NCBI GenBank assembly: GCA_033344815.1
Contig: JAWPMR010000001.1
Location: 3,644,136 to 3,708,135 of the forward strand
DNA from: Paracoccaceae bacterium
Lineage (GTDB): Bacteria; Pseudomonadota; Alphaproteobacteria; Rhodobacterales; Rhodobacteraceae
Reading direction: 5' to 3'
DNA length: 64,000 nt
Shown here: positions 1 to 64,000 of the stretch, piece after piece
How the letters are laid out: each line of letters starts with the position of its first letter
Numbering within the stretch: position 1 is the stretch's first letter
Program-made: the position numbers and the translations under genes
Notes under the pieces: model-generated
The model's database searches: none
The model's input: the letters and a program-made list of their open reading frames with translations, nothing else
What the model was told of the DNA's origin: nothing

Positions 1-2
1 TT

Positions 3-422
3 GTGATTTACATGATTTTGTCGCGCGTGGCCTTGCCGCGCATTGCGGCCGTTCTGGCGGAACGTCAGGGCACGATAACAAACGATGTGGCCGCTGCCGA
101 AGACCTGAAGGTCAAGGCACAGCAAGCCGAAGCCGCCTATGATCAGGCGTTGGCCGATGCCCGCACAGAGGCTCACCGCATCGTCGGCGAAGCAAAAGCT
201 GAAATTCAGCAGGATCTGGATGCTGCGATCGCAAAAGCAGATGCAGAGATCGCCGCCAAAGCCGCCGAGTCCGAAAAAGCAATTGCGGAAATTCGTGCTG
301 GCGCTGTGGAAGCTGTCAAAGAAGTCGCAGCCGAAACCGCGCAGGAAATTGTGACTGCCATGGGCGGTACAGCCGACGCGAAGGCGGTTTCTGCCGCTGT
401 CGACACGCGTTTGAAAGGATAA
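3..422 (+). CDS. atpX: ATP synthase F0 subunit b' (5' end cut off)
   Basis: C-terminal 139 residues of the b' subunit of the F0 peripheral stalk. The true start lies before the window. After a short hydrophobic remnant ([16 protein letters not shown]) the chain is almost entirely Ala/Glu/Lys/Gln-rich helix, the right-handed coiled-coil typical of b-type stalk subunits, with many repeated Ala-Glu pairs. It ends 5 nt before the gene for subunit b. Having both b' and b is the arrangement of photosynthetic bacteria and many Alphaproteobacteria, where the two form a heterodimer linking F1 to the membrane sector. Assignment rests on composition, length and synteny. Confidence 0.9.
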
Positions 423-427
423 GCGAG

Positions 428-994
428 ATGCGTTTTCAAACAGTCTTGATTGCCACTGCCGCAAGTGCAGGCGTTGCAAGCCCGGCTTTGGCCGCTGGCG
501 GTGGTATATCCTTGAGCAATACAGATTTTGTGGTGTTCCTGGGTCTGGTCGTTTTTATCGGTATTCTGATTTATTTCAAAGTGCCGGGCCTGATCATGGG
601 AATGCTGGACAAGCGCGCCGAGGGCATTCAGTCCGAGCTGGAAGAAGCCCGTGCGCTGCGCGAAGAAGCACAGTCGTTGCTGGCGAGCTATGAGCGCAAG
701 CAGCGCGAAGTTCAGGATCAGGCGGACCGCATCGTGGCTGCGGCCAAGGAAGAAGCTGGCGTTGCCGCTGAGCAGGCGCGTGCTGATCTGGAAGTGTCTC
801 TGGCGCGCCGCATGGCTGCCGCCGCCGAGCAGATCGCAACAGCCCAAAGCGCTGCCGTCAAGGAAGTGCGCGATCAATCCGTCACGGTCGCAGTTGCAGT
901 GGCGCGCGAGATGATCGCCAAGCAAATGACCGCCGCACAGGGCAACAGCCTGATTGATGGCGCCATCGCTGAAGTGGACGCCAAGCTGCACTAG
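428..994 (+). CDS. atpF: ATP synthase F0 subunit b
   Basis: 188-residue stalk subunit of the F0 sector. It begins with a signal-like stretch (residues 1-23, ending ALAAGGG), then one strong transmembrane helix (about 35-52, FVVFLGLVVFIGILIYF), then a long Ala/Glu/Arg-rich amphipathic helix that pairs with b' and reaches the F1 head. The ATG is preceded by a purine-rich AAGGATAAGCGAG site overlapping the b' stop, so the two are translated together. It is the last gene of the F0 operon here; F1 genes are not adjacent, as is usual in Rhodobacteraceae. Confidence 0.92.
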   Translation: MRFQTVLIATAASAGVASPALAAGGGISLSNTDFVVFLGLVVFIGILIYFKVPGLIMGMLDKRAEGIQSELEEARALREEAQSLLASYERKQREVQDQADRIVAAAKEEAGVAAEQARADLEVSLARRMAAAAEQIATAQSAAVKEVRDQSVTVAVAVAREMIAKQMTAAQGNSLIDGAIAEVDAKLH

Positions 995-1000
995 CCCAAT

Positions 1001-1024
1001 GGTGGCCTGAAGCCCACCCTACGG
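1001..1024 (+). repeat. Dispersed hairpin-like intergenic repeat, copy 1
   Basis: A 24-bp element that starts GGTGGCCTGAAG and ends CCCACCCTACGG, 6 bp after the atpF stop. GGTGG and CCACC can pair around the central part. The same element recurs at 5880-5904 and, as an inverted pair, at 14407-14481. It resembles REP-type intergenic palindromes. The rest of the 995-1294 gap holds only GT-rich, low-information sequence with no gene or terminator I can support. Confidence 0.75.
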
Positions 1025-1294
1025 CAGTCCCGGTCATTGGCCGGGAATGTGCATTGTGCATTGTGCGTATGCGGTGCGCTGCGCGTGTGTCAGGGCGGGA
1101 AACGCGCAAGATTATCAGGTACATTCGGTCTTGCACGGAACCGGTGCGCGCAGTCTGGATCCGCCCGGCCCGCGGCTTTTCAGGCCGCTCCGATTAAGCA
1201 GCTTCGGCATATGTGCTGACCTTCAGGGCCACCAGTGGATTGCGCCCGTTTGCATCAGGTATCGCGTCAGAGAACGGGCAGCCTTGCGGTGACC

Positions 1295-2065
1295 TCAGTG
1301 CCGCTCCATTTCATGATCCAACCTTTGTTGCGCCACGGCTTCGTTCTGGTCTGCCTTGATCTGATCGCGCAGGCAAATCTCGACATAGTTCAAGTGTTCC
1401 TGCACCGCAGCGCGCGAGCGTTCGGGATTGCGTTGCTGTAGCGCCTCGTTGATTGCACGGTGCTGATCCAGCAACATCCCCCGCGTGGCGCGTTGTTTGA
1501 ACATGATCTGACGGTTGTAAAAAACCCCTTCGCGCAGCAATTGGTACATGGAACGCATCATATGCAGCATGACCACATTGTGGCTGGCTTCGATGATCGC
1601 CATGTGGAACTGCGCGTCCAACTGTGCTTCCTCCTCGGGATTTCGTTTGGAATGGGCCGCTTCCATCTTGTCAAAAACCGTCTGCACCACGCGCAGGTCT
1701 GTGTCCGAGCCCAACCGGGCGGCGCGCTCTGCGGCGAGGCTTTCCAGATCACGGCGAAACGACAAATAATCAAATACCGCCTCATCATGGCGCGAAAACA
1801 GCTGCACCAGCGCAGGCGCAAAGGCAGACCCCAAAACGTCAGCGACGAATACACCGGCCCCGGCGCGCGTGCTCAGGAGGCCCTGTTCCTGCAGGGTGCC
1901 GATGGCGTCGCGCAGGCTGGGCCGTGACACGTTCAGCCGTTCAGCCAGTTCACGCTCGGCTGGCAGCCGTTCGCCGGGGCGCAACACACCGCGCAGGATC
2001 AGTTGTTCGATCTGATGGACAACTGCCGTGGACAGCTTTTCCAGATGCACAGGTCGGAAGGGCAT
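1295..2065 (-). CDS. GntR/FadR-family transcriptional regulator
   Basis: 256-residue regulator. Residues 7-75 form a GntR winged helix (GERLPAERELAERLNVSRPS motif). Residues about 90-220 form an all-helical FCD ligand domain with metal/ligand histidines in FHMAIIEASHN and the later EHLNYVE stretch. FCD regulators of the PdhR/LldR/GlcC group sense small carboxylates such as pyruvate, lactate or glycolate. No carboxylate catabolic operon lies beside it, so it appears orphaned or acts elsewhere. A TAAGGAGATATC ribosome site precedes the ATG, and a palindrome at 2079-2097 just upstream suggests autorepression. The ligand is not known. Confidence 0.85.
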   Translation of the reverse strand: MPFRPVHLEKLSTAVVHQIEQLILRGVLRPGERLPAERELAERLNVSRPSLRDAIGTLQEQGLLSTRAGAGVFVADVLGSAFAPALVQLFSRHDEAVFDYLSFRRDLESLAAERAARLGSDTDLRVVQTVFDKMEAAHSKRNPEEEAQLDAQFHMAIIEASHNVVMLHMMRSMYQLLREGVFYNRQIMFKQRATRGMLLDQHRAINEALQQRNPERSRAAVQEHLNYVEICLRDQIKADQNEAVAQQRLDHEMERH

Positions 2066-2417
2066 GATATCTCCTTATTGGTCAACTAATATGACCACAT
2101 GCGGGCCCGGTAAACCGTTTTTATGGGTGGACTGCATCTCGAAACCTATGCGCTCTGAGCGAGTAGGGTGCTCTGAGGGGCGCATTTGACACACAGAACG
2201 TTCAACATCTGCTCGCTGTACCAAAGAGGGCAATGGCGGCTCGTGACGGGACAGGCCACGCTTTGCACAGGCTCTTGTTTCATGCGATGGCATCGAATAT
2301 TCGTCAATATCTTGTGGATAACTGGCAAACTCACGCAGGTTGTGGGGTCTGCGTGTTGACATGAACCCTCATGGACCCGCAGGCTGTCCCACCTAAGGAA
2401 TCATTGGAAAACTGGCT
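2066..2417. other. Gap between GntR regulator and smc
   Basis: 352 bp between the divergent regulator gene and smc. Apart from the operator at 2079-2097 I see no conserved protein frame or RNA gene. AAGGAA at 2396-2401 may be the smc ribosome site. A 95-codon minus-strand frame (2075-2362) has an implausible composition and crosses the operator, so it is not called. Confidence 0.5.
2079..2097. promoter_or_regulatory. Palindromic operator candidate of the GntR regulator
   Basis: TGGTCA-N7-TGACCA, a perfect 6-bp inverted repeat ending 14 bp upstream of the regulator's ATG and touching its ribosome site. TGGTC/GACCA half sites are characteristic of FadR/PdhR-group operators. The position suits autorepression. 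Confidence 0.6.
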
Positions 2418-5400
2418 TTGCGCTTTTCAAAACTCAGACTGACCGGCTTTAAAAGCTTCGTGGATCCCACGGATCTGATCATTGCGGACGGGTTGACGGG
2501 CGTTGTGGGCCCCAATGGCTGCGGCAAGTCCAATCTGCTGGAAGCGTTGCGCTGGGTGATGGGCGAAAACCGTCCCACAGCCATGCGTGGCGGCGGCATG
2601 GAAGATGTGATTTTCGCCGGGGCGGCCACCCGACCGGCGCGCAATTTTGCCGAAGTGGCCCTGCATCTGGATAATTCCGAACGGCTGGCCCCGGCGGGGT
2701 TCAATGATCATGATCAACTCGACATCGTGCGCCGCATCACCCGCGATGTGGGCAGCGCCTATAAGGTCGGGGCCAAGGATGTGCGGGCGCGAGATGTGCA
2801 GATGCTCTTTGCCGATGCCTCTACCGGGGCGCATAGCCCGGCGCTTGTGCGACAGGGTCAGATTGCGGAGCTGATCAACGCAAAACCCAAAAATCGCCGC
2901 CGTATTCTGGAAGAAGCGGCCGGGATCAGCGGGCTGTATCAGCGACGCCATGAGGCGGAATTGAAGCTGAAGGGCGCGGAGACCAATCTGGCCCGCGTGG
3001 ATGATGTCATCGAACAACTGGCCAATCAGCTGGCGCAATTGGCGCGTCAGGCGCGGCAGGCTGCACGATACCGCGAGATCGGCAACGACCTGCGCCGCGC
3101 TGAGGGCATTTTGCTGTACCGACGCTGGCGTGAGGCGGATGAGGCGCGGGCTGGCGCCGAGGAGAGCCTGCGCGCCCGCGTGACGGAGGCCGCACAGTCT
3201 GAAACTGCTGTGCGTCAGGTCGCCAAACAGCGGGAAACCGCAGAAGAAGCTCTACCGGCGATGCGGGAAGAAGAGGCCATTGCCGCGGCGGTTTTGCAGC
3301 GCCTGTCGGTGGAGCGCGATGCGTTGGATGATCAGGAGGCGCGTGCGCAATCCCTGATCGAAACCCTGAGCGGGCGGATCGCGCAATTGGCGCGTGATAT
3401 CGAGCGAGAGGGCGGGTTGAACCGCGATGCAGGGGAAACGATCGAGCGTCTGGAGTGGGAGGCGCAAGAGCTTGCCAAAGCGGCTGAGGGCCATGAGGCC
3501 AAGCTGGCAGAGGCCGCTGAGGCCGCACGGGAAGCCGCCGCCATTTTGCAGACGCGCGAAGGCGAAATGTCCCAGCAGACCGAGGATATGGCGCGTCTGT
3601 CTGCACGCCATGGCTCTGCACAGCGCTTGTTGGAAGACAGCCGCAAGACACAAGCCAAGGCCGAAGCGGATGCGGGCCAGGCCCGCGCAGCTGTGAGCGA
3701 AAGTCAGGCGGCCCTGAGTAAGGCGGCACTGGATTTTTCGGCCGCTGAGCGCGAAGAAACAGCCGCGACGCAGGCCTCCGAGGAAGCCGAAGCGGCGCTG
3801 TTGGCCGCAGATGAGGCGCGTGCCGAGGCACAAGCGCGCGAGGCAGATGCAAGGGCGCATCGCTCCGAGGCGGAGGGCGAGATGAACGCGCTGCGCGCGG
3901 AGGCCGGGGCCCTGGCCAAACTGGTGGATCGCGATACCGCCGAGGGCGGTCAGGTCTTGGATCAATTGCAGGTGAAAACCGGCTATGAAAAGGCGCTGGG
4001 GGCCGCGTTGGCGGATGACTTGCGCGCACCGGAGGTAGGTACGGATGGACCTTCGGGCTGGGCGGCTTTGCCTGCCTATAAAGCGCATCAGGCCCTGCCG
4101 GCAGGGGTGCAGCCGTTGTCGTTATTCGTGGAGGTGCCGGACGTTTTGCAACGCCGGATCGGTCAGATCGGCCTGGTTGATGCAGATGCGGGACCGGGCT
4201 TGCAAGCGGCCTTGCAACCGGGTCAGCGCCTGGTCTCTGCGGAAGGCGATCTGTGGCGGTGGGACGGGTTTCGCGCCTGGGCCGAGGATGCGCCGTCGGC
4301 GGCGGCCTTGCGCTTGCAGCAGCTGAACCGCCTCGAAGAGTTGAAACAATCCCTTGAGCAAGCCACGCAGCGCGCCGAAGGGGCCAAGGCCGCGCATGAT
4401 CATCTTGGGGCACAACTGGCGGAGTTGACGCGTGCAGATGCGGCGGCGCGTGAGGCACGACGTGGGGCGGATCGTCTGGTGGCGGATGCCGGACGGCGTC
4501 TGAGCCGCGCAGAGGCGGATCGCAATCTGGCGGAGGGCCGTTTGGAGTCCCTGGGGCTGGCGGTCACGCGACACGAAGAAGAGGCCATGGGCGCCCGCAC
4601 GCGGTTGTTGGAAGCCGAGCGCGCGCTGGAAGAATTGGGCGATTTGAGTGACGCGCGCGCCATGGTGGAGGCCGTGCGCATGGCCGTTGAGGCTGCACGC
4701 ATCACCATGATGTCGCGCCGCTCGGGTCATGATGAACTGCGCCGCGAAGGCGAAGCACGCACCAAGCGCAGTCAGGAAGTGACCAAAGAAGTCAGTGGCT
4801 GGCGGCACCGGCTGGAAACGGCCGAGAAACGCAGTGCCGAACTGGTGGAGCGCAAGACAACTGCAGAGGCAGAGCTGGAAGATGCCAGCGCCGCTCCAGA
4901 GGAAATTGCCGCCAAGCGCGCGGAAATGAGCAACGCGATCACCGTTGCCGAGGCGCGAAAAGCGCAGAGTTCGGATGCCTTGTCGGTCGGGGAGGCAACG
5001 CTGCGCGAGGCGGCTTTGGCGGAACGGGAGGCTGAACGCGTGGCCTCAGAGGCACGGGAAGCGCGTGCGCGGGCAGAGGCCCTGAGTGATGCGGCGCGTG
5101 AAACCGTGGCGCAGGCCGCCGAGCGGATTGCCGATGAAAGCCAGATGACGCCCAGCCAGCTTTTGGGTCAGTTGGATGTCACGCCGGATCAGATGCCTGG
5201 CGCGGAGGCCTTGGAGACCGATGTGAACCGGTTGAAACGGCAACGCGATGCCCTGGGCGCGGTGAACCTGCGTGCCGAAGAGGACGCGCGTGAGGTTCAG
5301 GTGGAATATGACACTTTGACCGGGGAAAAGGTGGACCTCGAAGAGGCGATCAAGACCCTGCGGGGCGGGATTTCCAGTCTGAACCGGGAAGGGCGCGAGC

Positions 5401-5873
5401 GGCTTTTGACCGCATTTGAGCAGGTGAATTCCAATTTTTCGATGCTGTTCACACATCTGTTTGGCGGCGGTGAGGCCAATCTGGTCATGGTGGAGAGCGA
5501 TGATCCACTCGAAGCCGGCCTTGAGATCATGTGTCAGCCGCCCGGCAAGAAACTGTCGACGCTGAGCCTGTTGTCCGGCGGGGAGCAGACCTTGACCGCG
5601 ATGGCGCTGATTTTTGCAGTGTTCCTCGCCAATCCTGCGCCGATCTGCGTGCTGGATGAGGTGGACGCGCCGCTGGATGATGCGAATGTAACGCGGTTCT
5701 GCGATCTCTTGGATGAAATGTGCCGCCAGACGGAAACGCGTTTTTTGATCATCACACACCATGCTGTGACCATGGCGCGGATGGATCGATTGTTTGGGGT
5801 CACAATGGCCGAGCAGGGCGTCAGCCAGTTGGTTTCGGTGGACCTGAAGAAGGCGGAAACGCTGGTGGCGTAA
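2418..5873 (+). CDS. smc: Chromosome segregation ATPase SMC
   Basis: 1151-residue SMC protein that, with ScpA/ScpB, organises and separates sister chromosomes. The N-terminal ATPase half has Walker A GPNGCGKSN at 31-39. Two long Ala/Glu/Arg-rich coiled coils flank a hinge at about 500-630. The C-terminal half has the signature LLSGGEQ at 1051-1057 and Walker B ICVLDEVDAPLDD near 1076-1088. The start is uncertain: TTG at 2418 gives the expected MRFSKLRLTGFKSF beginning, but AAGGAA lies 17 nt upstream, and an in-frame ATT at 2403 would have better spacing. scpA and scpB are not in the window. Confidence 0.95.
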   Translation: MRFSKLRLTGFKSFVDPTDLIIADGLTGVVGPNGCGKSNLLEALRWVMGENRPTAMRGGGMEDVIFAGAATRPARNFAEVALHLDNSERLAPAGFNDHDQLDIVRRITRDVGSAYKVGAKDVRARDVQMLFADASTGAHSPALVRQGQIAELINAKPKNRRRILEEAAGISGLYQRRHEAELKLKGAETNLARVDDVIEQLANQLAQLARQARQAARYREIGNDLRRAEGILLYRRWREADEARAGAEESLRARVTEAAQSETAVRQVAKQRETAEEALPAMREEEAIAAAVLQRLSVERDALDDQEARAQSLIETLSGRIAQLARDIEREGGLNRDAGETIERLEWEAQELAKAAEGHEAKLAEAAEAAREAAAILQTREGEMSQQTEDMARLSARHGSAQRLLEDSRKTQAKAEADAGQARAAVSESQAALSKAALDFSAAEREETAATQASEEAEAALLAADEARAEAQAREADARAHRSEAEGEMNALRAEAGALAKLVDRDTAEGGQVLDQLQVKTGYEKALGAALADDLRAPEVGTDGPSGWAALPAYKAHQALPAGVQPLSLFVEVPDVLQRRIGQIGLVDADAGPGLQAALQPGQRLVSAEGDLWRWDGFRAWAEDAPSAAALRLQQLNRLEELKQSLEQATQRAEGAKAAHDHLGAQLAELTRADAAAREARRGADRLVADAGRRLSRAEADRNLAEGRLESLGLAVTRHEEEAMGARTRLLEAERALEELGDLSDARAMVEAVRMAVEAARITMMSRRSGHDELRREGEARTKRSQEVTKEVSGWRHRLETAEKRSAELVERKTTAEAELEDASAAPEEIAAKRAEMSNAITVAEARKAQSSDALSVGEATLREAALAEREAERVASEAREARARAEALSDAARETVAQAAERIADESQMTPSQLLGQLDVTPDQMPGAEALETDVNRLKRQRDALGAVNLRAEEDAREVQVEYDTLTGEKVDLEEAIKTLRGGISSLNREGRERLLTAFEQVNSNFSMLFTHLFGGGEANLVMVESDDPLEAGLEIMCQPPGKKLSTLSLLSGGEQTLTAMALIFAVFLANPAPICVLDEVDAPLDDANVTRFCDLLDEMCRQTETRFLIITHHAVTMARMDRLFGVTMAEQGVSQLVSVDLKKAETLVA

Positions 5874-5879
5874 GGGAGC

Positions 5880-5904
5880 GGTGGCCTGAAAGCCCACCTT
5901 ACGG
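5880..5904 (+). repeat. Dispersed hairpin-like intergenic repeat, copy 2
   Basis: 25-bp variant of the element at 1001-1024, with one extra A in the centre and CTTACGG in place of CCTACGG at the end. It sits 7 bp after the smc stop, again directly downstream of a gene. Confidence 0.7.
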
Positions 5905-5962
5905 CGCTTGGGATCACCGGATCGTGTTCACGCGGGCCGGATTTCCTGTCTATGCTTGCGGC

Positions 5963-6331
5963 ATGATCAGATGTCTTTTGGGAACTTTTCTGTTGGCCTT
6001 GCCAGTGTCAGCGAGCGCGCAGGACTGGGCGTTGCGCGGGGATGACCGGGCTTTGAGCCATGCGGAGGTGGTGGCGCTGACCGATGGTCAAACGCTTGTG
6101 TTTTATGACGACGGCGCGTCGCAGTTTTCAGAGGGTGGCGCCTATTCTTATACCTATGCTGGCGGTGGTACGGCGTTTGGGGTCTACACAATTGGCCCGG
6201 ACGGGACGGTCTGTATCGCTTATCGTAATGGGTTTGAGCGATGTGATCGCTATGTCCAGAGTGGCGCGCGCATTGTCATGTTGACGCAAAAGGGAGAGCG
6301 GTTTCCGCTACGACCTCCTGCGGTTGAGTAA
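5963..6331 (+). CDS. Small exported protein of unknown function
   Basis: 122 residues starting at ATG 5963. Residues 1-18 form a clear signal peptide (MIRCLLGTFLLALPVSASAQ). The mature part has about 100 residues with aromatic and glycine-rich beta-like stretches (SYTYAGGGTAFGVYTIGPDG) and a Cys pair (VCIAYRNGFERCDRY), which could form a disulfide. The pattern resembles small periplasmic beta-barrel-like proteins common in Rhodobacteraceae, but I do not recognise a named family. The frame is open further upstream into the smc 3' end, yet the signal peptide fixes the start. Confidence 0.7.
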   Translation: MIRCLLGTFLLALPVSASAQDWALRGDDRALSHAEVVALTDGQTLVFYDDGASQFSEGGAYSYTYAGGGTAFGVYTIGPDGTVCIAYRNGFERCDRYVQSGARIVMLTQKGERFPLRPPAVE

Positions 6332-6365
6332 AAAAAGACCCCGCATCGCCTCGGCGCGCAGGGTC
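6330..6365 (-). terminator. Rho-independent terminator of the transglycosylase gene
   Basis: GACCC (6337-6341) pairs with GGGTC (6361-6365), extended by GC and an inner CGCC/GGCG stem. The A7 tract at 6330-6336 becomes a U tract on minus-strand RNA. It lies about 80 bp past the stop at 6444. Confidence 0.7.
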
Positions 6366-6443
6366 CAGTAATGAAAACCTGAATGTATGTTTCACCAGAG
6401 AAATTATATTTATGGCGGTAAAAAAAGGTTAACAGCTCGGGCG

Positions 6444-7607
6444 TCAGAGTCGTGACAGCAGGGTCGGTGTTGGCCATGCGTCCGCGGGCAGGCCCAAACG
6501 TTTTTGTTCGGCTTGAACCGCAGCGCGGGTGCGTGCGCCCAGGATGCCGTCGACCTTGCCCACGTTGTGGCCTCGCGCCTGCAGTTTGCGTTGCAGTTCC
6601 TTGGTTTGTGCGCCGGACAGTCCAGTATCGGGATTGCCTTGGGTGTAGGCTGGCGCGCCTTCGAGCCGCGTGGCAAAATAGGCGGCGGTCATCACATAGG
6701 TAAAGCTTTGATTCCATTCGAAATAGACGTTGAAGTTCGGATAGGCAAGGAAAGCCGGTCCCTTGTGTCCTTGCGGCAGGATCAAGGCGGCAGTGAGATT
6801 GTTTGCAAGTGATCCATGGCGCGCTTTGACGCCCATTGCCGCCCATTCCCGGACCGGTTTGACCACCTTCAATCCGCTTTGGGACCAGTCAAAATTGCTC
6901 GGGACGGCTACTTCGTGGATCCAGGGTTGCCCGGCGCGCCAACCGAGACTCTGAAGCATGGAGCCTCCCGACATCAGCGCATCGGTCGCGGAGGTTTTTA
7001 ACGAAACCTTACCATCGCCATCCCCGTCAACGCCATTTTCGATGATGTCGCGGGGCAGCATTTGCACCATGCCGATCTCGCCCGCCCATGCGCCTGTTGT
7101 GGTGCGCGGGTCAAACGCGCCGCTTTCATAGAGTTCAAGGGCGGCAAAGACTTGCGGGCGAAACAGATTTGGGCGACGGCAATCGTGGGACAGGGTCACC
7201 AGCGCATTGGCGGTATTGAAATCGCCCTGAAACCCGCCGTAATCGGTCTCAAACGCCCAGAAAGCCAGCAGCACCCCCCGGCTTACCCCATATCGCCGTT
7301 CGATCTGATCAAAAACGGCGTCGTATTTCTTGGCGTTGCTTTGGCCCCGTTTCACCCGGTCAGCGGAGATCAGGCGCTGCGAGAAATCCAGAAAAGGGCG
7401 TTGAAAGACGCCCTGGGCGCGGTCGGCTTTGATGACGCTGGGGTCTTGTCGGACGCTGGCGAAAAACTGATCCACATTTGTGCGATTGTGGCCCTTGGAG
7501 ACAGCTTCCGCTTTGAGACCGTTGACGAAGTCGGAGAAAGATCCGCCGCAGGCGTTGGCCGCAAAGGGTAGGGTGGCCAGACAAAGGGCCAGCAGGGACA
7601 GTCGCAT
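6444..7607 (-). CDS. Lytic murein transglycosylase (MltB type) with peptidoglycan-binding domain
   Basis: 387-residue periplasmic enzyme that cleaves the MurNAc-GlcNAc bond and leaves 1,6-anhydro ends. Signal peptide at 1-19, cut before CGG. The SLT-2/MltB catalytic domain spans about 25-320, with catalytic Glu120 in AFWAFETDYG and the family motif GAWAGEIGMVQMLP. A C-terminal peptidoglycan-binding domain covers about 325-387 (LQRKLQARGHNVGKVDG). The start was set at 7607 because GGAGGTTTTTTG precedes that ATG and it exposes the signal peptide; an upstream in-frame ATG adds ten unlikely residues. It is 22 bp downstream of cobD and may be co-transcribed with it. Confidence 0.9.
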   Translation of the reverse strand: MRLSLLALCLATLPFAANACGGSFSDFVNGLKAEAVSKGHNRTNVDQFFASVRQDPSVIKADRAQGVFQRPFLDFSQRLISADRVKRGQSNAKKYDAVFDQIERRYGVSRGVLLAFWAFETDYGGFQGDFNTANALVTLSHDCRRPNLFRPQVFAALELYESGAFDPRTTTGAWAGEIGMVQMLPRDIIENGVDGDGDGKVSLKTSATDALMSGGSMLQSLGWRAGQPWIHEVAVPSNFDWSQSGLKVVKPVREWAAMGVKARHGSLANNLTAALILPQGHKGPAFLAYPNFNVYFEWNQSFTYVMTAAYFATRLEGAPAYTQGNPDTGLSGAQTKELQRKLQARGHNVGKVDGILGARTRAAVQAEQKRLGLPADAWPTPTLLSRL

Positions 7608-7629
7608 CAAAAAACCTCCAGAAGTCGAA

Positions 7630-8535
7630 TCACACAAACATGACTAACACGCAGAGAGTTAAAAACCCGGCCCACGCGCGCCACAGCATCGCGATACTGG
7701 CGTCGATGTCCACAGGTGTCAAAACGCGCCGTCCGTCCGCGTTCACCCAAGGGAAGTCGCGCATTTGCCCCTCATAGGCGCGTGGGCCCGACAGCGAGAT
7801 GCCAAGGGCGCGCGACATCGCGGCTTCGGGCCAGCCGGCGTTGGGGGACCGGTGCAAAGCTGCATCCGCGCGGATGCCACCCACATCATAGCACCGCGCG
7901 GGCAGGGCGATCAGCACGGCGGTCAGGCGGGCGGGGATGAGGTTCAGCAGATCATCCAGACGCGCGGCGGCCCAGCCGAAGTCTTTATGACGCGGGGTGC
8001 GGTACCCGATCATGCTGTCTGCGGTGTTGATGAGTTTATAGATTATCAGCCCCGGCAGACCCGCCACCAGAAACCAGAGGGCGGGGGCGATCACCCCGTC
8101 GGAAAGGTTTTCTGCGCCGCTTTCGATGGCGGAGCGGGCAATTTGCGTTTCGTCCATGGCGTTGGTGTCGCGACTGACGATGCGTGCGACCCCGCGGCGG
8201 CCTTCCTGAACGGACATGCGCAACCCGTCGCCCACAAGGCGCACATGATCCACGAGAGAGCGCTGCGCCAGGAGGATCGCCGTGACGAGGATTTCAACTA
8301 ACGGGCCGAAAGCTTGCAACAGGAACCCCGTAAGACCCCCGACACAGATCAGAACGACAACGCAGGCGATGCCTTTCGCCCTGCGCCCTGCGCCCTGATT
8401 AAAGCGCGCGTCCAGACGCCCGATGAGTTTGCCCATCAGGACAGCGGGATGGGGAAAGCGATCCCATAACCACTTGGGCTCCCCCAATGCGGCGTCCAGC
8501 AGCATTGCAACAATGAGCACCACTGCGTTGCTCAT
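7630..8535 (-). CDS. cobD: Adenosylcobinamide-phosphate synthase
   Basis: 301-residue inner-membrane protein of the CobD/CbiB family that joins aminopropanol (or its phosphate) to adenosylcobyric acid in cobalamin biosynthesis. Several transmembrane segments are visible (for example near 1-15, 55-90 and the C-terminus). Conserved stretches include [20 protein letters not shown] near the start and the [20 protein letters not shown] loop. The ATG overlaps the cobC stop as ATGA, so the two are translationally coupled and act at consecutive steps. Confidence 0.93.
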
Positions 8536-9488
8536 GCCAGGGCGGCTTTGAGCCGGGGCCAGTGCAGGGTATGGGGCAGGCCAAGGCGCAGCCAGCCGGG
8601 CGCATAAGGAAAAGTGCGGCTCCAGATATGGTGATGCGCCAGTCTGGTTTGCCAGGCTTCGGCATCATCTACGTCATAGAGGCGAAAGAGTGTGGTGCCG
8701 CCAAGCACCCTGGCCCCGGCGATCTGCATCAGCGCATCCAGTTGTGCGGCGTCCTCTGAAAGGCGTTGCCGTGTCGCCGTTGCCCAGCGGAGATCACGCA
8801 ACGCCTGGGCGCCGATGTGCAGGGCCGGTCCGGACACCGCCCAGGGGCCCAATCTGTCGCCCAGCTCTTGGATGAGCGTTGCATCGCCGATAAGAAATCC
8901 CAGCCGCAGACCGGCCAAGCCCCAGAATTTGCCAAAGCTTTTGAGAATTACGGTGCCCGGCCTGTCCGCCAAAGCAATCAGGGACAGGGCGGGGTCCACA
9001 TCGCAGAAGCTTTCATCAATGATCGTGAGGGTGGCATCCTTGCAGGGCAGGGTATCGCGCGTCCACAACCGCCCGTCTGGATTATTGGGGTGCACGATCA
9101 CCTGCGCCTTGGCGGTATCGGCATCGGTGATCGACCATCCTTGCGCCGCAAAGGCCGCTGCATGTTCATTATAAGTAGGGGCGGGAATGCAGACAGGGCC
9201 TTTTGAGACCAGCTGGGGGAGCTGCGCAATCAGGGCGGAGGCCCCGGAGGCGGCGATCACACCCGCCTCGTCGGGGATGTTCCAGAACGCGCGTGCGGCC
9301 GCCATCAGGTCGGACATCGCCTTTTTATCGGGCAAAGCGATCCATGCGTCCGGCGGCAGAGGCGCGCGCGGGTAGGGATGCGGGTTTATCCCGGTGGAAA
9401 GATCAATCCAGGTGAGTCGCGTTCCGCCAAACCGGGCAATGGCTGCATCCAACCCGCCCCCGTGGTCCCGTTGCTTTGCGTTAAACAA
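8532..9488 (-). CDS. cobC: L-threonine-O-3-phosphate decarboxylase
   Basis: 318-residue fold-type I PLP enzyme that makes aminopropanol phosphate for the cobalamin side arm. The beginning [16 protein letters not shown] and the [13 protein letters not shown] motif are characteristic of CobC. The PLP lysine is in [19 protein letters not shown]. The start is TTG at 9488 with weak GAGAG upstream; no ATG exists nearby, and the TTG matches the expected N-terminus. It overlaps cobD by 4 bp. No cobalamin riboswitch is seen in the 190-bp upstream gap. Confidence 0.9.
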
Positions 9489-9602
9489 TCTTTGCTCTCA
9501 TTCCCCATTGTGGCGCAAAACCGCGCTTTTCCCCCGCGCACAAAGCGAAAAACTGCCGGTTGTTCAAGTCTGTTATCAAATGATAAAGATGTCGTAGGAA
9601 CC

Positions 9603-9617
9603 TTAATCGTTTGTTAA
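9603..9617 (+). promoter_or_regulatory. CtrA-type box
   Basis: Perfect TTAA-N7-TTAA (TTAATCGTTTGTTAA), the full CtrA recognition sequence of Alphaproteobacteria, centred about 70 bp before the receiver gene at 9679. It lies between divergent genes (cobC on the minus strand), but its position best suits the plus-strand gene. Confidence 0.6.
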
Positions 9618-9678
9618 TCTTTAGAGCACACCACAGAGGTGCGGTGCAAAATTCAACTAGTGCTAGAATGGAGGGCAG

Positions 9679-10068
9679 ATGAAGGTTCTAATCGTAGAGA
9701 GCCAAAAAGATCTGGCTATTATTTGGCAGAGGCATCTGGAGCGTATGGGCATGAGTGTCCAGCGCGCGTCAGGTCAATCAGACGCAATCGCGCATCTTCG
9801 TGAGCATCACACGGATGTTATCATTATGGATCTGGTGTTGGGGGACGGATCGGCGTTGGCCGTGGCGGATTACGCCAGCTACCGCCTGCCCAACGCACAG
9901 GTTATATTTGTAACTAATACGTCGTTCTTTTCGGACGGGTCGATTTTCCGACATGCCACAAATGCCTGTGCATTTGTGCAGAGCGCAACACCGCCTGAAG
10001 ATCTGGCGGCAATGGTCGAGCATTACGGTGCGGACTCCAGCGACGCAGAGGTAGCGCAAACCTACTGA
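9679..10068 (+). CDS. Stand-alone receiver-domain protein with atypical active site
   Basis: 129 residues that fold like a single CheY-type receiver with no output domain. Asp51 in VIIMDLVLGDGSAL is at the phosphoacceptor position, and VIFVTNTSFF supplies the beta-4 Thr region. The usual acidic pair after beta-1 is only Glu7-Ser8 (VLIVESQKD), and the conserved Lys-Pro of beta-5 is replaced (AFVQSATPPEDL), so classic Mg-dependent phosphorylation is doubtful. GAGGGC lies before the ATG. The CtrA box upstream suggests a cell-cycle, motility or quorum-linked role; the partner is unknown. Confidence 0.75.
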   Translation: MKVLIVESQKDLAIIWQRHLERMGMSVQRASGQSDAIAHLREHHTDVIIMDLVLGDGSALAVADYASYRLPNAQVIFVTNTSFFSDGSIFRHATNACAFVQSATPPEDLAAMVEHYGADSSDAEVAQTY

Positions 10069-10090
10069 CAGCACGCAGGGCCGGACGGCG

Positions 10091-11065
10091 TCAGCCGCGG
10101 CCGTGTGCCACGCCAAAATCAAGCTGCGGCCCAACCGGAATAATTCGGTTGGGATTTATGCTGTCGTGGCTGTAGTGGTAGTGGCGAATGATGTGCGTAA
10201 AGTTAACGGTTGCCGCCACGCCAGGCATCTGGAAAAGGTCCCGGGTGTAGGCCCACAGATTAGGAAAATCTATTAAACGCTTGCGGTTACACTTGAAATG
10301 CAGGTGATAGACCGGGTCAAACCGCACCAGCGTGGTGAACAGACGCCAATCCGCTTCGCTCAGGTGCCCCCCCATCAGATACCGGTTTTCGGACAGGTGT
10401 GTTTCAAGCCACTCAAGGGTGTCAAACAGCGGCTCAACCGCGGCGTCATAGGCATCTTGGGTGGTCGCGAAACCGCATTTGTAGACCCCGTTGTTGAGAG
10501 TGTCATATATGCGCGCGTTTATCGGTTCGATTGCGGTGCGAAGGTCTTCGGGCCAATAGTCATCGCTATTGCCTGTGATGCCATCAAAGGCTGAATTCAG
10601 CATGCGGATGATCTCGGAACTTTCGTTGGAAACGATTGTACCGCGCTGTTTGTCCCATAAGATTGGCACCGTCACACGCCCGGTAAATGTGGCATCTGCC
10701 TGTGTGTAAATATCCCGCGCAAAGGAGTGGTCATAAAGTGTGTCACCGGTGGCCCCATCGTCATCTTTTTCGAAGGTCCAACCATCTTGCAGCATGTCGG
10801 GGTGGACCGCAGAAATACTGATGTGGTCGGTCAATCCTTTCAGTGTGCGAAAGATCAAGGTGCGGTGTGCCCAGGGGCAGGCATAGCTGACATAGAGGTG
10901 GTAGCGCCCCGAATCGGCTGCAAACCCGCCCTCGCCAGACGGGCCAGAGGACCCATCAGCTGTGATCCAGTTGCGAAATTTCGCCTCTGAGCGTTTAAAT
11001 TTTCCTCCTGTCGATTTCGTATCATACCATCTGTCTTGCCAGATCCCGTCGACCAAAAGTCCCAT
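10091..11065 (-). CDS. Glutathionyl-hydroquinone reductase (GST superfamily, Xi class)
   Basis: 324-residue soluble enzyme of the YqjG/PcpF/ECM4 family that reduces glutathionyl-hydroquinones by GSH transfer. The catalytic motif YACPWAHRT places the nucleophile at Cys63. The C-terminal all-helical domain has the family pattern LSEADWRLFTTLVRFDPVYH. Length and motif order match the family. The start at 11065 was chosen because AGGGGAA lies just upstream; an earlier in-frame ATG (11095) lacks a site. It converges with the receiver gene and is probably monocistronic. Confidence 0.92.
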   Translation of the reverse strand: MGLLVDGIWQDRWYDTKSTGGKFKRSEAKFRNWITADGSSGPSGEGGFAADSGRYHLYVSYACPWAHRTLIFRTLKGLTDHISISAVHPDMLQDGWTFEKDDDGATGDTLYDHSFARDIYTQADATFTGRVTVPILWDKQRGTIVSNESSEIIRMLNSAFDGITGNSDDYWPEDLRTAIEPINARIYDTLNNGVYKCGFATTQDAYDAAVEPLFDTLEWLETHLSENRYLMGGHLSEADWRLFTTLVRFDPVYHLHFKCNRKRLIDFPNLWAYTRDLFQMPGVAATVNFTHIIRHYHYSHDSINPNRIIPVGPQLDFGVAHGRG

Positions 11066-11246
11066 ATCCGTTCCCCTTGCTGCCTTGAGCCACATCTAGG
11101 TCGCAGATTGGCAAATTGACAGGTTTCCGCGCGCGCAGGTTCTGCGCTGAGACGCACAGGTGCCGCAGTCTGACATAAAAACTTAACTTGATTTTTAGGA
11201 GATTACCGCCTCATGTGCGCTTGGGGCGATGCAGGGTAGTAACGAT

Positions 11247-11597
11247 ATGGAAGCGTTTTTTTCCAAGGAAATTCAGGATGGTCTGGACAAGGCGCGCGTT
11301 GCCTCTCTGAAACGGGCCTCGCGCTTGCGGGTTGCGGTCGGCGGCGACGTTCATCCGGTTCTGCGCCTTTGGAAATCCGGTTTTTCGATCGAGACCGAGG
11401 CACCGGACCTGCGTGGACTTGTCAATCTGTACGATGGCAGCGTGCACCTGATGCAATGCCTGATCATTGCCAGCGATGCCGCCCCGCACGAACGGCGTTA
11501 TGAGTTCAAGCGCGCAACGGCTGTAGCTGACAAACCGGCGCTGGATTTTGAAGTTGCGCGCGACGCGCCCACAGGCCTGATAGAGGACCGTCGCTAA
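11247..11597 (+). CDS. Conserved small protein, unknown function
   Basis: 116 residues beginning MEAFFSKEIQDGLDKARV. It is charged and mostly alpha/beta, with no signal peptide or membrane segment. A basic patch (LKRASRLRV) and a later HERRYEFKRAT stretch suggest a compact soluble or peripheral protein; I do not recognise the family with certainty, though similar short proteins are widespread in Rhodobacteraceae. An alternative ATG at 11229 adds six residues and has GGGGCG upstream, so the start is open. Base composition matches its neighbours, and it converges with the patB-like gene with a 3-bp gap. Confidence 0.65.
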   Translation: MEAFFSKEIQDGLDKARVASLKRASRLRVAVGGDVHPVLRLWKSGFSIETEAPDLRGLVNLYDGSVHLMQCLIIASDAAPHERRYEFKRATAVADKPALDFEVARDAPTGLIEDRR

Positions 11598-11600
11598 GAC

Positions 11601-12794
11601 TCACTGCAGATCGCCAAAGGCTTTTGCCAAACGGTCGCAGGCCTCCCTGATCCGCGCACGGGGGGTGCCCAGGTTGAACCGCATGAAGCTCTCACCACCG
11701 CTGCCAAAGCTGGTGCCGTGATTGGCGGCGATCTGTGCATCGTTCTGAATGCGGCGAATGATCTCGTCTTGCGCCATGCCGGTTCCGGCGAAATCCACCC
11801 ATGCCAGATAAGTGCTTTCCAGAGCCATAGAGCTCAGTCCCGGAATGGCATTGATCTGTGCGTCAAACAATTGCCGGTTGCCGTCCAGATAACCCACCAG
11901 ATCATCCGTCCAGGCCGCCCCTTCCGGGGAATAAGCCGCTTTGGCCATCACCAGTCCAAATGAGTTGGCGGACATGCCGAGACCCGCCATCCGCCGCGCA
12001 AAAACCGCGCGCAAATCCGGGTCCTCAATAATGACATTGCCCGTGTGATGCCCTGCCAGATTGAAGGTCTTGCTGGTGGCCGTCATCATGATCAGTCGAT
12101 CCGTGATGCCATCGATCAAAGCCATGGGGGTATGTGTATGGCCCGGCATTACCAGATCATGGTGGATTTCGTCCGACACCAGAATGAGGTCATGGCGGCG
12201 GGCAAAATCCGCAACCTGTTGCAGTTCGTCCCGGTGCCAGACGCGTCCGCCGGGATTGTGGGGTGAACACAGGATGACCATTTTTTCGGTGCCGGTCATC
12301 TGGGCGTCATAGGCGTCAAAATCCATGTGGTATTGCCCGTCTCTGGTCACCAGCGGGCATTCAACCACGTCGCGTTCGGCGGCTTTGATCACGCGGGCAA
12401 AGGCGTGATAGACGGGCGTAAACAACACAACACCATCACCGGGGGCGGTAAAGGCGTCAATGCACATGCCGGTGCCATTGACCAACCCATGGGTGTTGAA
12501 AATCCAGTTGGGTTCTATGGCCCACCCATGCCGTTCCTGCATCCACCACTGGATGGCAGCGTGATAGCTGGCCTGATTGCCATAATAGCCGTAGATCCCA
12601 TGATCCAGCATGCCTTGCAGCGCGTCCTGCACGCAGCTCGGCGGGCGAAAGTCCATGTCCGCAACCCACATGGCAAGGCCGTCTTCCGGCGACACGCCAT
12701 AGGCCGACTGCATGTTGTCCCATTTGCTGCAATCGGTGCCGCAGCGGTCGATGATTGTGTCAAACCGCGCGTCATGGGGGGCATCAAAGCTCAT
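11601..12794 (-). CDS. patB: PatB/MalY-type aminotransferase, probable cystathionine beta-lyase
   Basis: 397-residue PLP enzyme of the MalY/PatB branch of aminotransferase class I. It likely cleaves C-S bonds of cystathionine or cysteine conjugates. Family marks include MWVADMDF near residue 43, CSPHNPGGRVW, the SDEIHHDLV motif and the PLP lysine in TATSKTFNLAGHH. Full length for the family. It is divergent from the deformylase cluster with a gap of about 100 bp. In marine bacteria such enzymes may act on organosulfur compounds, but the substrate is not readable here. Confidence 0.88.
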   Translation of the reverse strand: MSFDAPHDARFDTIIDRCGTDCSKWDNMQSAYGVSPEDGLAMWVADMDFRPPSCVQDALQGMLDHGIYGYYGNQASYHAAIQWWMQERHGWAIEPNWIFNTHGLVNGTGMCIDAFTAPGDGVVLFTPVYHAFARVIKAAERDVVECPLVTRDGQYHMDFDAYDAQMTGTEKMVILCSPHNPGGRVWHRDELQQVADFARRHDLILVSDEIHHDLVMPGHTHTPMALIDGITDRLIMMTATSKTFNLAGHHTGNVIIEDPDLRAVFARRMAGLGMSANSFGLVMAKAAYSPEGAAWTDDLVGYLDGNRQLFDAQINAIPGLSSMALESTYLAWVDFAGTGMAQDEIIRRIQNDAQIAANHGTSFGSGGESFMRFNLGTPRARIREACDRLAKAFGDLQ

Positions 12795-12893
12795 CGGTGT
12801 CTCCTTTTTCTGCGCTCTACAGTTATCGGAAATCTAGGGGGCTGCAACCCTTGCGATATTGCGAAATTGCGGGCGCTCAATTACATGCAGGTC

Positions 12894-13412
12894 ATGAAAA
12901 GAAATATATTGTTGCACCCGGACCCGAGGCTGAAAAAACACGCCGAACCCGTTGCTGATCTGACCGATGAGTTGCGACGTTTGGCCGATGACATGCTGGA
13001 GACCATGTATGACGCGCCCGGTATTGGTCTGGCAGCGCCGCAGGTCGGTATTTTGCAAAGGCTGGTGGTTCTGGATTGCGTCAAGGTCGATGAGGGCAGT
13101 CCGCGCCCGCTGATCATGTTCAATCCCGAGATCATTGCCTCATCTGAGGAGACAAACGTTTACGAAGAAGGCTGTTTGTCGATCCCGGAACAATTTGCCG
13201 ATGTAACGCGGCCCTCCGAGGTGCAAGTCCGCTGGATTGACCGGGATGGCAACGAACAGAATGAGGTTTTTGACGGGCTCTGGGCCACTTGCACACAGCA
13301 TGAAATAGATCATTTGGATGGCAAGCTGTTCATTGATTATCTCAAGCCCCTCAAGCGCCAGATGATCACGCGCAAGATGGTCAAACTGAAACGGGAGCGC
13401 GCCCGCGCATGA
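12894..13412 (+). CDS. def: Peptide deformylase, canonical copy
   Basis: 172-residue metalloenzyme that removes the formyl group from nascent protein N-termini. All three motifs are intact: GIGLAAPQ (43-50), EGCLSIPE with metal ligand Cys94, and QHEIDH with His136, catalytic Glu137 and His140. The basic C-terminal tail (KRQMITRKMVKLKRERARA) matches type 1 alphaproteobacterial enzymes. ATG at 12894 is preferred; an in-frame ATG nine bases earlier (12885) is possible. The stop overlaps the next deformylase start as ATGA, making this the first gene of a coupled def-def-def-fmt cluster. Confidence 0.95.
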   Translation: MKRNILLHPDPRLKKHAEPVADLTDELRRLADDMLETMYDAPGIGLAAPQVGILQRLVVLDCVKVDEGSPRPLIMFNPEIIASSEETNVYEEGCLSIPEQFADVTRPSEVQVRWIDRDGNEQNEVFDGLWATCTQHEIDHLDGKLFIDYLKPLKRQMITRKMVKLKRERARA

Positions 13413-13912
13413 GCGTGCTCGAGATCCTGCGTTGGCCTGATCCGCGGTTAAGCACGGTTTGCGCGCCTGTAACCGGCATTGATGCCATGATCAGAACGCT
13501 GGCAGGCAATATGCTGGAGACGATGTATGCGGCCCCCGGCAGAGGTCTTGCCGGCCCGCAGGTTGGGGCCATGAGCCGCATTTTTGTGATGGATACGGAT
13601 TGGAAAGAGGGCCCTTCCACCCCAATGGTTTTCATCAACCCGGTCATTGAGAGCACAAGCGACACTCTGGTGACGCAGAGCGAGGGGTGTCTGTCGATCC
13701 CCGGTATGAGCCTGCAGATCAGCCGACCCGCTGAAGTAACGATGGTCTGGACCAATCTGGAGGGCGCGCAGAAAACCCAGGAGTTTTCAGGGTTTGCCGC
13801 TGCCTGTGTGCAGCACGAATTGGATCATCTGAATGGTGTGGTGACTTTTGATCACCTGCCGCCGGACATGCGCGTGGCGCGTGAAGCTGAATATGCGGAA
13901 ATTGGATCGTGA
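13409..13912 (+). CDS. Peptide deformylase, second paralogue
   Basis: 167 residues. The catalytic set is intact: EGCLSIPG with Cys94, and QHELDH with His136, Glu137 and His140. The first motif is changed to GRGLAGPQ (usually GIGLAAPQ), so substrate handling may differ, but activity is plausible. It lacks the basic tail of the first copy. It overlaps both neighbours by 4 bp (ATGA before, GTGA after), which indicates translational coupling. Tandem deformylase paralogues next to fmt occur in Rhodobacteraceae; whether this one serves a subset of proteins is unknown. Confidence 0.92.
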   Translation: MSVLEILRWPDPRLSTVCAPVTGIDAMIRTLAGNMLETMYAAPGRGLAGPQVGAMSRIFVMDTDWKEGPSTPMVFINPVIESTSDTLVTQSEGCLSIPGMSLQISRPAEVTMVWTNLEGAQKTQEFSGFAAACVQHELDHLNGVVTFDHLPPDMRVAREAEYAEIGS

Positions 13913-14406
13913 GTGTGCGCATGTGCCTGCGCTGGCCTGATCTGCGTTTGAGCAAAGAGGCCGAGGCGGTGGATGACATCACCGATGACATACGGACCAT
14001 TTGGCAGGATATGGTTGACACAATGGATGCGATGCCCGGGGTGGGACTTGCGGCGCCGCAGATCGGTATTTCTATGCAGTTGGCGGTTGTGGATGCATCA
14101 GACAGGCGCGACAAACGTATTTTTCTGGCCAACCCCCGAATTCTGGAGGCCTCTTCCATTATGAACAAACATCAGGAAGCGAGCCCGAATTTGCCAGGCG
14201 TGTCGGCTTTGGTAACGCGGCCCCGCGGCGTTACCGTTCGGTTCATGGATGAGACAGGCGCTTATGTGCAACGTGATTTCGTTGGGCTTGAAGCGACCAG
14301 CGTTCAGCATCAGATCGACCACCTGCAGGGCAAAATGTACTTTGACCGGTTGAGCAAAATGAAGCGGGACATGCTTTTGCGCAAAGCGCGCAAGGCCCGT
14401 GCCTAA
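13909..14406 (+). CDS. Peptide deformylase-like protein with degenerate active site
   Basis: 165 residues, GTG start inside a GTGA overlap with the second deformylase. The fold is clearly deformylase (GVGLAAPQIG at 44-53, same spacing and basic tail). However, the metal-cysteine motif EGCLSIP has become EASPNLP (Cys to Ser92), and the catalytic Glu of QHEIDH is Gln135 (QHQIDH). Both changes remove residues essential in known deformylases, so it is probably inactive as a deformylase. The frame is intact and coupled, which argues for a kept non-catalytic or regulatory role rather than a pseudogene. Confidence 0.88.
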   Translation: MSVRMCLRWPDLRLSKEAEAVDDITDDIRTIWQDMVDTMDAMPGVGLAAPQIGISMQLAVVDASDRRDKRIFLANPRILEASSIMNKHQEASPNLPGVSALVTRPRGVTVRFMDETGAYVQRDFVGLEATSVQHQIDHLQGKMYFDRLSKMKRDMLLRKARKARA

Positions 14407-14481
14407 GGTGGCCTGAAGCCCACCCTACGGTTATTCGCATTAGGTGCTGGTAACGCGCCGTAAGGTGGGCTTCAGGCCACC
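14407..14481. repeat. Inverted pair of the dispersed repeat (copies 3 and 4)
   Basis: Copy 3 (14407-14430) is identical to the copy at 1001-1024. Copy 4 (14458-14481) is its reverse complement with one change (CCGTAAGG for CCGTAGGG). The 27-bp spacer leaves a potential 24-bp stem covering nearly the whole gap between the third deformylase stop and fmt, 19 bp before the fmt ATG. In RNA it could act as a processing site, stability element or partial terminator. Confidence 0.8.
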
Positions 14482-14500
14482 GTTTGTTGGAGATTTCGCA

Positions 14501-15409
14501 ATGCGTGTGACTTTTATGGGCACTCCTGATTTTTCAGTCCCCGTTCTAAATGCTTTGGTTGAAGCGGGGCATGAGGTTGTCTGCGTCTATTGCCAGCCAC
14601 CCCGTCCTGCCGGTCGTGGAAAGAAGGAAAGACCCAGTCCGGTGCAAGCCCGCGCGGAAGAGCTCGGTCTGACGGTGCGCACGCCCAAGTCGCTCAAAGA
14701 CGCCAAAGAGCAGGCAGATTTCGCCGGGCTGGACGCCGACATTGCTGTTGTGGTCGCCTACGGCTTGATCCTTCCGCAACCAGTTCTGGATGCGCCTGCG
14801 CGCGGATGCCTCAATATCCACGCGAGCCTATTGCCGCGCTGGCGGGGGGCTGCCCCCATTCATCGCGCGATTATGGCGGGCGATACCGAAACCGGTGTGT
14901 GCATCATGCAAATGGAAGCCGGTCTGGATACGGGACCCGTGTTGTCGCGCCAGAAGACGAGGATTGCGCCAGGCGACACCACGGCTTCATTGCATGACCG
15001 ATTGAGCGAAATGGGGGCCACCTTGATCGTGCAGACGCTCGCCGATCTGGACGCTAAAACGGCCATACCCCAAACCGCCAACGGGGTGAGTTATGCGCAG
15101 AAAATCGACAAATCCGAGGCGCGGGTGGATTGGCATCGGTCCGCCATTGAGATTGATCGTCAGATCCGCGGTTTATCCCCCTTTCCAGGCGCGTGGACGT
15201 TGCATGGCGACACGCGTGTGAAACTTCTGGCGTCGAAACCCGCGCAAGGCAGCGGTGCGCCGGGCACCGTATTGCTTGATCCGCTGCGCGTGGCCTGTGG
15301 CGAGGGTGCTGTAGAGCTTACCCGATTGCAACGTGCCGGGAAAGGATCACAGGATGCGCAGGAATTCCTGCGGGGTTGGCCGTTGGCGCCGGGCACAAAG
15401 TTCGAATAG
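14501..15409 (+). CDS. fmt: Methionyl-tRNA formyltransferase
   Basis: 302-residue enzyme that formylates Met-tRNAfMet using 10-formyl-THF. The N-terminal formyltransferase domain ([19 protein letters not shown]) carries the catalytic region in [20 protein letters not shown], with the conserved Asn/His and the later DTGPVL stretch. The C-terminal tRNA-binding OB domain covers about 205-302. GGAG upstream of ATG 14501 supports this start. It follows the deformylase genes, an arrangement that links addition and removal of the formyl group, though the inverted repeat between may uncouple expression. Confidence 0.95.
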
Positions 15410-15654
15410 CAATCTGCCCGTTTTTGAAACGCGTCAGCGCCCTCGTGATCACAACATGTGCAGGTTCTGCCTCTGATCGGAACTGTTGTGCGTGCGATGG
15501 ATACATCCATTGCATCGTCACCCACCTTGACGGCGACTTTCTGTTCCGTGTCATCCCGGCGGCGTTCCGGATCAGGCTCTCAAGATCGGGACACGAGGCC
15601 ATCGCGGTTTCCCGACAAGTCCCAACCCCCGCCGAGGCGCTTGCCCAAACAATG

Positions 15655-18600
15655 CTATTGCGCCGGTGTGCTGGCCAGAATCGCGTCCTCATCCGGTTTC
15701 GGGGCGCGCACGCAGAGACGCAACAAGGGTGGCACCGTCAGAAGTGTCAGGAAGGCAGACATCGACAGACCACCAACAACCACGGCGCCCAAACCACGAT
15801 AAAGCTCCGAACCCTCGCCCGGAAAGACCACCAGCGGCAGCATGCCAAAAACACTGGTCAGCGTGGACATGAAGATCGGCCGGATCCGGTTGCGGGTGGC
15901 CTCCTCGATGGCATCGACCGGCGCCATGCCTTCATCGCGCAGATGATAGAGCGTCTGGTGCACGATCAGAATTGCGTTGTTCACCACGATGCCGACAAGG
16001 ATGATGAAACCGAGCAAGGTCAGCATGTCCAGTGGCTGGGATTGAAACGTGTTCAGCAACGCCAGACCGCCCACACCCCCAGCGGCGGCAACCGGCACGG
16101 AAATCAGGATCACCAGCGGCAGAATGAAGCTCTCAAACAGGATCGCCATCACCAGAAACACGATCACCAGCGCCACGGCGAGGTTGATCTGAATAGCATC
16201 CCAGGTCTGGCTCAGCTGATCGGCGGTGCCGGACACGCTGACGCGAATGCCATTTGGCAGGCCGCGTTCTTCCAGCACACTGACGACCTCGGATTCCAGC
16301 AGTTCAACAGCTGTTTCCAATGGCAATGCATCGGAGGGGCGTACTTCCAGCGTGACAGTCCGCAATCGATCGCGGTGCCGGATTTCTGTAGGCCCGGCGG
16401 TGACGATGACATCCGACAGGGCCGTGACGGGTACGATCTGCCCGCCCGGCGTCACGACCGGATAGTTGCCGATGTCCTGCGTGCGCTGCGCGGTTTGCAG
16501 GCCCGGATCCCCCTTGAGCATCAGATTGAGCCGTTCGGCACCTACGGTAATCTCGGCAACGCGCAACCCGTCATTAAAGGCATCCACCGTCAGAGCTAGA
16601 TCGGAGGCGGTCAACCCTGCATCCGCCAACCGCAGCCGATTGGGCACCAGCCGCACCTCTGGCGCGCCCAGTTCAAGTCCGGGAATGGGGCGGAACTGAT
16701 GGCCTTCCGAGCGTGGCAAAAGACCGGCAATAATGCCCGCGGCCTGACCCGCGACAGACAGGATTTCATCCAGATCCTGGCCAGAAATATTCAGCTCGAT
16801 TGTGCGCCCACCGCCGACACCGCGTCCAAAAAGCGAAGGCTGCGTCATGAACCCGAAAGTGCCCGGTTCTGCGAATATCGGCCCCGACAGCACGGGGATC
16901 AGATCACCTGCCCGCGTCCCATCCACAGCGGCGGCGCCAACAAAACTTGCCCCCGGACGCGCCACGAAAAAGAAGTTGGCGATTGTCGGTGTGCCGTCAT
17001 CCATGGCCGGTTCCGGGGCGGCTTCCCAAAGCGGGCGGGCGACACGTTCGATGCGCTCCGCAATGGTTTGTGTAGTGACCAGATTATAGCCGGGCGGCGG
17101 TATGATCAGGCCAAAGACGAGGTTCCGATTGCCTTCGGGCAGGTATTCAAGGCGCGGTAGGAAGGCGATGGCAGCAACGCCTGCGCCCCCGGCGATCATT
17201 GCCACCATCATCACGCCCACGGCCCGGAACCGCACGGTCAGGCGCACATAAGACATCACCAGCGCATGAAAACCGCGCGCCAGGTGATCCAACCCCCAGA
17301 TCTTCATGGTGACCTGTTCGCCTTGTTTCAAAAGACGGCTGGCAAGGGCGGGAATGACTGTGATCGCCACCACAAGCGATAGCAAAACAGAGACTGAAAT
17401 GGCCACCGCGATGTCTCGAAACAGCTGTCCGGCCTCAAGTTGCATGATCAGGATTGGCACGAACACCAGAACCGTCGTCAGCGCGGAGACAAGGATCGCG
17501 CCCCAGACCTGTTTTGCACCGAGATAGGCCGCCTCGCGCCGGGTTTTGCCCTGTTCGCGCAGTCGATAAATGTTTTCCAGCACCACAATCGCCGCGTCGA
17601 CGATCATGCCGACGGCGAATGCAATTCCTGCCAGTGAAATCACATTGAGGGTCCGACCGGTGGCCGCCATGGCCACGAATGTCGCCACAATGCTGACCGG
17701 AATGGCCAGCGATACCACAAGCGTTGCCCGCGGGCTGCGCAGGAACATCAACAGGATCAGCGCGGCCAATCCCCCGCCGATCCAGATGTTTTGCGTCACC
17801 AGTTTGATCGCGCCGTTGATGTAGATGGTCTCGTCGTACACCTGCCGCATGATCAGGCCCGCGTCTGTGACAGGCCCGCCGTCAAGTTCGCTCAGAACGC
17901 TCTGAACCTCTTCCATGGTTTCAATCACATTGGCGCCGGGTTCACGCACAATATTGAAGGCCAGCCCCGGCTCGCCACGAAACCGCAGGCGCGCAGTTGG
18001 GTCTTGAAAGGCAAAGCCGACCTCTGCCACATCGCCCACCCGGACGCGACCAGACCCGCCCGCACTGAGTTCTGAGCGCAGCACGACTTCCTGAATGGCC
18101 GCCACCGTGTTGAGATTGCCTTCGGCGCGCACCACATAGCGCCGCTTGCCTTCTTCCACATCGCCGGCGGAGAGCGATATGTTTTCATTGCGCAGTGTCC
18201 GAACCACATCCGGTACGGTCAGGCCAAAGCGGGCCAATTGCCTCGGGTCCACCACGACTTGCAATTCGCGCGTGACCCCGCCGAATATGTTGACCGCAGA
18301 AACGCCCTCGACCCGTTCGATGCGGTCCTTGATGATATCCTCGACGAAATCACCATAGCTCGGCATGTCACGCGTATTGCCCTCCTGCGCTGTCAGCAGG
18401 ACCCAGGCAATCGGGCTGTCATCCCCGCCGGAGGTATTAAGCGAAGGTTCACCCGCCTCATCCGGATAATCTCCGACACGGTCCAGCCGGTTGGACACCA
18501 ACAAGAGCGATTGGCCCATGTCGGTACCGATCCCGAATTCCAGCGTGATTTCCGCCTCGCCGGACTGCGAGCGCGAGGTCATGACATCGAGCCCCTCCAG

Positions 18601-18819
18601 CCCGCGCAGAGCTTCTTCCTGCGGGTTGACGATTTCGCGTTCGATCTCGGACGGGGCGGCGCCGGGCCAATTTGTGGTGATCACAACAATTGGTTTGCGC
18701 ACGTCAGGCGCCAGTTGAATGGGGATGCGAGTCACGGCAATGACGCCAAAAAGAACGGCCATGATAACTGCGGCCATCACAGCAACCGGACGGTCAATTG
18801 CAAATCGAATGAAGTCCAT
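15655..18819 (-). CDS. RND-family efflux transporter, inner-membrane permease
   Basis: 1054-residue proton-driven pump of the AcrB/HAE1 type. The N-terminus MDFIRFAIDRPVAVMAAVIM is the first transmembrane helix; large periplasmic loops follow helices 1 and 7, and the twelve-helix layout is evident. In helix 4 GMIVDAAIVVLENIYR keeps one of the two Asp residues seen in AcrB (VDD becomes VDA), a variant also found in other RND groups. It starts 9 bp after the adaptor gene stop, so the two form one operon. No outer-membrane factor gene is adjacent. The substrate is unknown. Confidence 0.92.
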   Translation of the reverse strand: MDFIRFAIDRPVAVMAAVIMAVLFGVIAVTRIPIQLAPDVRKPIVVITTNWPGAAPSEIEREIVNPQEEALRGLEGLDVMTSRSQSGEAEITLEFGIGTDMGQSLLLVSNRLDRVGDYPDEAGEPSLNTSGGDDSPIAWVLLTAQEGNTRDMPSYGDFVEDIIKDRIERVEGVSAVNIFGGVTRELQVVVDPRQLARFGLTVPDVVRTLRNENISLSAGDVEEGKRRYVVRAEGNLNTVAAIQEVVLRSELSAGGSGRVRVGDVAEVGFAFQDPTARLRFRGEPGLAFNIVREPGANVIETMEEVQSVLSELDGGPVTDAGLIMRQVYDETIYINGAIKLVTQNIWIGGGLAALILLMFLRSPRATLVVSLAIPVSIVATFVAMAATGRTLNVISLAGIAFAVGMIVDAAIVVLENIYRLREQGKTRREAAYLGAKQVWGAILVSALTTVLVFVPILIMQLEAGQLFRDIAVAISVSVLLSLVVAITVIPALASRLLKQGEQVTMKIWGLDHLARGFHALVMSYVRLTVRFRAVGVMMVAMIAGGAGVAAIAFLPRLEYLPEGNRNLVFGLIIPPPGYNLVTTQTIAERIERVARPLWEAAPEPAMDDGTPTIANFFFVARPGASFVGAAAVDGTRAGDLIPVLSGPIFAEPGTFGFMTQPSLFGRGVGGGRTIELNISGQDLDEILSVAGQAAGIIAGLLPRSEGHQFRPIPGLELGAPEVRLVPNRLRLADAGLTASDLALTVDAFNDGLRVAEITVGAERLNLMLKGDPGLQTAQRTQDIGNYPVVTPGGQIVPVTALSDVIVTAGPTEIRHRDRLRTVTLEVRPSDALPLETAVELLESEVVSVLEERGLPNGIRVSVSGTADQLSQTWDAIQINLAVALVIVFLVMAILFESFILPLVILISVPVAAAGGVGGLALLNTFQSQPLDMLTLLGFIILVGIVVNNAILIVHQTLYHLRDEGMAPVDAIEEATRNRIRPIFMSTLTSVFGMLPLVVFPGEGSELYRGLGAVVVGGLSMSAFLTLLTVPPLLRLCVRAPKPDEDAILASTPAQ

Positions 18820-18828
18820 TATGTCCCC

Positions 18829-19950
18829 CTAATTGCTTGCGCCCATGGGCGCAATTTCCTGTCCGGGCCGCAGCCGTTCGTTGCCGCGCGTCACCACGGT
18901 GTCGCCTTCGCTGAGACCATTCAGAACTTCAAACCGGTCGCCAAGAGCCACGCCGATCTGAAGGGTGCGCGGTTGCGCGGCACCCTCTTCGGCGACAAAA
19001 ACCATCCACCCTCCACGCGCCTGCACCAGCGCATCCTTGGGGACCGAAAGCACTTCGCGCGGGGCACTGATCGGAATGGAAACAGTGATTGATTGCCCGA
19101 TCGCGATGGTTTTCAGATTGACCAGATCAGGCGATGAAAACCGCACCGGCCGCGTCCGCGTTGAGGCATCCTCCACCGGCAAAAGCACGCGTACTGTCAG
19201 GTCCAGTGCTTCGCCCACCTCGGTGATGCCGGAAACTTCCAGCCCGGGTTTGAGAACGCGGATGTATTTGGAGGGGACACTGGCCTCGATTTCAAAGGAT
19301 TGTGTGTCCAGCAGGGACACCACCGGCGCACCGGAACTGATGAATTCACCGGGGTTGGTGTTCACTTCCAACACGATGCCCGAAAACGGGGCACGGATCA
19401 GCGCGCGTTCCAGTTGATACCGGGTTTCCGCCTCATTCGCCTCTGCGGTCTTTACCCGTGCGTCGGCTTCGGCCAGTTCGCCTCGCGCTTCAAAGAAGTC
19501 GCTTTGCGCTTCGTCGAACCGGCTGGTCGAAAAGGAGGTGGTGCCGCGCAGCCCTTCGACACGTGCCAAGGCTTTGGTGGAGCGATCCACACGGGATTTG
19601 GCAGTGGTGATGCCCGCGCGGGCCTCCGCCAGAAGCGCCTCGGCCTGGCGCGCCAGAATATTCAAAAGCTCCGTATCCAACTCGGCCAGAACCTCACCCT
19701 GCATGACGCTCACGCCTTCAAGGACATGTACCTTATCCACTGTGCCGGCGATGCGGCTGGCAACAGTGCCTTCACGTGACGTGACCACCTCGGCAAACAG
19801 CGGCACGGTTTCGGCGATGGTCTGAAACTCAACGGTCTCGACACCCACCGCGGCAGGGCCACGCTGCGCCATCAATGCAGACGCCGTGCAGATGGTAATC
19901 AACGACAACACAAGCGCATAGGCCGATCGCAGAACAGGAAAATTACTCAT
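18829..19950 (-). CDS. RND efflux periplasmic adaptor (membrane fusion protein)
   Basis: 373-residue HlyD/AcrA-type subunit. An N-terminal hydrophobic signal/anchor (about 9-28) is followed by a barrel-sandwich hybrid split around a helical hairpin at about 95-170 (Ala/Glu-rich, LLAEARAGITTAKSRVD). A beta-barrel and a membrane-proximal domain follow, with typical phrases such as LIRAPFSGIVLEVNTNPGEF and VPKDALVQ. There is no lipobox cysteine. It is the first gene of the two-gene efflux operon with the permease. Confidence 0.9.
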   Translation of the reverse strand: MSNFPVLRSAYALVLSLITICTASALMAQRGPAAVGVETVEFQTIAETVPLFAEVVTSREGTVASRIAGTVDKVHVLEGVSVMQGEVLAELDTELLNILARQAEALLAEARAGITTAKSRVDRSTKALARVEGLRGTTSFSTSRFDEAQSDFFEARGELAEADARVKTAEANEAETRYQLERALIRAPFSGIVLEVNTNPGEFISSGAPVVSLLDTQSFEIEASVPSKYIRVLKPGLEVSGITEVGEALDLTVRVLLPVEDASTRTRPVRFSSPDLVNLKTIAIGQSITVSIPISAPREVLSVPKDALVQARGGWMVFVAEEGAAQPRTLQIGVALGDRFEVLNGLSEGDTVVTRGNERLRPGQEIAPMGASN

Positions 19951-20831
19951 GGGACGGGCCTTTTGGAATCGTTTTTCAACTGAGATGTAGACCTAGCACA
20001 TTCCGGCTGGATTCAAATCACACTTCAGTGCACAGGCGAAGATGTTTCTGTGCAAGAGTATGGAAATCAATCAGATTCTTTTACGCGCCTTTTGATCTCA
20101 CCCGCAGAGCGTCGATGCCACGACCCCCGCTCATGACGGCGTTGTGATGCCCGGCCCACGCGGGGTTGGTCAAGCGTCACCTGCAATTCTCTCGCGGTCC
20201 GTCCAGCCGCACATTGCCTGACCGGTCTGCATGTCATCGCAGATGCTGGCAAGCGCGATGGTTTCAGGATCAGGGCAACCTTGTCTCGCGCTTTTCTTTG
20301 AGACGATTGCGGCAGGTCGCTGAGATTTGGGCGTATGTCTTGTGGTTCGGGTTTTCCTAAGGGGGTCCGGGGGTGACATGTGCGTTACATGTGAGGAAAC
20401 GCGCTCAACTGGAGCGCGGCCAGATTTCAGATCACCGCGCGGCGCATGTCGCCAAAGCGCAGGGCTGCCCTTGATGCACCAGATGTCGCAGTTGAACAGC
20501 CCAAGGTTCTGGAAAGCGTCCATCTTCTGCCAATACCGCGACCTGCCACATGCGCCACCCTCTGCGCCGTTTGTTCGCTGCCCCAGCACGTTTTTTGACA
20601 CGCGGAATGCGGCAATCCCTGTCACCCGCTTTTCAGGCGCAGGGGGGGACGTGACGTCTATGCCTGCCGCGCACGGACAGTTTCCGACGCGTCTGCGTGA
20701 CAACTGGCATGGCGGTCAGAGAGCATAACGGCGTGGCCGCAACAACTGCGCCTGCACCCAAGAAACGCACTGTATAGCACCACAGATTAGCGCTCCGAAA
20801 AGCCCCAGAAAAACGCCCCGGCGCATAAAGC
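19951..20831. other. 881-bp gap without a supportable gene
   Basis: Lies between the efflux operon and the haem peroxidase gene. Open frames on both strands (for example a 177-codon minus-strand frame at 20170-20703) have scattered Cys/Arg/Pro-rich composition and no recognisable domain. It may be eroded coding sequence. No terminator or RNA gene is evident. Confidence 0.4.
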
Positions 20832-22832
20832 CTATTCTCGTTGCCAGTCTCTCTGCGTCATGCCCACAAAGCCAAGGGCATCAGGGTTGGCGATGTTGCG
20901 CGCCACCAGATCGCGCATTGACCCGCAGGCCGCAATCTGCCCCCAGCCATAGCGTGAAAACGTCGGATGATCCGCATCCGGGTCTGTTGGCGGCTTGAAC
21001 ACATGCTCCGACAGCAATGGATTGGTCAAGGCCTGAGAAAACGCATCCAGTGCCACAAAGGACAGGATCATGCTGGGCAGAGGCGCGTTTTTCACCCGGT
21101 CTTCACAGAAGAGTCCGACAAAGAAATCCACCTTTTCCACGTCACCATATGCTTCCTGCAACAGGCTCGAGACCTCCGGGTCAGAACTGATATCAGACAT
21201 CGTCTCGATGGGCAGGCGCTCCATATATTCCAGATAATCGGTAAAAGGTCGTATCTGGCAAAATCGCCCCTGAGCAACCGAGGCCGCTTCCACGTTGAGC
21301 AGGGATTTGGTCGTATTGCGCGGACCCAGTTCACCCGCCTTCTGCGCACTCATATCTTCAAACGCCTGCGCCAACCCAGTCTGGATCAAGGGTAGGTTGT
21401 TCATGAAATAGGATTGACCGGTCTGGTGGGTCGTGTCCCCCCATGTGATTTCATCCGGGATCAGCGCGTGCCAGCGGTAAAGCAGACTGAATTCCGTGGT
21501 GATCCAGTTGGGCCGGTTCCATTTGGCCTTCCAGGCCGCTTTTGGGTCCGCCTTGATGCGAAACTCACTGGGCGCGATATGATTGATGTAATCCTCCACC
21601 ACGACCTTGATGAACTGCACCACAACAATGTTGCGGGCGGTTTCAAAAACGCGGTCGTCGTCCCAGTCGGGGTTCAATTGACCCAATTCGCGGGCCAATC
21701 TGTTGTGTTCGCGCAGCAACAGCGTGTTGATCATCGCCGTCTGCGGCACCGAATTGGCGCGATCCCCGCCAAATGCAAAGAGCCTTGCGCGCTTCTCGCG
21801 CACAGGCTCTGCCACTTCCGGGGGCCCTTCGGCGATGGCTTTATTGAGGTTTTCCAGGCCAAGCGGTTCATCCAGATCCGCAAATTCGGGCTTGATGTCG
21901 TCCCCCTCAAACAGGAACGGCGCGAATTCTTCGCCATTTTCAATCTGGCTTTTCAGCTTGCCCCGTTCCTTGTGCCCGGGGTTTTGCACCCGCAAGGCTT
22001 GGGTCTGCTCAAGCGTGCGCCCATAAAGCGGGCACAGGTCGATGTTGTGGTTTGATGTGTTCTTTTTCAGCCGATCGGGATCCGTTTCATCGGTTTTTGT
22101 GCGGATGAACCCATCTGTCAGGTATTGTGCAAAAGACGGGAAAAGGCAGGTCGATTTGGGACACATGCGTTGTGAGGCATCTGTGCGTGCAAACAAGGGG
22201 CGCAGCTTTTCAAAGGGTGGCAGGGCGGTCTGATCCAGCGGCGAAACCCCCAGATGACGCGCGCTCCATGTCTTGTCTGTCAGGCTCGCCCATGAGGTAT
22301 AAGATGATTTGGTCGAAAAGACATGGGGCCGATTGCGCACCTGATTGACGATGCGATTGATCACGATGCGGTTGATCAAAGCATCCAGCGGCGGGATCAT
22401 GCCAATGGCGCGCACGATCCACGGCACATTGAGCAATCCCATCGCTTTGTCGCCAATGGCACCAAGGATCTTGCGACGCATCAATTCCACCGGGCGAGAG
22501 GTTTTCAAATAGGGGTAATGCGACCAGAACACGGCAGAAAAGATGATGTGCAACAAGGTGTTGCGCAGCCAGGCGTCCTTGATCCAGAAGATGAACAGCG
22601 CGGCGGCAAGAACGTTCATCGCCGTCAGGATCCAGAATCCGTGTTTCCAGCCGCGCGCCATGGTGACAATGCCAAAGATGCCAACGAAATGGACCACGCC
22701 AAGGAGCCTCAGGACACCCTCACCGGGGCGGTCGCTAAGGTAAATATATCCGCGATAGGCCATGATAAGGCCCACAATCAAACAGGTTGCAAAAAATACA
22801 GTATTGCGCGAAAGCGCGCTGTTCTGTGCCAT
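20832..22832 (-). CDS. Cyclooxygenase-like haem peroxidase with N-terminal membrane domain
   Basis: 666 residues. Residues 1-110 hold three or four hydrophobic segments (about 11-31, 43-59, 66-84, 92-105). From about 180 the sequence follows animal prostaglandin H synthase. LLREHNRLARELGQLNPDWDDDRVFETAR and IKVVVEDYINHI align with its substrate channel. FSLLYRWHAL places Tyr452 and His455 at the catalytic Tyr and proximal haem His. LTNPLLSEHVF near the end also fits. At the distal site FAQYLTDGF has Asp240 where the animal enzyme has the distal His. It could be a fatty-acid dioxygenase with little peroxidase activity; the substrate is unknown. Monocistronic. Confidence 0.82.
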   Translation of the reverse strand: MAQNSALSRNTVFFATCLIVGLIMAYRGYIYLSDRPGEGVLRLLGVVHFVGIFGIVTMARGWKHGFWILTAMNVLAAALFIFWIKDAWLRNTLLHIIFSAVFWSHYPYLKTSRPVELMRRKILGAIGDKAMGLLNVPWIVRAIGMIPPLDALINRIVINRIVNQVRNRPHVFSTKSSYTSWASLTDKTWSARHLGVSPLDQTALPPFEKLRPLFARTDASQRMCPKSTCLFPSFAQYLTDGFIRTKTDETDPDRLKKNTSNHNIDLCPLYGRTLEQTQALRVQNPGHKERGKLKSQIENGEEFAPFLFEGDDIKPEFADLDEPLGLENLNKAIAEGPPEVAEPVREKRARLFAFGGDRANSVPQTAMINTLLLREHNRLARELGQLNPDWDDDRVFETARNIVVVQFIKVVVEDYINHIAPSEFRIKADPKAAWKAKWNRPNWITTEFSLLYRWHALIPDEITWGDTTHQTGQSYFMNNLPLIQTGLAQAFEDMSAQKAGELGPRNTTKSLLNVEAASVAQGRFCQIRPFTDYLEYMERLPIETMSDISSDPEVSSLLQEAYGDVEKVDFFVGLFCEDRVKNAPLPSMILSFVALDAFSQALTNPLLSEHVFKPPTDPDADHPTFSRYGWGQIAACGSMRDLVARNIANPDALGFVGMTQRDWQRE

Positions 22833-23076
22833 CGTTAATCCTCCGGCGCTGGTTAAATGACTCTCTGAAATACGTTCTATCAGACACTAAAATTCACAAT
22901 TTTTCTAGTTCAGATTGAGAATTCCGCCAATCTATCAGCGCCACGCGCTGCGTCGGGCGGCGCAAATTCGCTCAAAAAGCGCGTTTCAACGGGTGTTAAA
23001 AAGCGGCTTGTCCTGTCCAAAACGGCGGGGATCGTTTCGCCTTGTCACAGGGTGTGGTTTTTAGCGTTCCACGCGG

Positions 23077-23820
23077 TCAGGGCAGGCGCGGATCATCCAA
23101 CGCGTGCGCAAACCGGCGTGGTGACAAGGCGGATTGAAACCATGTCACCAGCGAATAGATGGAATAGACAGGCAGGCCGGTGGCCACACGAATATCACGG
23201 GCATAGGGCACCATATTTGTGCATTCCAGCACAATGGCCCCAAGATCATCATGGGCCTCCACCAAGGCCTTTGCGGCATCCAGCATGTCCAGACGGCAGG
23301 CATCAAAGTCCACCTCAGACCGGTCCGACAGGAACGCATCATGAAACGCACGCCCGCCTTCGGTGCCCATCACGGGCGTATCCTCTGGCGCGCCTGCAGC
23401 GTTCAGGTGATCAGCTGTGAGGCTGTCTTTTGAAATGGTCAGAACACCGACGCGTTTGCCGGCTGGCAGCGTCTGGGCAATCATCGGCACCTGCATCAGC
23501 GAAGAGGCCGCCACAGGAACGCCCAGTGCTGTCTTCAGATCGTCCTGAAGGACCGATAAAAACCCGCAATTGGTGACGATGCCATCACAACCCATCCGCA
23601 CCAGGGCCCGCGCCTCGTCAATAAAGGCATCACGCATTTGGCGCGCATCCTGACGTACAATCCGGTCCGGTGTTGCGCCCTCCACGATGCGATAATGCAC
23701 CGGAAACGGCCAGGTCGTGGCATTTCCAATGTCACCGGGGATGCGCGGAAAGCGCGTTTCCAGCATCAAAATGCCCACCGTCGCGCCGTAAACAGTCTTG
23801 CCGCCCGCCTGAACGCCCAT
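23077..23820 (-). CDS. Asp/Glu racemase superfamily protein
   Basis: 247 residues. The two catalytic cysteines of this superfamily are visible in the expected places: IVTNCGFLSVL and IVLECTNMVPYA. Related activities include aspartate/glutamate, hydantoin and maleate racemases/isomerases. Starts MGVQAGGKTVYGATVGILML. It is divergent from the FAD amino-acid oxidoreductase gene 243 bp away, so the pair may interconvert and oxidise an amino acid stereoisomer, but this is inference from position. Substrate not determined. Confidence 0.8.
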   Translation of the reverse strand: MGVQAGGKTVYGATVGILMLETRFPRIPGDIGNATTWPFPVHYRIVEGATPDRIVRQDARQMRDAFIDEARALVRMGCDGIVTNCGFLSVLQDDLKTALGVPVAASSLMQVPMIAQTLPAGKRVGVLTISKDSLTADHLNAAGAPEDTPVMGTEGGRAFHDAFLSDRSEVDFDACRLDMLDAAKALVEAHDDLGAIVLECTNMVPYARDIRVATGLPVYSIYSLVTWFQSALSPRRFAHALDDPRLP

Positions 23821-24063
23821 GTGGCACCTTTCAAATCCCTATGTGTCCCAAGCATCGCAAATCCCCACAAATGTCCAGTCCTGACATTGCGCGCACTCTG
23901 CTCCGCGGGGCGCAGGGCATGAAAGAGGCGACACCGCGCGCAGACGGCACAGGCGTCCAAACATAATGTTGCGCGCCGTTACGCCATGCAAAACCGATTG
24001 ACGAACCCTCGTGGAACGGCATTCTGCACGTTCCATGTAAAATTCGGCCCTGTAGGACAAACC

Positions 24064-25308
24064 GTGACGCAAAAAATCATCATCATCGGGGCCGGTATTG
24101 TGGGCGTGTCCACGGGCATTTGGCTTCGACGCTATGGCGCGGACGTTACGATATTGGATCGCGGTGCACCCGGACAGGGGACGTCATATGGGAACGCGGG
24201 CGTGCTGGCGGCTTGTTCTATGGTGCCTGTGACAACGCCCGGATTGATGCGCAAAGCGCCGGGAATGTTGCTCAACCGGGATTTTCCACTGTTCCTGCGG
24301 GCCTCCTATTTGCCCAAACTGGCGCCGTGGTTGATGAAATACCTGCGCCATGCAAATGACGCCGATACGCGGCGCATCGCGACAGGTTTGACGCCAGTCG
24401 TGGCGGACACGGTCGAGCAGCACAAAGCCCTGACCCAAGGCACAGGAACCGAGCATTGGGTCAGCGACAGCGATTATCATTTTGCTTATCCCACCCGCGC
24501 CGGTTTTGATGCTGACAGCTATGTCTGGTCCTTGCGGCGACTGGCAGGGTTCATCCCGCAAGTGCAGGAAGGCCGCGCCGTGCAGGACCGCGAACCCAAC
24601 CTCTCGGAGGCCATCGGCTGTTTGGTAACGGTCAAGGATCACGGGTTTATCCGCGACCCCGGAGGCTATGTCGCGGCCTTGGCAGAGGTGTTTACTGAGA
24701 TGGGCGGGGACATCCGCCAGAGCGAAGTGGTTGATTTTGACCTTTCCGGTGGGCGCATCACATCGGTGATGACCAAGGATGGCACGTTGCCTTGTGACGC
24801 GGCCGTTTTGGCAACAGGGGTGTGGTCCAAACCCCTGATGCAAAAACTGGGTATTTCCGTCCCGCTGGAAAGCGAGCGCGGTTATCATATTGTTTTTGAG
24901 GGTGCGGAAAACGGCCCACTTGCCCCGACCATGCTCGCAAGCGGGAAATTTGTCGCCACGCCAATGGCCGCAGGGGTGCGTTGCGCGGGGATCGTCGAAT
25001 TTGGCGGCTTGGAGGCGGGGCCTTCCAAAGCCCCGTTTGAGTTGCTGCGCCGTAAAGTGGCCGAGGCCTATCCCAATCTGACCCATGTGCGGCAAAACGA
25101 ATGGATGGGGCATCGCCCCGCCCCTGCTGACAGCCTGCCGCTGATTGGTGAAATCGGGCAAAGCGGCGTCATGACCGCATTTGGGCATCATCATATCGGT
25201 CTGACGGGCGGGCCTAAAACCGGACGGTTGGTGGCGGATTTGCTGACCGGGCGTGCGCCCAATCTGGACATGCAGGTCTACACGCCGAACCGATTTGCCG
25301 CGCGTTAG
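24064..25308 (+). CDS. FAD-dependent amino-acid oxidoreductase (DadA-like)
   Basis: 414-residue flavoprotein of the DAO family, like D-amino-acid dehydrogenases. The FAD-binding Rossmann motif IIIIGAGIVGVSTGIWLRRYG is at 5-25, followed by GQGTSYGNAGVL, and the C-terminal FGHHHIGLTGGPKTGRLVADL closes the FAD site. GTG at 24064 is preferred, with TAGGA just upstream and the Rossmann fold immediately after; the open frame extends 26 codons further back without support. Electrons probably go to the quinone pool. The divergent racemase-like gene suggests a D-amino-acid or proline-type substrate. Confidence 0.87.
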   Translation: MTQKIIIIGAGIVGVSTGIWLRRYGADVTILDRGAPGQGTSYGNAGVLAACSMVPVTTPGLMRKAPGMLLNRDFPLFLRASYLPKLAPWLMKYLRHANDADTRRIATGLTPVVADTVEQHKALTQGTGTEHWVSDSDYHFAYPTRAGFDADSYVWSLRRLAGFIPQVQEGRAVQDREPNLSEAIGCLVTVKDHGFIRDPGGYVAALAEVFTEMGGDIRQSEVVDFDLSGGRITSVMTKDGTLPCDAAVLATGVWSKPLMQKLGISVPLESERGYHIVFEGAENGPLAPTMLASGKFVATPMAAGVRCAGIVEFGGLEAGPSKAPFELLRRKVAEAYPNLTHVRQNEWMGHRPAPADSLPLIGEIGQSGVMTAFGHHHIGLTGGPKTGRLVADLLTGRAPNLDMQVYTPNRFAAR

Positions 25309-25519
25309 GACAGGGCTTTAACGCAGCGCGCACCAAATAAAGTCAGAAACTTCCCGTAACAGTTGATTTTACGCGCTGTTTCGCGGACGCTGTTACAACA
25401 GCTGATCGTTTTGAAGCGCCTTTGACGGGCGTGGTGTGATCCCAAGAGTGGCATCCAAAGCCACCATGATCGCCATACTTCAAGACGGGGCGCTGCAGGA
25501 CCAAACGGGAGGAAAACAT

Positions 25520-27610
25520 ATGAAATTGTGGCAATGGACCTTTTGCGCCTTGCTTGGGGCAAGTGCTGCTTCGGCGCAGTCCCTGACCGAAGATCAAATC
25601 CGCGACATCACAAGCACCATCAATACCGATGCGATCATTCAAAACGCGGATACGACACAGAACTGGCTGAACTACGGGCTGGATTACGCCGAAACGCGCC
25701 ATTCCAAGCTGACCGGGATTACCACCGAAAATGTGGGTGAACTGGGCCTTGCCTGGTCCCATAACCTGGAGTCCCGCCGGGGCGTCGAGGCAACCCCCAT
25801 CGTGCTGGATGGTGTGATGTATGTCACCGCCTCCTGGTCGGTTGTGCATGCGCTGGATGCGGTCACGGGCGAAGAGCTTTGGGTTTACGATCCCGAAGTG
25901 CCGCGTGATTACGCCTATAAGGGCTGTTGCGATGTGGTGAACCGGGGCGTGGCGATCTATGAGGGGGCCGTTTTTGTCGGCGCTTATGATGGAAACCTGC
26001 ACGCGATTGATGCGGCCACCGGCGAACGGCTTTGGAAAACCGACACCATCGAAAACCGCGAAATGTCCTATACCATCACCGGCGCGCCGCGTGTGATTGA
26101 TGGGCGTGTGATCATCGGCAATGGCGGCGCGGAATTCGGCGTGCGCGGTTACGTCAGCGCCTATGACGCCAAATCCGGCGAGATGGACTGGCGTTGGTAC
26201 GTGATCCCCGGTGATCCGGCGGACGGTTACGATGATCCCTCGATGGAGGCGGCTGCCGCCACGTGGGACCCTTCGGCGGAATACTGGAAAGCGGGCGGGG
26301 GCGGCACCATCTGGGACGCGATGGCCTATGATCCCGAGCTTGATCTGCTCTATGTGGGCACGGGCAATGGATCGCCCTGGAACCGGCATCTGCGCTCGCC
26401 AGCAGGCGGTGACAACCTTTATCTTGCCTCCATCGTGGCGCTTGATCCTGCGACAGGAGAATACAAATGGCACTATCAGAACACGCCCGGGGATACGTGG
26501 GATTACACCTCCACGCAGCATATCATTCTGGCTGATCTGGAAATTGACGGGGCCGAACGCAAAGTCCTGATGCAGGCCCCGAAAAACGGGTTTTTCTATG
26601 TGATTGACCGCACGAATGGCGAATTCATCTCCGCTGAACCCTTTGTCGAGGTGACATGGGCCACGGGATATGATGAAAATGGCCGCCCCGTTGAGGCCGA
26701 AGGGGCGCGCTCCAAAACCGACCCGTGGGAGACGATCCCCTCGGCTTACGGCGCACACAACTGGCACCCGATGAGCTTTAATCCCGAAACCGGTCTGGTC
26801 TATATCCCGGCGCAGGGCGTGCCATTGGTGCAATCGACCGATCCGGCGTGGGAGCTCAATTCGCACAAACCCATGTCCACCATGTCCGGCGTGGGCTGGA
26901 ATCTTGGATACCTCTTTAATGTGGTCGCTCCGGAGGCCACCGCTTTTGGCCATCTGCTGGCCTGGGACCCCGTCGCGCAAAAGGAAGTCTGGCGCGCTGA
27001 ATATGTCTCACCCTGGAACGGTGGGACGCTGACCACTGCCGGAAATCTGGTGTTTCAAGGCACCGCGGATGGACGTTTCATCGCCTATGATGCAGCTACG
27101 GGCGAGGTGCTTTGGCAAACGCCTGTGGGTTCTGGCGTGGTCGCGGCGCCGGCCACATGGGAAAAGGACGGCACGCAATATGTCACCATCGCGGTGGGCT
27201 GGGGGGGCGTCTATGGCATGATGCAACGCGCCACGGATAAGGTCGGACCGGGACGGGTCTATACCTTCAAACTGGGTGGGGAGGCAGCCAAGCCCGAGAC
27301 CATCACATCTGAGCGGCTGAGCCTTGTTGAGGGCGTTCCCTATGACCCCAACCATATCGCGGATGGCTTGGCGCTTTATGTGTCCAACTGCCTGTTCTGT
27401 CACGGTGTGCCGGGCGTGAACAATGGCGGCGGCGTGCCAAATCTGGGGTATTCCGATGCGTCTGTGTTGATGAATGCCAAGGACGTGGTTCTGGGCGGTG
27501 CAATGGTTGAGGGCGGCATGCCGTCATTCGCGGACAAGCTAAGCGAGGCAGATGTGGAAAAGCTGATCGCCTTTGTGCAGGGCACGGCGGATGCGGTGCG
27601 CCCACAGTAA
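25520..27610 (+). CDS. PQQ-dependent alcohol dehydrogenase, quinohaemoprotein type
   Basis: 696-residue periplasmic enzyme. Signal peptide 1-19 (ends AASAQ). An eight-bladed propeller with W-motif repeats (LDAVTGEELWVYD, IDAATGERLWKTD, YDAATGEVLWQTP) covers about 45-600. The vicinal disulfide Cys136-Cys137 (YKGCCDVV) marks PQQ alcohol dehydrogenases. A C-terminal cytochrome c domain has CLFCH at 624-628 and likely axial Met667 (EGGMPSF). This is the type II layout, in which electrons pass from PQQ to haem to a soluble carrier. GGAGGAAAACAT precedes ATG 25520. No PQQ synthesis genes are nearby. Confidence 0.93.
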   Translation: MKLWQWTFCALLGASAASAQSLTEDQIRDITSTINTDAIIQNADTTQNWLNYGLDYAETRHSKLTGITTENVGELGLAWSHNLESRRGVEATPIVLDGVMYVTASWSVVHALDAVTGEELWVYDPEVPRDYAYKGCCDVVNRGVAIYEGAVFVGAYDGNLHAIDAATGERLWKTDTIENREMSYTITGAPRVIDGRVIIGNGGAEFGVRGYVSAYDAKSGEMDWRWYVIPGDPADGYDDPSMEAAAATWDPSAEYWKAGGGGTIWDAMAYDPELDLLYVGTGNGSPWNRHLRSPAGGDNLYLASIVALDPATGEYKWHYQNTPGDTWDYTSTQHIILADLEIDGAERKVLMQAPKNGFFYVIDRTNGEFISAEPFVEVTWATGYDENGRPVEAEGARSKTDPWETIPSAYGAHNWHPMSFNPETGLVYIPAQGVPLVQSTDPAWELNSHKPMSTMSGVGWNLGYLFNVVAPEATAFGHLLAWDPVAQKEVWRAEYVSPWNGGTLTTAGNLVFQGTADGRFIAYDAATGEVLWQTPVGSGVVAAPATWEKDGTQYVTIAVGWGGVYGMMQRATDKVGPGRVYTFKLGGEAAKPETITSERLSLVEGVPYDPNHIADGLALYVSNCLFCHGVPGVNNGGGVPNLGYSDASVLMNAKDVVLGGAMVEGGMPSFADKLSEADVEKLIAFVQGTADAVRPQ

Positions 27611-27666
27611 CCTGAAATCCGAGCGGGGCATCCGTGTCCCGTTCGGTCCTGCCGGATCAGGTGATC

Positions 27667-27972
27667 CTAAATCTCTACTTCCCCCAGCAAGGCGGCCCAA
27701 GACGCGCCATGCATGTCGCGATCCGCAACCGAGCCTTGCACCGCCGGGCGGGGCAGGGAGAATTTCACCACATGCAATTGCTCGATATCAAAGCGTTTGA
27801 TCGCCTGCCCGTCGGTGGCAAAAACCTCTGCCACCCTTGTTGTGCTGAGGTCGTCGCGCACGCGTGCATAGGCCTCAGCCGAGCCGCAGAAGATGTCGAT
27901 GGTGAGCCAGAAAGGCCCTGCGTTTTTGCTGCGGACTTTTGAAACGAGGCTGCGGAGTTCAGGCAAGGTCAA
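27667..27972 (-). CDS. DUF4387-family protein, partner of AtuA-like protein
   Basis: 101 residues with a TTG start that overlaps the atuA-like 3' end by 14 bp. The protein (MTLPELRSLVSKVRSKNAGPF to LLGEVEI) contains the IDIFCGSAEAYARVRDDL stretch that I associate with DUF4387. This small family is usually encoded next to, or fused with, AtuA/DUF1446 proteins, and they probably form one enzyme or complex. It is last in the tct operon. The exact reaction is unknown. Confidence 0.78.
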   Translation of the reverse strand: MTLPELRSLVSKVRSKNAGPFWLTIDIFCGSAEAYARVRDDLSTTRVAEVFATDGQAIKRFDIEQLHVVKFSLPRPAVQGSVADRDMHGASWAALLGEVEI

Positions 27973-29314
27973 TCACCTCCAGCTCAAATGCCGACATCGG
28001 ATCGCTCAGATGCAGCACATGGTTCAGGGCAAATTCATAGACCTGACCCTGATGCATTTCAGGGGGTGAAAACAGGAAGGCAAAGGTGGGTTGTTCCTCC
28101 TCCTGCGTCAGCGGGTGGTGCAACAGATAGGGGTTCAAAAGCTTGCCAATCTCGCTGGCCTGCGCCTCGGTAGGGGCGGTGATGATCCCGATCACGCCGA
28201 TCTCCAAAGGTGTCGCCTCGCGTGTCTCCAGCGTCCCAAAACTCGCGGATTGCCCGATCAGGCGCAATTCCAGCGTGAAGTCTTCCGCTGCAAGGTCCAT
28301 CCGATTTCGCACTTTTGCGCCGCATTTATCCACAATATCGTCGGCCCAGACCTGCGCGTTTGCCACATAATGGGGATCTCTTAACAAGGCCATTACCACG
28401 GTGCGACAGCCTACAGGCCGCGCGCCTTCCAGCTTCACGGTATAGCGGTCCGAGGGCACCCATTTGGACCCCTCCACGCGTACCGATGTGCCATCCACCG
28501 CCGCATACTCCGCCTGCGTCACATCCAGATAACCACCGGGTTCATACAGGATGAACGGGTCGGAATTCTCATACAGCATATGCGCAGACACTGTATGCGG
28601 GCTGGCATGTGCGCCATCGGCAAGTGGTGTGACGGTAAAGCCTGCATCGTCGAACTCGATCGAAATCACGCCCGATTGCGGGTTGGTCGCGCAGAGTGCG
28701 CCGCATTCGCCGATCTTGGCCCCGTGCCACGCAGCACCCGCGTGACAGTCGCGCATCAGGGGCAATGCCGCGATGATCGCCGTATCCGTGGTACGCCCCG
28801 CGATGATGACATCCGCGCCGGTGTCCAGCGCCGCTGCGATCTGTTCCGCCCCGGCGAGGGCCACGATGTTGGAACAGCTTCGGATGATGTCTGATGTGAC
28901 ATCGGGTGCATTGGCCAGCGGGGTGATATCACCGCCTTCAAAGGCCTGCGCGATCTGGTCGGGGTCCTGTGAGGAGCGCAGCACCGCGATTTTCAAGGGA
29001 CGGCCCTGTTCCGCAGCGATCTCGCGGGTGATGTCGAGCATCCAGTCCACAGCTGAATCCGCGCCACAGGTGCCAGCCGTGCCAATGACCAGCGGCACGC
29101 CCGCCTCAGCCCGCGCTGCCATCAGCCCAGCCCATTCCAATTTGGTTGAGGCACGGGCGTATTTCGACACACCGCGCCCCAGATAAGAGGGCCCGGAATC
29201 TGTAGAACCGCCATCAATTGCGATGATGTCAGGCTTTGCCGCGATCCCGCGCTGCAAAGCCTGCGCGTCATAGTTCAGCCCCAGGGCACCCGAAGGGATC
29301 AGGACGCGGACCAT
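27959..29314 (-). CDS. AtuA-like (DUF1446) protein
   Basis: 451 residues, ATG sharing one base with the tctA stop. The N-terminus MVRVLIPSGALGLNY and the motifs AIDGGSTDSGPSYLG and DVIIAGRTTDTAIIAALPL are typical of AtuA/DUF1446 proteins. AtuA was named from acyclic terpene utilisation in Pseudomonas, but most homologues sit in organic-acid operons as here. With the tripartite transporter it likely processes an imported branched or hydroxylated carboxylate. No membrane segment or signal peptide is seen. Confidence 0.82.
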   Translation of the reverse strand: MVRVLIPSGALGLNYDAQALQRGIAAKPDIIAIDGGSTDSGPSYLGRGVSKYARASTKLEWAGLMAARAEAGVPLVIGTAGTCGADSAVDWMLDITREIAAEQGRPLKIAVLRSSQDPDQIAQAFEGGDITPLANAPDVTSDIIRSCSNIVALAGAEQIAAALDTGADVIIAGRTTDTAIIAALPLMRDCHAGAAWHGAKIGECGALCATNPQSGVISIEFDDAGFTVTPLADGAHASPHTVSAHMLYENSDPFILYEPGGYLDVTQAEYAAVDGTSVRVEGSKWVPSDRYTVKLEGARPVGCRTVVMALLRDPHYVANAQVWADDIVDKCGAKVRNRMDLAAEDFTLELRLIGQSASFGTLETREATPLEIGVIGIITAPTEAQASEIGKLLNPYLLHHPLTQEEEQPTFAFLFSPPEMHQGQVYEFALNHVLHLSDPMSAFELEVIDLA

Positions 29315-30819
29315 CAGTCGGTTACCGCCTGCGGCTTTTTAAGGACTCCGCGCAGGAACATCGGGGCGACGAAACCCGCGATGGCCGCGATCCACAAGCC
29401 GATGGCGATGGGCGTGGAGAACAGAAAGGCAAAATCCCCATCCGACAGCACCATGGCACGGCGCAAAGCGTCCTCCATTTTGCCGCCCAAAAGGATGCCC
29501 AAAATGATTGGAACGGTTGGTATATCCAGCTTGCGCAGGATATACCCAAGCAAGCCAAAGCCGACCATCAGCAGCAGATCGAAGTAGCTGCCCGACAACG
29601 AATAGATCCCCACAAAGGAAATCATCGTCACACCCGGTAACAGCACCCAAGGCGGGACCATCAGGACCTTTACGAAAATCTTGACCATCGGCACGTTCAT
29701 CAAGAGCAATACCACATTGGCGATCAGCAGCGAGGCGATGAGGCCCCAGACAACTTCGGGCCGGTCGGTGAACAGGGTCGGCCCCGGCGTAATGTTCAGC
29801 GTCATCAACAGCGCCAATAGCACGGCGGTGGTTCCCGACCCCGGTACGCCCAGCGTCAGCATGGGCACGAGCGCCCCGCCCGCGGCTGAGTTATTGCCTG
29901 CTTCTGGGGCCGCGACACCTTTGGCCACACCGGTGCCAAATCCGCCTTTGGGACCGGCGATGGATTTTTCGGACATATAGGCGAGGAACGAGCCAAGTGA
30001 TGCCCCCGCACCGGGTAGAATTCCGGCAACAAAGCCCACCCCAGAGGCCCGCAGCATGGTCCATTTGGTGGCCGCGATGTCTCTCCAGGGGATGCGGACC
30101 TTGTCGAGCTTCACGCCCAGAGAAGAGCCTTTGCCGTGGCTTTCGATGAAAAAGAATATCTCGGCGATGGCAAACAGCCCGACGATTGCAACCAGGAAAT
30201 CAATGCCATCGTAAAGGTGCAGGTTGCCGCCCGTCAGACGCGGCAGGCCAGAGGAGGAATCAACCCCGATCATGGCGATCCCGAGACCGATGCAGGAGGC
30301 CAGTGCCGCCTTGGCCTGATTGTTCGAGGCCATGCCCCCCAGCGTGCAGAACGCCAGCAGATACAGCGCGAAATACTCAGCCGGGCCAAACAGATAGGCC
30401 ACGCGCGCCAGCATCGGTGCCAGCAACATCAAGCCGATGGTTGCGAGAAAGGCGCCGACAAAAGAGGCCACACCGGAGAGCACCAACGCATCACCTGCGC
30501 GCCCCTGTTTGGCCATGGGATAGCCATCCAGCGTGGTCATCAACGCGGGTTCGTCCCCGGGAATGTTCAGCAGGATGGACGAAATCCGCCCGCCATACAT
30601 CGCGCCGTAATAGACCGACGTCATCAGCACCAAGGCAGAGGTCGCATCAAGCCCCATGGTAAAGGTCAACGGGATCAGGATCGCCACGCCGTTTGAGGGG
30701 CCCAGACCCGGCAATGCGCCGATGATCGTGCCCAGAAAGCACCCGGCAACCGCCAGCATCAGCGTGAACGGCGACAGGGCGACGCTGAATCCCAGCGCCA
30801 GATTTGCCATCATGTCCAT
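29314..30819 (-). CDS. tctA: Tripartite tricarboxylate transporter, large permease TctA
   Basis: 501-residue membrane protein with about 11-12 hydrophobic segments. Family motifs are present: IGALPGLGPSNGVAILIPLTF near 33-53, YYGAMYGGRISSILLNIPGD, and the second half GAGASLGSFLAYMSEK and LVPMLTLGVPGSGTTAVL. It is the main channel of a secondary TTT-family importer that works with TctB and the binding protein TctC. The gap to tctB is 1 bp and it overlaps the atuA-like start. Confidence 0.93.
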   Translation of the reverse strand: MDMMANLALGFSVALSPFTLMLAVAGCFLGTIIGALPGLGPSNGVAILIPLTFTMGLDATSALVLMTSVYYGAMYGGRISSILLNIPGDEPALMTTLDGYPMAKQGRAGDALVLSGVASFVGAFLATIGLMLLAPMLARVAYLFGPAEYFALYLLAFCTLGGMASNNQAKAALASCIGLGIAMIGVDSSSGLPRLTGGNLHLYDGIDFLVAIVGLFAIAEIFFFIESHGKGSSLGVKLDKVRIPWRDIAATKWTMLRASGVGFVAGILPGAGASLGSFLAYMSEKSIAGPKGGFGTGVAKGVAAPEAGNNSAAGGALVPMLTLGVPGSGTTAVLLALLMTLNITPGPTLFTDRPEVVWGLIASLLIANVVLLLMNVPMVKIFVKVLMVPPWVLLPGVTMISFVGIYSLSGSYFDLLLMVGFGLLGYILRKLDIPTVPIILGILLGGKMEDALRRAMVLSDGDFAFLFSTPIAIGLWIAAIAGFVAPMFLRGVLKKPQAVTD

Positions 30820-30820
30820 G

Positions 30821-31258
30821 TCAGAACCATCCCTTTGGGAAGGCCACTAGACCCAAACCCAGTGCAAATTTGAAAAGTATGAACAGCCCGACAGACAGAC
30901 CGATGCCCGAGGCAATGGCCGGCAGGGGGCGCGGCGAAATCTGATAACTCAGAATGCCGGCTGCAAAAATGGTCGGGATCACAAACCCTAACGGTTTTAG
31001 TGCATAAGCATAACAGATCAACACGATCACGGCGATGGCCAAACCTCCCCAGGTGCGGGCTGCAGGCCAATCGGGATCAGGATCCGGCTTGAAAATCATC
31101 ACCAGCGCGCAGATTGCGGCCACCGCACCGATCAGCATCGGAAATGCCTTGGGGCCGACGGGGTCGCTTAGAAAACTGGTCTGGATCTGCGTGGCGCTCG
31201 CGATATACGCGAGCGCCACAAAGAGCGTGACCAGACCGAAAATCCGGTCACTTGCCAT
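30821..31258 (-). CDS. tctB: Tripartite tricarboxylate transporter, small subunit TctB
   Basis: 145 residues with four hydrophobic helices (near 7-22, 38-54, 70-90 and 120-140), the usual layout of the small TTT membrane subunit. The start ATG overlaps the tctC stop by one base (TAATG). Identification rests on size, topology and its place between tctC and tctA. Confidence 0.88.
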   Translation of the reverse strand: MASDRIFGLVTLFVALAYIASATQIQTSFLSDPVGPKAFPMLIGAVAAICALVMIFKPDPDPDWPAARTWGGLAIAVIVLICYAYALKPLGFVIPTIFAAGILSYQISPRPLPAIASGIGLSVGLFILFKFALGLGLVAFPKGWF

Positions 31259-32226
31259 TACTGGATGACTCCCAGCTCTTTGGACATGGTGTTGATTTCG
31301 CCCACAAGGCCATCAACATAGGCTTGGAAATCGCCACCAACCTTGGTGAAGGGTGCCAGACCATTAGCGACCATGGCTTCTTTCCACTCGTCGCTATCCG
31401 CAACTTGTTGCAGTTTTCCAGCCCATTCATCGAATTTGGCGTCCGAGATGTCTTTGGGAACGTAAAGACCGCGCCAGTTCACCGCGACCACGTCGAGGCC
31501 CTGTTCCTTGGCTGTCGGGATGTCGTCAAAGCCCGGCACACGCTCGTCGGTCAGAACCGCAATCACGCGGATTTCGCCCGCTTTGAGAAACCCAACCACT
31601 TCGGACATGTCGCCCGTCATCGCTTGGGTGAACCCGCCGACGGTCTGGGTGATCGCATCCGCGCCGCCATCAACGCCGATGTATTTCACTTTCTTGATGT
31701 CGGTGAAGCCCGCGCGTTGCAGGATCATCAGCGGTTTGATGTGATCAAAACCACCCACGGCAGACCCACCCGCAAACGCAACGGAACCGGGGTCGGCTTT
31801 GATTGCGTCGACCAGATCATTCAGCGACTGAAACGGGCTGTCGGCAGCCACGGCAATCACACCGGGATCGGCCCCAATCGCGCCAACGAAACGGACCTGA
31901 TCCGCCGTCATGCCCGCATAGGCGTTTTGCGCCAGACGGGTGGAGGTGGCTGTGGAGGCCGCAACGATCAGATCCTCGTCCGAACCGCGCTCCGCGACCA
32001 CGTGGTTATAGGCAAGACCACCGCCCGCTCCGGCCATGTTGGTGACCTGAACCGGTTTGTCCACCGCGCCAATGTCATACATGATCTTGCCGATCTGGCG
32101 GCAGGTGAAATCCCAGCCCCCGCCGGGGTTGGCCGGTGCGATACATTCGGCAGCGTATGCGCCCCCTGTGACGCCCACAGAAAGCACGGCACCCGAAATG
32201 AGCGCCTTGAAAAAGCGTTTTGTCAT
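31258..32226 (-). CDS. tctC: Tripartite tricarboxylate transporter, periplasmic binding protein TctC
   Basis: 322 residues, signal peptide 1-25 (MTKRFFKALISGAVLSVGVT, then AYAAE). The mature protein begins with the conserved APANPGGGWDFTCRQIG ligand loop and has AGGSAVGGFDHIKPL later, both typical of TctC/Bug extracytoplasmic receptors for carboxylates. GGGAGGAACC precedes ATG 32226, which excludes a longer frame upstream. It is the first gene of the five-gene operon tctC-tctB-tctA-atuA-DUF4387. The ligand cannot be read from sequence. Confidence 0.92.
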   Translation of the reverse strand: MTKRFFKALISGAVLSVGVTGGAYAAECIAPANPGGGWDFTCRQIGKIMYDIGAVDKPVQVTNMAGAGGGLAYNHVVAERGSDEDLIVAASTATSTRLAQNAYAGMTADQVRFVGAIGADPGVIAVAADSPFQSLNDLVDAIKADPGSVAFAGGSAVGGFDHIKPLMILQRAGFTDIKKVKYIGVDGGADAITQTVGGFTQAMTGDMSEVVGFLKAGEIRVIAVLTDERVPGFDDIPTAKEQGLDVVAVNWRGLYVPKDISDAKFDEWAGKLQQVADSDEWKEAMVANGLAPFTKVGGDFQAYVDGLVGEINTMSKELGVIQ

Positions 32227-32290
32227 TGGTTCCTCCCATTTGACACACGGGTCTCCACCCGTTTCATGTGATGACCAGACTTTAGGAACC

Positions 32291-32306
32291 TGACACCGAA
32301 CTGTCA
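32291..32306. promoter_or_regulatory. Inverted repeat upstream of the tct operon
   Basis: TGACA-N6-TGTCA, 65-80 bp upstream of the tctC ATG. A plausible operator for an unlinked regulator; no regulator gene is adjacent. The arms are short, so chance is possible. Confidence 0.3.
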
Positions 32307-32748
32307 CGCCACAAAATGGCCCACCTTTTTTCGGCACCAAAACGCGGCAAATCTCGGGGGAGCGTATATGTGTGGCAACGCCTTACTTACCGGTAGATCC
32401 GGGTGCCCCGTACTGGGTTATTATGTGCCGGGCAGCTACGCGAGGACACGTCTTGCGGATACGCCGGGCATTGTGGTGGTTGAGATGGGCAATTTTGTCT
32501 CGATGTGCTGCGCACAGCATTGATCCCCGGGGACCGCACAAAACCCCGGCGAGGCCGGAGTAGAGATTGGCTTGCTGGCGGGTCTGAACGCGCAAACCGG
32601 CCTGTCGTCCGTGGCGGGCGCCGTATCCCAGAACGAAGCCGTGATCTGCCCGATGCGTCTTACCCCGGGCTTGCTGATAGTCCTGGGTCAAATCTGCCAG
32701 GATGCGTTCCTGCGCAATTGGATCACCTCGATGGCGCAGGACCAAACG
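32307..32748. other. Gap between tctC promoter region and DUF6434 gene
   Basis: No gene supported. A minus-strand frame (32383-32745) starts directly after the DUF6434 stop but has a Cys/His/Arg-rich, unfamiliar composition. It may be read-through into eroded sequence. Confidence 0.4.
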
Positions 32749-32955
32749 CTACCCCCGGCGCCGCTGCCACTCGGCCACCACATCGCCCATCGTCTTGTCG
32801 CTGCCATCCTTGATCCAGGCCATGAAGGCGCGGTCAAACTTGAAGTCAGGCCCGCATTGCGCGGTCATGAAGCGCCGCACATTCTGCGTGTTTCTGTACC
32901 CTTTGGTCACCGGTGTCTCCGGGCCAATCGCGTCAGAATGCCAATCGAAAACCAT
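32749..32955 (-). CDS. Small DUF6434-type protein
   Basis: 68 residues. The start MVFDWHSDAIGPETPV and the motifs YRNTQNVRRFMTAQCG and FKFDRAFMAWIKDG followed by KTMGDVVAEW match the DUF6434 pattern as I know it, a small domain found alone or beside SAP-like domains. AAGGGG lies upstream of the ATG. Function unknown, possibly nucleic-acid associated. Its composition is clearly protein-like, unlike the frames around it. It stands alone at the edge of the degenerate 33.5-37 kb stretch. Confidence 0.72.
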   Translation of the reverse strand: MVFDWHSDAIGPETPVTKGYRNTQNVRRFMTAQCGPDFKFDRAFMAWIKDGSDKTMGDVVAEWQRRRG

Positions 32956-33177
32956 GCCATGCCCCTTGTCTGCTTATGCTTTGACATTACAGGCATCTGT
33001 GTCGGCGCGCCAAACGATTGCCGCTCTGGTCCGCAAAAAATTGCCAAAAACCCGACGCCTGCCGGCGTGTTCTGATTGACCCGTGCGGCCAATCGGTGCT
33101 GCGGACAGATTGGAAAAAAAATTTGACTGGCTCTGACATGTATTTATTCTCCGGGCAGGTGTGAGGGAGAAAGTATC

Positions 33178-33519
33178 GTGTTTCGAAGCTTTATTTTGGT
33201 ATGTCTGATGGTGGGGTCGCCCCTTTACGCCGATCCGAACAACAAAATCCCGACGCACAGGTCGATCAAGCTCGATATCGGCCAATCGGTTATCGTGAAC
33301 GGCTATCGCGGCGAATGCGGGAAACGTCCGACGAACGTGGATCCCAATCGGACGCGCGAAACCAAGCTGGGCACGCTGAGCAATGGCAAATGGGGCGTGA
33401 CCAAAAGTCGAACCTGTGGGGGATGGACACCCGCGGTTGAAGTCATCTTCACGGCAAAAAAGAAGGGCCGCGAAACTATCGAAGTCGCAGGCACGAAAAT
33501 CAAGGTTGCGGTGCGCTGA
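33178..33519 (+). CDS. Small exported basic protein, unknown
   Basis: 113 residues, GTG start with GAGGGAGAAAG upstream. Signal peptide 1-18 (MFRSFILVCLMVGSPLYA). The mature part is basic, with two Cys (GYRGECGKRP and SRTCGGWTP) that may form a disulfide, and ends in a beta-like tail (GTKIKVAVR). The repeated basic and Gly residues suggest a small periplasmic beta-sandwich. I do not recognise a family. The intact ribosome site and signal peptide support a real gene at the edge of the decayed region. Confidence 0.65.
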   Translation: MFRSFILVCLMVGSPLYADPNNKIPTHRSIKLDIGQSVIVNGYRGECGKRPTNVDPNRTRETKLGTLSNGKWGVTKSRTCGGWTPAVEVIFTAKKKGRETIEVAGTKIKVAVR

Positions 33520-33791
33520 ATTCCGGGTCAGTTCGGTCCGGATGCATTGCCGCTCCGGTACCACACCTCACACCGGCAGGGCGGCCAGTGAACCTCGAAA
33601 ACCAGCCTGTTCAAAGACCCAGGCCAGGCCCGATCACAATACCTGCGCGGGCCGTCCCGACGGTTGGCGCGCACAAGCCGCCATTTTGCCTCCGCCAGGT
33701 GGGTTTTGGCGCAGCGTCCATCCCCTATCAACGCCAGCTTCATATCGGGTGAAGCGCGCTGTCGGCTTGGCTGCCTCTGGTTTGTTTTTGA

Positions 33792-34034
33792 TCACTGGCC
33801 CCGCGCAAGGGCGCGCATTTTTTCAGGACCAGCGTTGGCTAAATTGGGTTTTCTGTCGAGATCGGCGGGCATGATCGCAGGTCTGGAGTTTTGGGCATGG
33901 TGAACGGTTTTTGTGACGCCGCGTGTTTCATTTCTGCCCGCGGGGTCACGCACCGGATCCGTGACGATCTGCGATCCATCAATTTCCCGAACGATTGTGG
34001 CCGTTCCGAAAAAGCATGTATGATAAACGCCCAT
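33792..34034 (-). pseudogene. Fragment of an MBL-fold hydrolase (N-terminus only)
   Basis: The minus-strand frame reads CFFGTATIVREIDGSQIVTD then PVRDPAGRN and PAIMPADLD. This matches the opening strands of metallo-beta-lactamase-fold hydrolases (GTAT...EIDG...TDP.FDPAG). The family's HxHxDH metal motif, expected about 20-30 residues later, is missing and the frame ends. It therefore looks like a truncated remnant. Confidence 0.4.
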
Positions 34035-34436
34035 TCTTGATGGCCATACACGCTGTTAAGGCGGCTGCTTTCAGGATGACCAAAACGACAATTCTCTCTC
34101 ACTGCCGATCAAATGGATACATTGGAACCGTCGCAGCTTCGGTTGGTGACAGCGGATTCTGAAGCTGCACTTGCCTTGTCCCTCACCGGAAACGGATCTG
34201 TTTTTGTTGCCAAGACGACCCGGCTGGACAGGATCCCGCAAACACAACGCGCCTTGCCGAAATACAATCGGCGTCTGGCAGCAACGGGCCATTCATTACC
34301 GCGTCGGATGTGTCAATGACACTGACAGCGCTCTTGGAGACGATCACTATCCGCGATCTGGCCATTGTTTTCGGGATCAGACACTATGCAAAGGCTGATC
34401 TGCGCGGTTGTCTAACGCAAAGCGCCCATCATCTAC

Positions 34437-34748
34437 ATGCCTGCGGCCACAAAGATCATCGGTCTTTGCACTGGCGTTCTGATACGCATGGCGGCTTTCG
34501 GGCAAACCGTGACAACGCCGTGCTGGCCTGCAAGGGACGCGCAAAGCGGCGATCCCGACACGCATATTGCAACCGATCCGATGGTGATCCGAGAGGGGTG
34601 CATCACAACGGCAGGCGCAGCGTATTTTGATGTGGTCCTTTCAGACCATCAGTTGGGGACGGGCGCGCAAATCTCACTGCTTTGTCTGAAATCAGGACAG
34701 AATGCAGCAACAGGCGTGCGCCATACCCATGCCCGCGGCCTTTCTTGA
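34437..34748 (+). pseudogene. Fragment of a GlxA-type (DJ-1/PfpI + AraC) regulator
   Basis: The frame reads IIGLCTGVLIRMAAFG then VTTPCWPARDA, PMVIREGCITTAGAAYFDVVL and SDHQLG. This follows the second half of GlxA-family ligand domains (CTGAF..A.AGLLDG..TTHW, then REGR..TSAG..A.ID..L). The N-terminal half and the AraC DNA-binding domain are not found in any nearby frame. Probably a relic. Confidence 0.4.
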
Positions 34749-35104
34749 CCTCAACTGCTCAAGGTTGATCGAAGGTTTCTCAACTGGCAAACAGGTCCGG
34801 ATCGCCAACAGCCACCCCGGACATGCCCCTGCAGACCCGTCAGAGACATTGTCAGCGGGATGTTTAGAAATCCCATGGGTATTCAAAAAGCAACACGGTT
34901 GCGCGGCGCAAGATACACACCGGAGTTCACTCACTATGTCATGGACCACATCCCAGAGATCGCGCGGTATGAGGATAGAAACCCATGCCGGTGGACGCAA
35001 CGCGCCCGGTGCAGCATGACGCCGGCGGCCCGTCGCCGGATGCGCAGGACCTATATGTGACAAGGCTGCGGGGATGCGGTTCCAGTGATCGTCGCGCGCC
35101 AAGG

Positions 35105-35540
35105 GCATCAATGCCGCTGATTTGCTTGCACTTGCAATCAGGGGTGCCGTCGCGCCGGAACCTGCGGCGCGCGCAATCATCAGGTCCCCGATGAGTGTCG
35201 CGAGACGGGGCCAGGCCTTTTCATTTTTCCTCAGAAGCGGGCCCGCCAGAAAGGCCATGGCAGATCCGTTTTCAGTGCCCATGCGGTGCTTTGCCTCAAA
35301 GCAACAGTCCGCATATGCGACGGTGCAACGCGCTCCGCGTGGATTATTGGAAGGCAGGGTTGGCCTTGAAAACCTCTTCAAGGCCCACCCGCAATGCGGA
35401 ATGAAATGCGCCGCCCCTGGACTTTACAGGCGCGTAAAAAGTTCCGGATGTTACACCCGTTTCCTTGGCAATAGAGTCGACACCGACCCACGCATGCCCA
35501 GCCCTTCGAAAGCGCTTGTCCGCAGACCGCATCGGCGCGA
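35105..35540 (-). pseudogene. Frameshifted TetR-family regulator
   Basis: The N-terminal helix-turn-helix is readable at about 35346-35540 (AWVGVDSIAKETGVTSGTFY then AFHSALRVGLEEVF), followed by a stop at 35344. A different minus-strand frame then gives a typical TetR C-terminal helix at about 35108-35225 (EKAWPRLATLIGDLMIARA). The halves are joined only by a frameshift, and the beginning lacks a good start. Inactive as a single protein. Confidence 0.5.
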
Positions 35541-36342
35541 AATTTTCGGAAATTATGTTTAAAAACAATATATTGAAATTTGATACAACGATTACTGCAT
35601 TTTTGCATAGACGCCTGAAAGCCTTCAAATTGGCAATATTTTGGTCGCTCAATTTTGGCCTTCTGGTCACAGTAAGGCGGTACGCCCCACAGCAAGCGCC
35701 CATGTCTCCACGGATGCGCCCAAACGCTTTCATCTACGCCAAGCTTCTCGCGTGGATGCCGTTTTCCGATATGCTCTGGCAGGAGTCGAGCACGGCAATT
35801 CCAGCAGAGCCGGGCTTTATCGATAACGCGTGGCTCTCCGGTATGAGCGCGCAGGCGGTCGGCGGGTGATGCAGCCTCCCAAGCGTTCCGGATGCGCTGC
35901 GCTGCTACGCCAGTTTCTTCCCGGTATTGGTGCGGGAATTTGGCTTGACGCAAACCACGCGCGCGTTCGACGCAGCAGCGAAGGCGAGCGCGGACGAGAC
36001 ACCAACAGATTGTCGCGGCACTGTGACACAAGCGCCCGGTGTTCTGGTAGATACCGACGTCTGGGCAGTCGTCCCTTTTGATCTGGCACGGTTACGCGAT
36101 TGAAATCCGGTGTTGCTGTGGCAGCGCGGCCTGCGGTCCAATGTCGGTTGAGCGGTCTCAGCACCAAAACGTCTGGAAGCCTTCGATGTGGTTGAAAACG
36201 CAAGGCAGTATACGCTCGATGATTTGCCTGAAACGGCGGCCTCCCTGCACGCTGCGTGTACGACACGCATCTTTGGCAGATGTGTGAGCACGGGCGGAAC
36301 TTTCTTGACTACCCTCGGCATAGGTTGATCGACGGCGAGACT

Positions 36343-36594
36343 ATGAAACAGACAGCATTTGCCGCAACGATCCCGGCTGTCATGCTTTGAAGTAATGCCG
36401 CCATACCCGCAGATTGCATTCAGATGGGAGGCGTCAGCGCGCCCGGCTTTTTTGAGGAGGGCAATGATACACCGCGGACCATCTCGGTGGTACTTACCGG
36501 GACCGCGCAGAATAATGCAGGCAAGATCACCGCGATCCACAGGACTGAAACGGGCATGTCGCATGACTTCGGCTGCAGATGGGGCCATGCCTGA
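36343..36594 (+). pseudogene. Secreted-protein gene interrupted by TGA
   Basis: From ATG 36343: MKQTAFAATIPAVML, then TGA at 36388-36390, then in the same frame SNAAIPADCIQMGGVSAPGF, GTAQNNAGKITAIHR and on to TGA at 36592. The first part is a signal peptide and the continuation looks like a mature exported protein with a cleavage-like AIPAD. A single nonsense mutation seems to have split it; the 3' end may also be lost. Confidence 0.4.
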
Positions 36595-37016
36595 TGCGCC
36601 CATCTCGTTTGACCCCGACGCGTGCGCGCAATATGCGAGGCGGCCTCGGCCGAGCGCAAGCGGTCAGATTGGCCCTTACAAAGGCTTTTGTAACCCGGTT
36701 GTCGTCCTGTCCGACCCGGGCACCACATCGCGCATCGCGCACTGTCCGGGCGTAGCGCGCAAAAGGTTGCAGGCGGTGCAATGCGCCTGAAATGCATAGC
36801 GAAAACCTGGGCAGCATTGCCGAAATCCAGCTGGTCAATTTGGTCTGCATTTTGTCAATCGGCTGCGCCGTGCGGGTGGACAAAGCTGATGCCTGTCGAA
36901 CCGTCAGCTTCGTTTTCAGGGCATCATTGACGCTCTGACACCGAAACTGTAAAAATGATGTGACCTCGAACAGTGCCGTTGATGGCAGCATTTCTTATGT
37001 AGAAGAGGCATTCCCG

Positions 37017-38768
37017 ATGTTGCGCGCCGTGTCCTCACAGATTTTTCGCTCCCTGGCCCTGGCGGTTCTGCTTCCGGCCTCGTCAGGCTTGGCGCAAGAC
37101 ACCGAGATAACCGTCTATGTCGCCGAAAAGATCATCACAATGGATCCGGGGCTGCCGGAAACAACTGCCGTGGCGGTACAGAACGGCCGGGTCGCGGCTG
37201 TTGGTGACCTTGAGGATCTGCAGGCATTGATCGACCGTTTTCCACACCAGATCGACCGGACCTTCGCGGACAAGATCCTCGTGCCCGGACTGATTGCGGC
37301 ACATGAGCACCCCTTTATCGCTGCCAGTACAATCACCCATCGCCCGCTTGTGGCCTTCTATGCGACCCCCAACCCGTTCGGGACAGATATTGCAGGCGTT
37401 GCCAGCAAGCAGGAGGCAATGGCGCGCCTGCAAGAGGTGGTGGCGCGTGATCCGGAGTCGAGCGACACGATCTTTACCTGGGGATATGACGTGATCGCGA
37501 TGGGGGGGCATCTGAGCGGTGATGATCTTGACGCGATCTCGACAACCCGCCCGATTATCGTCTGGGACGCGTCGGTCCATTTCGCCTATGCGAACACGCC
37601 CTATATGGCTCAGATCGGTGTCACTGCCGAGGACGCGACAAAGATCCCCGGCATCGAACTGGGCCCGGATGGGGTGCCAAACGGACAGTTCCTTGCTGTC
37701 GAAGCGGCAGCCTTTGCGCTTGTCCCGGAAATCACCAAGTTCCTTGCCAATATGGGCCCGGCGGTCGACAAGATCACCGCGCTCAACCGTCAGGCAGGCA
37801 TCACCACAACAACCGAATTGGCATTCGGATCGCTCAACCCGGAATTCGAGCGGGAATTCTTCAGATCATACTACAATGATCCGGACATGCCGCAACGAGT
37901 CGTGGTGGTGGCTGATGCGCGAACATATTCCCGGCTGCACGGGGAAGACGCCGTCAGGGCGGTCACTGAACTTGCCGAAGACAACACCGACAAGGTCATC
38001 TATTCCGGCATCAAGTTCTTTGCCGATGATGCCTTTCTCGGTCTGGCCATGGCGCTGCGCGAGCCCGGCTATCTGGACCCTGACCTGAAGGGCATCTGGA
38101 ACACCCAGCCCGAGGCAATGTTCGAGGCGATGCTGCCCTGGTGGGAGGCGGGCTTCCGGATCCACATTCACTCGAACGGGGACGCGGCACAGGATGCGGT
38201 TCTGGATGCGCTGTCCGAGCTGCAGAACCACAAGCCGCGCTTTGACCACCGGTTCGTGTTTGAACATTTCGGCCTGTCCTCACTGGATCAGATCCGGCGG
38301 CTGAAAGCGCTCGGCGCTGTCGCCAGCGTCAACCCCAGCTATGTCTATCTGCGCGGTGATCTCAATGCTGCCTATATCGGACGCAACCGCGCGGCACAGG
38401 CGGCGCGGCTGGGTACGCTGACGGCAAATGGCGTGCCGACAACCATCCACTCCGATTTACCGGTGGCCCCGGCGCAGCCGTTGTTGTTGATGTGGATCGC
38501 CGTAAACCGTTTTGGTCAGTCCGGTGAGGTGCTTGCGCCCGCTGAGCGCGTTACGGCGGAACAGGCGTTGCGCATGGTGACCATCGACGCCGCCTATGTG
38601 CTGGGCATGGACGACCGCATCGGCAGCATCGAACCGGGCAAATACGCCGACTTCACAGTGCTCGAAGAGAACCCGCTTGAGGTCGCACCCGAGACCATCC
38701 GCGACATCGGCGTCTGGGGTACCGTCTTTGCTGCGAAGAAGTTCGCAGCGCCCGCAAAAAAGCCATAA
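37017..38768 (+). CDS. Exported amidohydrolase, YtcJ-like
   Basis: 583 residues. Signal peptide 1-26 (ends SSGLAQ). This is an amidohydrolase-family barrel: metal HxH in VPGLIAAHEHPF near residue 97, later metal His residues in FRIHIHSNGDAAQDAVLDAL and FEHFGLSS, and the catalytic Asp region in TTIHSDLPVAP. The C-terminal composite domain (GSIEPGKYADFTVLEENP) is typical. YtcJ-type enzymes hydrolyse uncharacterised amide or ester substrates. The upstream in-frame extension is rejected because the signal peptide starts at 37017. The gene follows directly on the decayed region, has clean codon use, and appears intact. Confidence 0.85.
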   Translation: MLRAVSSQIFRSLALAVLLPASSGLAQDTEITVYVAEKIITMDPGLPETTAVAVQNGRVAAVGDLEDLQALIDRFPHQIDRTFADKILVPGLIAAHEHPFIAASTITHRPLVAFYATPNPFGTDIAGVASKQEAMARLQEVVARDPESSDTIFTWGYDVIAMGGHLSGDDLDAISTTRPIIVWDASVHFAYANTPYMAQIGVTAEDATKIPGIELGPDGVPNGQFLAVEAAAFALVPEITKFLANMGPAVDKITALNRQAGITTTTELAFGSLNPEFEREFFRSYYNDPDMPQRVVVVADARTYSRLHGEDAVRAVTELAEDNTDKVIYSGIKFFADDAFLGLAMALREPGYLDPDLKGIWNTQPEAMFEAMLPWWEAGFRIHIHSNGDAAQDAVLDALSELQNHKPRFDHRFVFEHFGLSSLDQIRRLKALGAVASVNPSYVYLRGDLNAAYIGRNRAAQAARLGTLTANGVPTTIHSDLPVAPAQPLLLMWIAVNRFGQSGEVLAPAERVTAEQALRMVTIDAAYVLGMDDRIGSIEPGKYADFTVLEENPLEVAPETIRDIGVWGTVFAAKKFAAPAKKP

Positions 38769-38907
38769 TGGCACCGACCTTTCAGTGCCAGCGGGCGTTC
38801 CAGCCACAAAACCGGGGGCGGTGCGGCAACCTACTGGGCTATCGCGCAACTGGCGCTGGCGGTTTGGCCCGGCTCACTCCCAATAAACAACCGGCGTGTC
38901 CCGGCGC

Positions 38908-39531
38908 TCACGTTCTCGGCGGGCGCGATTTATAGACCGGCAAGCGCCAGCCAAAAGCCAGCGAGCCGGCGCGCAAGGCCCATGTGACGCCGGAGCACAA
39001 CGCCAGCGCGGGCAGGGCGTCCGGAAAATAGGGGCGCGCGAAGGCCGCCACGGTCGCACCGGCAAAGGCCGCCGTCACATAAAGCTCACCCTGTTTCAGC
39101 ACCAGCGGCACGTCATCCAGCACCACATCGCGCAACAGACCCCCCATGCACCCGGTAATGGTGCCCATCAGAACCACAACCAAAATCGGCTGATCCAAGG
39201 CCAGCGCCACGCCCGTTCCGGCTGGAACCGCCACGGCCAGTGCAAAACTGTCTAGCCAGATCAGTGTCTTGAGGCGGCTTTCAAACAGATGTGCTGTCAG
39301 AAACACCAGCAAGGCGGCCCCGCAAGCTACCCCGATATAGGCAGGCTGCGCGATCCAGAAGATCGGATTGCGATCCAGCAAGACATCGCGCACCGTGCCG
39401 CCCCCGACCGCCGTCAAACAGGCCACAAAAGCAAAGCCCACAATGTCGAGTTGCTGGCGGCTGGCCACCAGCGCGCCAGTCAGCGCAAAGACAAAGACGG
39501 AGGCATAATCGAGAAAACTGATCAGGGTCAT
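38908..39531 (-). CDS. TRIC-like (UPF0126/YicG) membrane protein
   Basis: 207 residues with seven hydrophobic helices and two repeated halves, each carrying the glycine-rich signature GGGTVRDVLLD (first half) and GCMGGLLRDVVLDDVP (second half). Homologues are prokaryotic TRIC-type cation channels. The ATG overlaps the NUDIX stop as ATGA, so 39531 is the start. Last gene of the minus-strand cluster that begins with ispH. Confidence 0.87.
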   Translation of the reverse strand: MTLISFLDYASVFVFALTGALVASRQQLDIVGFAFVACLTAVGGGTVRDVLLDRNPIFWIAQPAYIGVACGAALLVFLTAHLFESRLKTLIWLDSFALAVAVPAGTGVALALDQPILVVVLMGTITGCMGGLLRDVVLDDVPLVLKQGELYVTAAFAGATVAAFARPYFPDALPALALCSGVTWALRAGSLAFGWRLPVYKSRPPRT

Positions 39532-39929
39532 AGGGCCGTCTTTATCCATTCAAACGCGCGTGCGTAAGGGGGCGCAAACCCTTCGGGCAGTGGCGCATCT
39601 AGTTCTAGCCAGAAAAACCGGAACAGATGCCCACCATCATCTGCGCACAGATGCTGCCAGTTGGGGCGCAGGGGTCCCGCCAACCGGCACAGGCTGAAAT
39701 GCCAGCGCGTCCCTAGGGCAATATCCGGGCTGGATCCCAGATAAATCGCGGCGCGTGTTTCCAGCCCGCTTTCCTCGAAAAGCTCGCGGGCGGCGGCTTG
39801 CTCGGGGCGCTCGCCTGCTGCCACGCCACCCTTGACCAGTTGCAACCCGGCTTGCGGGTGTTCAAAAGCTGCGATCCGGCGCGGCACACCGTCCAGATGC
39901 AGGGCCACCGGGCAGGCGATGTCACGCAT
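39528..39929 (-). CDS. NUDIX hydrolase
   Basis: 133 residues ([14 protein letters not shown] start). The NUDIX box is complete: [20 protein letters not shown] followed by SGL, fitting Gx5Ex7REUxEExGU. It hydrolyses an unidentified nucleoside diphosphate-linked compound. The start at 39929 overlaps the rnhA end by 8 bp; a longer frame inside rnhA is possible but adds rnhA-shadow residues. No strong ribosome site, so it may rely on coupling to rnhA. Confidence 0.85.
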
Positions 39930-40383
39930 TGGAAGGTTTGAACGGGGCCATGCCCGCGCGGGCCAATTCATCCGCGCGCTCGTTTTCAGGGTGGCCGGCG
40001 TGGCCCTTGACCCATTCCCATGTTACGTCGTGCTGTGCGTTGGCCGCATCAAGGCGTTGCCAGAGTTCGGCATTGGCCACGGGCTTTTTCGCGGCGTTTT
40101 TCCAGCCGTTTTTCTTCCAGCCAAAGATCCACGAGGTGATCCCGTTTTTGACGTAATTGCTGTCGGTCACGATTGTGATGCTGGAGCGGCGCGACAGGGA
40201 TTCAAGCGCGTTGATCGCCGCCAGCAACTCCATGCGGTTGTTGGTGGTATCGGGTTCGCCGCCCTTGAGTTCGCGTTCCTTGACGATTTTGTCGCCATCC
40301 ATCGCGCGCATCAAAGCGCCCCAGCCCCCGGGGCCGGGATTGCCCGAACAGGCGCCATCGGTATATGCAAATAATTCAGCCAT
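39922..40383 (-). CDS. rnhA: Ribonuclease HI
   Basis: 153-residue nuclease that cuts RNA in RNA-DNA hybrids. All four acidic residues are visible: Asp9 ([18 protein letters not shown]), Glu52 ([13 protein letters not shown]), Asp74 (IVTDSNYV) and Asp138 (NERADELA), with His131 in [10 protein letters not shown]. The basic handle [12 protein letters not shown] is present. Start at 40383, overlapping the methyltransferase stop by 8 bp; the longer open frame belongs to that upstream gene. Confidence 0.96.
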
Positions 40384-40969
40384 GAGCGCTGAGGCATATC
40401 CACGGTGCCTCCTGACCGTCAAGGCCTTTTCCAGACCCTGTGGCGCGATAGGTCACGGCGAACCCTGCGTCCTCCAGCAACCCCGTCAATTCGCTGTCCG
40501 TATAATAGGTGTAAAACCGCCCTACGCGATCGCGTTTGCTGCCCTCACCGGATTTCAGCGCAATGTGAAACCGGCCGCCGGGGTTCAGGGCGGTGGCGAT
40601 TTGGGTCAAGTGGCGCGGCATGTCTTCGCGCGCGGCGTGCAAGAGTGAGAAATTGGCCCAGATGCCGTCATATTCATTCTCTGCATTCAGATCATCAAAG
40701 CTCGCTTGCCGCGCCGTGACGCCTGCATGGGCGGCGGCCATCTCGACCATTTCCGGCACCGGGTCGTAGGCGGTGACCACAAGGCCCGCGCGCGCCATTT
40801 CCGCTGCAAAGTCTCCGGGTCCACAGCCGAGGTCCAAAACGGTGCCTCCCTTCGGAATATCCGCGATGAACGCGGCCAGCAGCGGGTCTTTCGCCACCAC
40901 GTCTTTGAGCATGTCGGCATATTCTGCTGCCTTGTCACCATAGACCTTCAGGGTTTCATTATCGCTCAT
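40376..40969 (-). CDS. SAM-dependent methyltransferase (type 11-like)
   Basis: 197 residues. SAM-binding motif I is [15 protein letters not shown] near 50-64, followed by an acidic Asp in [11 protein letters not shown] and motif IV-like [15 protein letters not shown]. The C-terminus has [10 protein letters not shown], typical of class I methyltransferases. Substrate unknown. Start at 40969 is fixed by an ATGA overlap with the DUF3429 gene stop. Part of the tightly packed minus-strand cluster. Confidence 0.85.
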
Positions 40970-41418
40970 AAGAACACTCCGACGCTGAGGCACAGGATTA
41001 CAATCGTAGTCAGTAAAAGGCGTAGCGACATCCACCAGCTCGGCGTCAGCCCCCAGCGCCAGAAGGCGAAATCCAGCACCAGAAGGCCTGCAAAGCCGAA
41101 AATCAGGTTCATACCTGCTGTGACCGGCCCGCCGCCCGTCATGAAGAATGCCCAGAGGGCGGGAATGACGGACAGGGTGTAGCCAACGGCAGCCCGCGTC
41201 CCGGCGGTTTTGGTGGCAAACCCCCAGAGCACGCCAGACATGAAGGACAGGATAACCGAGCCGTAAAACAACTGGATGTAGGGGCCGATGAAGCGGGACC
41301 CGAGGCTGCGCAAACCCCAGTCGGCCAAGGGCTCAATAAGATAGGTTGCCGCGCCCCACAGGAAGGGGATCAACCCGGCAAGGCCAAGGATCAGGGGGGC
41401 GGGCGGGATACGTTTCAT
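40966..41418 (-). CDS. DUF3429 membrane protein
   Basis: 150 residues with five hydrophobic helices. It contains LAGLIPFLWGA, QLFYGSVILSFMSGVLWGF and FGFAGLLVLDFAFW, the recurring pattern of DUF3429 inner-membrane proteins. Function unknown. Start MKRIPPAPL at 41418. Coupled to the methyltransferase by ATGA. Confidence 0.82.
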   Translation of the reverse strand: MKRIPPAPLILGLAGLIPFLWGAATYLIEPLADWGLRSLGSRFIGPYIQLFYGSVILSFMSGVLWGFATKTAGTRAAVGYTLSVIPALWAFFMTGGGPVTAGMNLIFGFAGLLVLDFAFWRWGLTPSWWMSLRLLLTTIVILCLSVGVFL

Positions 41419-41476
41419 GGGCGCCACAATGAGACCGCGGGCAGGGCGAGGCAAGAGGCAAGACGGCGCATGCGGC

Positions 41477-42283
41477 TCACTTTGTCATACGCCCGCCGGG
41501 CACGAGACTGGGATCGGCAATGCCCAGGATCCCGCTGTCGCTGGCGGACAGGCCCAGACGCGCACAAACTGCCTCAGAGGGGGCGTTGCCCGGCTCCACA
41601 CCGGTGAAAAAGCGGCTAAACCCGTGCCGTTGGTTCATGTGGAGCATGACCTGTGCACCCAGCAGTAAAGACAGCCCATGCCCGCGCCACGCAGGATCCG
41701 TGGCCAGCATGCCCCACCAGCATTCATGTTGGCCCAAGGGGTGCTCGGGGTGGGAAAAGGCGGCCGCCGCCGCGCAGGACACAACTTTGCCCGCCTCGTC
41801 CAGCGCCATCAGGCACAGACCCGGGCGCAGCGCACCACTCAGCACGGCAAGGTTGGGCGGCAGCACGCCACAGGCCAGCGCCATATCGGCAAATGACGCC
41901 CGGATCTCATGGGGCGTTTCAGGCGACAGCCACGCGGTTTTGAGCGGTTTTGGCAAGGGACGGTCATTCAGGGTCTGCTGCGCCATCTGCAATGCGGTAT
42001 TGCCCCCTTCCCAGCGGGCGTAGCGCTGGGGGACAAAACCGCTGTGTTCCGCCTCATCGCTCAGCACGGTCATCTCTGCCAGCGGCACACGCGCGTAATT
42101 GGTGCTGCCCTGCAATCGCGCCAGATGGCTCAGATGTTCGAACGGGGCGTCCTGCGGGCTGAAAATCCCCACTGCGCGTCCGTAATAGGTGAAATGCGTC
42201 GCATCGCGCGTCAGATCAAACAGCGCGCGCCCACGATGCAACAGCACCTGTTGCGCCTCCGCGCCAAAATAATCCTGCGGCAT
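41477..42283 (-). CDS. GNAT-family acetyltransferase
   Basis: 268 residues. The acetyl-CoA motif A is in the C-terminal half: MLATDPAWRGHGLSLLLGAQ, followed by GFSRFFTGVEPGNAPSEAVC and ARLGL. The N-terminal half is divergent, perhaps a second degenerate GNAT fold. It lies 9 bp after ispH and 58 bp before the DUF3429 gene. Substrate unknown. Confidence 0.8.
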   Translation of the reverse strand: MPQDYFGAEAQQVLLHRGRALFDLTRDATHFTYYGRAVGIFSPQDAPFEHLSHLARLQGSTNYARVPLAEMTVLSDEAEHSGFVPQRYARWEGGNTALQMAQQTLNDRPLPKPLKTAWLSPETPHEIRASFADMALACGVLPPNLAVLSGALRPGLCLMALDEAGKVVSCAAAAAFSHPEHPLGQHECWWGMLATDPAWRGHGLSLLLGAQVMLHMNQRHGFSRFFTGVEPGNAPSEAVCARLGLSASDSGILGIADPSLVPGGRMTK

Positions 42284-42292
42284 CGCGCGGCC

Positions 42293-43243
42293 TTACGCCG
42301 GTTCGCGCAGCACGCGCGGCACCTTGAACTCCACGTTCTCAACAGCCGTCTCCACCACGTCCCGTGTCACGGTGTAATGCGCGGAAAATGCGTCGATGAC
42401 CTCATTGATCAATACCTCAGGGGCCGATGCCCCGGCGGTGATCCCGATGCTGGTGATTCCCTGTAAGCTACGCCAGTCGATGTCGCTCGCACGCTGCACC
42501 AGTTGCGAATATTTGCATCCTGCGCGCGCGCCCACCTCGACCAGCCGTTTTGAGTTGGAGGAGTTTGGCGCACCGACCACCAGCATGGCATCGCATTTCG
42601 GCGCCATGGCCTTGACCGCTTCCTGCCGGTTGGTGGTCGCATAGCAGATGTCTTCCTTGTGCGGGCCGACAATGCCGGGAAACCGTGCCTGCAAGGCGGC
42701 GACCACATCGGCGGTGTCATCCACGCTCAGCGTTGTTTGGGTGACATAGGCCAGCCGCTGCGGATCACGCACTTCCACGGTGGCCACATCGCCGGGTGTT
42801 TCCACCAGCAACACATCCCCTTCGGGCAGTTGCCCCATGGTGCCCACGGTTTCAGGGTGGCCGGCGTGCCCGATCATGATCATCTGCAACCCGTTGTCCG
42901 CATGGCGCTGGGCTTCGATGTGCACCTTGCTGACCAAGGGGCAGGTCGCATCCACATAGACCATTTCACGCGCGGCGGCGGCGGCGGGCACCGATTTTGG
43001 CACGCCGTGGGCAGAAAATATCACCGGCCGGTCGTCGGGGCAGTCATCCAACTCCTCAACAAACACCGCGCCCTTGTCGCGCAGCGCGTCGACCACGAAT
43101 TTGTTGTGCACGATCTCGTGGCGCACATAGACAGGCGCGCCCCATTTATCGAGCGCCATCTCGACGATCTTGATGGCACGGTCCACGCCTGCGCAGAATC
43201 CACGCGGGGCCGCCAGATAAAGGGTGAGAGGGGGTTTGCTCAT
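42293..43243 (-). CDS. ispH: 4-hydroxy-3-methylbut-2-enyl diphosphate reductase
   Basis: 316-residue iron-sulfur enzyme making IPP and DMAPP in the last step of the MEP isoprenoid pathway. Three cluster cysteines are present: Cys17 in [16 protein letters not shown], one in [11 protein letters not shown] and one in [24 protein letters not shown] and [14 protein letters not shown] are also signature stretches. The start at 43243 has a CCGGAGC site upstream; the longer open frame is not supported. First gene of the minus-strand cluster. Confidence 0.96.
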
Positions 43244-43323
43244 GGTACTGCTCCGGACCCGCACCAAAGGTGCGTTAAAACTCATGGGACCAGAGTTAAG
43301 GCTTTGCTGCCCAAGCGTCCAGA

Positions 43324-43343
43324 GGGGCGTGCTGTCACGCCCC
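43324..43343 (-). terminator. Hairpin between the NYN gene and ispH
   Basis: Perfect 8-bp stem GGGGCGTG/CACGCCCC with a CTGT loop, 21 bp after the NYN gene stop. There is no T tract, so it may be a weak or Rho-assisted terminator, or an RNA-stability element. Confidence 0.45.
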
Positions 43344-43363
43344 CCGGGGTATTCTCAAACGCC

Positions 43364-43921
43364 TCAGCCGGTGGCGGCAGCATCCGGGAATTCACGCGGC
43401 GGGCGGCCGATCACATCCTTGAGTTCGTCCAGCTCGATGAAATTATCGGCCTGACGACGCAAATCGTCTGAGATCATGGGTGGCTGGCTGCGAATGGTCG
43501 ATACAACCGAAACGCGAACGCCGGAGCGTTGCAGGCTTTCCACCAGCGGGCGGAAATCGCCATCGCCGGAAAACAGCACGATGTGATCGACACGTGATGC
43601 CAGTTCCATGGCATCCACGGCCAGCTCAATGTCCATGTTGCCCTTCACTTTCCGACGGCCCATGCTGTCGGTGTATTCTTTGGCGGGCTTTGTCACCATG
43701 GTGAAGCCGTTGTAATTCAGCCAGTCAACCAAAGGACGGATCGGGGAGTATTCGTCATTTTCCAGAAGCGCTGTGTAATAAAACGCCCTCAGAAGTTTGC
43801 CCCGACGCATGAACTCGGTGCGCAGCAATTTGTAGTCGATATCAAAACCAAGCGACTTTGCAGCGGCGTAGAGATTCGATCCGTCGATGAACAGCGCGAG
43901 CCGTTCGTCCTTGTAAAACAT
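43364..43921 (-). CDS. NYN-domain (LabA/DUF88) protein
   Basis: 185 residues. PIN-like NYN fold with acidic residues in ALFIDGSNLYAAAK near the N-terminus, GNMDIELAVDAMELA in the middle and IVLFSGDGDFRPLVESLQ. These would form the metal site of a probable ribonuclease. C-terminal residues 160-185 are polar. Divergent from folK. The RNA target is unknown. Confidence 0.88.
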   Translation of the reverse strand: MFYKDERLALFIDGSNLYAAAKSLGFDIDYKLLRTEFMRRGKLLRAFYYTALLENDEYSPIRPLVDWLNYNGFTMVTKPAKEYTDSMGRRKVKGNMDIELAVDAMELASRVDHIVLFSGDGDFRPLVESLQRSGVRVSVVSTIRSQPPMISDDLRRQADNFIELDELKDVIGRPPREFPDAAATG

Positions 43922-44017
43922 TTTTTGTCCTTCCGATGTGTCAGGCGCTAGCGTTTAAAAAACGTCCATATTAAATAAACAGCGATCTAACATGTCCGAA
44001 AATAGGGTTTTTTCACT

Positions 44018-44629
44018 GTGCCGCAAGAGACGATGACCCCCAAAGCAAGCGAGATTTTGCCACAAATCCGGTCAGTTGCGCTGATTGCCCTAGGGTCAAA
44101 CCGCTCTTCCGTCCAGGGTGACCCAAGGGAAGCTGTGCAAAAGGGCATACAATCAATAGTTGAAATTTATGAAATGATTCGCGGGGTTAGCCCCCTTTAC
44201 AGCACCCCTGCTTTCCCGCCGGGCAGCGGGCCTGACTTCGTGAATGCGGTCCTGGCGATTGAGACCGAAGATTCTCCGGAAAAAGTGATAAAAACTTTAC
44301 ACGAAATCGAGAAAAGGATGGGGCGCACGCGTGAAACCAGATGGGGGCCCCGTACGCTGGACCTGGATTTGATTGCGTTGGGCAGTGAGGTGCGCCCGGA
44401 TCGGCAAACCCATGCCGAGTGGCGTGATCTGAGTCTGGAGCAGCAACTGGCGCGCGCGCCGGATCATTTGATTCTGCCCCATCCGCGTGCGCAGGAGCGT
44501 GCCTTTGTTTTGGTCCCGTTGGCGGATGTGGCGCCGGGGTGGGTGCACCCGGTTCTGGGCAAAACCGTGTCCGAGATGCTCGCAGCCCTGCCAGAGCAGG
44601 AAAAAGAACAGGTCGTGGCGCTGCAATAG
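44018..44629 (+). CDS. folK: HPPK, folate biosynthesis pyrophosphokinase
   Basis: 203-residue enzyme that transfers pyrophosphate from ATP to 6-hydroxymethyl-dihydropterin. IALGSN at about 23-28 and the HPPK signature [15 protein letters not shown] near 108-122 are intact, and [20 protein letters not shown] follows. It is longer than the usual 160 residues because of an N-terminal lead and an insertion before the LILPHP motif. GTG at 44018 or ATG at 44033 could start it. Confidence 0.92.
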
Positions 44630-44700
44630 GCGCTTGTAAATCTCGAAAAAGGGGCCTAAAACCGCGCTTTCTGACAAAACCCCGATTTATGGAGTGTTCC

Positions 44701-45054
44701 ATGGCCCGCGTCACCGTTGAAGATTGCGTCGATAAAGTCCCCAACCGGTTTGAACTGGTTATGCTTGCGGCGCATCGCGCACGTGAAATTTCGGCCGGTT
44801 CGGCGGTCACTGTGAGCCGCGACAACGACAAGAACCCCGTCGTGTCCCTGCGCGAAATCGCCGATGAGACCCAAAGCGCGGATGAGTTGCGCGAGCGTCT
44901 GATCGAAAGCAACCAGAATCAGATCGAAGTGGATGAGGCCGAAGAGGACTCCATGGCACTTCTGATGGGAGCCGAGCAGGACAAGCCCGAAGAGGACAGC
45001 ATGTCCGAAGAGATGCTTTTGCGCCAGTTGATGGCTGCACAGGGACAGGGCTGA
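44701..45054 (+). CDS. rpoZ: RNA polymerase omega subunit
   Basis: 117 residues. The N-terminal core [20 protein letters not shown] with AAHRAREIS is the conserved omega domain that clamps beta-prime. The C-terminal third is acidic ([19 protein letters not shown]), typical of alphaproteobacterial omega. GGAGTGTTCC precedes the ATG. Followed by rsh after 31 bp, the widespread rpoZ-spoT/rsh order. Confidence 0.96.
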
Positions 45055-45085
45055 ACGCAGCCCCAAGCGCCCAAAGGGCATGTGA

Positions 45086-47242
45086 ATGACACCGCCTGAC
45101 CAGTTCGACATCACCGCAGACGATCTGGTCGGCCTCGTCACCAAGTACAATCCGAAAACCAATGCAGAGCTTATTCGCGCGGCCTATGCCTATGGTCGCG
45201 AGATGCATGAGGGGCAGCTGCGCCATTCCGGTGAACCCTATTTCACGCATCCCGTGGCCGTGGCCGCGATCCTGACCGAACAGCAGCTGGATGATGCCAC
45301 CATCATCACCGCGCTGTTGCATGACACCATCGAGGACACCAAGGCCTCCTATCTGGAGGTGACGCGCCTGTTTGGCGCCGAGGTGGCTGAACTGGTGGAT
45401 GGTGTGACCAAGCTGACCAACCTGCAGCTTAATTCCTCCGAGACCAAACAGGCGGAGAATTTTCGCAAGCTGTTCATGGCGATGTCCAAGGATCTGCGCG
45501 TCATTCTGGTGAAACTCAGTGACCGTTTGCACAACATGCGCACGATCAAGGCGATGCACCCGGACAAGCAGGCGCAAAAGGCGCGTGAGACCATGGATAT
45601 CTTTGCCCCCCTCGCGGGACGCATGGGCATGCAATGGATGCGCGAAGAGCTCGAGGATCTTGCCTTTCGCGTGTTGAACCCGGAAGGGCGGGCCAGCATC
45701 ATTCGTCGCTACATCAATCTGCAAAAGGAAACCGGCGATGTCATTGAGCGCATCACCGGGGACATGCGGTTGGAATTCGGGCGCGCGGGTGTTGAGGCCG
45801 AAGTCGTAGGCCGGGCCAAGAAACCTTATTCGATGTGGCGCAAGATGCAGCAGAAGGACCAGAGTTTTTCTCGGCTTTCTGACATCTACGGGTTCCGCAT
45901 CATCACCGACAGTGAGGAAGATTGTTACCGCGCGTTGGGTGCGATCCACCAACGTTGGCGCGCGGTGCCGGGGCGGTTCAAGGATTACATCAGCCAACCC
46001 AAATCCAACGGCTATCGCTCCATCCACACCACCGTGTCCGGGCGCGATGGCAAGCGGGTGGAGGTGCAGATCCGCACGCGGCAGATGCATGATGTGGCCG
46101 AAACCGGGGTGGCGGCGCATTGGTCTTATCGTGATGGTGTGCGCTCCCAGAACCCCTTTGCGGTGGACCCGGCGAAATGGATCACGCAGCTGTCTGAACG
46201 GTTTGACGCCGAGGAGGATCACGAGGATTTCCTCGAAGCGGTCAAGCTGGAGATGTATTCCGACCAGGTCTTCTGTTTCACGCCCAAGGGAGAGGTGGTC
46301 AAACTGCCACGCGGGGCCACGCCAATAGATTTCGCCTTTGCCATTCACACCCGCATCGGGTCGGCCTGTGTCGGGGCCAAGGTGGATCACATGCGTGTGC
46401 CGCTCTGGACCCGCTTGAAAAACGGGCAGAACGTGGAAATTATCACCGCTGAAGGCCAGAGCCCGCAGGCCACCTGGCTCGATATTGCCAGCACCGGCAA
46501 GGCGCGTTCTGCCATCCGGCGGGCTTTGCGTGATGAGGATCGGGCGCGCTTTGTCAAGCTGGGCCGCGAACTGGCGCGCTCTGCTTTTGAACACGTGGGT
46601 CGCAAGGCCACCGACAAGGCGCTGGCCACGGCTGCGCGCCACATGCGCTTTGAAAACCGCGATGATCTGCTGGCCCGCATGGGCAGTGCCGAAATCACCG
46701 GACGCGAGGTGGTGCAGGCCGTCTATCCCGACCTCGCGCCGAAAAAGGGCGACAAGGTGGATGCCCGCCGCGCGGTTGTGGGTCTGACGCCCGGGCAATC
46801 CTTTGAGCGTGCGTTTTGCTGCCAGCCGCTGCCCGGGGAGCGCATCGTCGGCATCACGTTCAAGGGGCGCGGCGTGGTGGTGCACGCCATCGATTGTGAT
46901 CGGCTTAGCGCCTATGATGATCAACTCGAGCGCTGGATTGATCTGCGCTGGCACGAAGGCGAGCATGCGGCCGTGCATGGCGCGACGCTTGACGTCACCT
47001 TGACCAACGACGCCGGTACACTTGGCCGTGTCTGCACCTTGATTGGTGAGACCGGCGCGAATATTTCAGACTTACAATTTGTTGACAGGAAACCTGACTT
47101 TTACCGACTTCTGATCTATGTGGAGCTCAGAGATGTGGCGCATTTGCATTCCTTGATGCTGACACTTGAGGCAGAAAGCGATGTAGCGGAAATTTTACGC
47201 TCTCGTAATATGTCACAGGGGGCGGTTGAAGCACCCGCATGA
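45086..47242 (+). CDS. rsh: Bifunctional (p)ppGpp synthetase/hydrolase
   Basis: 718-residue RelA/SpoT homologue controlling the stringent response. The N-terminal hydrolase keeps the HD motif (FTHPVAVAAIL, then ALLHDTIEDT). The synthetase domain includes YGFRIITDSEEDCYRALG and KSNGYRSIHTTVSG, followed by a TGS domain (VFCFTPKGEVVKLPRGATPI) and a C-terminal ACT domain (about 645-718). Both halves look active, as expected for the single RSH protein of Alphaproteobacteria. Confidence 0.96.
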   Translation: MTPPDQFDITADDLVGLVTKYNPKTNAELIRAAYAYGREMHEGQLRHSGEPYFTHPVAVAAILTEQQLDDATIITALLHDTIEDTKASYLEVTRLFGAEVAELVDGVTKLTNLQLNSSETKQAENFRKLFMAMSKDLRVILVKLSDRLHNMRTIKAMHPDKQAQKARETMDIFAPLAGRMGMQWMREELEDLAFRVLNPEGRASIIRRYINLQKETGDVIERITGDMRLEFGRAGVEAEVVGRAKKPYSMWRKMQQKDQSFSRLSDIYGFRIITDSEEDCYRALGAIHQRWRAVPGRFKDYISQPKSNGYRSIHTTVSGRDGKRVEVQIRTRQMHDVAETGVAAHWSYRDGVRSQNPFAVDPAKWITQLSERFDAEEDHEDFLEAVKLEMYSDQVFCFTPKGEVVKLPRGATPIDFAFAIHTRIGSACVGAKVDHMRVPLWTRLKNGQNVEIITAEGQSPQATWLDIASTGKARSAIRRALRDEDRARFVKLGRELARSAFEHVGRKATDKALATAARHMRFENRDDLLARMGSAEITGREVVQAVYPDLAPKKGDKVDARRAVVGLTPGQSFERAFCCQPLPGERIVGITFKGRGVVVHAIDCDRLSAYDDQLERWIDLRWHEGEHAAVHGATLDVTLTNDAGTLGRVCTLIGETGANISDLQFVDRKPDFYRLLIYVELRDVAHLHSLMLTLEAESDVAEILRSRNMSQGAVEAPA

Positions 47243-47330
47243 TTCTACGCCCGGCCCGTTGAGGGGTCATTTTTTGAAGGTGGTTTGCGCGGGCAAGCCC
47301 CGTTTTTGGAGATTATGAGGACCCCGCCCC

Positions 47331-48002
47331 TTGGTTTTTAAACGCCGCGACCCCAAAAGTTGGCCCCGTGCCTTCTTCGAGCTGCTTTGGCCGCGCGGCG
47401 GCTGGACGCGTGCGTTCCACTACGTCAAACACCGGATGCGGCGGCTGCCCGACAGCCCCGAACGCATCGCACGCGGTCTCTGGGGCGGTGTATTTGCCTC
47501 TTTTACTCCATTCTTCGGGTTTCACTTCTTCATCGCGGCGGGCTGCGCGTTCTTGATGCGCGGCAATATCCTCGCCTCCATCATGGGGACGTTCTTTGGC
47601 AACCCGCTGACCTATGTGCCCATCGCGGCCTCTGCCCTGTCCACCGGTCACTGGCTTCTGGGGGATGACATGGATGAACGCCTGCCGCGTTCTTTTGGCG
47701 GCAAATTCATGGATGCCGGCGCGGATCTCAAGGATAACTTTCTCTCCGTCTTCACCGGGGCGACGCCTGATTGGTCGCGCCTGTCGGTGTTTTATGACGA
47801 GATCTTCTTTCCCTATATGGTCGGTGGCATTTTGCCCGGCATCTTTTTTGCCACCTTGTGTTATTATCTTTCCGTCCCTGTGATCCGCGTGTATCAAAAA
47901 CGCCGCAAAGGGATGATCAAAGCCAAACTTGAAGCCCTGAAGGCAAAAGCTGCTGCAAAAGCAGATGCAAAACGCAAAGCAGAACACTCAACCGGGGACT
48001 AA
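47331..48002 (+). CDS. DUF2062 membrane protein
   Basis: 223 residues. The central DUF2062 region has ERIARGLWGGVFASFTPFFG and FFGNPLTYVPIAASALSTGH, with three hydrophobic segments. A basic Ala/Lys-rich tail (KAKLEALKAKAAAKADAKRK) follows the last helix. TTG start at 47331 with GAGGA about 12 bp upstream. Function unknown; often found next to pdxJ/acpS clusters in this group. Confidence 0.82.
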   Translation: MVFKRRDPKSWPRAFFELLWPRGGWTRAFHYVKHRMRRLPDSPERIARGLWGGVFASFTPFFGFHFFIAAGCAFLMRGNILASIMGTFFGNPLTYVPIAASALSTGHWLLGDDMDERLPRSFGGKFMDAGADLKDNFLSVFTGATPDWSRLSVFYDEIFFPYMVGGILPGIFFATLCYYLSVPVIRVYQKRRKGMIKAKLEALKAKAAAKADAKRKAEHSTGD

Positions 48003-48003
48003 C

Positions 48004-48098
48004 GTGCGGTGTGTTTTTTGAAATGAACGAGGGATCAAAAACGCGTTCGAGCCAGCGGCGAGAGGCAGTTTTTTGATCTCCTGTAAAACACATTGCAC
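48004..48098. repeat. Nested inverted repeats before pdxJ
   Basis: Outer arms GTGCGGTGTGTTTT (48004-48017) and AAAACACATTGCAC (48085-48098) match at 12 of 14 positions. Inner arms GATCAAAAA (48033-48041) and TTTTTGATC (48070-48078) match fully. Together they could fold the whole gap between the DUF2062 gene and pdxJ into one long stem. Possible terminator or leader. Confidence 0.5.
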
Positions 48099-48117
48099 CT
48101 GACAAGGGGGCTGACAC

Positions 48118-48873
48118 ATGGCCAACACTGAAAAACTGCGCCTCGGCGTGAATATTGATCACGTGGCAACGGTGCGCAATGCGCGCGGCGGTGCCTATCC
48201 CGACCCGCTGCGGGCTGCGCGCATCGCGCAGGAAGCGGGTGCCGATGGCATCACCGCGCATTTGCGCGAAGACCGCCGCCATATTTCGGATGCTGACATC
48301 GAGGGGCTGATGGAGGTGCTGAGCGTGCCGCTCAATTTCGAGATGGCGGCCACGGACGAGATGCAGAAAATCGCCCTGCGCCACAAACCCCATGCGGTCT
48401 GCATTGTGCCGGAAAAGCGCGAAGAACGCACCACCGAGGGCGGACTTGAGGTTGCGCGCGAGGAAAACAAACTGGCGCATTTCATAGCACCCCTGCGCGA
48501 GGCGGGCTGCCGCGTGTCGATCTTTATCGCCGCGGACAAACGCCAGATCGAAGCGGCGCATCGCATCGGCGCGCAGGTGATCGAATTGCACACCGGGGCC
48601 TATTGCGACGCCTTTGCCGAGGGCGACATGGACACCCACGCCCGCGAAATGGACGCGCTGCGCGAGATGTCCACATTTGCCCATGGTCTGGGGCTTGAGG
48701 TCCACGCGGGCCACGGGCTGACCTATGACACCGTGAAACCTATCGCGGCCTTTCCTGAGGTGATGGAACTCAACATCGGCCATTTCCTGATCGGCGAGTC
48801 GATCTTTCTGGGTCTGGAACCTGCGATCGCGCAAATGCGCCGCCTGATGGAGGACGCCCGTGGCCAGCGCTGA
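48118..48873 (+). CDS. pdxJ: Pyridoxine 5'-phosphate synthase
   Basis: 251-residue TIM barrel that condenses 3-amino-1-hydroxyacetone 1-phosphate with deoxyxylulose phosphate to form PNP. Signature stretches: LGVNIDHVATVRNARGG at the N-terminus, GADGITAHLREDRRHI, VCIVPEKREERTTEGGL, VHAGHGLTYDTV and LNIGHFLIGESIF. Full length. First gene of a pdxJ-lysE-acpS operon overlapping at each junction. Confidence 0.97.
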   Translation: MANTEKLRLGVNIDHVATVRNARGGAYPDPLRAARIAQEAGADGITAHLREDRRHISDADIEGLMEVLSVPLNFEMAATDEMQKIALRHKPHAVCIVPEKREERTTEGGLEVAREENKLAHFIAPLREAGCRVSIFIAADKRQIEAAHRIGAQVIELHTGAYCDAFAEGDMDTHAREMDALREMSTFAHGLGLEVHAGHGLTYDTVKPIAAFPEVMELNIGHFLIGESIFLGLEPAIAQMRRLMEDARGQR

Positions 48874-49486
48874 CATGCTGCTGCCGCTGTCGGGCCTTCT
48901 GGTCGGCTGGATGGTGATGGGCGGCAGCCCCGGACCGGCCACCTTGGCGATCTCCGGAACTTCCATGCAACAGGGCCGATGGGCAGGCCTGACGCTCGCG
49001 GCGGGCATTGTGGTAGGATCCGCAAGCTGGGGGATCATGGCTGCTTTGGGCTTTTCGGCGGTGATGATGGCGAATGTTTGGCTGTTTGAAGTCATCCGTT
49101 ACCTCGGCGCGGCCTATCTGATGTATCTCGCCGTCAAATCCTTGCGCTCTGCCTGGCGCGGTGGGGGTGCCCTGACGGCGCATGTTCCGCACAACCGGCT
49201 TTTCGCCAAGGGACTGTTGCTGCATTTGACCAATCCCAAGGCGATCCTTGGCTGGGGGGCGGTTTACGCGGTGGCGCTGGTGCCCGGCTCAGGACCTCTC
49301 GCGGTCTGGAGCCTGTTTGCGACTTTGATCTGCTGCTCCATGGTCGTGTTCTTTGGCTATGCGATGCTGTTTTCATGGGGGCCGATTGCGCACGGATACG
49401 CCCGGGCGCGGCGCGGGTTTGAGCTGGTGTTTGGTCTGTTGTTCGGCGCGGCGAGTTTCAAGATTCTGACGGCCCGCTTGGCATGA
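48860..49486 (+). CDS. LysE/RhtB-family exporter
   Basis: 208 residues with six hydrophobic helices. It contains [20 protein letters not shown] near the N-terminus and [15 protein letters not shown], both typical of the LysE/RhtB amino-acid exporter family. GTG at 48860 overlaps pdxJ by 14 bp; ATG 48875 is an alternative start. The exported solute is unknown. Confidence 0.87.
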
Positions 49487-49887
49487 TCCTTGGAATCGGC
49501 ACCGATTTGGCGAATATCGAACGCATCCAGGGGACGCTGGACCGTTTCGGAGACCGGTTCCGCAACCGCGTGTTCACCGAGATCGAACAGGCCAAGGCCG
49601 AACGTCGTCGCGATACCGCCGGAACCTATGCCAAACGCTGGGCCGCCAAGGAGGCCTGCTCCAAGGCGCTCGGCACCGGGTTGGCCATGGGCATCGCGTG
49701 GAAAGACATGTCCGTGACCAATCTCAAGTCAGGCCAGCCGGTGATGCATGTGACGGGTTGGGCGCGCGACCGTCTTGATACCATGACGCCCCCAGGCCAT
49801 GAGGCCGTCATCCACGTGACCCTGACCGATGATCACCCCTGGGCGCAGGCCTTCGTGGTCATCGAGGCCCGCCCGATCTCCAGTTAA
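49483..49887 (+). CDS. acpS: Holo-[acyl-carrier-protein] synthase
   Basis: 134-residue phosphopantetheinyl transferase that activates [18 protein letters not shown] carries the metal Asp, and [17 protein letters not shown] carries the catalytic Glu-Lys motif. The ATG overlaps the exporter stop as ATGA. Proximity to lepB-rnc-era is common in Alphaproteobacteria. Confidence 0.95.
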
Positions 49888-49934
49888 CCTTTTGCTCACA
49901 ATAGCGCCCGTGCGGCCTGTTAATTGCGGTTTTG

Positions 49935-49989
49935 GTGCACGCCCGGTGCACAGGTTGTGTACAGCTTGTGCACGGGCTGTGCACCGCGA
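49935..49989. repeat. Five hexamers phased at exactly 11 bp
   Basis: GTGCAC at 49935, 49946, 49968 and 49979, and GTGTAC at 49957: five units with an exact 11-bp period. Linkers vary (GCCCG, AGGTT, AGCTT, GGGCT, CGCGA), so only the hexamer is conserved. GTGCAC is itself a palindrome, placing five identical sites on nearly one face of the helix. Located in the acpS-lepB gap, about 80-135 bp before the likely lepB promoter. Confidence 0.85.
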
Positions 49990-50031
49990 TTTGCGATGAA
50001 AACAACGGCGTTAACCCTGATTCGCTGTCCC

Positions 50032-50098
50032 GTGACAAAATACGTCACAAACCGTTGCGTGCGCCCGCCTTGACTTGCCCCTTTTCGCCCCGCATTTA
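50032..50098 (+). promoter_or_regulatory. Probable lepB promoter with adjacent inverted repeat
   Basis: TTGACT at 50070-50075, a 17-bp spacer and CATTTA at 50093-50098 suggest a sigma-70 promoter with a short leader to the ATG at 50127. The inverted repeat GTGAC-N7-GTCAC at 50032-50048 just upstream could be an operator. Confidence 0.4.
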
Positions 50099-50126
50099 GG
50101 CGCAGATTAAATCACGGGAGCGCCCC

Positions 50127-50966
50127 ATGGCCGCCAAGGAAGAAAAGAAGCAGAATGCCGTCCTCGAGACGATCAAGACCGTTGTTTACGCGCTGCTCAT
50201 TGCTGGTGTGTTTCGCACCCTGTTTTTCCAGCCGTTCTGGATTCCATCCGGCTCCATGAAAGAAACGCTGCTGGTGGGCGATTTCCTCTTTGTGAACAAG
50301 ATGGCCTATGGCTATTCCTATGCGTCCTGTCCCAGTGTGATCCTGCCGCGGTTTGGCATAAATGTAGATGCGCGTGACATCTGCGGCTTCTTTGACGGGG
50401 ATAATACGCGCCTGTTTGGCAGTGAGCCTGAGCGCGGCGATGTGGTGGTATTCCGCCACCCCGTGTCGGGGCGCGACTACATCAAGCGCGTGATCGGCAT
50501 GCCCGGCGATTCCGTACAGATGCGCGGCAGTCAGGTGCTGATCAATGGCGTGGTTGCACCGCAGGAACCCGCTGGAATATTTGAAGAATTGATGGAACCC
50601 CAGGGTCCCGAAGGCCGCCGTCCGCGATGTGGGAATGGGCCCGTCGGCGATGGCGGTACCTGTGAAAAAGCCCGCGCAATCGAGACCCTGCCCGGTGGCA
50701 GGCAGCACGTGGTGCTCGACATCGGGCTGCAGGCTTCCGACAATACGGGCGTCTATCAGGTGCCAGAGGGGCATTACTTCTTTATGGGCGACAACCGCGA
50801 TAATTCCGCGGACAGCCGTCTGGGGCCGCAGGTTCAGGGTGTCGGGTATGTCCCGCTGGAAAACCTGATCGGGCGCGCAGATCGCATCGTGTTTTCCTCA
50901 GGCGGGCGCTCCATGCTGTTCGTTTGGACTTGGCGTGGGGATCGGTTCTTCAAGGCGGTCGAGTGA
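50127..50966 (+). CDS. lepB: Signal peptidase I
   Basis: 279-residue membrane protease that removes Sec signal peptides. One transmembrane helix (about 15-36). Catalytic Ser43 in [15 protein letters not shown] and Lys120 in [14 protein letters not shown]. The [11 protein letters not shown] box is intact. It has a longer middle insert (roughly 145-185) than the E. coli catalytic core. GGGAG precedes the ATG. Its stop overlaps rnc as GTGA, and it heads lepB-rnc-era-DUF1491-recO. Confidence 0.96.
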
Positions 50967-51649
50967 AACTTTCTGCCGAGTTGAAATCCTTTCAAGAGCG
51001 CCTGGGGCACCAGTTTGAGCGCCCCGATTTGCTGGCGCAGGCGGTGACACATGCCTCCATGTCTTCGGCCAATCGGGACGACAACCAACGCCTTGAATTT
51101 CTCGGGGATCGGGTGTTGGGACTGGTGATGGCCGAAGCTCTGCTGGCCTTGGACAAGACAGCCGCAGAGGGGCAATTAGCGCCCCGTTTCAATGCTTTAG
51201 TGCGTAAAGAGACCTGTGCGGACGTGGCGCGTGAAATTGATCTGGGCGCGGTTCTGCGGTTGGGCCGTTCGGAGATGTTATCAGGCGGTCGGCGCAAGCA
51301 AGCGCTGCTCGGAGATGGCATCGAGGCAGTGATTGCGGCGGTCTATCTGGATGCGGGGTTTGAGGTCGCCAAGGACCTGATCCTGCGGCTCTGGGGCGCC
51401 CGCGTTCATGAGGTCGAAGAGGACGCGCGGGATGCCAAAACCGCGCTGCAGGAATGGGCACAGGCGCGTGGCCTGCCGCCACCTGCCTATATCGAAGTGG
51501 CCCGCACCGGACCGGATCACGCCCCCGTTTTCACCATTGCCGCAGAACTTGAAACCGGTCAGAGCCAGCGGGCAACCGCCGGCTCCAAACGCCAGGCCGA
51601 ACAGGCAGCGGCGGGAAATCTGCTGGCCGAACTGGAGACTTCCTCATGA
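50963..51649 (+). CDS. rnc: Ribonuclease III
   Basis: 228-residue dsRNA endonuclease for rRNA and mRNA processing. The signature [20 protein letters not shown] (usually ERLEFLGDS) keeps the catalytic acids, and the second acidic site [17 protein letters not shown] follows. The C-terminal dsRNA-binding domain is at about 158-228. GTG start at 50963 within a GTGA overlap with lepB; the next gene era overlaps as ATGA. Confidence 0.95.
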
Positions 51650-52554
51650 GCACACGCGCCGGTTTTGTCGCCCTGATCGGGGAGCCCAACGCGGGCAAAT
51701 CCACGCTTCTCAACCGAATGGTCGGGGCCAAGGTTTCGATCGTGACACATAAGGTGCAAACCACGCGCGCGCGCATCCGCGGTGTCGCCATGGAAGGTCA
51801 AAGCCAGATTGTATTTGTCGACACGCCGGGGCTGTTTCAACCACGCCGCCGCCTTGATCGCGCGATGGTCGCGGCCGCTTGGGGCGGCGCTGCGGATGCC
51901 GATGTTGTCGTACTGCTCATTGAAGCGCAGCGGGGCGTCACAGAAGGTGTTGAACGCATTCTGGAGGGGCTCGAAAATATCGGGCAAGGGCGCAAAGTTG
52001 CGCTTGCAATCAACAAGATAGACCGGGTGCAGGCCGAGGTTCTGTTGGGGCTGAGCCAAAAGCTCAATGACCATTACCCTTTTGTCGAAACCTTTATGAT
52101 TTCCGCCGAAAAAGGTCATGGTGTCGAGGCCCTGCGCCAATGGCTTGCCGGGCAGGTACCCGAGGGACCGTGGCTCTATCCCGAAGACCAGATTGCCGAT
52201 TTGCCAATGCGCATGATTGCCGCTGAAATGACGCGCGAAAAACTGACGCTGCGCCTGCATCAGGAATTGCCCTATCAGTTGACGGTGGAGACCGAGGGCT
52301 GGGAGGAGCGCAAGGATGGATCGGCCAAGATTGACCAGCTGATCTATGTGGTGCGCGACGGTCACAAGGGGATCGTGCTGGGCAATAAGGGTGAAACGAT
52401 CAAGGCTGTGTCCAAAGCCGCCCGTGAGGAATTGGAAGAATTCCTGGGCCGCAAGATACATCTGTTTTTGCAGGTCAAAGTGCGCCCTAATTGGCTTGAT
52501 GAGGCGGAACGCTATTCCGAAATGGGCCTTGAGTTCAAAGATGGCAACGCGTGA
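51646..52554 (+). CDS. era: GTPase Era
   Basis: 302-residue GTPase that binds 16S rRNA and aids 30S assembly. G1 GEPNAGKS (12-19), a G2 Thr in TTRARI, G3 DTPG, G4 NKID. The C-terminal KH domain has [20 protein letters not shown]. Full length. ATGA overlap with rnc, the classic rnc-era arrangement. Confidence 0.97.
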
Positions 52555-52563
52555 GGGACCCGG

Positions 52564-52893
52564 ATGGCGCGGCTGACCGCACGGTTCTGGATTGATGCTT
52601 ATCTGGCGCGGCTGAGGGTTCAGGATATTCCGGCCTTCATTGTGGCGCACGGTGATGACACAGCAGGCAGCGTTCTGGTCAAAGTGAACCATCTGAACGG
52701 CCATTCGGAGCTTTTGCAGCGCAGCTATGATCTGATGAAGGACACACAATCCTGGACCGTGCTCGCGCAGGGCAGTGATGCGGAAGTTGACGAAAACATT
52801 CAGCGGCAACAAGGGTTTGATCCTGACTTGTGGGTGGTTGAGGTCGAAGATCGGCAAGGCAGACACCTGCTTGATGAACCCGGTCTCAGCTGA
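52564..52893 (+). CDS. DUF1491 protein
   Basis: 109 residues with the DUF1491 pattern: [20 protein letters not shown] at the start, [12 protein letters not shown] in the middle and an acidic C-terminal half ([14 protein letters not shown]). This small soluble family is found in Alphaproteobacteria between era and recO. Function unknown. Its stop overlaps the recO ATG (TGATG). Confidence 0.85.
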
Positions 52894-53618
52894 TGGAATG
52901 GCGTGATCAGGGGATATTGCTCAGCACCCGGCGTCACGGTGAAACATCCGCCATTATCGAAGTTTTCACGCCTGAACATGGGCGTCATGCGGGCGTGGTA
53001 AGAGGCGGCACAAGTCGCAAGATCTCGCCCATTCTGCAACCGGGCGCACAGCTTGATGTGACGTGGCGCGCGCGTCTCGAAGATCACATCGGCAGTTTTC
53101 ACGTCGAACCCGTGCGCAGCCGTGCTGCCGTCGCCATGGGGGATCGGATGGCGCTGGCTGGATTGAATGCTGTGACCGCCCTGCTGGCGTTCTGTCTGCC
53201 CGAGCGTGAACCGCATCCGCCGCTTTATACGCGCTCGGAACAACTCCTTGATCTGTTGGAACAGCATGACTTGTGGCCGCTGGCGTATCTCCGTTGGGAA
53301 GTCAGCCTACTGGAAGAAATGGGATACGCTCTGGAACTTGACAAATGTGCAGTGACGGGCAGCACTGAAAATCTAACGTATGTATCGCCGAAATCTGGCC
53401 GCGCTGTGTCTGAGGGCGCGGCAGGGGAATGGGTTGACCGGTTGTTACCGCTGCCGGATGTTTTGCGCGGCCTTGGCGATGGGGAGGACGCCGAAATCGC
53501 GCAAGGTCTTGTGACAACAGGTTATTTTCTGAGTACGCATCTGGCGCAGGATCTTGGAAACAAGCCGCTTCCCGAGGCGCGTACACGTTTCATCGAGGCG
53601 TTCACCCGTCAGCTTTGA
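52893..53618 (+). CDS. recO: DNA repair protein RecO
   Basis: 241-residue mediator that helps RecA load on gapped DNA. N-terminal OB fold ([20 protein letters not shown], then [16 protein letters not shown]). The C-terminal helical domain starts near 85. The usual zinc Cys cluster is reduced: only Cys147 in LDKCAVTGS is seen at the expected site, as in many Alphaproteobacteria. The last 17 bp overlap the convergent META gene. Confidence 0.93.
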
Positions 53619-54000
53619 ACACCATCGTGCGACCGGCATCATTGGACAAAAGCAACGTATCTCCGAGAACTTCAGACAAGCTCATTGCAGATAGGGCCGC
53701 AAAGAATGTCGTTTCAGCTTCCAGATCCGGGCAAGCCATGCGCGTGGCGGCAAGCGGTCCTGCCTCGAACCAAGGATAGGGGACCGTCATGCTGCCGGTA
53801 TAGGAGTTGCAGGGCGCTTTGCCGGCAATCTGACCTGTTTCCGGGAATGTGAGGGTGGCGCTGTAAGTCACAGGCGCATCGTCCAGCTCCACAAGCCGCC
53901 AGACTTTATCCGCCGCGCCGTAAGCCTTGACGGTTTCATCCTTTTGGCAGCCTATAAGGCCGAAAATTGCGATCAAAGCGACGCTTGTTACATGTTTCAT
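53602..54000 (-). CDS. META-domain lipoprotein
   Basis: 132 residues. A short signal peptide ends in a lipobox-like LIGC (Cys18). The mature part has the META (HslJ-like) pattern: [32 protein letters not shown] and [16 protein letters not shown]. HslJ homologues are outer-membrane proteins linked to novobiocin resistance and motility; role here unknown. Overlaps recO by 17 bp, tail to tail. TetR lies 5 bp upstream, so the two may be co-transcribed. Confidence 0.83.
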
Positions 54001-54005
54001 GCGTG

Positions 54006-54527
54006 TTACTTTAGCGCGAGGACCAGATCTATCATAGTATCAAACGCGGCACTTGGATCAGCCTGGTCACCCAGCTGTGGCATGCCAATCAATGCCCCAA
54101 GGCAACTCTGTGCAAAACCGGGATTACTCACGCCTAATTGTCTCAAAAGATTGGTGAAATACGTAAGCCGCTCCGCATCAACCTGTGCTATGGCCTCAGC
54201 GACGATTGCAGATGTCTTTGCCCAGGCCCTGAAGGCAGGATCCTGATCGTCCGACAGAATTTGCACGCCAAATCTACGCAATCGCTGTTCTGCAGACCCG
54301 TCTGAACTCAAGGCGGCAAGCACCTCAGCAAAAGCGCGGGATTGCCAATCTTCAAGGATCGCTTCCTGAAAGGCCGGGACATCCTTGAAGTGCCAGTAAA
54401 ACGAGCCCTTAGTCGTTCCGATCTTGCGCGCCAAAGGTTCGGCGGCCAAGGCCGAGGCACCGTTTTCAACCAGCTCGGACAAGCCGGCGTCGATCCACAA
54501 TTGGCGGGTGAGTCGCTGGTGTTTCAT
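54006..54527 (-). CDS. TetR-family regulator
   Basis: 173 residues. The helix-turn-helix is at about 8-55, ending in the hallmark TTKGSFYWHFKDVPAFQEAI. The C-terminal helices form a ligand pocket with no closer family match that I can read. It is immediately upstream of the META lipoprotein gene and 144 bp downstream of mcd on the same strand. Target and ligand unknown. Confidence 0.85.
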   Translation of the reverse strand: MKHQRLTRQLWIDAGLSELVENGASALAAEPLARKIGTTKGSFYWHFKDVPAFQEAILEDWQSRAFAEVLAALSSDGSAEQRLRRFGVQILSDDQDPAFRAWAKTSAIVAEAIAQVDAERLTYFTNLLRQLGVSNPGFAQSCLGALIGMPQLGDQADPSAAFDTMIDLVLALK

Positions 54528-54671
54528 ACCTCAGCAATATGGAGCCAGAAGCCATGCTGCAAGGGCGACGAGGTCGCGGGTGGCGAATTCCAGCTTGGCG
54601 CGCGGAGATAGACAACAATTGCAGGAATTGCGCCTGCAAAACGGGCATAATTCCGCCGCTGGAAAAGGATG

Positions 54672-56357
54672 TTACCCCAATAATCTGCGTGCAATCACTT
54701 GCGCCTGAATTTCTGCAGCACCTTCAAAAATGTTGAGAATGCGCGCATCACACAGGACCCGGCTGATCTTGTATTCCAGCGCAAATCCATTGCCGCCATG
54801 GATCTGCAAACCGTTGTCCGCTGCGGCCCAGGCGATGCGTGCGCCGAGCAGCTTGGCCATTCCCGCCTCGACATCACACCGTCGCCCCTGATCTTTTTCA
54901 AAAGCGGAGAAATACGTAAGCTGACGTGCGATCATGATCTCAACGGCCATCATCGCCAGCTTGCCGGATACGCGTGGGAAATTGATCAGGGATTTGCCAA
55001 ATTGTTTGCGGTCCTGTGCGTATTGCATGGAAATATCCAAGGCCGATTGGGCGACACCTATTGCGCGGGCCGCCGTCTGAATGCGTGCACTCTCAAAGGT
55101 TTCCATCAACTGCTTGAAGCCTTTGCCTTCCTCGCCTCCGAGCAGGTTTTCGCCTTTGACGTGGAAATTGTCGAACGCCAGTTCGTATTCCTTCATACCG
55201 CGGTATCCGAGAACTTCGATCTCCCCGCCGGTCATGCCCTCGGTTGGAAACGGATGCGCGTCATCGCCAGGGGTTTTTTCGGCCAGGAACATCGACAACC
55301 CTTTGTAGTCGGACGTTTCAGGGTCGGTGCGGGCGAGCAGTGTCATCACCTGCGTGCGCGAGGCATGCGTGATCCACGTCTTGTTACCGGTGACCCGGTA
55401 GTCTTCACCGTCTTTGACGGCGCGGGTGCGCAGGCTGCCGAGATCGGAGCCAGTATTCGGTTCGGTAAAAACAGCCGTGGGTAGAGTTTCAGCAGATGCC
55501 AGACGCGGCAACCACTTCTCTTTTTGCGCGTCTGTGCCGCCTGCAAGGATGAGTTCAGCTGCAATTTCAGAGCGCGTGCCAAGGCTGCCGACGCCGATAT
55601 AACCGCGCGACAATTCCTCTGAAACGACGCACATGGACGCTTTGGATAAGCCAAAACCGCCATATTCCTCAGGGATTGTCAGCCCGAACACGCCCATTTC
55701 CGCAAGCTCTTCGATAACTTCGAGCGGAATCAGTTCATCTTTGAGATGCCATTCATGTGCAAAGGGTTCCACTTTTTCCACCGCGTAACGCCGGAATTGC
55801 TCGCGGATCATTTCAAGCTCTTCTTCCAGCCCGCAAGCACCGACGGTGATGTTGGCGGAATGCTCCTGCATAAGGGCGACCAACCGTGTACGCGCCGCCT
55901 GTGTATTCGCGCCCTGTGTCAGGGCCATCACGGCGGGATCCATCAGCGCGCGCATGTCTGATTGGCTTAAACCGAGGTCTTGCAACCTCAGGATTTCGCC
56001 CTGATTCATTTGAATGCCGCCGTAAATTTGCCAAAGGTATTCGCCAAAAGCGATCTGATGAAGCAATTGCTCTGTCTCACCAAAAGATCCTTTTGCGCTT
56101 AGGTCTTCGGCCCAACGCTGCATCTGGCGCAACGCCTGAGCATATGTTGCGAGCCATGCGAGGCCGTGAGCTGCCGTCTGATGCTTTTCGATCAGGGAAC
56201 CAGATACGCGCCCGCCCTCAGAAACCAGATCCCTTACATGCACGGTTGCGGTGTGCAGCACCTTTTCAACAGGCACTAGGGATGCTGCCGTCAGATCAAG
56301 AAGGTTCTCCATTGTAACTGGTGCTGAAACTGGCGGCGTTTGTCCGTCATGGGGCAT
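54672..56357 (-). CDS. mcd: Methylsuccinyl-CoA dehydrogenase
   Basis: 561-residue flavoenzyme of the ethylmalonyl-CoA pathway (methylsuccinyl-CoA to mesaconyl-CoA). It is longer than ordinary acyl-CoA dehydrogenases (about 380) because of an N-terminal helical extension of about 170 residues, the hallmark of Mcd. The core has IPEEYGGFGLSKASM, AVFTEPNTGSDLGSLRTRA, and LQIHGGNGFALEY near the end. The start at 56357 has GAGGA upstream; a longer frame of 69 codons before it is not protein-like. Other pathway genes are not in the window. Confidence 0.88.
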   Translation of the reverse strand: MPHDGQTPPVSAPVTMENLLDLTAASLVPVEKVLHTATVHVRDLVSEGGRVSGSLIEKHQTAAHGLAWLATYAQALRQMQRWAEDLSAKGSFGETEQLLHQIAFGEYLWQIYGGIQMNQGEILRLQDLGLSQSDMRALMDPAVMALTQGANTQAARTRLVALMQEHSANITVGACGLEEELEMIREQFRRYAVEKVEPFAHEWHLKDELIPLEVIEELAEMGVFGLTIPEEYGGFGLSKASMCVVSEELSRGYIGVGSLGTRSEIAAELILAGGTDAQKEKWLPRLASAETLPTAVFTEPNTGSDLGSLRTRAVKDGEDYRVTGNKTWITHASRTQVMTLLARTDPETSDYKGLSMFLAEKTPGDDAHPFPTEGMTGGEIEVLGYRGMKEYELAFDNFHVKGENLLGGEEGKGFKQLMETFESARIQTAARAIGVAQSALDISMQYAQDRKQFGKSLINFPRVSGKLAMMAVEIMIARQLTYFSAFEKDQGRRCDVEAGMAKLLGARIAWAAADNGLQIHGGNGFALEYKISRVLCDARILNIFEGAAEIQAQVIARRLLG

Positions 56358-56544
56358 TTTTCGGGTCCTCTGTGGTTCGCCTGTGATGTAGTTCTTTCGC
56401 AGTTGCAGCGCAACAAAAATACCCAAAAAAGGTGTAAATCGTTCGAAAGTTTCACATGGGAGAGTGGAGGCACAGGGCTGACGCTGTAGAAGTTGACCCA
56501 ATTTCGAGGGAAGCCCGCGTAACCCGAGGTGTGTTGAGCAAAAA

Positions 56545-56566
56545 AAATGCCGCTTCCGCGGCATTT
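56545..56566 (-). terminator. Rho-independent terminator of the XRE gene
   Basis: Perfect 9-bp stem AAATGCCGC/GCGGCATTT with a TTCC loop. Seven A residues at 56541-56547 give a U run on the minus-strand transcript. It is about 95 bp past the XRE stop and upstream of mcd, so it separates the two units. Confidence 0.8.
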
Positions 56567-56659
56567 CCCTTTGGCTCTCACCTTCTCAGGCGAGATCCCA
56601 TTGTGTTCCGAGCGAAAGACTCCACCTAGTCGACTCAAAACACGTCTGTTGCCAAAGCT

Positions 56660-57019
56660 TCAGCCTTGACGCGCAACGGTTACGCCTGAAACGTCTTCTA
56701 TAAATGTTACGATACGCGTCTTGATCGTATCGTCCCGGATAGCGGCAAGTGCTGTGACTATTTCAAGGCTTGGATCACGTCTTGGCGAATTTTCTGCCGA
56801 CGTATCAAGGCCTTCGAAGAAATATGACGTCGGTACGTCGAGGATCCGAGACAACTCATATAGCCTGCTGGCGGCAATTCGATTGGACCCGATTTCATAT
56901 TTTTGTATTTGCTGGAATGATAGCTCCAGTTTCCGAGCGACATCTGTTTGAGACAAACGGCGCATTGTCCGGATTTGTTTTAATTTGCGACCAACGTGAA
57001 CATCTACTGGATGGGACAT
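56660..57019 (-). CDS. XRE-family helix-turn-helix regulator
   Basis: 119 residues. The Cro/C1-type HTH is at about 9-65 (VGRKLKQIRTMRRLSQTDVA and LSFQQIQKYEIGSNRI, the common DNA-reading helix). The C-terminal 50 residues are helical and polar. Such short XRE proteins are often stand-alone repressors in Rhodobacteraceae. Divergent from the HTH-hybrid gene with a 155-bp gap that is AT-richer than its neighbours. Confidence 0.87.
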   Translation of the reverse strand: MSHPVDVHVGRKLKQIRTMRRLSQTDVARKLELSFQQIQKYEIGSNRIAASRLYELSRILDVPTSYFFEGLDTSAENSPRRDPSLEIVTALAAIRDDTIKTRIVTFIEDVSGVTVARQG

Positions 57020-57174
57020 AACTATTTAACACCTCTGGTTGTGACTGTACTCACTTTTCGCGGGAAACGCCGAATCGATCAACTGAGTACCTTTTTCCTT
57101 TTTTTGACTAAAAATGTTCAGATAATGGATGAAAAATGTTGCATTAGTGGGTGATATATTTACCATCAACCGTG

Positions 57175-58107
57175 ATGAATCGTATCGTGGACCCTTCTGA
57201 AACGACGCAAGCAGTAAGTAAAACTGCGGAATCTCATGGACTTTTGCATGAGATGATTAGGTCATTCACGACGCTCGCGAAGACACTAAACCTGAGCCAC
57301 GCCGTCAAAGAGTTGGGAAGCACCCGGCAAACAGTGCGTAGACACATCACACAACTGGAAGAAGCGAAGGGGGTTGCTCTCTTTGCGGTCGAGGAGCGCC
57401 AGTATCGTTTGACCGAAGAGGGAGAGCGTGCATTGCCAGAAGCTCTCGACATACTTGCACGCGGCAATGCCTGGTTGAATAGAAACACCAGACATGTAGA
57501 TGGTTTGCAGCTTTTCAGCACGACATTGCCAAATGGATGGTGTTTTTGGCAGCAACAGCATTCACTCAGCCGGATATGGAATTCGCCGTCCTGCCTGATG
57601 CGAGAAACACTTCGAAGCTGGTCAATGTCAGGCGGCGATATCGAATCACCTTTGATGGAGCATGTGCGCCCATACCTCATTGTTTACCGTCATACGATCG
57701 CCGGATGGATATGCGTGGAGTTCGGTGAAGAGTCTTTTTTTGTGAAATGGTTTGGCTGGGCAAAAGCCCGCAGCAGTGTTGGTCGATCCCTGGGCAGAAT
57801 GCCCGGTGGGGATGATTTTGCGCGGATGCTTGATCAGCCATTTCACGAAGTGCAAACGACGCAAAGTGTGCGTCTAGATCACGTTTTTACACTTGTTCCG
57901 CGCGAATCTGACGGGACTTTGCAGCCTGTTAACTATCAACGCTTAATGCTTGGAGGGCGATTCCCTGACGGCAGTTTGGCGCTTTATGCTTTGGTCGAGC
58001 CATCGGCAGATGTTGAGATATTTGGTCTGGATCATGGCAAAATTGTGCAACCTTCTGCCGAGATTATGGTAAATTTCGATCCGGTTAACGCAAAATACGA
58101 GCGTTAA
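57175..58107 (+). CDS. LysR-type HTH fused to an unrecognised C-terminal domain
   Basis: 310 residues from ATG 57175 (GTG 57151 is an alternative). About residues 27-85 look like a LysR DNA-binding helix-turn-helix (TLNLSHAVKELGSTRQTVRR, then LEEAKGVALFAVEERQYRLT). The rest (about 100-310) is not the usual LysR substrate domain: it is Trp/Arg-rich with WQQQHSLSRIWNS and FVKWFGWAKARSSVGRSLG, perhaps a PAS-like sensor. I do not recognise it. The GNAT-like gene follows after 53 bp and may be its partner. Confidence 0.65.
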   Translation: MNRIVDPSETTQAVSKTAESHGLLHEMIRSFTTLAKTLNLSHAVKELGSTRQTVRRHITQLEEAKGVALFAVEERQYRLTEEGERALPEALDILARGNAWLNRNTRHVDGLQLFSTTLPNGWCFWQQQHSLSRIWNSPSCLMRETLRSWSMSGGDIESPLMEHVRPYLIVYRHTIAGWICVEFGEESFFVKWFGWAKARSSVGRSLGRMPGGDDFARMLDQPFHEVQTTQSVRLDHVFTLVPRESDGTLQPVNYQRLMLGGRFPDGSLALYALVEPSADVEIFGLDHGKIVQPSAEIMVNFDPVNAKYER

Positions 58108-58160
58108 CCACTTATTTAGGCTAGCCTTTGTCTGAGGATGCTCGGCAAAGGAGTTTTGGC

Positions 58161-58892
58161 ATGTCATTTCATAGTATGAACGAAGGGGCGCAATTCGTTG
58201 CGACCAGTCGTGATATTTTACTTCAAAATCAAATTTCAGTCACAATTGGGTCCAATTTCCTAGAATACCGCAAGCTTTTGCGTGATGAGCGTCCGCAACA
58301 AGTTATGGGAGCGCCTTTTGATCCGGACGTTCATGACCTTAACCATAAAAACGCTTTCTGGCTCGTTGCTCGGGATGCAGATGGACTCTTGATGCACACT
58401 CAGGCATCCCGTCTCATACAACTCAAGCAGCAATCTTTGAGTGGCTACATGCTCAAGAAGTTTCGCGAGTTTCCTCCAGCTATCCCAGATTTGGACCTAA
58501 AACGGTCACGGTACCGCGCGAGCCCCGGTGCCAGTCGTATAACCGGAGATGTGGTTTATCACGGCGAAGTCTGGATGGGTGATACCGGTCAGTACCGCGG
58601 GACGGGTCTGTCGACTGTTTTGGCCCGATACGGTATTCATGAAGCAATGTGTCGCTGGAATCCGGACTATATCTTTGGTTTCATGGCAAGAACCGTGGCG
58701 TTCAAAGGATTTGCTGAGCGCATGGGCTATATGCACAATGAACCTGGCGCATTGCGCTGGTATCGGAAGGGCAGCGACATGCCGCTAGAAGGTTTTGTGA
58801 GCTACCTCAGCAATGAAGATACCCGCTATCTTCTTGAAATGCCTGTCGTAGACGTTGTCGATGTACCTGATCAACAACCAAAAGCTGCCTAA
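58161..58892 (+). CDS. GNAT-like protein of unknown substrate
   Basis: 243 residues with a strong AAAGGAG site before ATG 58161. The acetyl-CoA binding motif is readable as MGDTGQYRGTGLSTVLARYG, followed by YIFGFMARTVAFKGFAERMG (RxxGxG/A and the beta-4/alpha-4 region of GNATs). The N-terminal half is not a standard GNAT and has LNHKNAFWLVARDADG. It is co-oriented with the LysR-HTH hybrid and probably co-transcribed. Function unknown. Confidence 0.65.
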   Translation: MSFHSMNEGAQFVATSRDILLQNQISVTIGSNFLEYRKLLRDERPQQVMGAPFDPDVHDLNHKNAFWLVARDADGLLMHTQASRLIQLKQQSLSGYMLKKFREFPPAIPDLDLKRSRYRASPGASRITGDVVYHGEVWMGDTGQYRGTGLSTVLARYGIHEAMCRWNPDYIFGFMARTVAFKGFAERMGYMHNEPGALRWYRKGSDMPLEGFVSYLSNEDTRYLLEMPVVDVVDVPDQQPKAA

Positions 58893-59821
58893 AACGATTC
58901 GGTGGTTGGAGGGTGTCTGGCGTTGTTTTGCGGTGGATTTCGATCGTGACCTCGTCTGATCGTGTCATGTTCTTTTGTGCCGAGTGTTGCGCCATGGTTT
59001 TATAAATGGGCCATCGATCCGGTGAAAGTTTGGTCCCTACGGGTCGGTTCAGGCGTGTATGTCGGGATGCAAAAAACCCAGACTCTAAGAGCCCGTGGAG
59101 TCTCGGCTTTATGCGGTTCCCTAGATTGCCCCGTATGGATGGTGCCAGATTTGACATTTGCGCCGCGCCCGGGCCGTCACTTGGCGAACCATGTTCACTA
59201 GCTAAGCGCGAAAGGTACTCTCCGCAAGCAGGTGAGCATGCGTTCATAGGCCAGGTCGAAAAGTCGTATTGAGCGGCCAACTCGCTGCCTTGGGCGGCGT
59301 TTGCAGCCAAACCAGCACGGTATTCCTCTTCGGTCGTACGGCAAGGTTTGAAACACTCCACAGGCAATTTTTGCATGACGACATGGCAGGACAGTAAACC
59401 AGTGATGGACGCACGCTAAGCCTGAACCACCTCCGCATCGGCAAACGCATCTCTCAAACTGAAGAGCGCGATATCACGGTCATGCTCATAAATCCTCGCA
59501 GAATGCAGCGAACTGTATGGGTCTGTCGTAACCCTATGGACGTCTCTGTGGTACGGGCAGGGCGACGCTCGCCATTCGGACTTGCCACGCCTGACGTGCA
59601 CCTCTCGCCGGCAATACAGTCCAGCGCCCCACCACTGCGCGCCTTTGACCCGTTTTCAGCGGGCTTTTGCAAGCCGCCTGCATGTCGGATGGCAATGGGG
59701 CTGACGTGATCCGCTCTCTTACACTGGATGACTAACGTCCATATCTCAAGGACATACCCGCGTCGAAAACTGCTCTGAGGCGGGTCAATGCAACAGATCA
59801 AGGGCTTAAAGCCAACAAGGA
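58893..59821. other. 929-bp gap without a supportable gene
   Basis: Between the GNAT-like gene and pckA. A 189-codon minus-strand frame (58807-59376) runs into the GNAT gene and has no domain signature; other frames are short and Arg/Ser/Pro-rich. It may contain relics. No terminator or RNA gene is evident. Confidence 0.4.
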
Positions 59822-61420
59822 TCAGCTAATCGCTGCTGCTTTCACATCATCATCGATAAAGGGCAGATATTGGTCAAAATTGTCTGAGAACATTCTGACC
59901 AGTTTCGCTGCTTGCCGATCATAGCTTGCCGCATCATCCCAGGTGCGCCGCGGATCGAGTAGGATATTTGGTACACCTTTTACATCGACCGGGACATCGA
60001 ACCCGAAGTTTGGGTCCTTGCGAAAGGCTGCGTCCGCCAAGGACCCATCCAGAGCGGCCGTCAAAAGACCGCGTGTCGCCTTGATCGGCATCCGGCTGCC
60101 TGTGCCATAGGCTCCGCCGGTCCACCCGGTATTCACCAACCAGCAAGTTGCACCATGGGTTGCAATTTTTTCACGCAACAGATTCCCGTAAACTTCCGGT
60201 CTGCGTGGCATGAAAGGGGCCCCAAAGCAGGTCGAAAACGTTGGTTCAGGCTCGGTCACACCGCGCTCCGTACCGGCCACCTTCGATGTGAAACCAGAGA
60301 GAAAGTGATACATTGCCTGTGCCGGGGTGAGCCGAGAAATCGGAGGCAACACGCCGAAAGCATCACAGGTCAGCATAATGATATTCTTCGGATGTCCGCC
60401 GCGTGCAGATGTGGAAGCGTTCGAAATATAATGTAACGGGTAGGCACAGCGCATATTCGCTGTCAGGCTGTCATCTTCAAAGTCCAAATCTTTGGTTTCG
60501 TCGTCGTAAATCATGTTTTCGATGACAGTGCCGAATTTTTCGGTTGTTGCGTAAATCTCGGGTTCTGCATCCGGGCTCAGGCTGATGGTTTTGGCGTAGC
60601 ATCCACCTTCAAAGTTAAAAGTGCCCGTGTCAGACCAGCCGTGTTCGTCATCGCCGATCAATGTCCGGGCCGGATCCGCCGACAGTGTTGTCTTTCCTGT
60701 ACCCGACAGGCCAAAGAAGACAGCCGTATCCACGGGGTTTCCAGTTGCGTGGTTTGCCGAGCAGTGCATTGGCATCACGCCTTTTGCCGGCAGGAGATAG
60801 TTTAGCAAAGTGAACACCGACTTTTTGTTTTCCCCGGCATATTCCGTGCCGCCAATAAGGATCAGCTTCTTGTCGAAATTCATTGCAATTACAGTGTCGG
60901 AGCGACAATTGTGGCGCTTCGGGTTGGCCTTGAAGCTTGGACAGTTAATCACGGTGAAATCTGCAATGAAATGGTCGAGATCTTCACGATCAGGCCGGCG
61001 CAACATGTGTCGAATGAAAAGACCATGCCAAGCCAATTCCGTCACCATCCGCACATTGATCGCATGTTTCGGATCCGCCCCGCCTGTCAGGTCTTGCACG
61101 AAATAGTCGCGGCCTGCCATGTGCGACACCATATCTGCGTATAGCGCGTCAAAGCCCGCTGGGGACATTGCTGCATTGTTTTCCCACCAAATCGTATCAG
61201 TTACGCTGTCGGTTTTTACAACATGCTTGTCTTTGGGCGAACGGCCGGTGAACTTGCCAGTTGTTACCAAGAACGCGCCACCTTTCCCGAGCGCACCTTC
61301 CCTGCGCTCCAATGCGTGCTGAATCAAATCTGGTTCAATCAGATTGTAATAGACGGTTCCCGCCCCTTTGATCCCTTGATCTTCGAGCTTAAAGTCAGGA
61401 TTCACCCGTCCATATGTCAT
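59822..61420 (-). CDS. pckA: Phosphoenolpyruvate carboxykinase (ATP)
   Basis: 532 residues. It converts oxaloacetate to PEP in gluconeogenesis. The P-loop [20 protein letters not shown], the metal-site IGDDEHGW, and the family stretches [19 protein letters not shown] and [11 protein letters not shown] are intact. Start at 61420 ([10 protein letters not shown]) has AAAGGA upstream; a nine-residue longer version exists. Divergent from chvI, the conserved alphaproteobacterial arrangement pckA / chvI-chvG. The terminal region is complete. Confidence 0.97.
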
Positions 61421-61497
61421 ACGTATTTTCCTTTGTTGGGCATTCATAAGAGACGCACAGGGGTCTTAACATGGCGTTTTTGTGATTGAACAGGACG

Positions 61498-61528
61498 GTT
61501 TGCAGCAGTTAGCGCCACCATTGCAAAC
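61498..61528. promoter_or_regulatory. Inverted repeat in the pckA-chvI gap
   Basis: GTTTGCA-N17-TGCAAAC, perfect 7-bp arms, 78-108 bp upstream of pckA and about 215 bp before chvI. It may be an operator for a LacI- or LysR-type regulator controlling pckA. The rest of the 323-bp gap holds AT-rich promoter-like sequence but no gene. Confidence 0.45.
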
Positions 61529-61743
61529 TTTGTGTTAAGTGCCTGGTCGAAAACGCGTTTGGCGTGAGTGAGCACAATAAACCATTGATGATTTATTTCG
61601 CGATTTAGTCATTCGTAATCAAATTATGACCCCAATGCAGCGACGCGCGATACTGATTCGCACACAACAAATGCGCCCAACTCCGTGGGGCGAGCGGTGT
61701 GCGTTAAAGTCTGTCTATATTGAGCAGTTCAAGGAAATGGATG

Positions 61744-62445
61744 ATGTCTAAAATAGCTTTGGTGGATGACGACAGGAATATTCTTACGTCGATTTCCATG
61801 ACGCTTGAAGCAGAAGGCTTTGAGGTTGACACTTACAACGACGGGCAAGCCGCCCTTGATGCGTTCAACAAAAAACTTCCCGACATGGCAGTCCTCGATA
61901 TTAAGATGCCGCGGATGGATGGCATGGATTTATTGCAACGCTTGCGCCAGAAAACGGCGATGCCAGTCATTTTCTTGACGTCAAAAGACGACGAGATCGA
62001 TGAAGTTCTCGGACTTCGTATGGGCGCAGATGACTACATGAAAAAACCGTTTTCGCAGCGCCTTTTGGTTGAGCGGATTCGTGCGCTTTTGCGGCGTCAG
62101 GATGCGGTCGCAGGGGAAGCGGTTGCGGACAGTGAAGAAACCAAAGTCATCGAACGTGGCCAGTTGCGCATGGATCCTTTGCGCCATTCCGTAAGCTGGA
62201 AGGGCAAGGACGTTTCTCTGACGGTGACCGAATTCCTGCTCTTACAAGCGCTTGCGCAGCGGCCAGGATTCGTGAAGTCGCGCGATCAATTGATGGATGT
62301 TGCATATGACGATCAGGTCTATGTTGATGATCGAACGATCGACAGCCATATCAAACGCCTGCGCAAGAAAATGCGCACTACAGATGATGAATTTTCCGCG
62401 ATTGAGACCCTTTATGGTATCGGTTACAGGTACAATGAAGAATAA
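61744..62445 (+). CDS. chvI: Response regulator ChvI
   Basis: 233-residue OmpR-type regulator. Receiver at 1-120 with acidic pair Asp8-Asp9, phosphoacceptor Asp52 ([13 protein letters not shown]), Thr79 and Lys101-Pro. The winged-helix DNA-binding domain is at about 140-230 ([20 protein letters not shown] and [14 protein letters not shown]). AAGGAA upstream; ATG 61741 or 61744 can start. With ChvG it controls envelope and acid responses and links to carbon metabolism in related bacteria. Confidence 0.93.
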
Positions 62446-62453
62446 AGAAGGTT

Positions 62454-64000
62454 ATGGTTTCAACGGAGAGGAACTTTGTGCGCGATCTGGCCCCTCCTGT
62501 TCAGGACGGTGCCGTTGTCCTTGATGAAGGGTGGGTTGCGCAAGGCGGGACGGTCGAAACGGAGTCGCCCACATCTCAAACGCCGCGCAGTGTGCTGTCA
62601 TTGCGAGCATCTCCGTTAACACGGAAGATCATTTCCCTCAACTTGGTTGCATTGATTTTCCTCTTTGCAGGTTTTGCGTATCTAAGTTCGTCGAAAGACA
62701 GTCTGGCGCTTCAAAGAGCTATGTCCCTTGTTTTTGAGGCTGAATTGATAGCCGACGTGATCGAGGCAAAGCTACCGCTGGGAGCTCCTGTCAACTTGGC
62801 AACAGGCGATGGCGTTGATGTGATAGCCGCTCTGAAAAGGCTGGACCTTCGTCGCGGCATTGAAGTTTTTGTTTTTGATCAATCCGAAACGCTTGTTGCG
62901 AATATTGAGGGCAGCTTGACGGCGGAAGCACTTGATGAGAGCGCGCATTCTCAAACTTTTATTACGGATAGCCTTACGTCCTTGTGGAGCGCTTTTTCCA
63001 GTCCTTTTGGGAAAGCGGTATCGACAGACCAAACACCACTTGTCGACAGGTTGCAGCCTTGGGTTGGCGACAGCCTCGTCAATGGTACTCGGATTCGAAA
63101 CGAATTAGATGTGGCCGGCGGCAAACTTTTTGCTGTTGTGACGCCAATAATGCAAGGTAATCGAGCGCTCGGCGTAGTTGCTGTGGCGACGGCTGCAGGT
63201 GAGATTGATGGCTTGGTGCGGGGCGAACTTGAGAGCGTCCTGCAGATGTTCCTCATTGCGACAATAGTGTCAGTGGCGGTCAGTTTGGTTTTAGCTTCCA
63301 CAATTGCCAACCCCCTCTCAGATCTTGCTGCGGCTGCAGAACTCGGCCGGGATAAAAACGCACGAAAGATGAAACCTGGACGCATCCGTATTCCGGATCT
63401 TACAGCGCGGGCAGATGAAATAGGTCGTCTGAGCGGCGCGCTCCGTGGCATGGTCTCCGCTCTTTATAATCGCATCGAAGGTAACGAACAATTCGCCGCA
63501 GATGTTGCTCATGAAATCAAAAACCCGCTTGCTTCTTTGCGTTCTGCGGTCGGTACTCTGCGTATGATCAAACGCGAAGATCAGCGAGACAAGCTGCTGG
63601 ACGTCATAGACCACGATGTTCGAAGGCTGGATCGATTGGTTAGCGATATTTCTAATGCGTCGCGGCTTGATAGTGAACTGGTCAAAGAAGAAGAGGAGGC
63701 CTTCGATGTAGTCAAAACACTAGCCAGTTTGGGCCAGTATCTTGGCGATGATGCTTCCTCCAAGGGCATTGAGTTTGTAACTGATTTCCCGGATGCACCG
63801 ATTCAAGTTTACGGATTAGAAGCCCGTCTGGCCCAGGTTTTTGTAAACCTGGTAACCAATGCAATTTCTTTTTGTGAGGAGGGTGACGCGATCCGGATTT
63901 GGGCGCGCACCAAGAAAAATCGAGTTTTAGTCGTCATAGAAGATACTGGACCAGGCATTCCGGATCAGGCGTTGGCGAAGATATTCAAGCGCTTCTATTC
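62454..64000 (+). CDS. chvG: Sensor histidine kinase ChvG (3' end cut off)
   Basis: About 515 residues are visible; the frame is open to the window edge. Cytoplasmic lead 1-57, first transmembrane helix about 58-77, periplasmic sensor region about 80-260, second helix about 263-283, HAMP-like linker, then the H-box FAADVAHEIKNPLASLRS with phosphorylated His353. The N-box VFVNLVTNAISF and G1 motif EDTGPGIPDQ are present before the cut. ATG 62454 has AAGAAGG; GTG 62478 with GAGAGGAAC is an alternative. Directly follows chvI. Confidence 0.93.
   Translation, partial: MVSTERNFVRDLAPPVQDGAVVLDEGWVAQGGTVETESPTSQTPRSVLSLRASPLTRKIISLNLVALIFLFAGFAYLSSSKDSLALQRAMSLVFEAELIADVIEAKLPLGAPVNLATGDGVDVIAALKRLDLRRGIEVFVFDQSETLVANIEGSLTAEALDESAHSQTFITDSLTSLWSAFSSPFGKAVSTDQTPLVDRLQPWVGDSLVNGTRIRNELDVAGGKLFAVVTPIMQGNRALGVVAVATAAGEIDGLVRGELESVLQMFLIATIVSVAVSLVLASTIANPLSDLAAAAELGRDKNARKMKPGRIRIPDLTARADEIGRLSGALRGMVSALYNRIEGNEQFAADVAHEIKNPLASLRSAVGTLRMIKREDQRDKLLDVIDHDVRRLDRLVSDISNASRLDSELVKEEEEAFDVVKTLASLGQYLGDDASSKGIEFVTDFPDAPIQVYGLEARLAQVFVNLVTNAISFCEEGDAIRIWARTKKNRVLVVIEDTGPGIPDQALAKIFKRFY

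Follow-up and report, generated by a model that had tools for sequence, protein, structure and literature searches.

The closest characterised relative of the gene described here is the linoleate 10S-dioxygenase (10S-DOX) of Nostoc punctiforme, for which the original paper is reportedly that of Brash in 2014. Animal cyclooxygenases (COX, i.e., PGHS-1 and PGHS-2), to which the human target of aspirin belongs, have an EGF domain, of which no counterpart was seen in the protein studied here, and a monotopic attachment to the membrane, from which its predicted four-helix anchor differs. The Nostoc enzyme, B2J5P4, has 542 residues, with F143-tds-F at the distal helix and the residues Y305, I306, T310 and Y342; it departs from COX at the positions of His207 and Val291, and its product is a 10S-hydroperoxide (PMC13049297). 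Its distal Asp motif is already in print, and the same source mentions a conserved Arg at the Val291 position of 10S-DOX that, according to its author, may merit investigation (PMC13049297). The Asp is not what makes a 10S-DOX, because the 10S-dioxygenase of a fungus (a mushroom) keeps the distal His (PMC9579011). Bacterial cyclooxygenases were termed putative sequences in 2015 (PMC4420034), and the roles of oxylipins in prokaryotes are described as largely unidentified (PMC5155153). In the literature searched, with partial coverage, we found no description of a membrane-anchored form of these enzymes, of its activity, or of its neighbourhood of RoxA-like and catalase-related genes.

We analysed a stretch of 64,000 nucleotides from a marine Paracoccaceae bacterium (hereafter the window), which encodes at 20832..22832, on the reverse strand like all features given below for this gene, a putative COX-like haem dioxygenase of 666 residues with an ATG start. 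We read its product as a haem dioxygenase that is anchored in the membrane, faces the cytoplasm and works by a tyrosyl-radical mechanism, and we place it in the 10S-DOX-like group of bacterial enzymes within the peroxidase-cyclooxygenase superfamily; we give this reading a probability of about 0.75. It is based on the predicted fold, the identity and conservation of residues, the predicted topology, and the gene associations found in relatives.

The only Pfam match of the protein at E<=0.001 was PF03098 (animal haem peroxidase; E 1.3e-40), a family matched once in this genome. NCBIfam gave no match at the same threshold, and the best match among virus-protein families had E 0.027. Searched on its own against the sequences of solved structures, the protein was closest to COX-2 (E 3.5e-47) and COX-1. 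A 69-row family profile placed COX-2 (E 1.7e-98) ahead of peroxinectin A (2.2e-32), alpha-dioxygenase (3.2e-27) and myeloperoxidase (about 1e-21). An AlphaFold2 model built from the 69-row alignment (mean pLDDT 91.9, pTM 0.86) gave the same first rank: COX structures led the Foldseek matches (E about 1e-31, TM-score by target 0.82), and in VIA-align COX reached a Z of 42.3 (499 residues, 2.4 A), ahead of peroxinectin A (31.6), a cyanobacterial peroxidase (31.0), alpha-dioxygenase (28.4) and myeloperoxidase (27.1). The best 50 fold matches listed are COX-type proteins, animal-type peroxidases and alpha-dioxygenase. An earlier sequence-only reading had assigned the C-terminal part to the COX type, which these results confirm; a better fit to a non-COX peroxidase group or to alpha-dioxygenase was sought and rejected, as their matches are weaker in both sequence and fold. 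The gene is intact and encodes a haem protein of predicted COX fold.

COX residue numbers used here, such as His207, follow PMC13049297 or customary COX numbering. On the proximal side, the motif YRWH (residues 452-455; 21468..21479) places the catalytic Tyr452 on COX Tyr385 and the proximal haem ligand His455 on His388, and Tyr415 (21588..21590) is the equivalent of Tyr348. The distal haem helix motif FAQYLTDGF (residues 234-242; 22107..22133) aligns without a gap to the COX motif FAQHFTHQF, with Asp240 (codon 22113-22115) replacing His207 and Tyr237 replacing the first His. Both the Tyr-x-Trp-His motif and the distal Asp had been noticed before, and both assignments hold. There is no alternative His in the predicted distal helix (230-242), and His262, considered as a distal ligand, was discarded because it aligns with the His of COX GHGVD. 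MopA-type and other long bacterial peroxicins have PF03098 in common with the window protein. Where the window protein has FAQYLTDGF, however, the motif is GQxxDHD, which includes the usual His, in 9 other, distinct PF03098 proteins from the same searches (they are the 11 of 18 examined rows with a readable motif, minus two repeats; the other 7 are family fragments, broken pieces or lack the motif). Proteins of the MopA type are of large size and contain domains that bind calcium (PMC6247904).

The earlier reading treated the distal change as a plain loss. The exchange of His for Asp stands, but Gln236 is kept, and the pocket has a further polar residue that had been overlooked, Arg358 (21759..21761). 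This residue lies over COX Val291 in the profile alignment and, in the gapless pair GGDRANSVP/GERRGNENP, over the peroxidase Arg in the R-x-N-E stretch of peroxinectin A. In animal peroxidases the Glu of the R-x-x-E signature forms an ester with the haem; Ser361 stands at its place in the window protein, and free haem b is therefore likely. This signature is described in PMC4420034, and its Arg is the one aligned with Arg358. As Arg358 occupies the position of the peroxidase Arg beside Gln236 and Asp240, the predicted distal pocket is Gln-Asp-Arg and resembles that of dye-decolorising peroxidases on another fold. This likeness, a distal Asp plus an Arg, is one of pocket chemistry only: dye-decolorising peroxidases belong to another superfamily (PMC4420034), and their family profile was not matched at E<=0.001.

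The window protein shares with COX the overall fold, YxWH, the Tyr348 equivalent and the distal Gln, and one may ask if it is a true bacterial cyclooxygenase that would form prostaglandin-type endoperoxides from algal C20 polyunsaturated acids. Besides COX being the closest solved protein in fold and sequence, this idea has in its favour that residues 113-162 (22347..22496) form helices overlaying the COX membrane-binding domain, followed by the conserved Arg166 (42 of 69 rows) and Arg168 (69 of 69) near COX Arg120, where the alignment is uncertain. The overlay begins, however, only at about residue 110 of the model, i.e., at about COX residue 71, where the COX membrane-binding domain starts, and no EGF-like part was seen ahead of it, residues 1-110 being four helices. 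The Tyr of COX LSGYHF (Tyr355) is Ser422 in the sequence alignment, His207 and Val291 are replaced by Asp and Arg, and the Nostoc enzyme, which has been characterised and shares the pocket motif, yields a 10S-hydroperoxide (PMC13049297). We thus regard a true cyclooxygenase as very unlikely. The sequence alignment also puts Ser599 at COX Ser530; in the published superposition of 10S-DOX, the Ala of DAF is found there (PMC13049297).

The likeness to 10S-DOX extends to the distal pocket: the window protein combines the COX-like fold and YxWH with Asp at His207 and Arg at Val291. The two have in common the distal Asp (within F-T-D-x-F in the Nostoc enzyme), the Arg, the radical and central Tyr, the proximal His and the COX-like membrane-binding helices. 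Two Nostoc proteins in our set (L083, L088) and two from other cyanobacterial rows (L064, L065) carry F143, D145, F147, Y305, I306, T310, F338 and Y342 at the B2J5P4 numbers; in L086 the later of the B2J5P4-type residues are shifted by one. Since the cyanobacterial rows have 545-546 residues (546 in Nostoc) against 542, have the Ile of the terminal motif at 482 (481 in L086) against 483, and, in the three of them whose Trp motif could be located, have at position 69 the Trp expected at 84 (W84), the Nostoc rows are close relatives of B2J5P4 and not proven to be the same enzyme. The window protein has Ala420 for Thr310 and Val593 for Ile483 of 10S-DOX, and the position of its product need not be C10, because it is only about 38-41% identical to the cyanobacterial rows. 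It differs from them in having a four-helix membrane domain, and Nostoc has a tandem gene for a catalase-related hydroperoxide lyase that was not found in the window's genome.

How widespread is this active site? While a scan of the named genome contigs with the single protein found no relative, an alignment scan of the named genomes gave 93, of which 80 were kept, and an alignment search of 394 genomes of the taxonomic family matched 19, several by a short conserved stretch only. The 103 loci above 400 bits were reduced to 88 distinct sequences by dropping identical or contained ones (L014 and L103 are partial). Gln236, Asp240, Tyr415, Tyr452, Trp454 and His455 are conserved in all 88, and Arg358 in 87 (L110 has His). 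The scan patterns, EDYINHI and DDRVFETA, mean that the search favoured Tyr415, and did not favour Asp240 or Arg358. The named rows belong to four phyla: Pseudomonadota (Alpha-, Beta- and Gammaproteobacteria), Cyanobacteriota, Actinomycetota and Acidobacteriota. The distal Asp is therefore no oddity of the window gene, and the novelty implied for it by the sequence-only reading is weaker than it seemed, being family-wide and printed for the Nostoc enzyme. One broken relative, L111, reads FAQHLTD.

Residues 1-110 (22503..22832) are predicted to form a membrane domain of four helices (2-33, 39-59, 64-84 and 88-103 in the AlphaFold2 model), of which a simple hydropathy scan detects three, in agreement with the three or four transmembrane segments suggested before. 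The claim that this sets the protein apart from the monotopic animal enzymes is right for the extra helices, but these occur in one sub-group only, and the part that superposes on the COX membrane-binding domain is still present behind them. The sub-group comprises Roseobacter, Mameliella, Phaeobacter, Aestuariispira and Ramlibacter. In the 69-row tree, a modestly supported branch (82/66; present in 86% of the bootstrap trees) sets its 15 anchored proteins apart, and the window protein lies beside L003 (100/98). Summed over 15 proteins, Lys and Arg number 153 on the side of the N-terminus, the loop between helices 2 and 3 and the C-terminal end, versus 8 on the other side, which predicts an N-in/C-in topology and a catalytic part facing the cytoplasm.

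Residues 1-140 had no Pfam match at E<=1, and the N-terminal part of L033 matched DUF308 at E 0.15 only. The model of the membrane domain (pLDDT 82.6) had no Foldseek match in the PDB at E<=0.001 (best E 0.98), and VIA-align gave Z values up to 10.8 with soluble helix bundles in the top rows, which is within the chance range for helical bundles; with such matches the fold is neither known nor shown to be new. A search for the domain in 385 genomes of the class gave three matches: the window's genome, a 674-residue frame of G619 (the dioxygenase of Aestuariispira type), and a third, at E 9.9e-4, which by eye is an unrelated small membrane protein and was taken for chance. The membrane domain evolves faster than the rest: the window protein and L005 share 33% identity in residues 1-110, compared with 79% in the catalytic part. 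Anchored relatives outside Roseobacter (L029-L035) have E-D-x-W-x-H-H-V-L-P-H at helix 4, whose Trp-x-His-His-x-x-x-His could be a candidate metal or haem site. The motif is lost in Roseobacter, where the window protein and L003 retain its last His.

The genes around the dioxygenase differ between relatives. A profile of genes that we call catalase-related (a name of our own) matched 29 of 81 stretches (80 loci and the window, which itself had no match), from Cyanobacteria, Geodermatophilus, an acidobacterium, Ensifer, Ruegeria haliotis and the anchored relatives outside Roseobacter; a profile of RoxA-like dihaem cytochromes matched 8 of 81. Most members match by construction, because the profiles were built from such genes; those left out of the building were L061, L084, L085 and L035 (catalase-related) and L030 and L034 (RoxA), and the over-long frame of L085 was matched by the profile built without it. 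The Pfam catalase family was matched by L029 (E 4e-6), L061 (6.5e-9) and L066 (4.3e-4, below cut-off), and not by L033 or the fragment of L035. The two RoxA-like cytochromes scanned, those of L029 and L035, have clear Pfam matches (E about 1e-16). We infer that the catalase-related genes encode hydroperoxide lyases. The RoxA group includes PA2077, the fatty-acid 10S-dioxygenase of Pseudomonas (PMC4496055). All seven anchored relatives outside Roseobacter in our set have both genes (the catalase-related copy of L035 is truncated), and neither is found in the window or in six intact Roseobacter loci (L024-L028, L036).

The same is seen at the level of genomes. Two queries found no catalase-related gene in the window's genome and did find it in the control genome G619; no match was obtained in any of the 8 Roseobacter genomes with the anchored form, where RoxA-type matches are absent or weak (E 3.6e-6 in the window's genome, 4.9e-4 in G012). 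Two of four non-anchored Roseobacter genomes (G011, G013) have a distant catalase-related gene elsewhere. The argument from partner genes thus rests on the relatives.

Several relatives also associate the dioxygenase with lipid-acting enzymes. It is fused to a Tle1-like phospholipase domain (PF09994, E 9.3e-82) in a Lyngbya protein, L073, and to a patatin (E 1.1e-17) in the acidobacterial L068, and it adjoins a PF09994 gene (Tle1-like, E 1.3e-79) in Ensifer (L061). By eye, the long N-terminal parts of L077, L078, L093 and L094 look like the Lyngbya fusion. Together with the catalase-related and RoxA-like genes, these fusions and neighbours in some relatives fit fatty-acid oxygenation. The oxygenase role proposed earlier is thus supported by the lipid enzymes of relatives and by kinship with a characterised 10S-dioxygenase. 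A protein that is mainly a peroxidase, detoxifying lipid or hydrogen peroxides with a Gln-Asp-Arg pocket that works as in dye-decolorising peroxidases, would account for the alignment of Arg358 with the Arg of peroxinectin A, and a distal Asp-Arg pair does help to cleave H2O2 in a B-class dye-decolorising peroxidase (PMC6153280). Against it, the radical Tyr and its partner Tyr415 are invariant (88 of 88, with Tyr415 biased by the search pattern), and 29 of the 81 stretches have a catalase-related gene. We consider this account unlikely.

Some other neighbours were recorded. Ramlibacter sp. WS9 (L035) has two dioxygenase genes (5319-6938 and 7848-9917), one with the membrane domain and one without, in the locus of the truncated catalase-related frame. 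Directly downstream of the dioxygenase of a Mycolicibacterium (L096, 9675-10874) lies an FA_desaturase-family gene, by eye alkane-hydroxylase-like; genes similar to it cluster in 10 loci, of which L096 alone was scanned, and the window's genome has three FA_desaturase-family matches. In the window, an RND efflux pump and its adaptor (15655-19950) share the strand of the dioxygenase gene and follow it at a distance of 0.9 kb downstream; RND genes also accompany it in further loci of Roseobacter and in Tateyamaria. On the other side, at 23077-25308 and 25436-27610, are genes for an Asp/Glu racemase-like protein and a DadA-like oxidoreductase, then a PQQ alcohol dehydrogenase with a cytochrome c domain; the racemase-like and DadA-like genes are kept near the dioxygenase in several Roseobacter. 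We draw no function from the DadA-like, racemase-like and RND neighbours, because these are common genes, though shared with some relatives. Cluster 7 of the neighbour analysis was set aside, as it looks like frames that overlap the dioxygenase gene in antisense.

Within the genus Roseobacter, 13 of 18 other species have a match: in 7 it includes the membrane domain, in 4 it lacks this domain, and in 2 it is broken (L059, from Roseobacter cerasinus, and L015/L020), and the broken copies suggest recent loss of the gene in two species. These copies, and the 8 anchored genomes with no catalase-related and at best weak RoxA-type matches, would fit a protein that had become a redox sensor or membrane regulator, its catalysis lost and its haem pocket degenerate in the Roseobacter lineage. 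Yet every active-site position compared is intact, and 13 of the 18 species keep a copy or remnant. The dN/dS of the window gene against its nearest relative is 0.095 (with dS about 1.1, near-saturated), and that of the catalytic part is 0.07-0.16 in five pairs (with saturated dS, 1.2-2.6), which indicates that the gene is under purifying selection. A regulator is to us the least probable of the readings considered.

Under the preferred reading of an anchored 10S-DOX-like dioxygenase, the haem would cleave a peroxide, with Asp240 acting as acid-base and Arg358 and Gln236 as polar partners. The ferryl haem would then oxidise Tyr452 to a radical; an unsaturated fatty acid arriving from the membrane side would lose an allylic or bis-allylic hydrogen to this radical, and addition of O2 would give a fatty-acid hydroperoxide. 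The enzyme would probably release this product without reducing it, and in many of its relatives the hydroperoxide would go to the catalase-related enzyme. The haem pocket chemistry, the substrate, the regiochemistry and the product fate are all inferred in this scheme. Roseobacter mainly make cis-vaccenate. Forming the tyrosyl radical needs some peroxide activation (PMC13049297), and the Asp-Arg pair of a B-class dye-decolorising peroxidase takes part in H2O2 cleavage (PMC6153280). Of the earlier proposal, an oxygenase without efficient peroxidase chemistry, the first half is well supported by kinship and gene context; as to the second, a pocket composed of Gln, Asp and Arg speaks for retained peroxide activation, and low reduction of the hydroperoxide product is plausible.

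A broader account, which we put forward tentatively and hold to be somewhat more doubtful than probable, joins these elements. Within the COX fold, bacteria would have replaced the distal His by an Asp that lies next to an Arg of the peroxidase type, in convergence with dye-decolorising peroxidases, so that the haem could start the tyrosyl radical and hardly reduce its own hydroperoxide, making the enzyme a hydroperoxide source. One sub-group would then have anchored this enzyme to the inner membrane. In members other than Roseobacter, the anchored enzyme would form with the products of the neighbouring RoxA-like dihaem oxygenase and catalase-related genes an oxylipin pathway of three haem enzymes, of which Roseobacter would have kept only the anchored first step.

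The family offers natural Asp-for-His enzymes in which the peroxidase activity required by a fatty-acid dioxygenase could be gauged. Many marine bacteria are associated with algae that have a high content of unsaturated fatty acids, and the anchored form, with its RoxA-like and catalase-related neighbours, points to a testable oxylipin pathway in marine bacteria.
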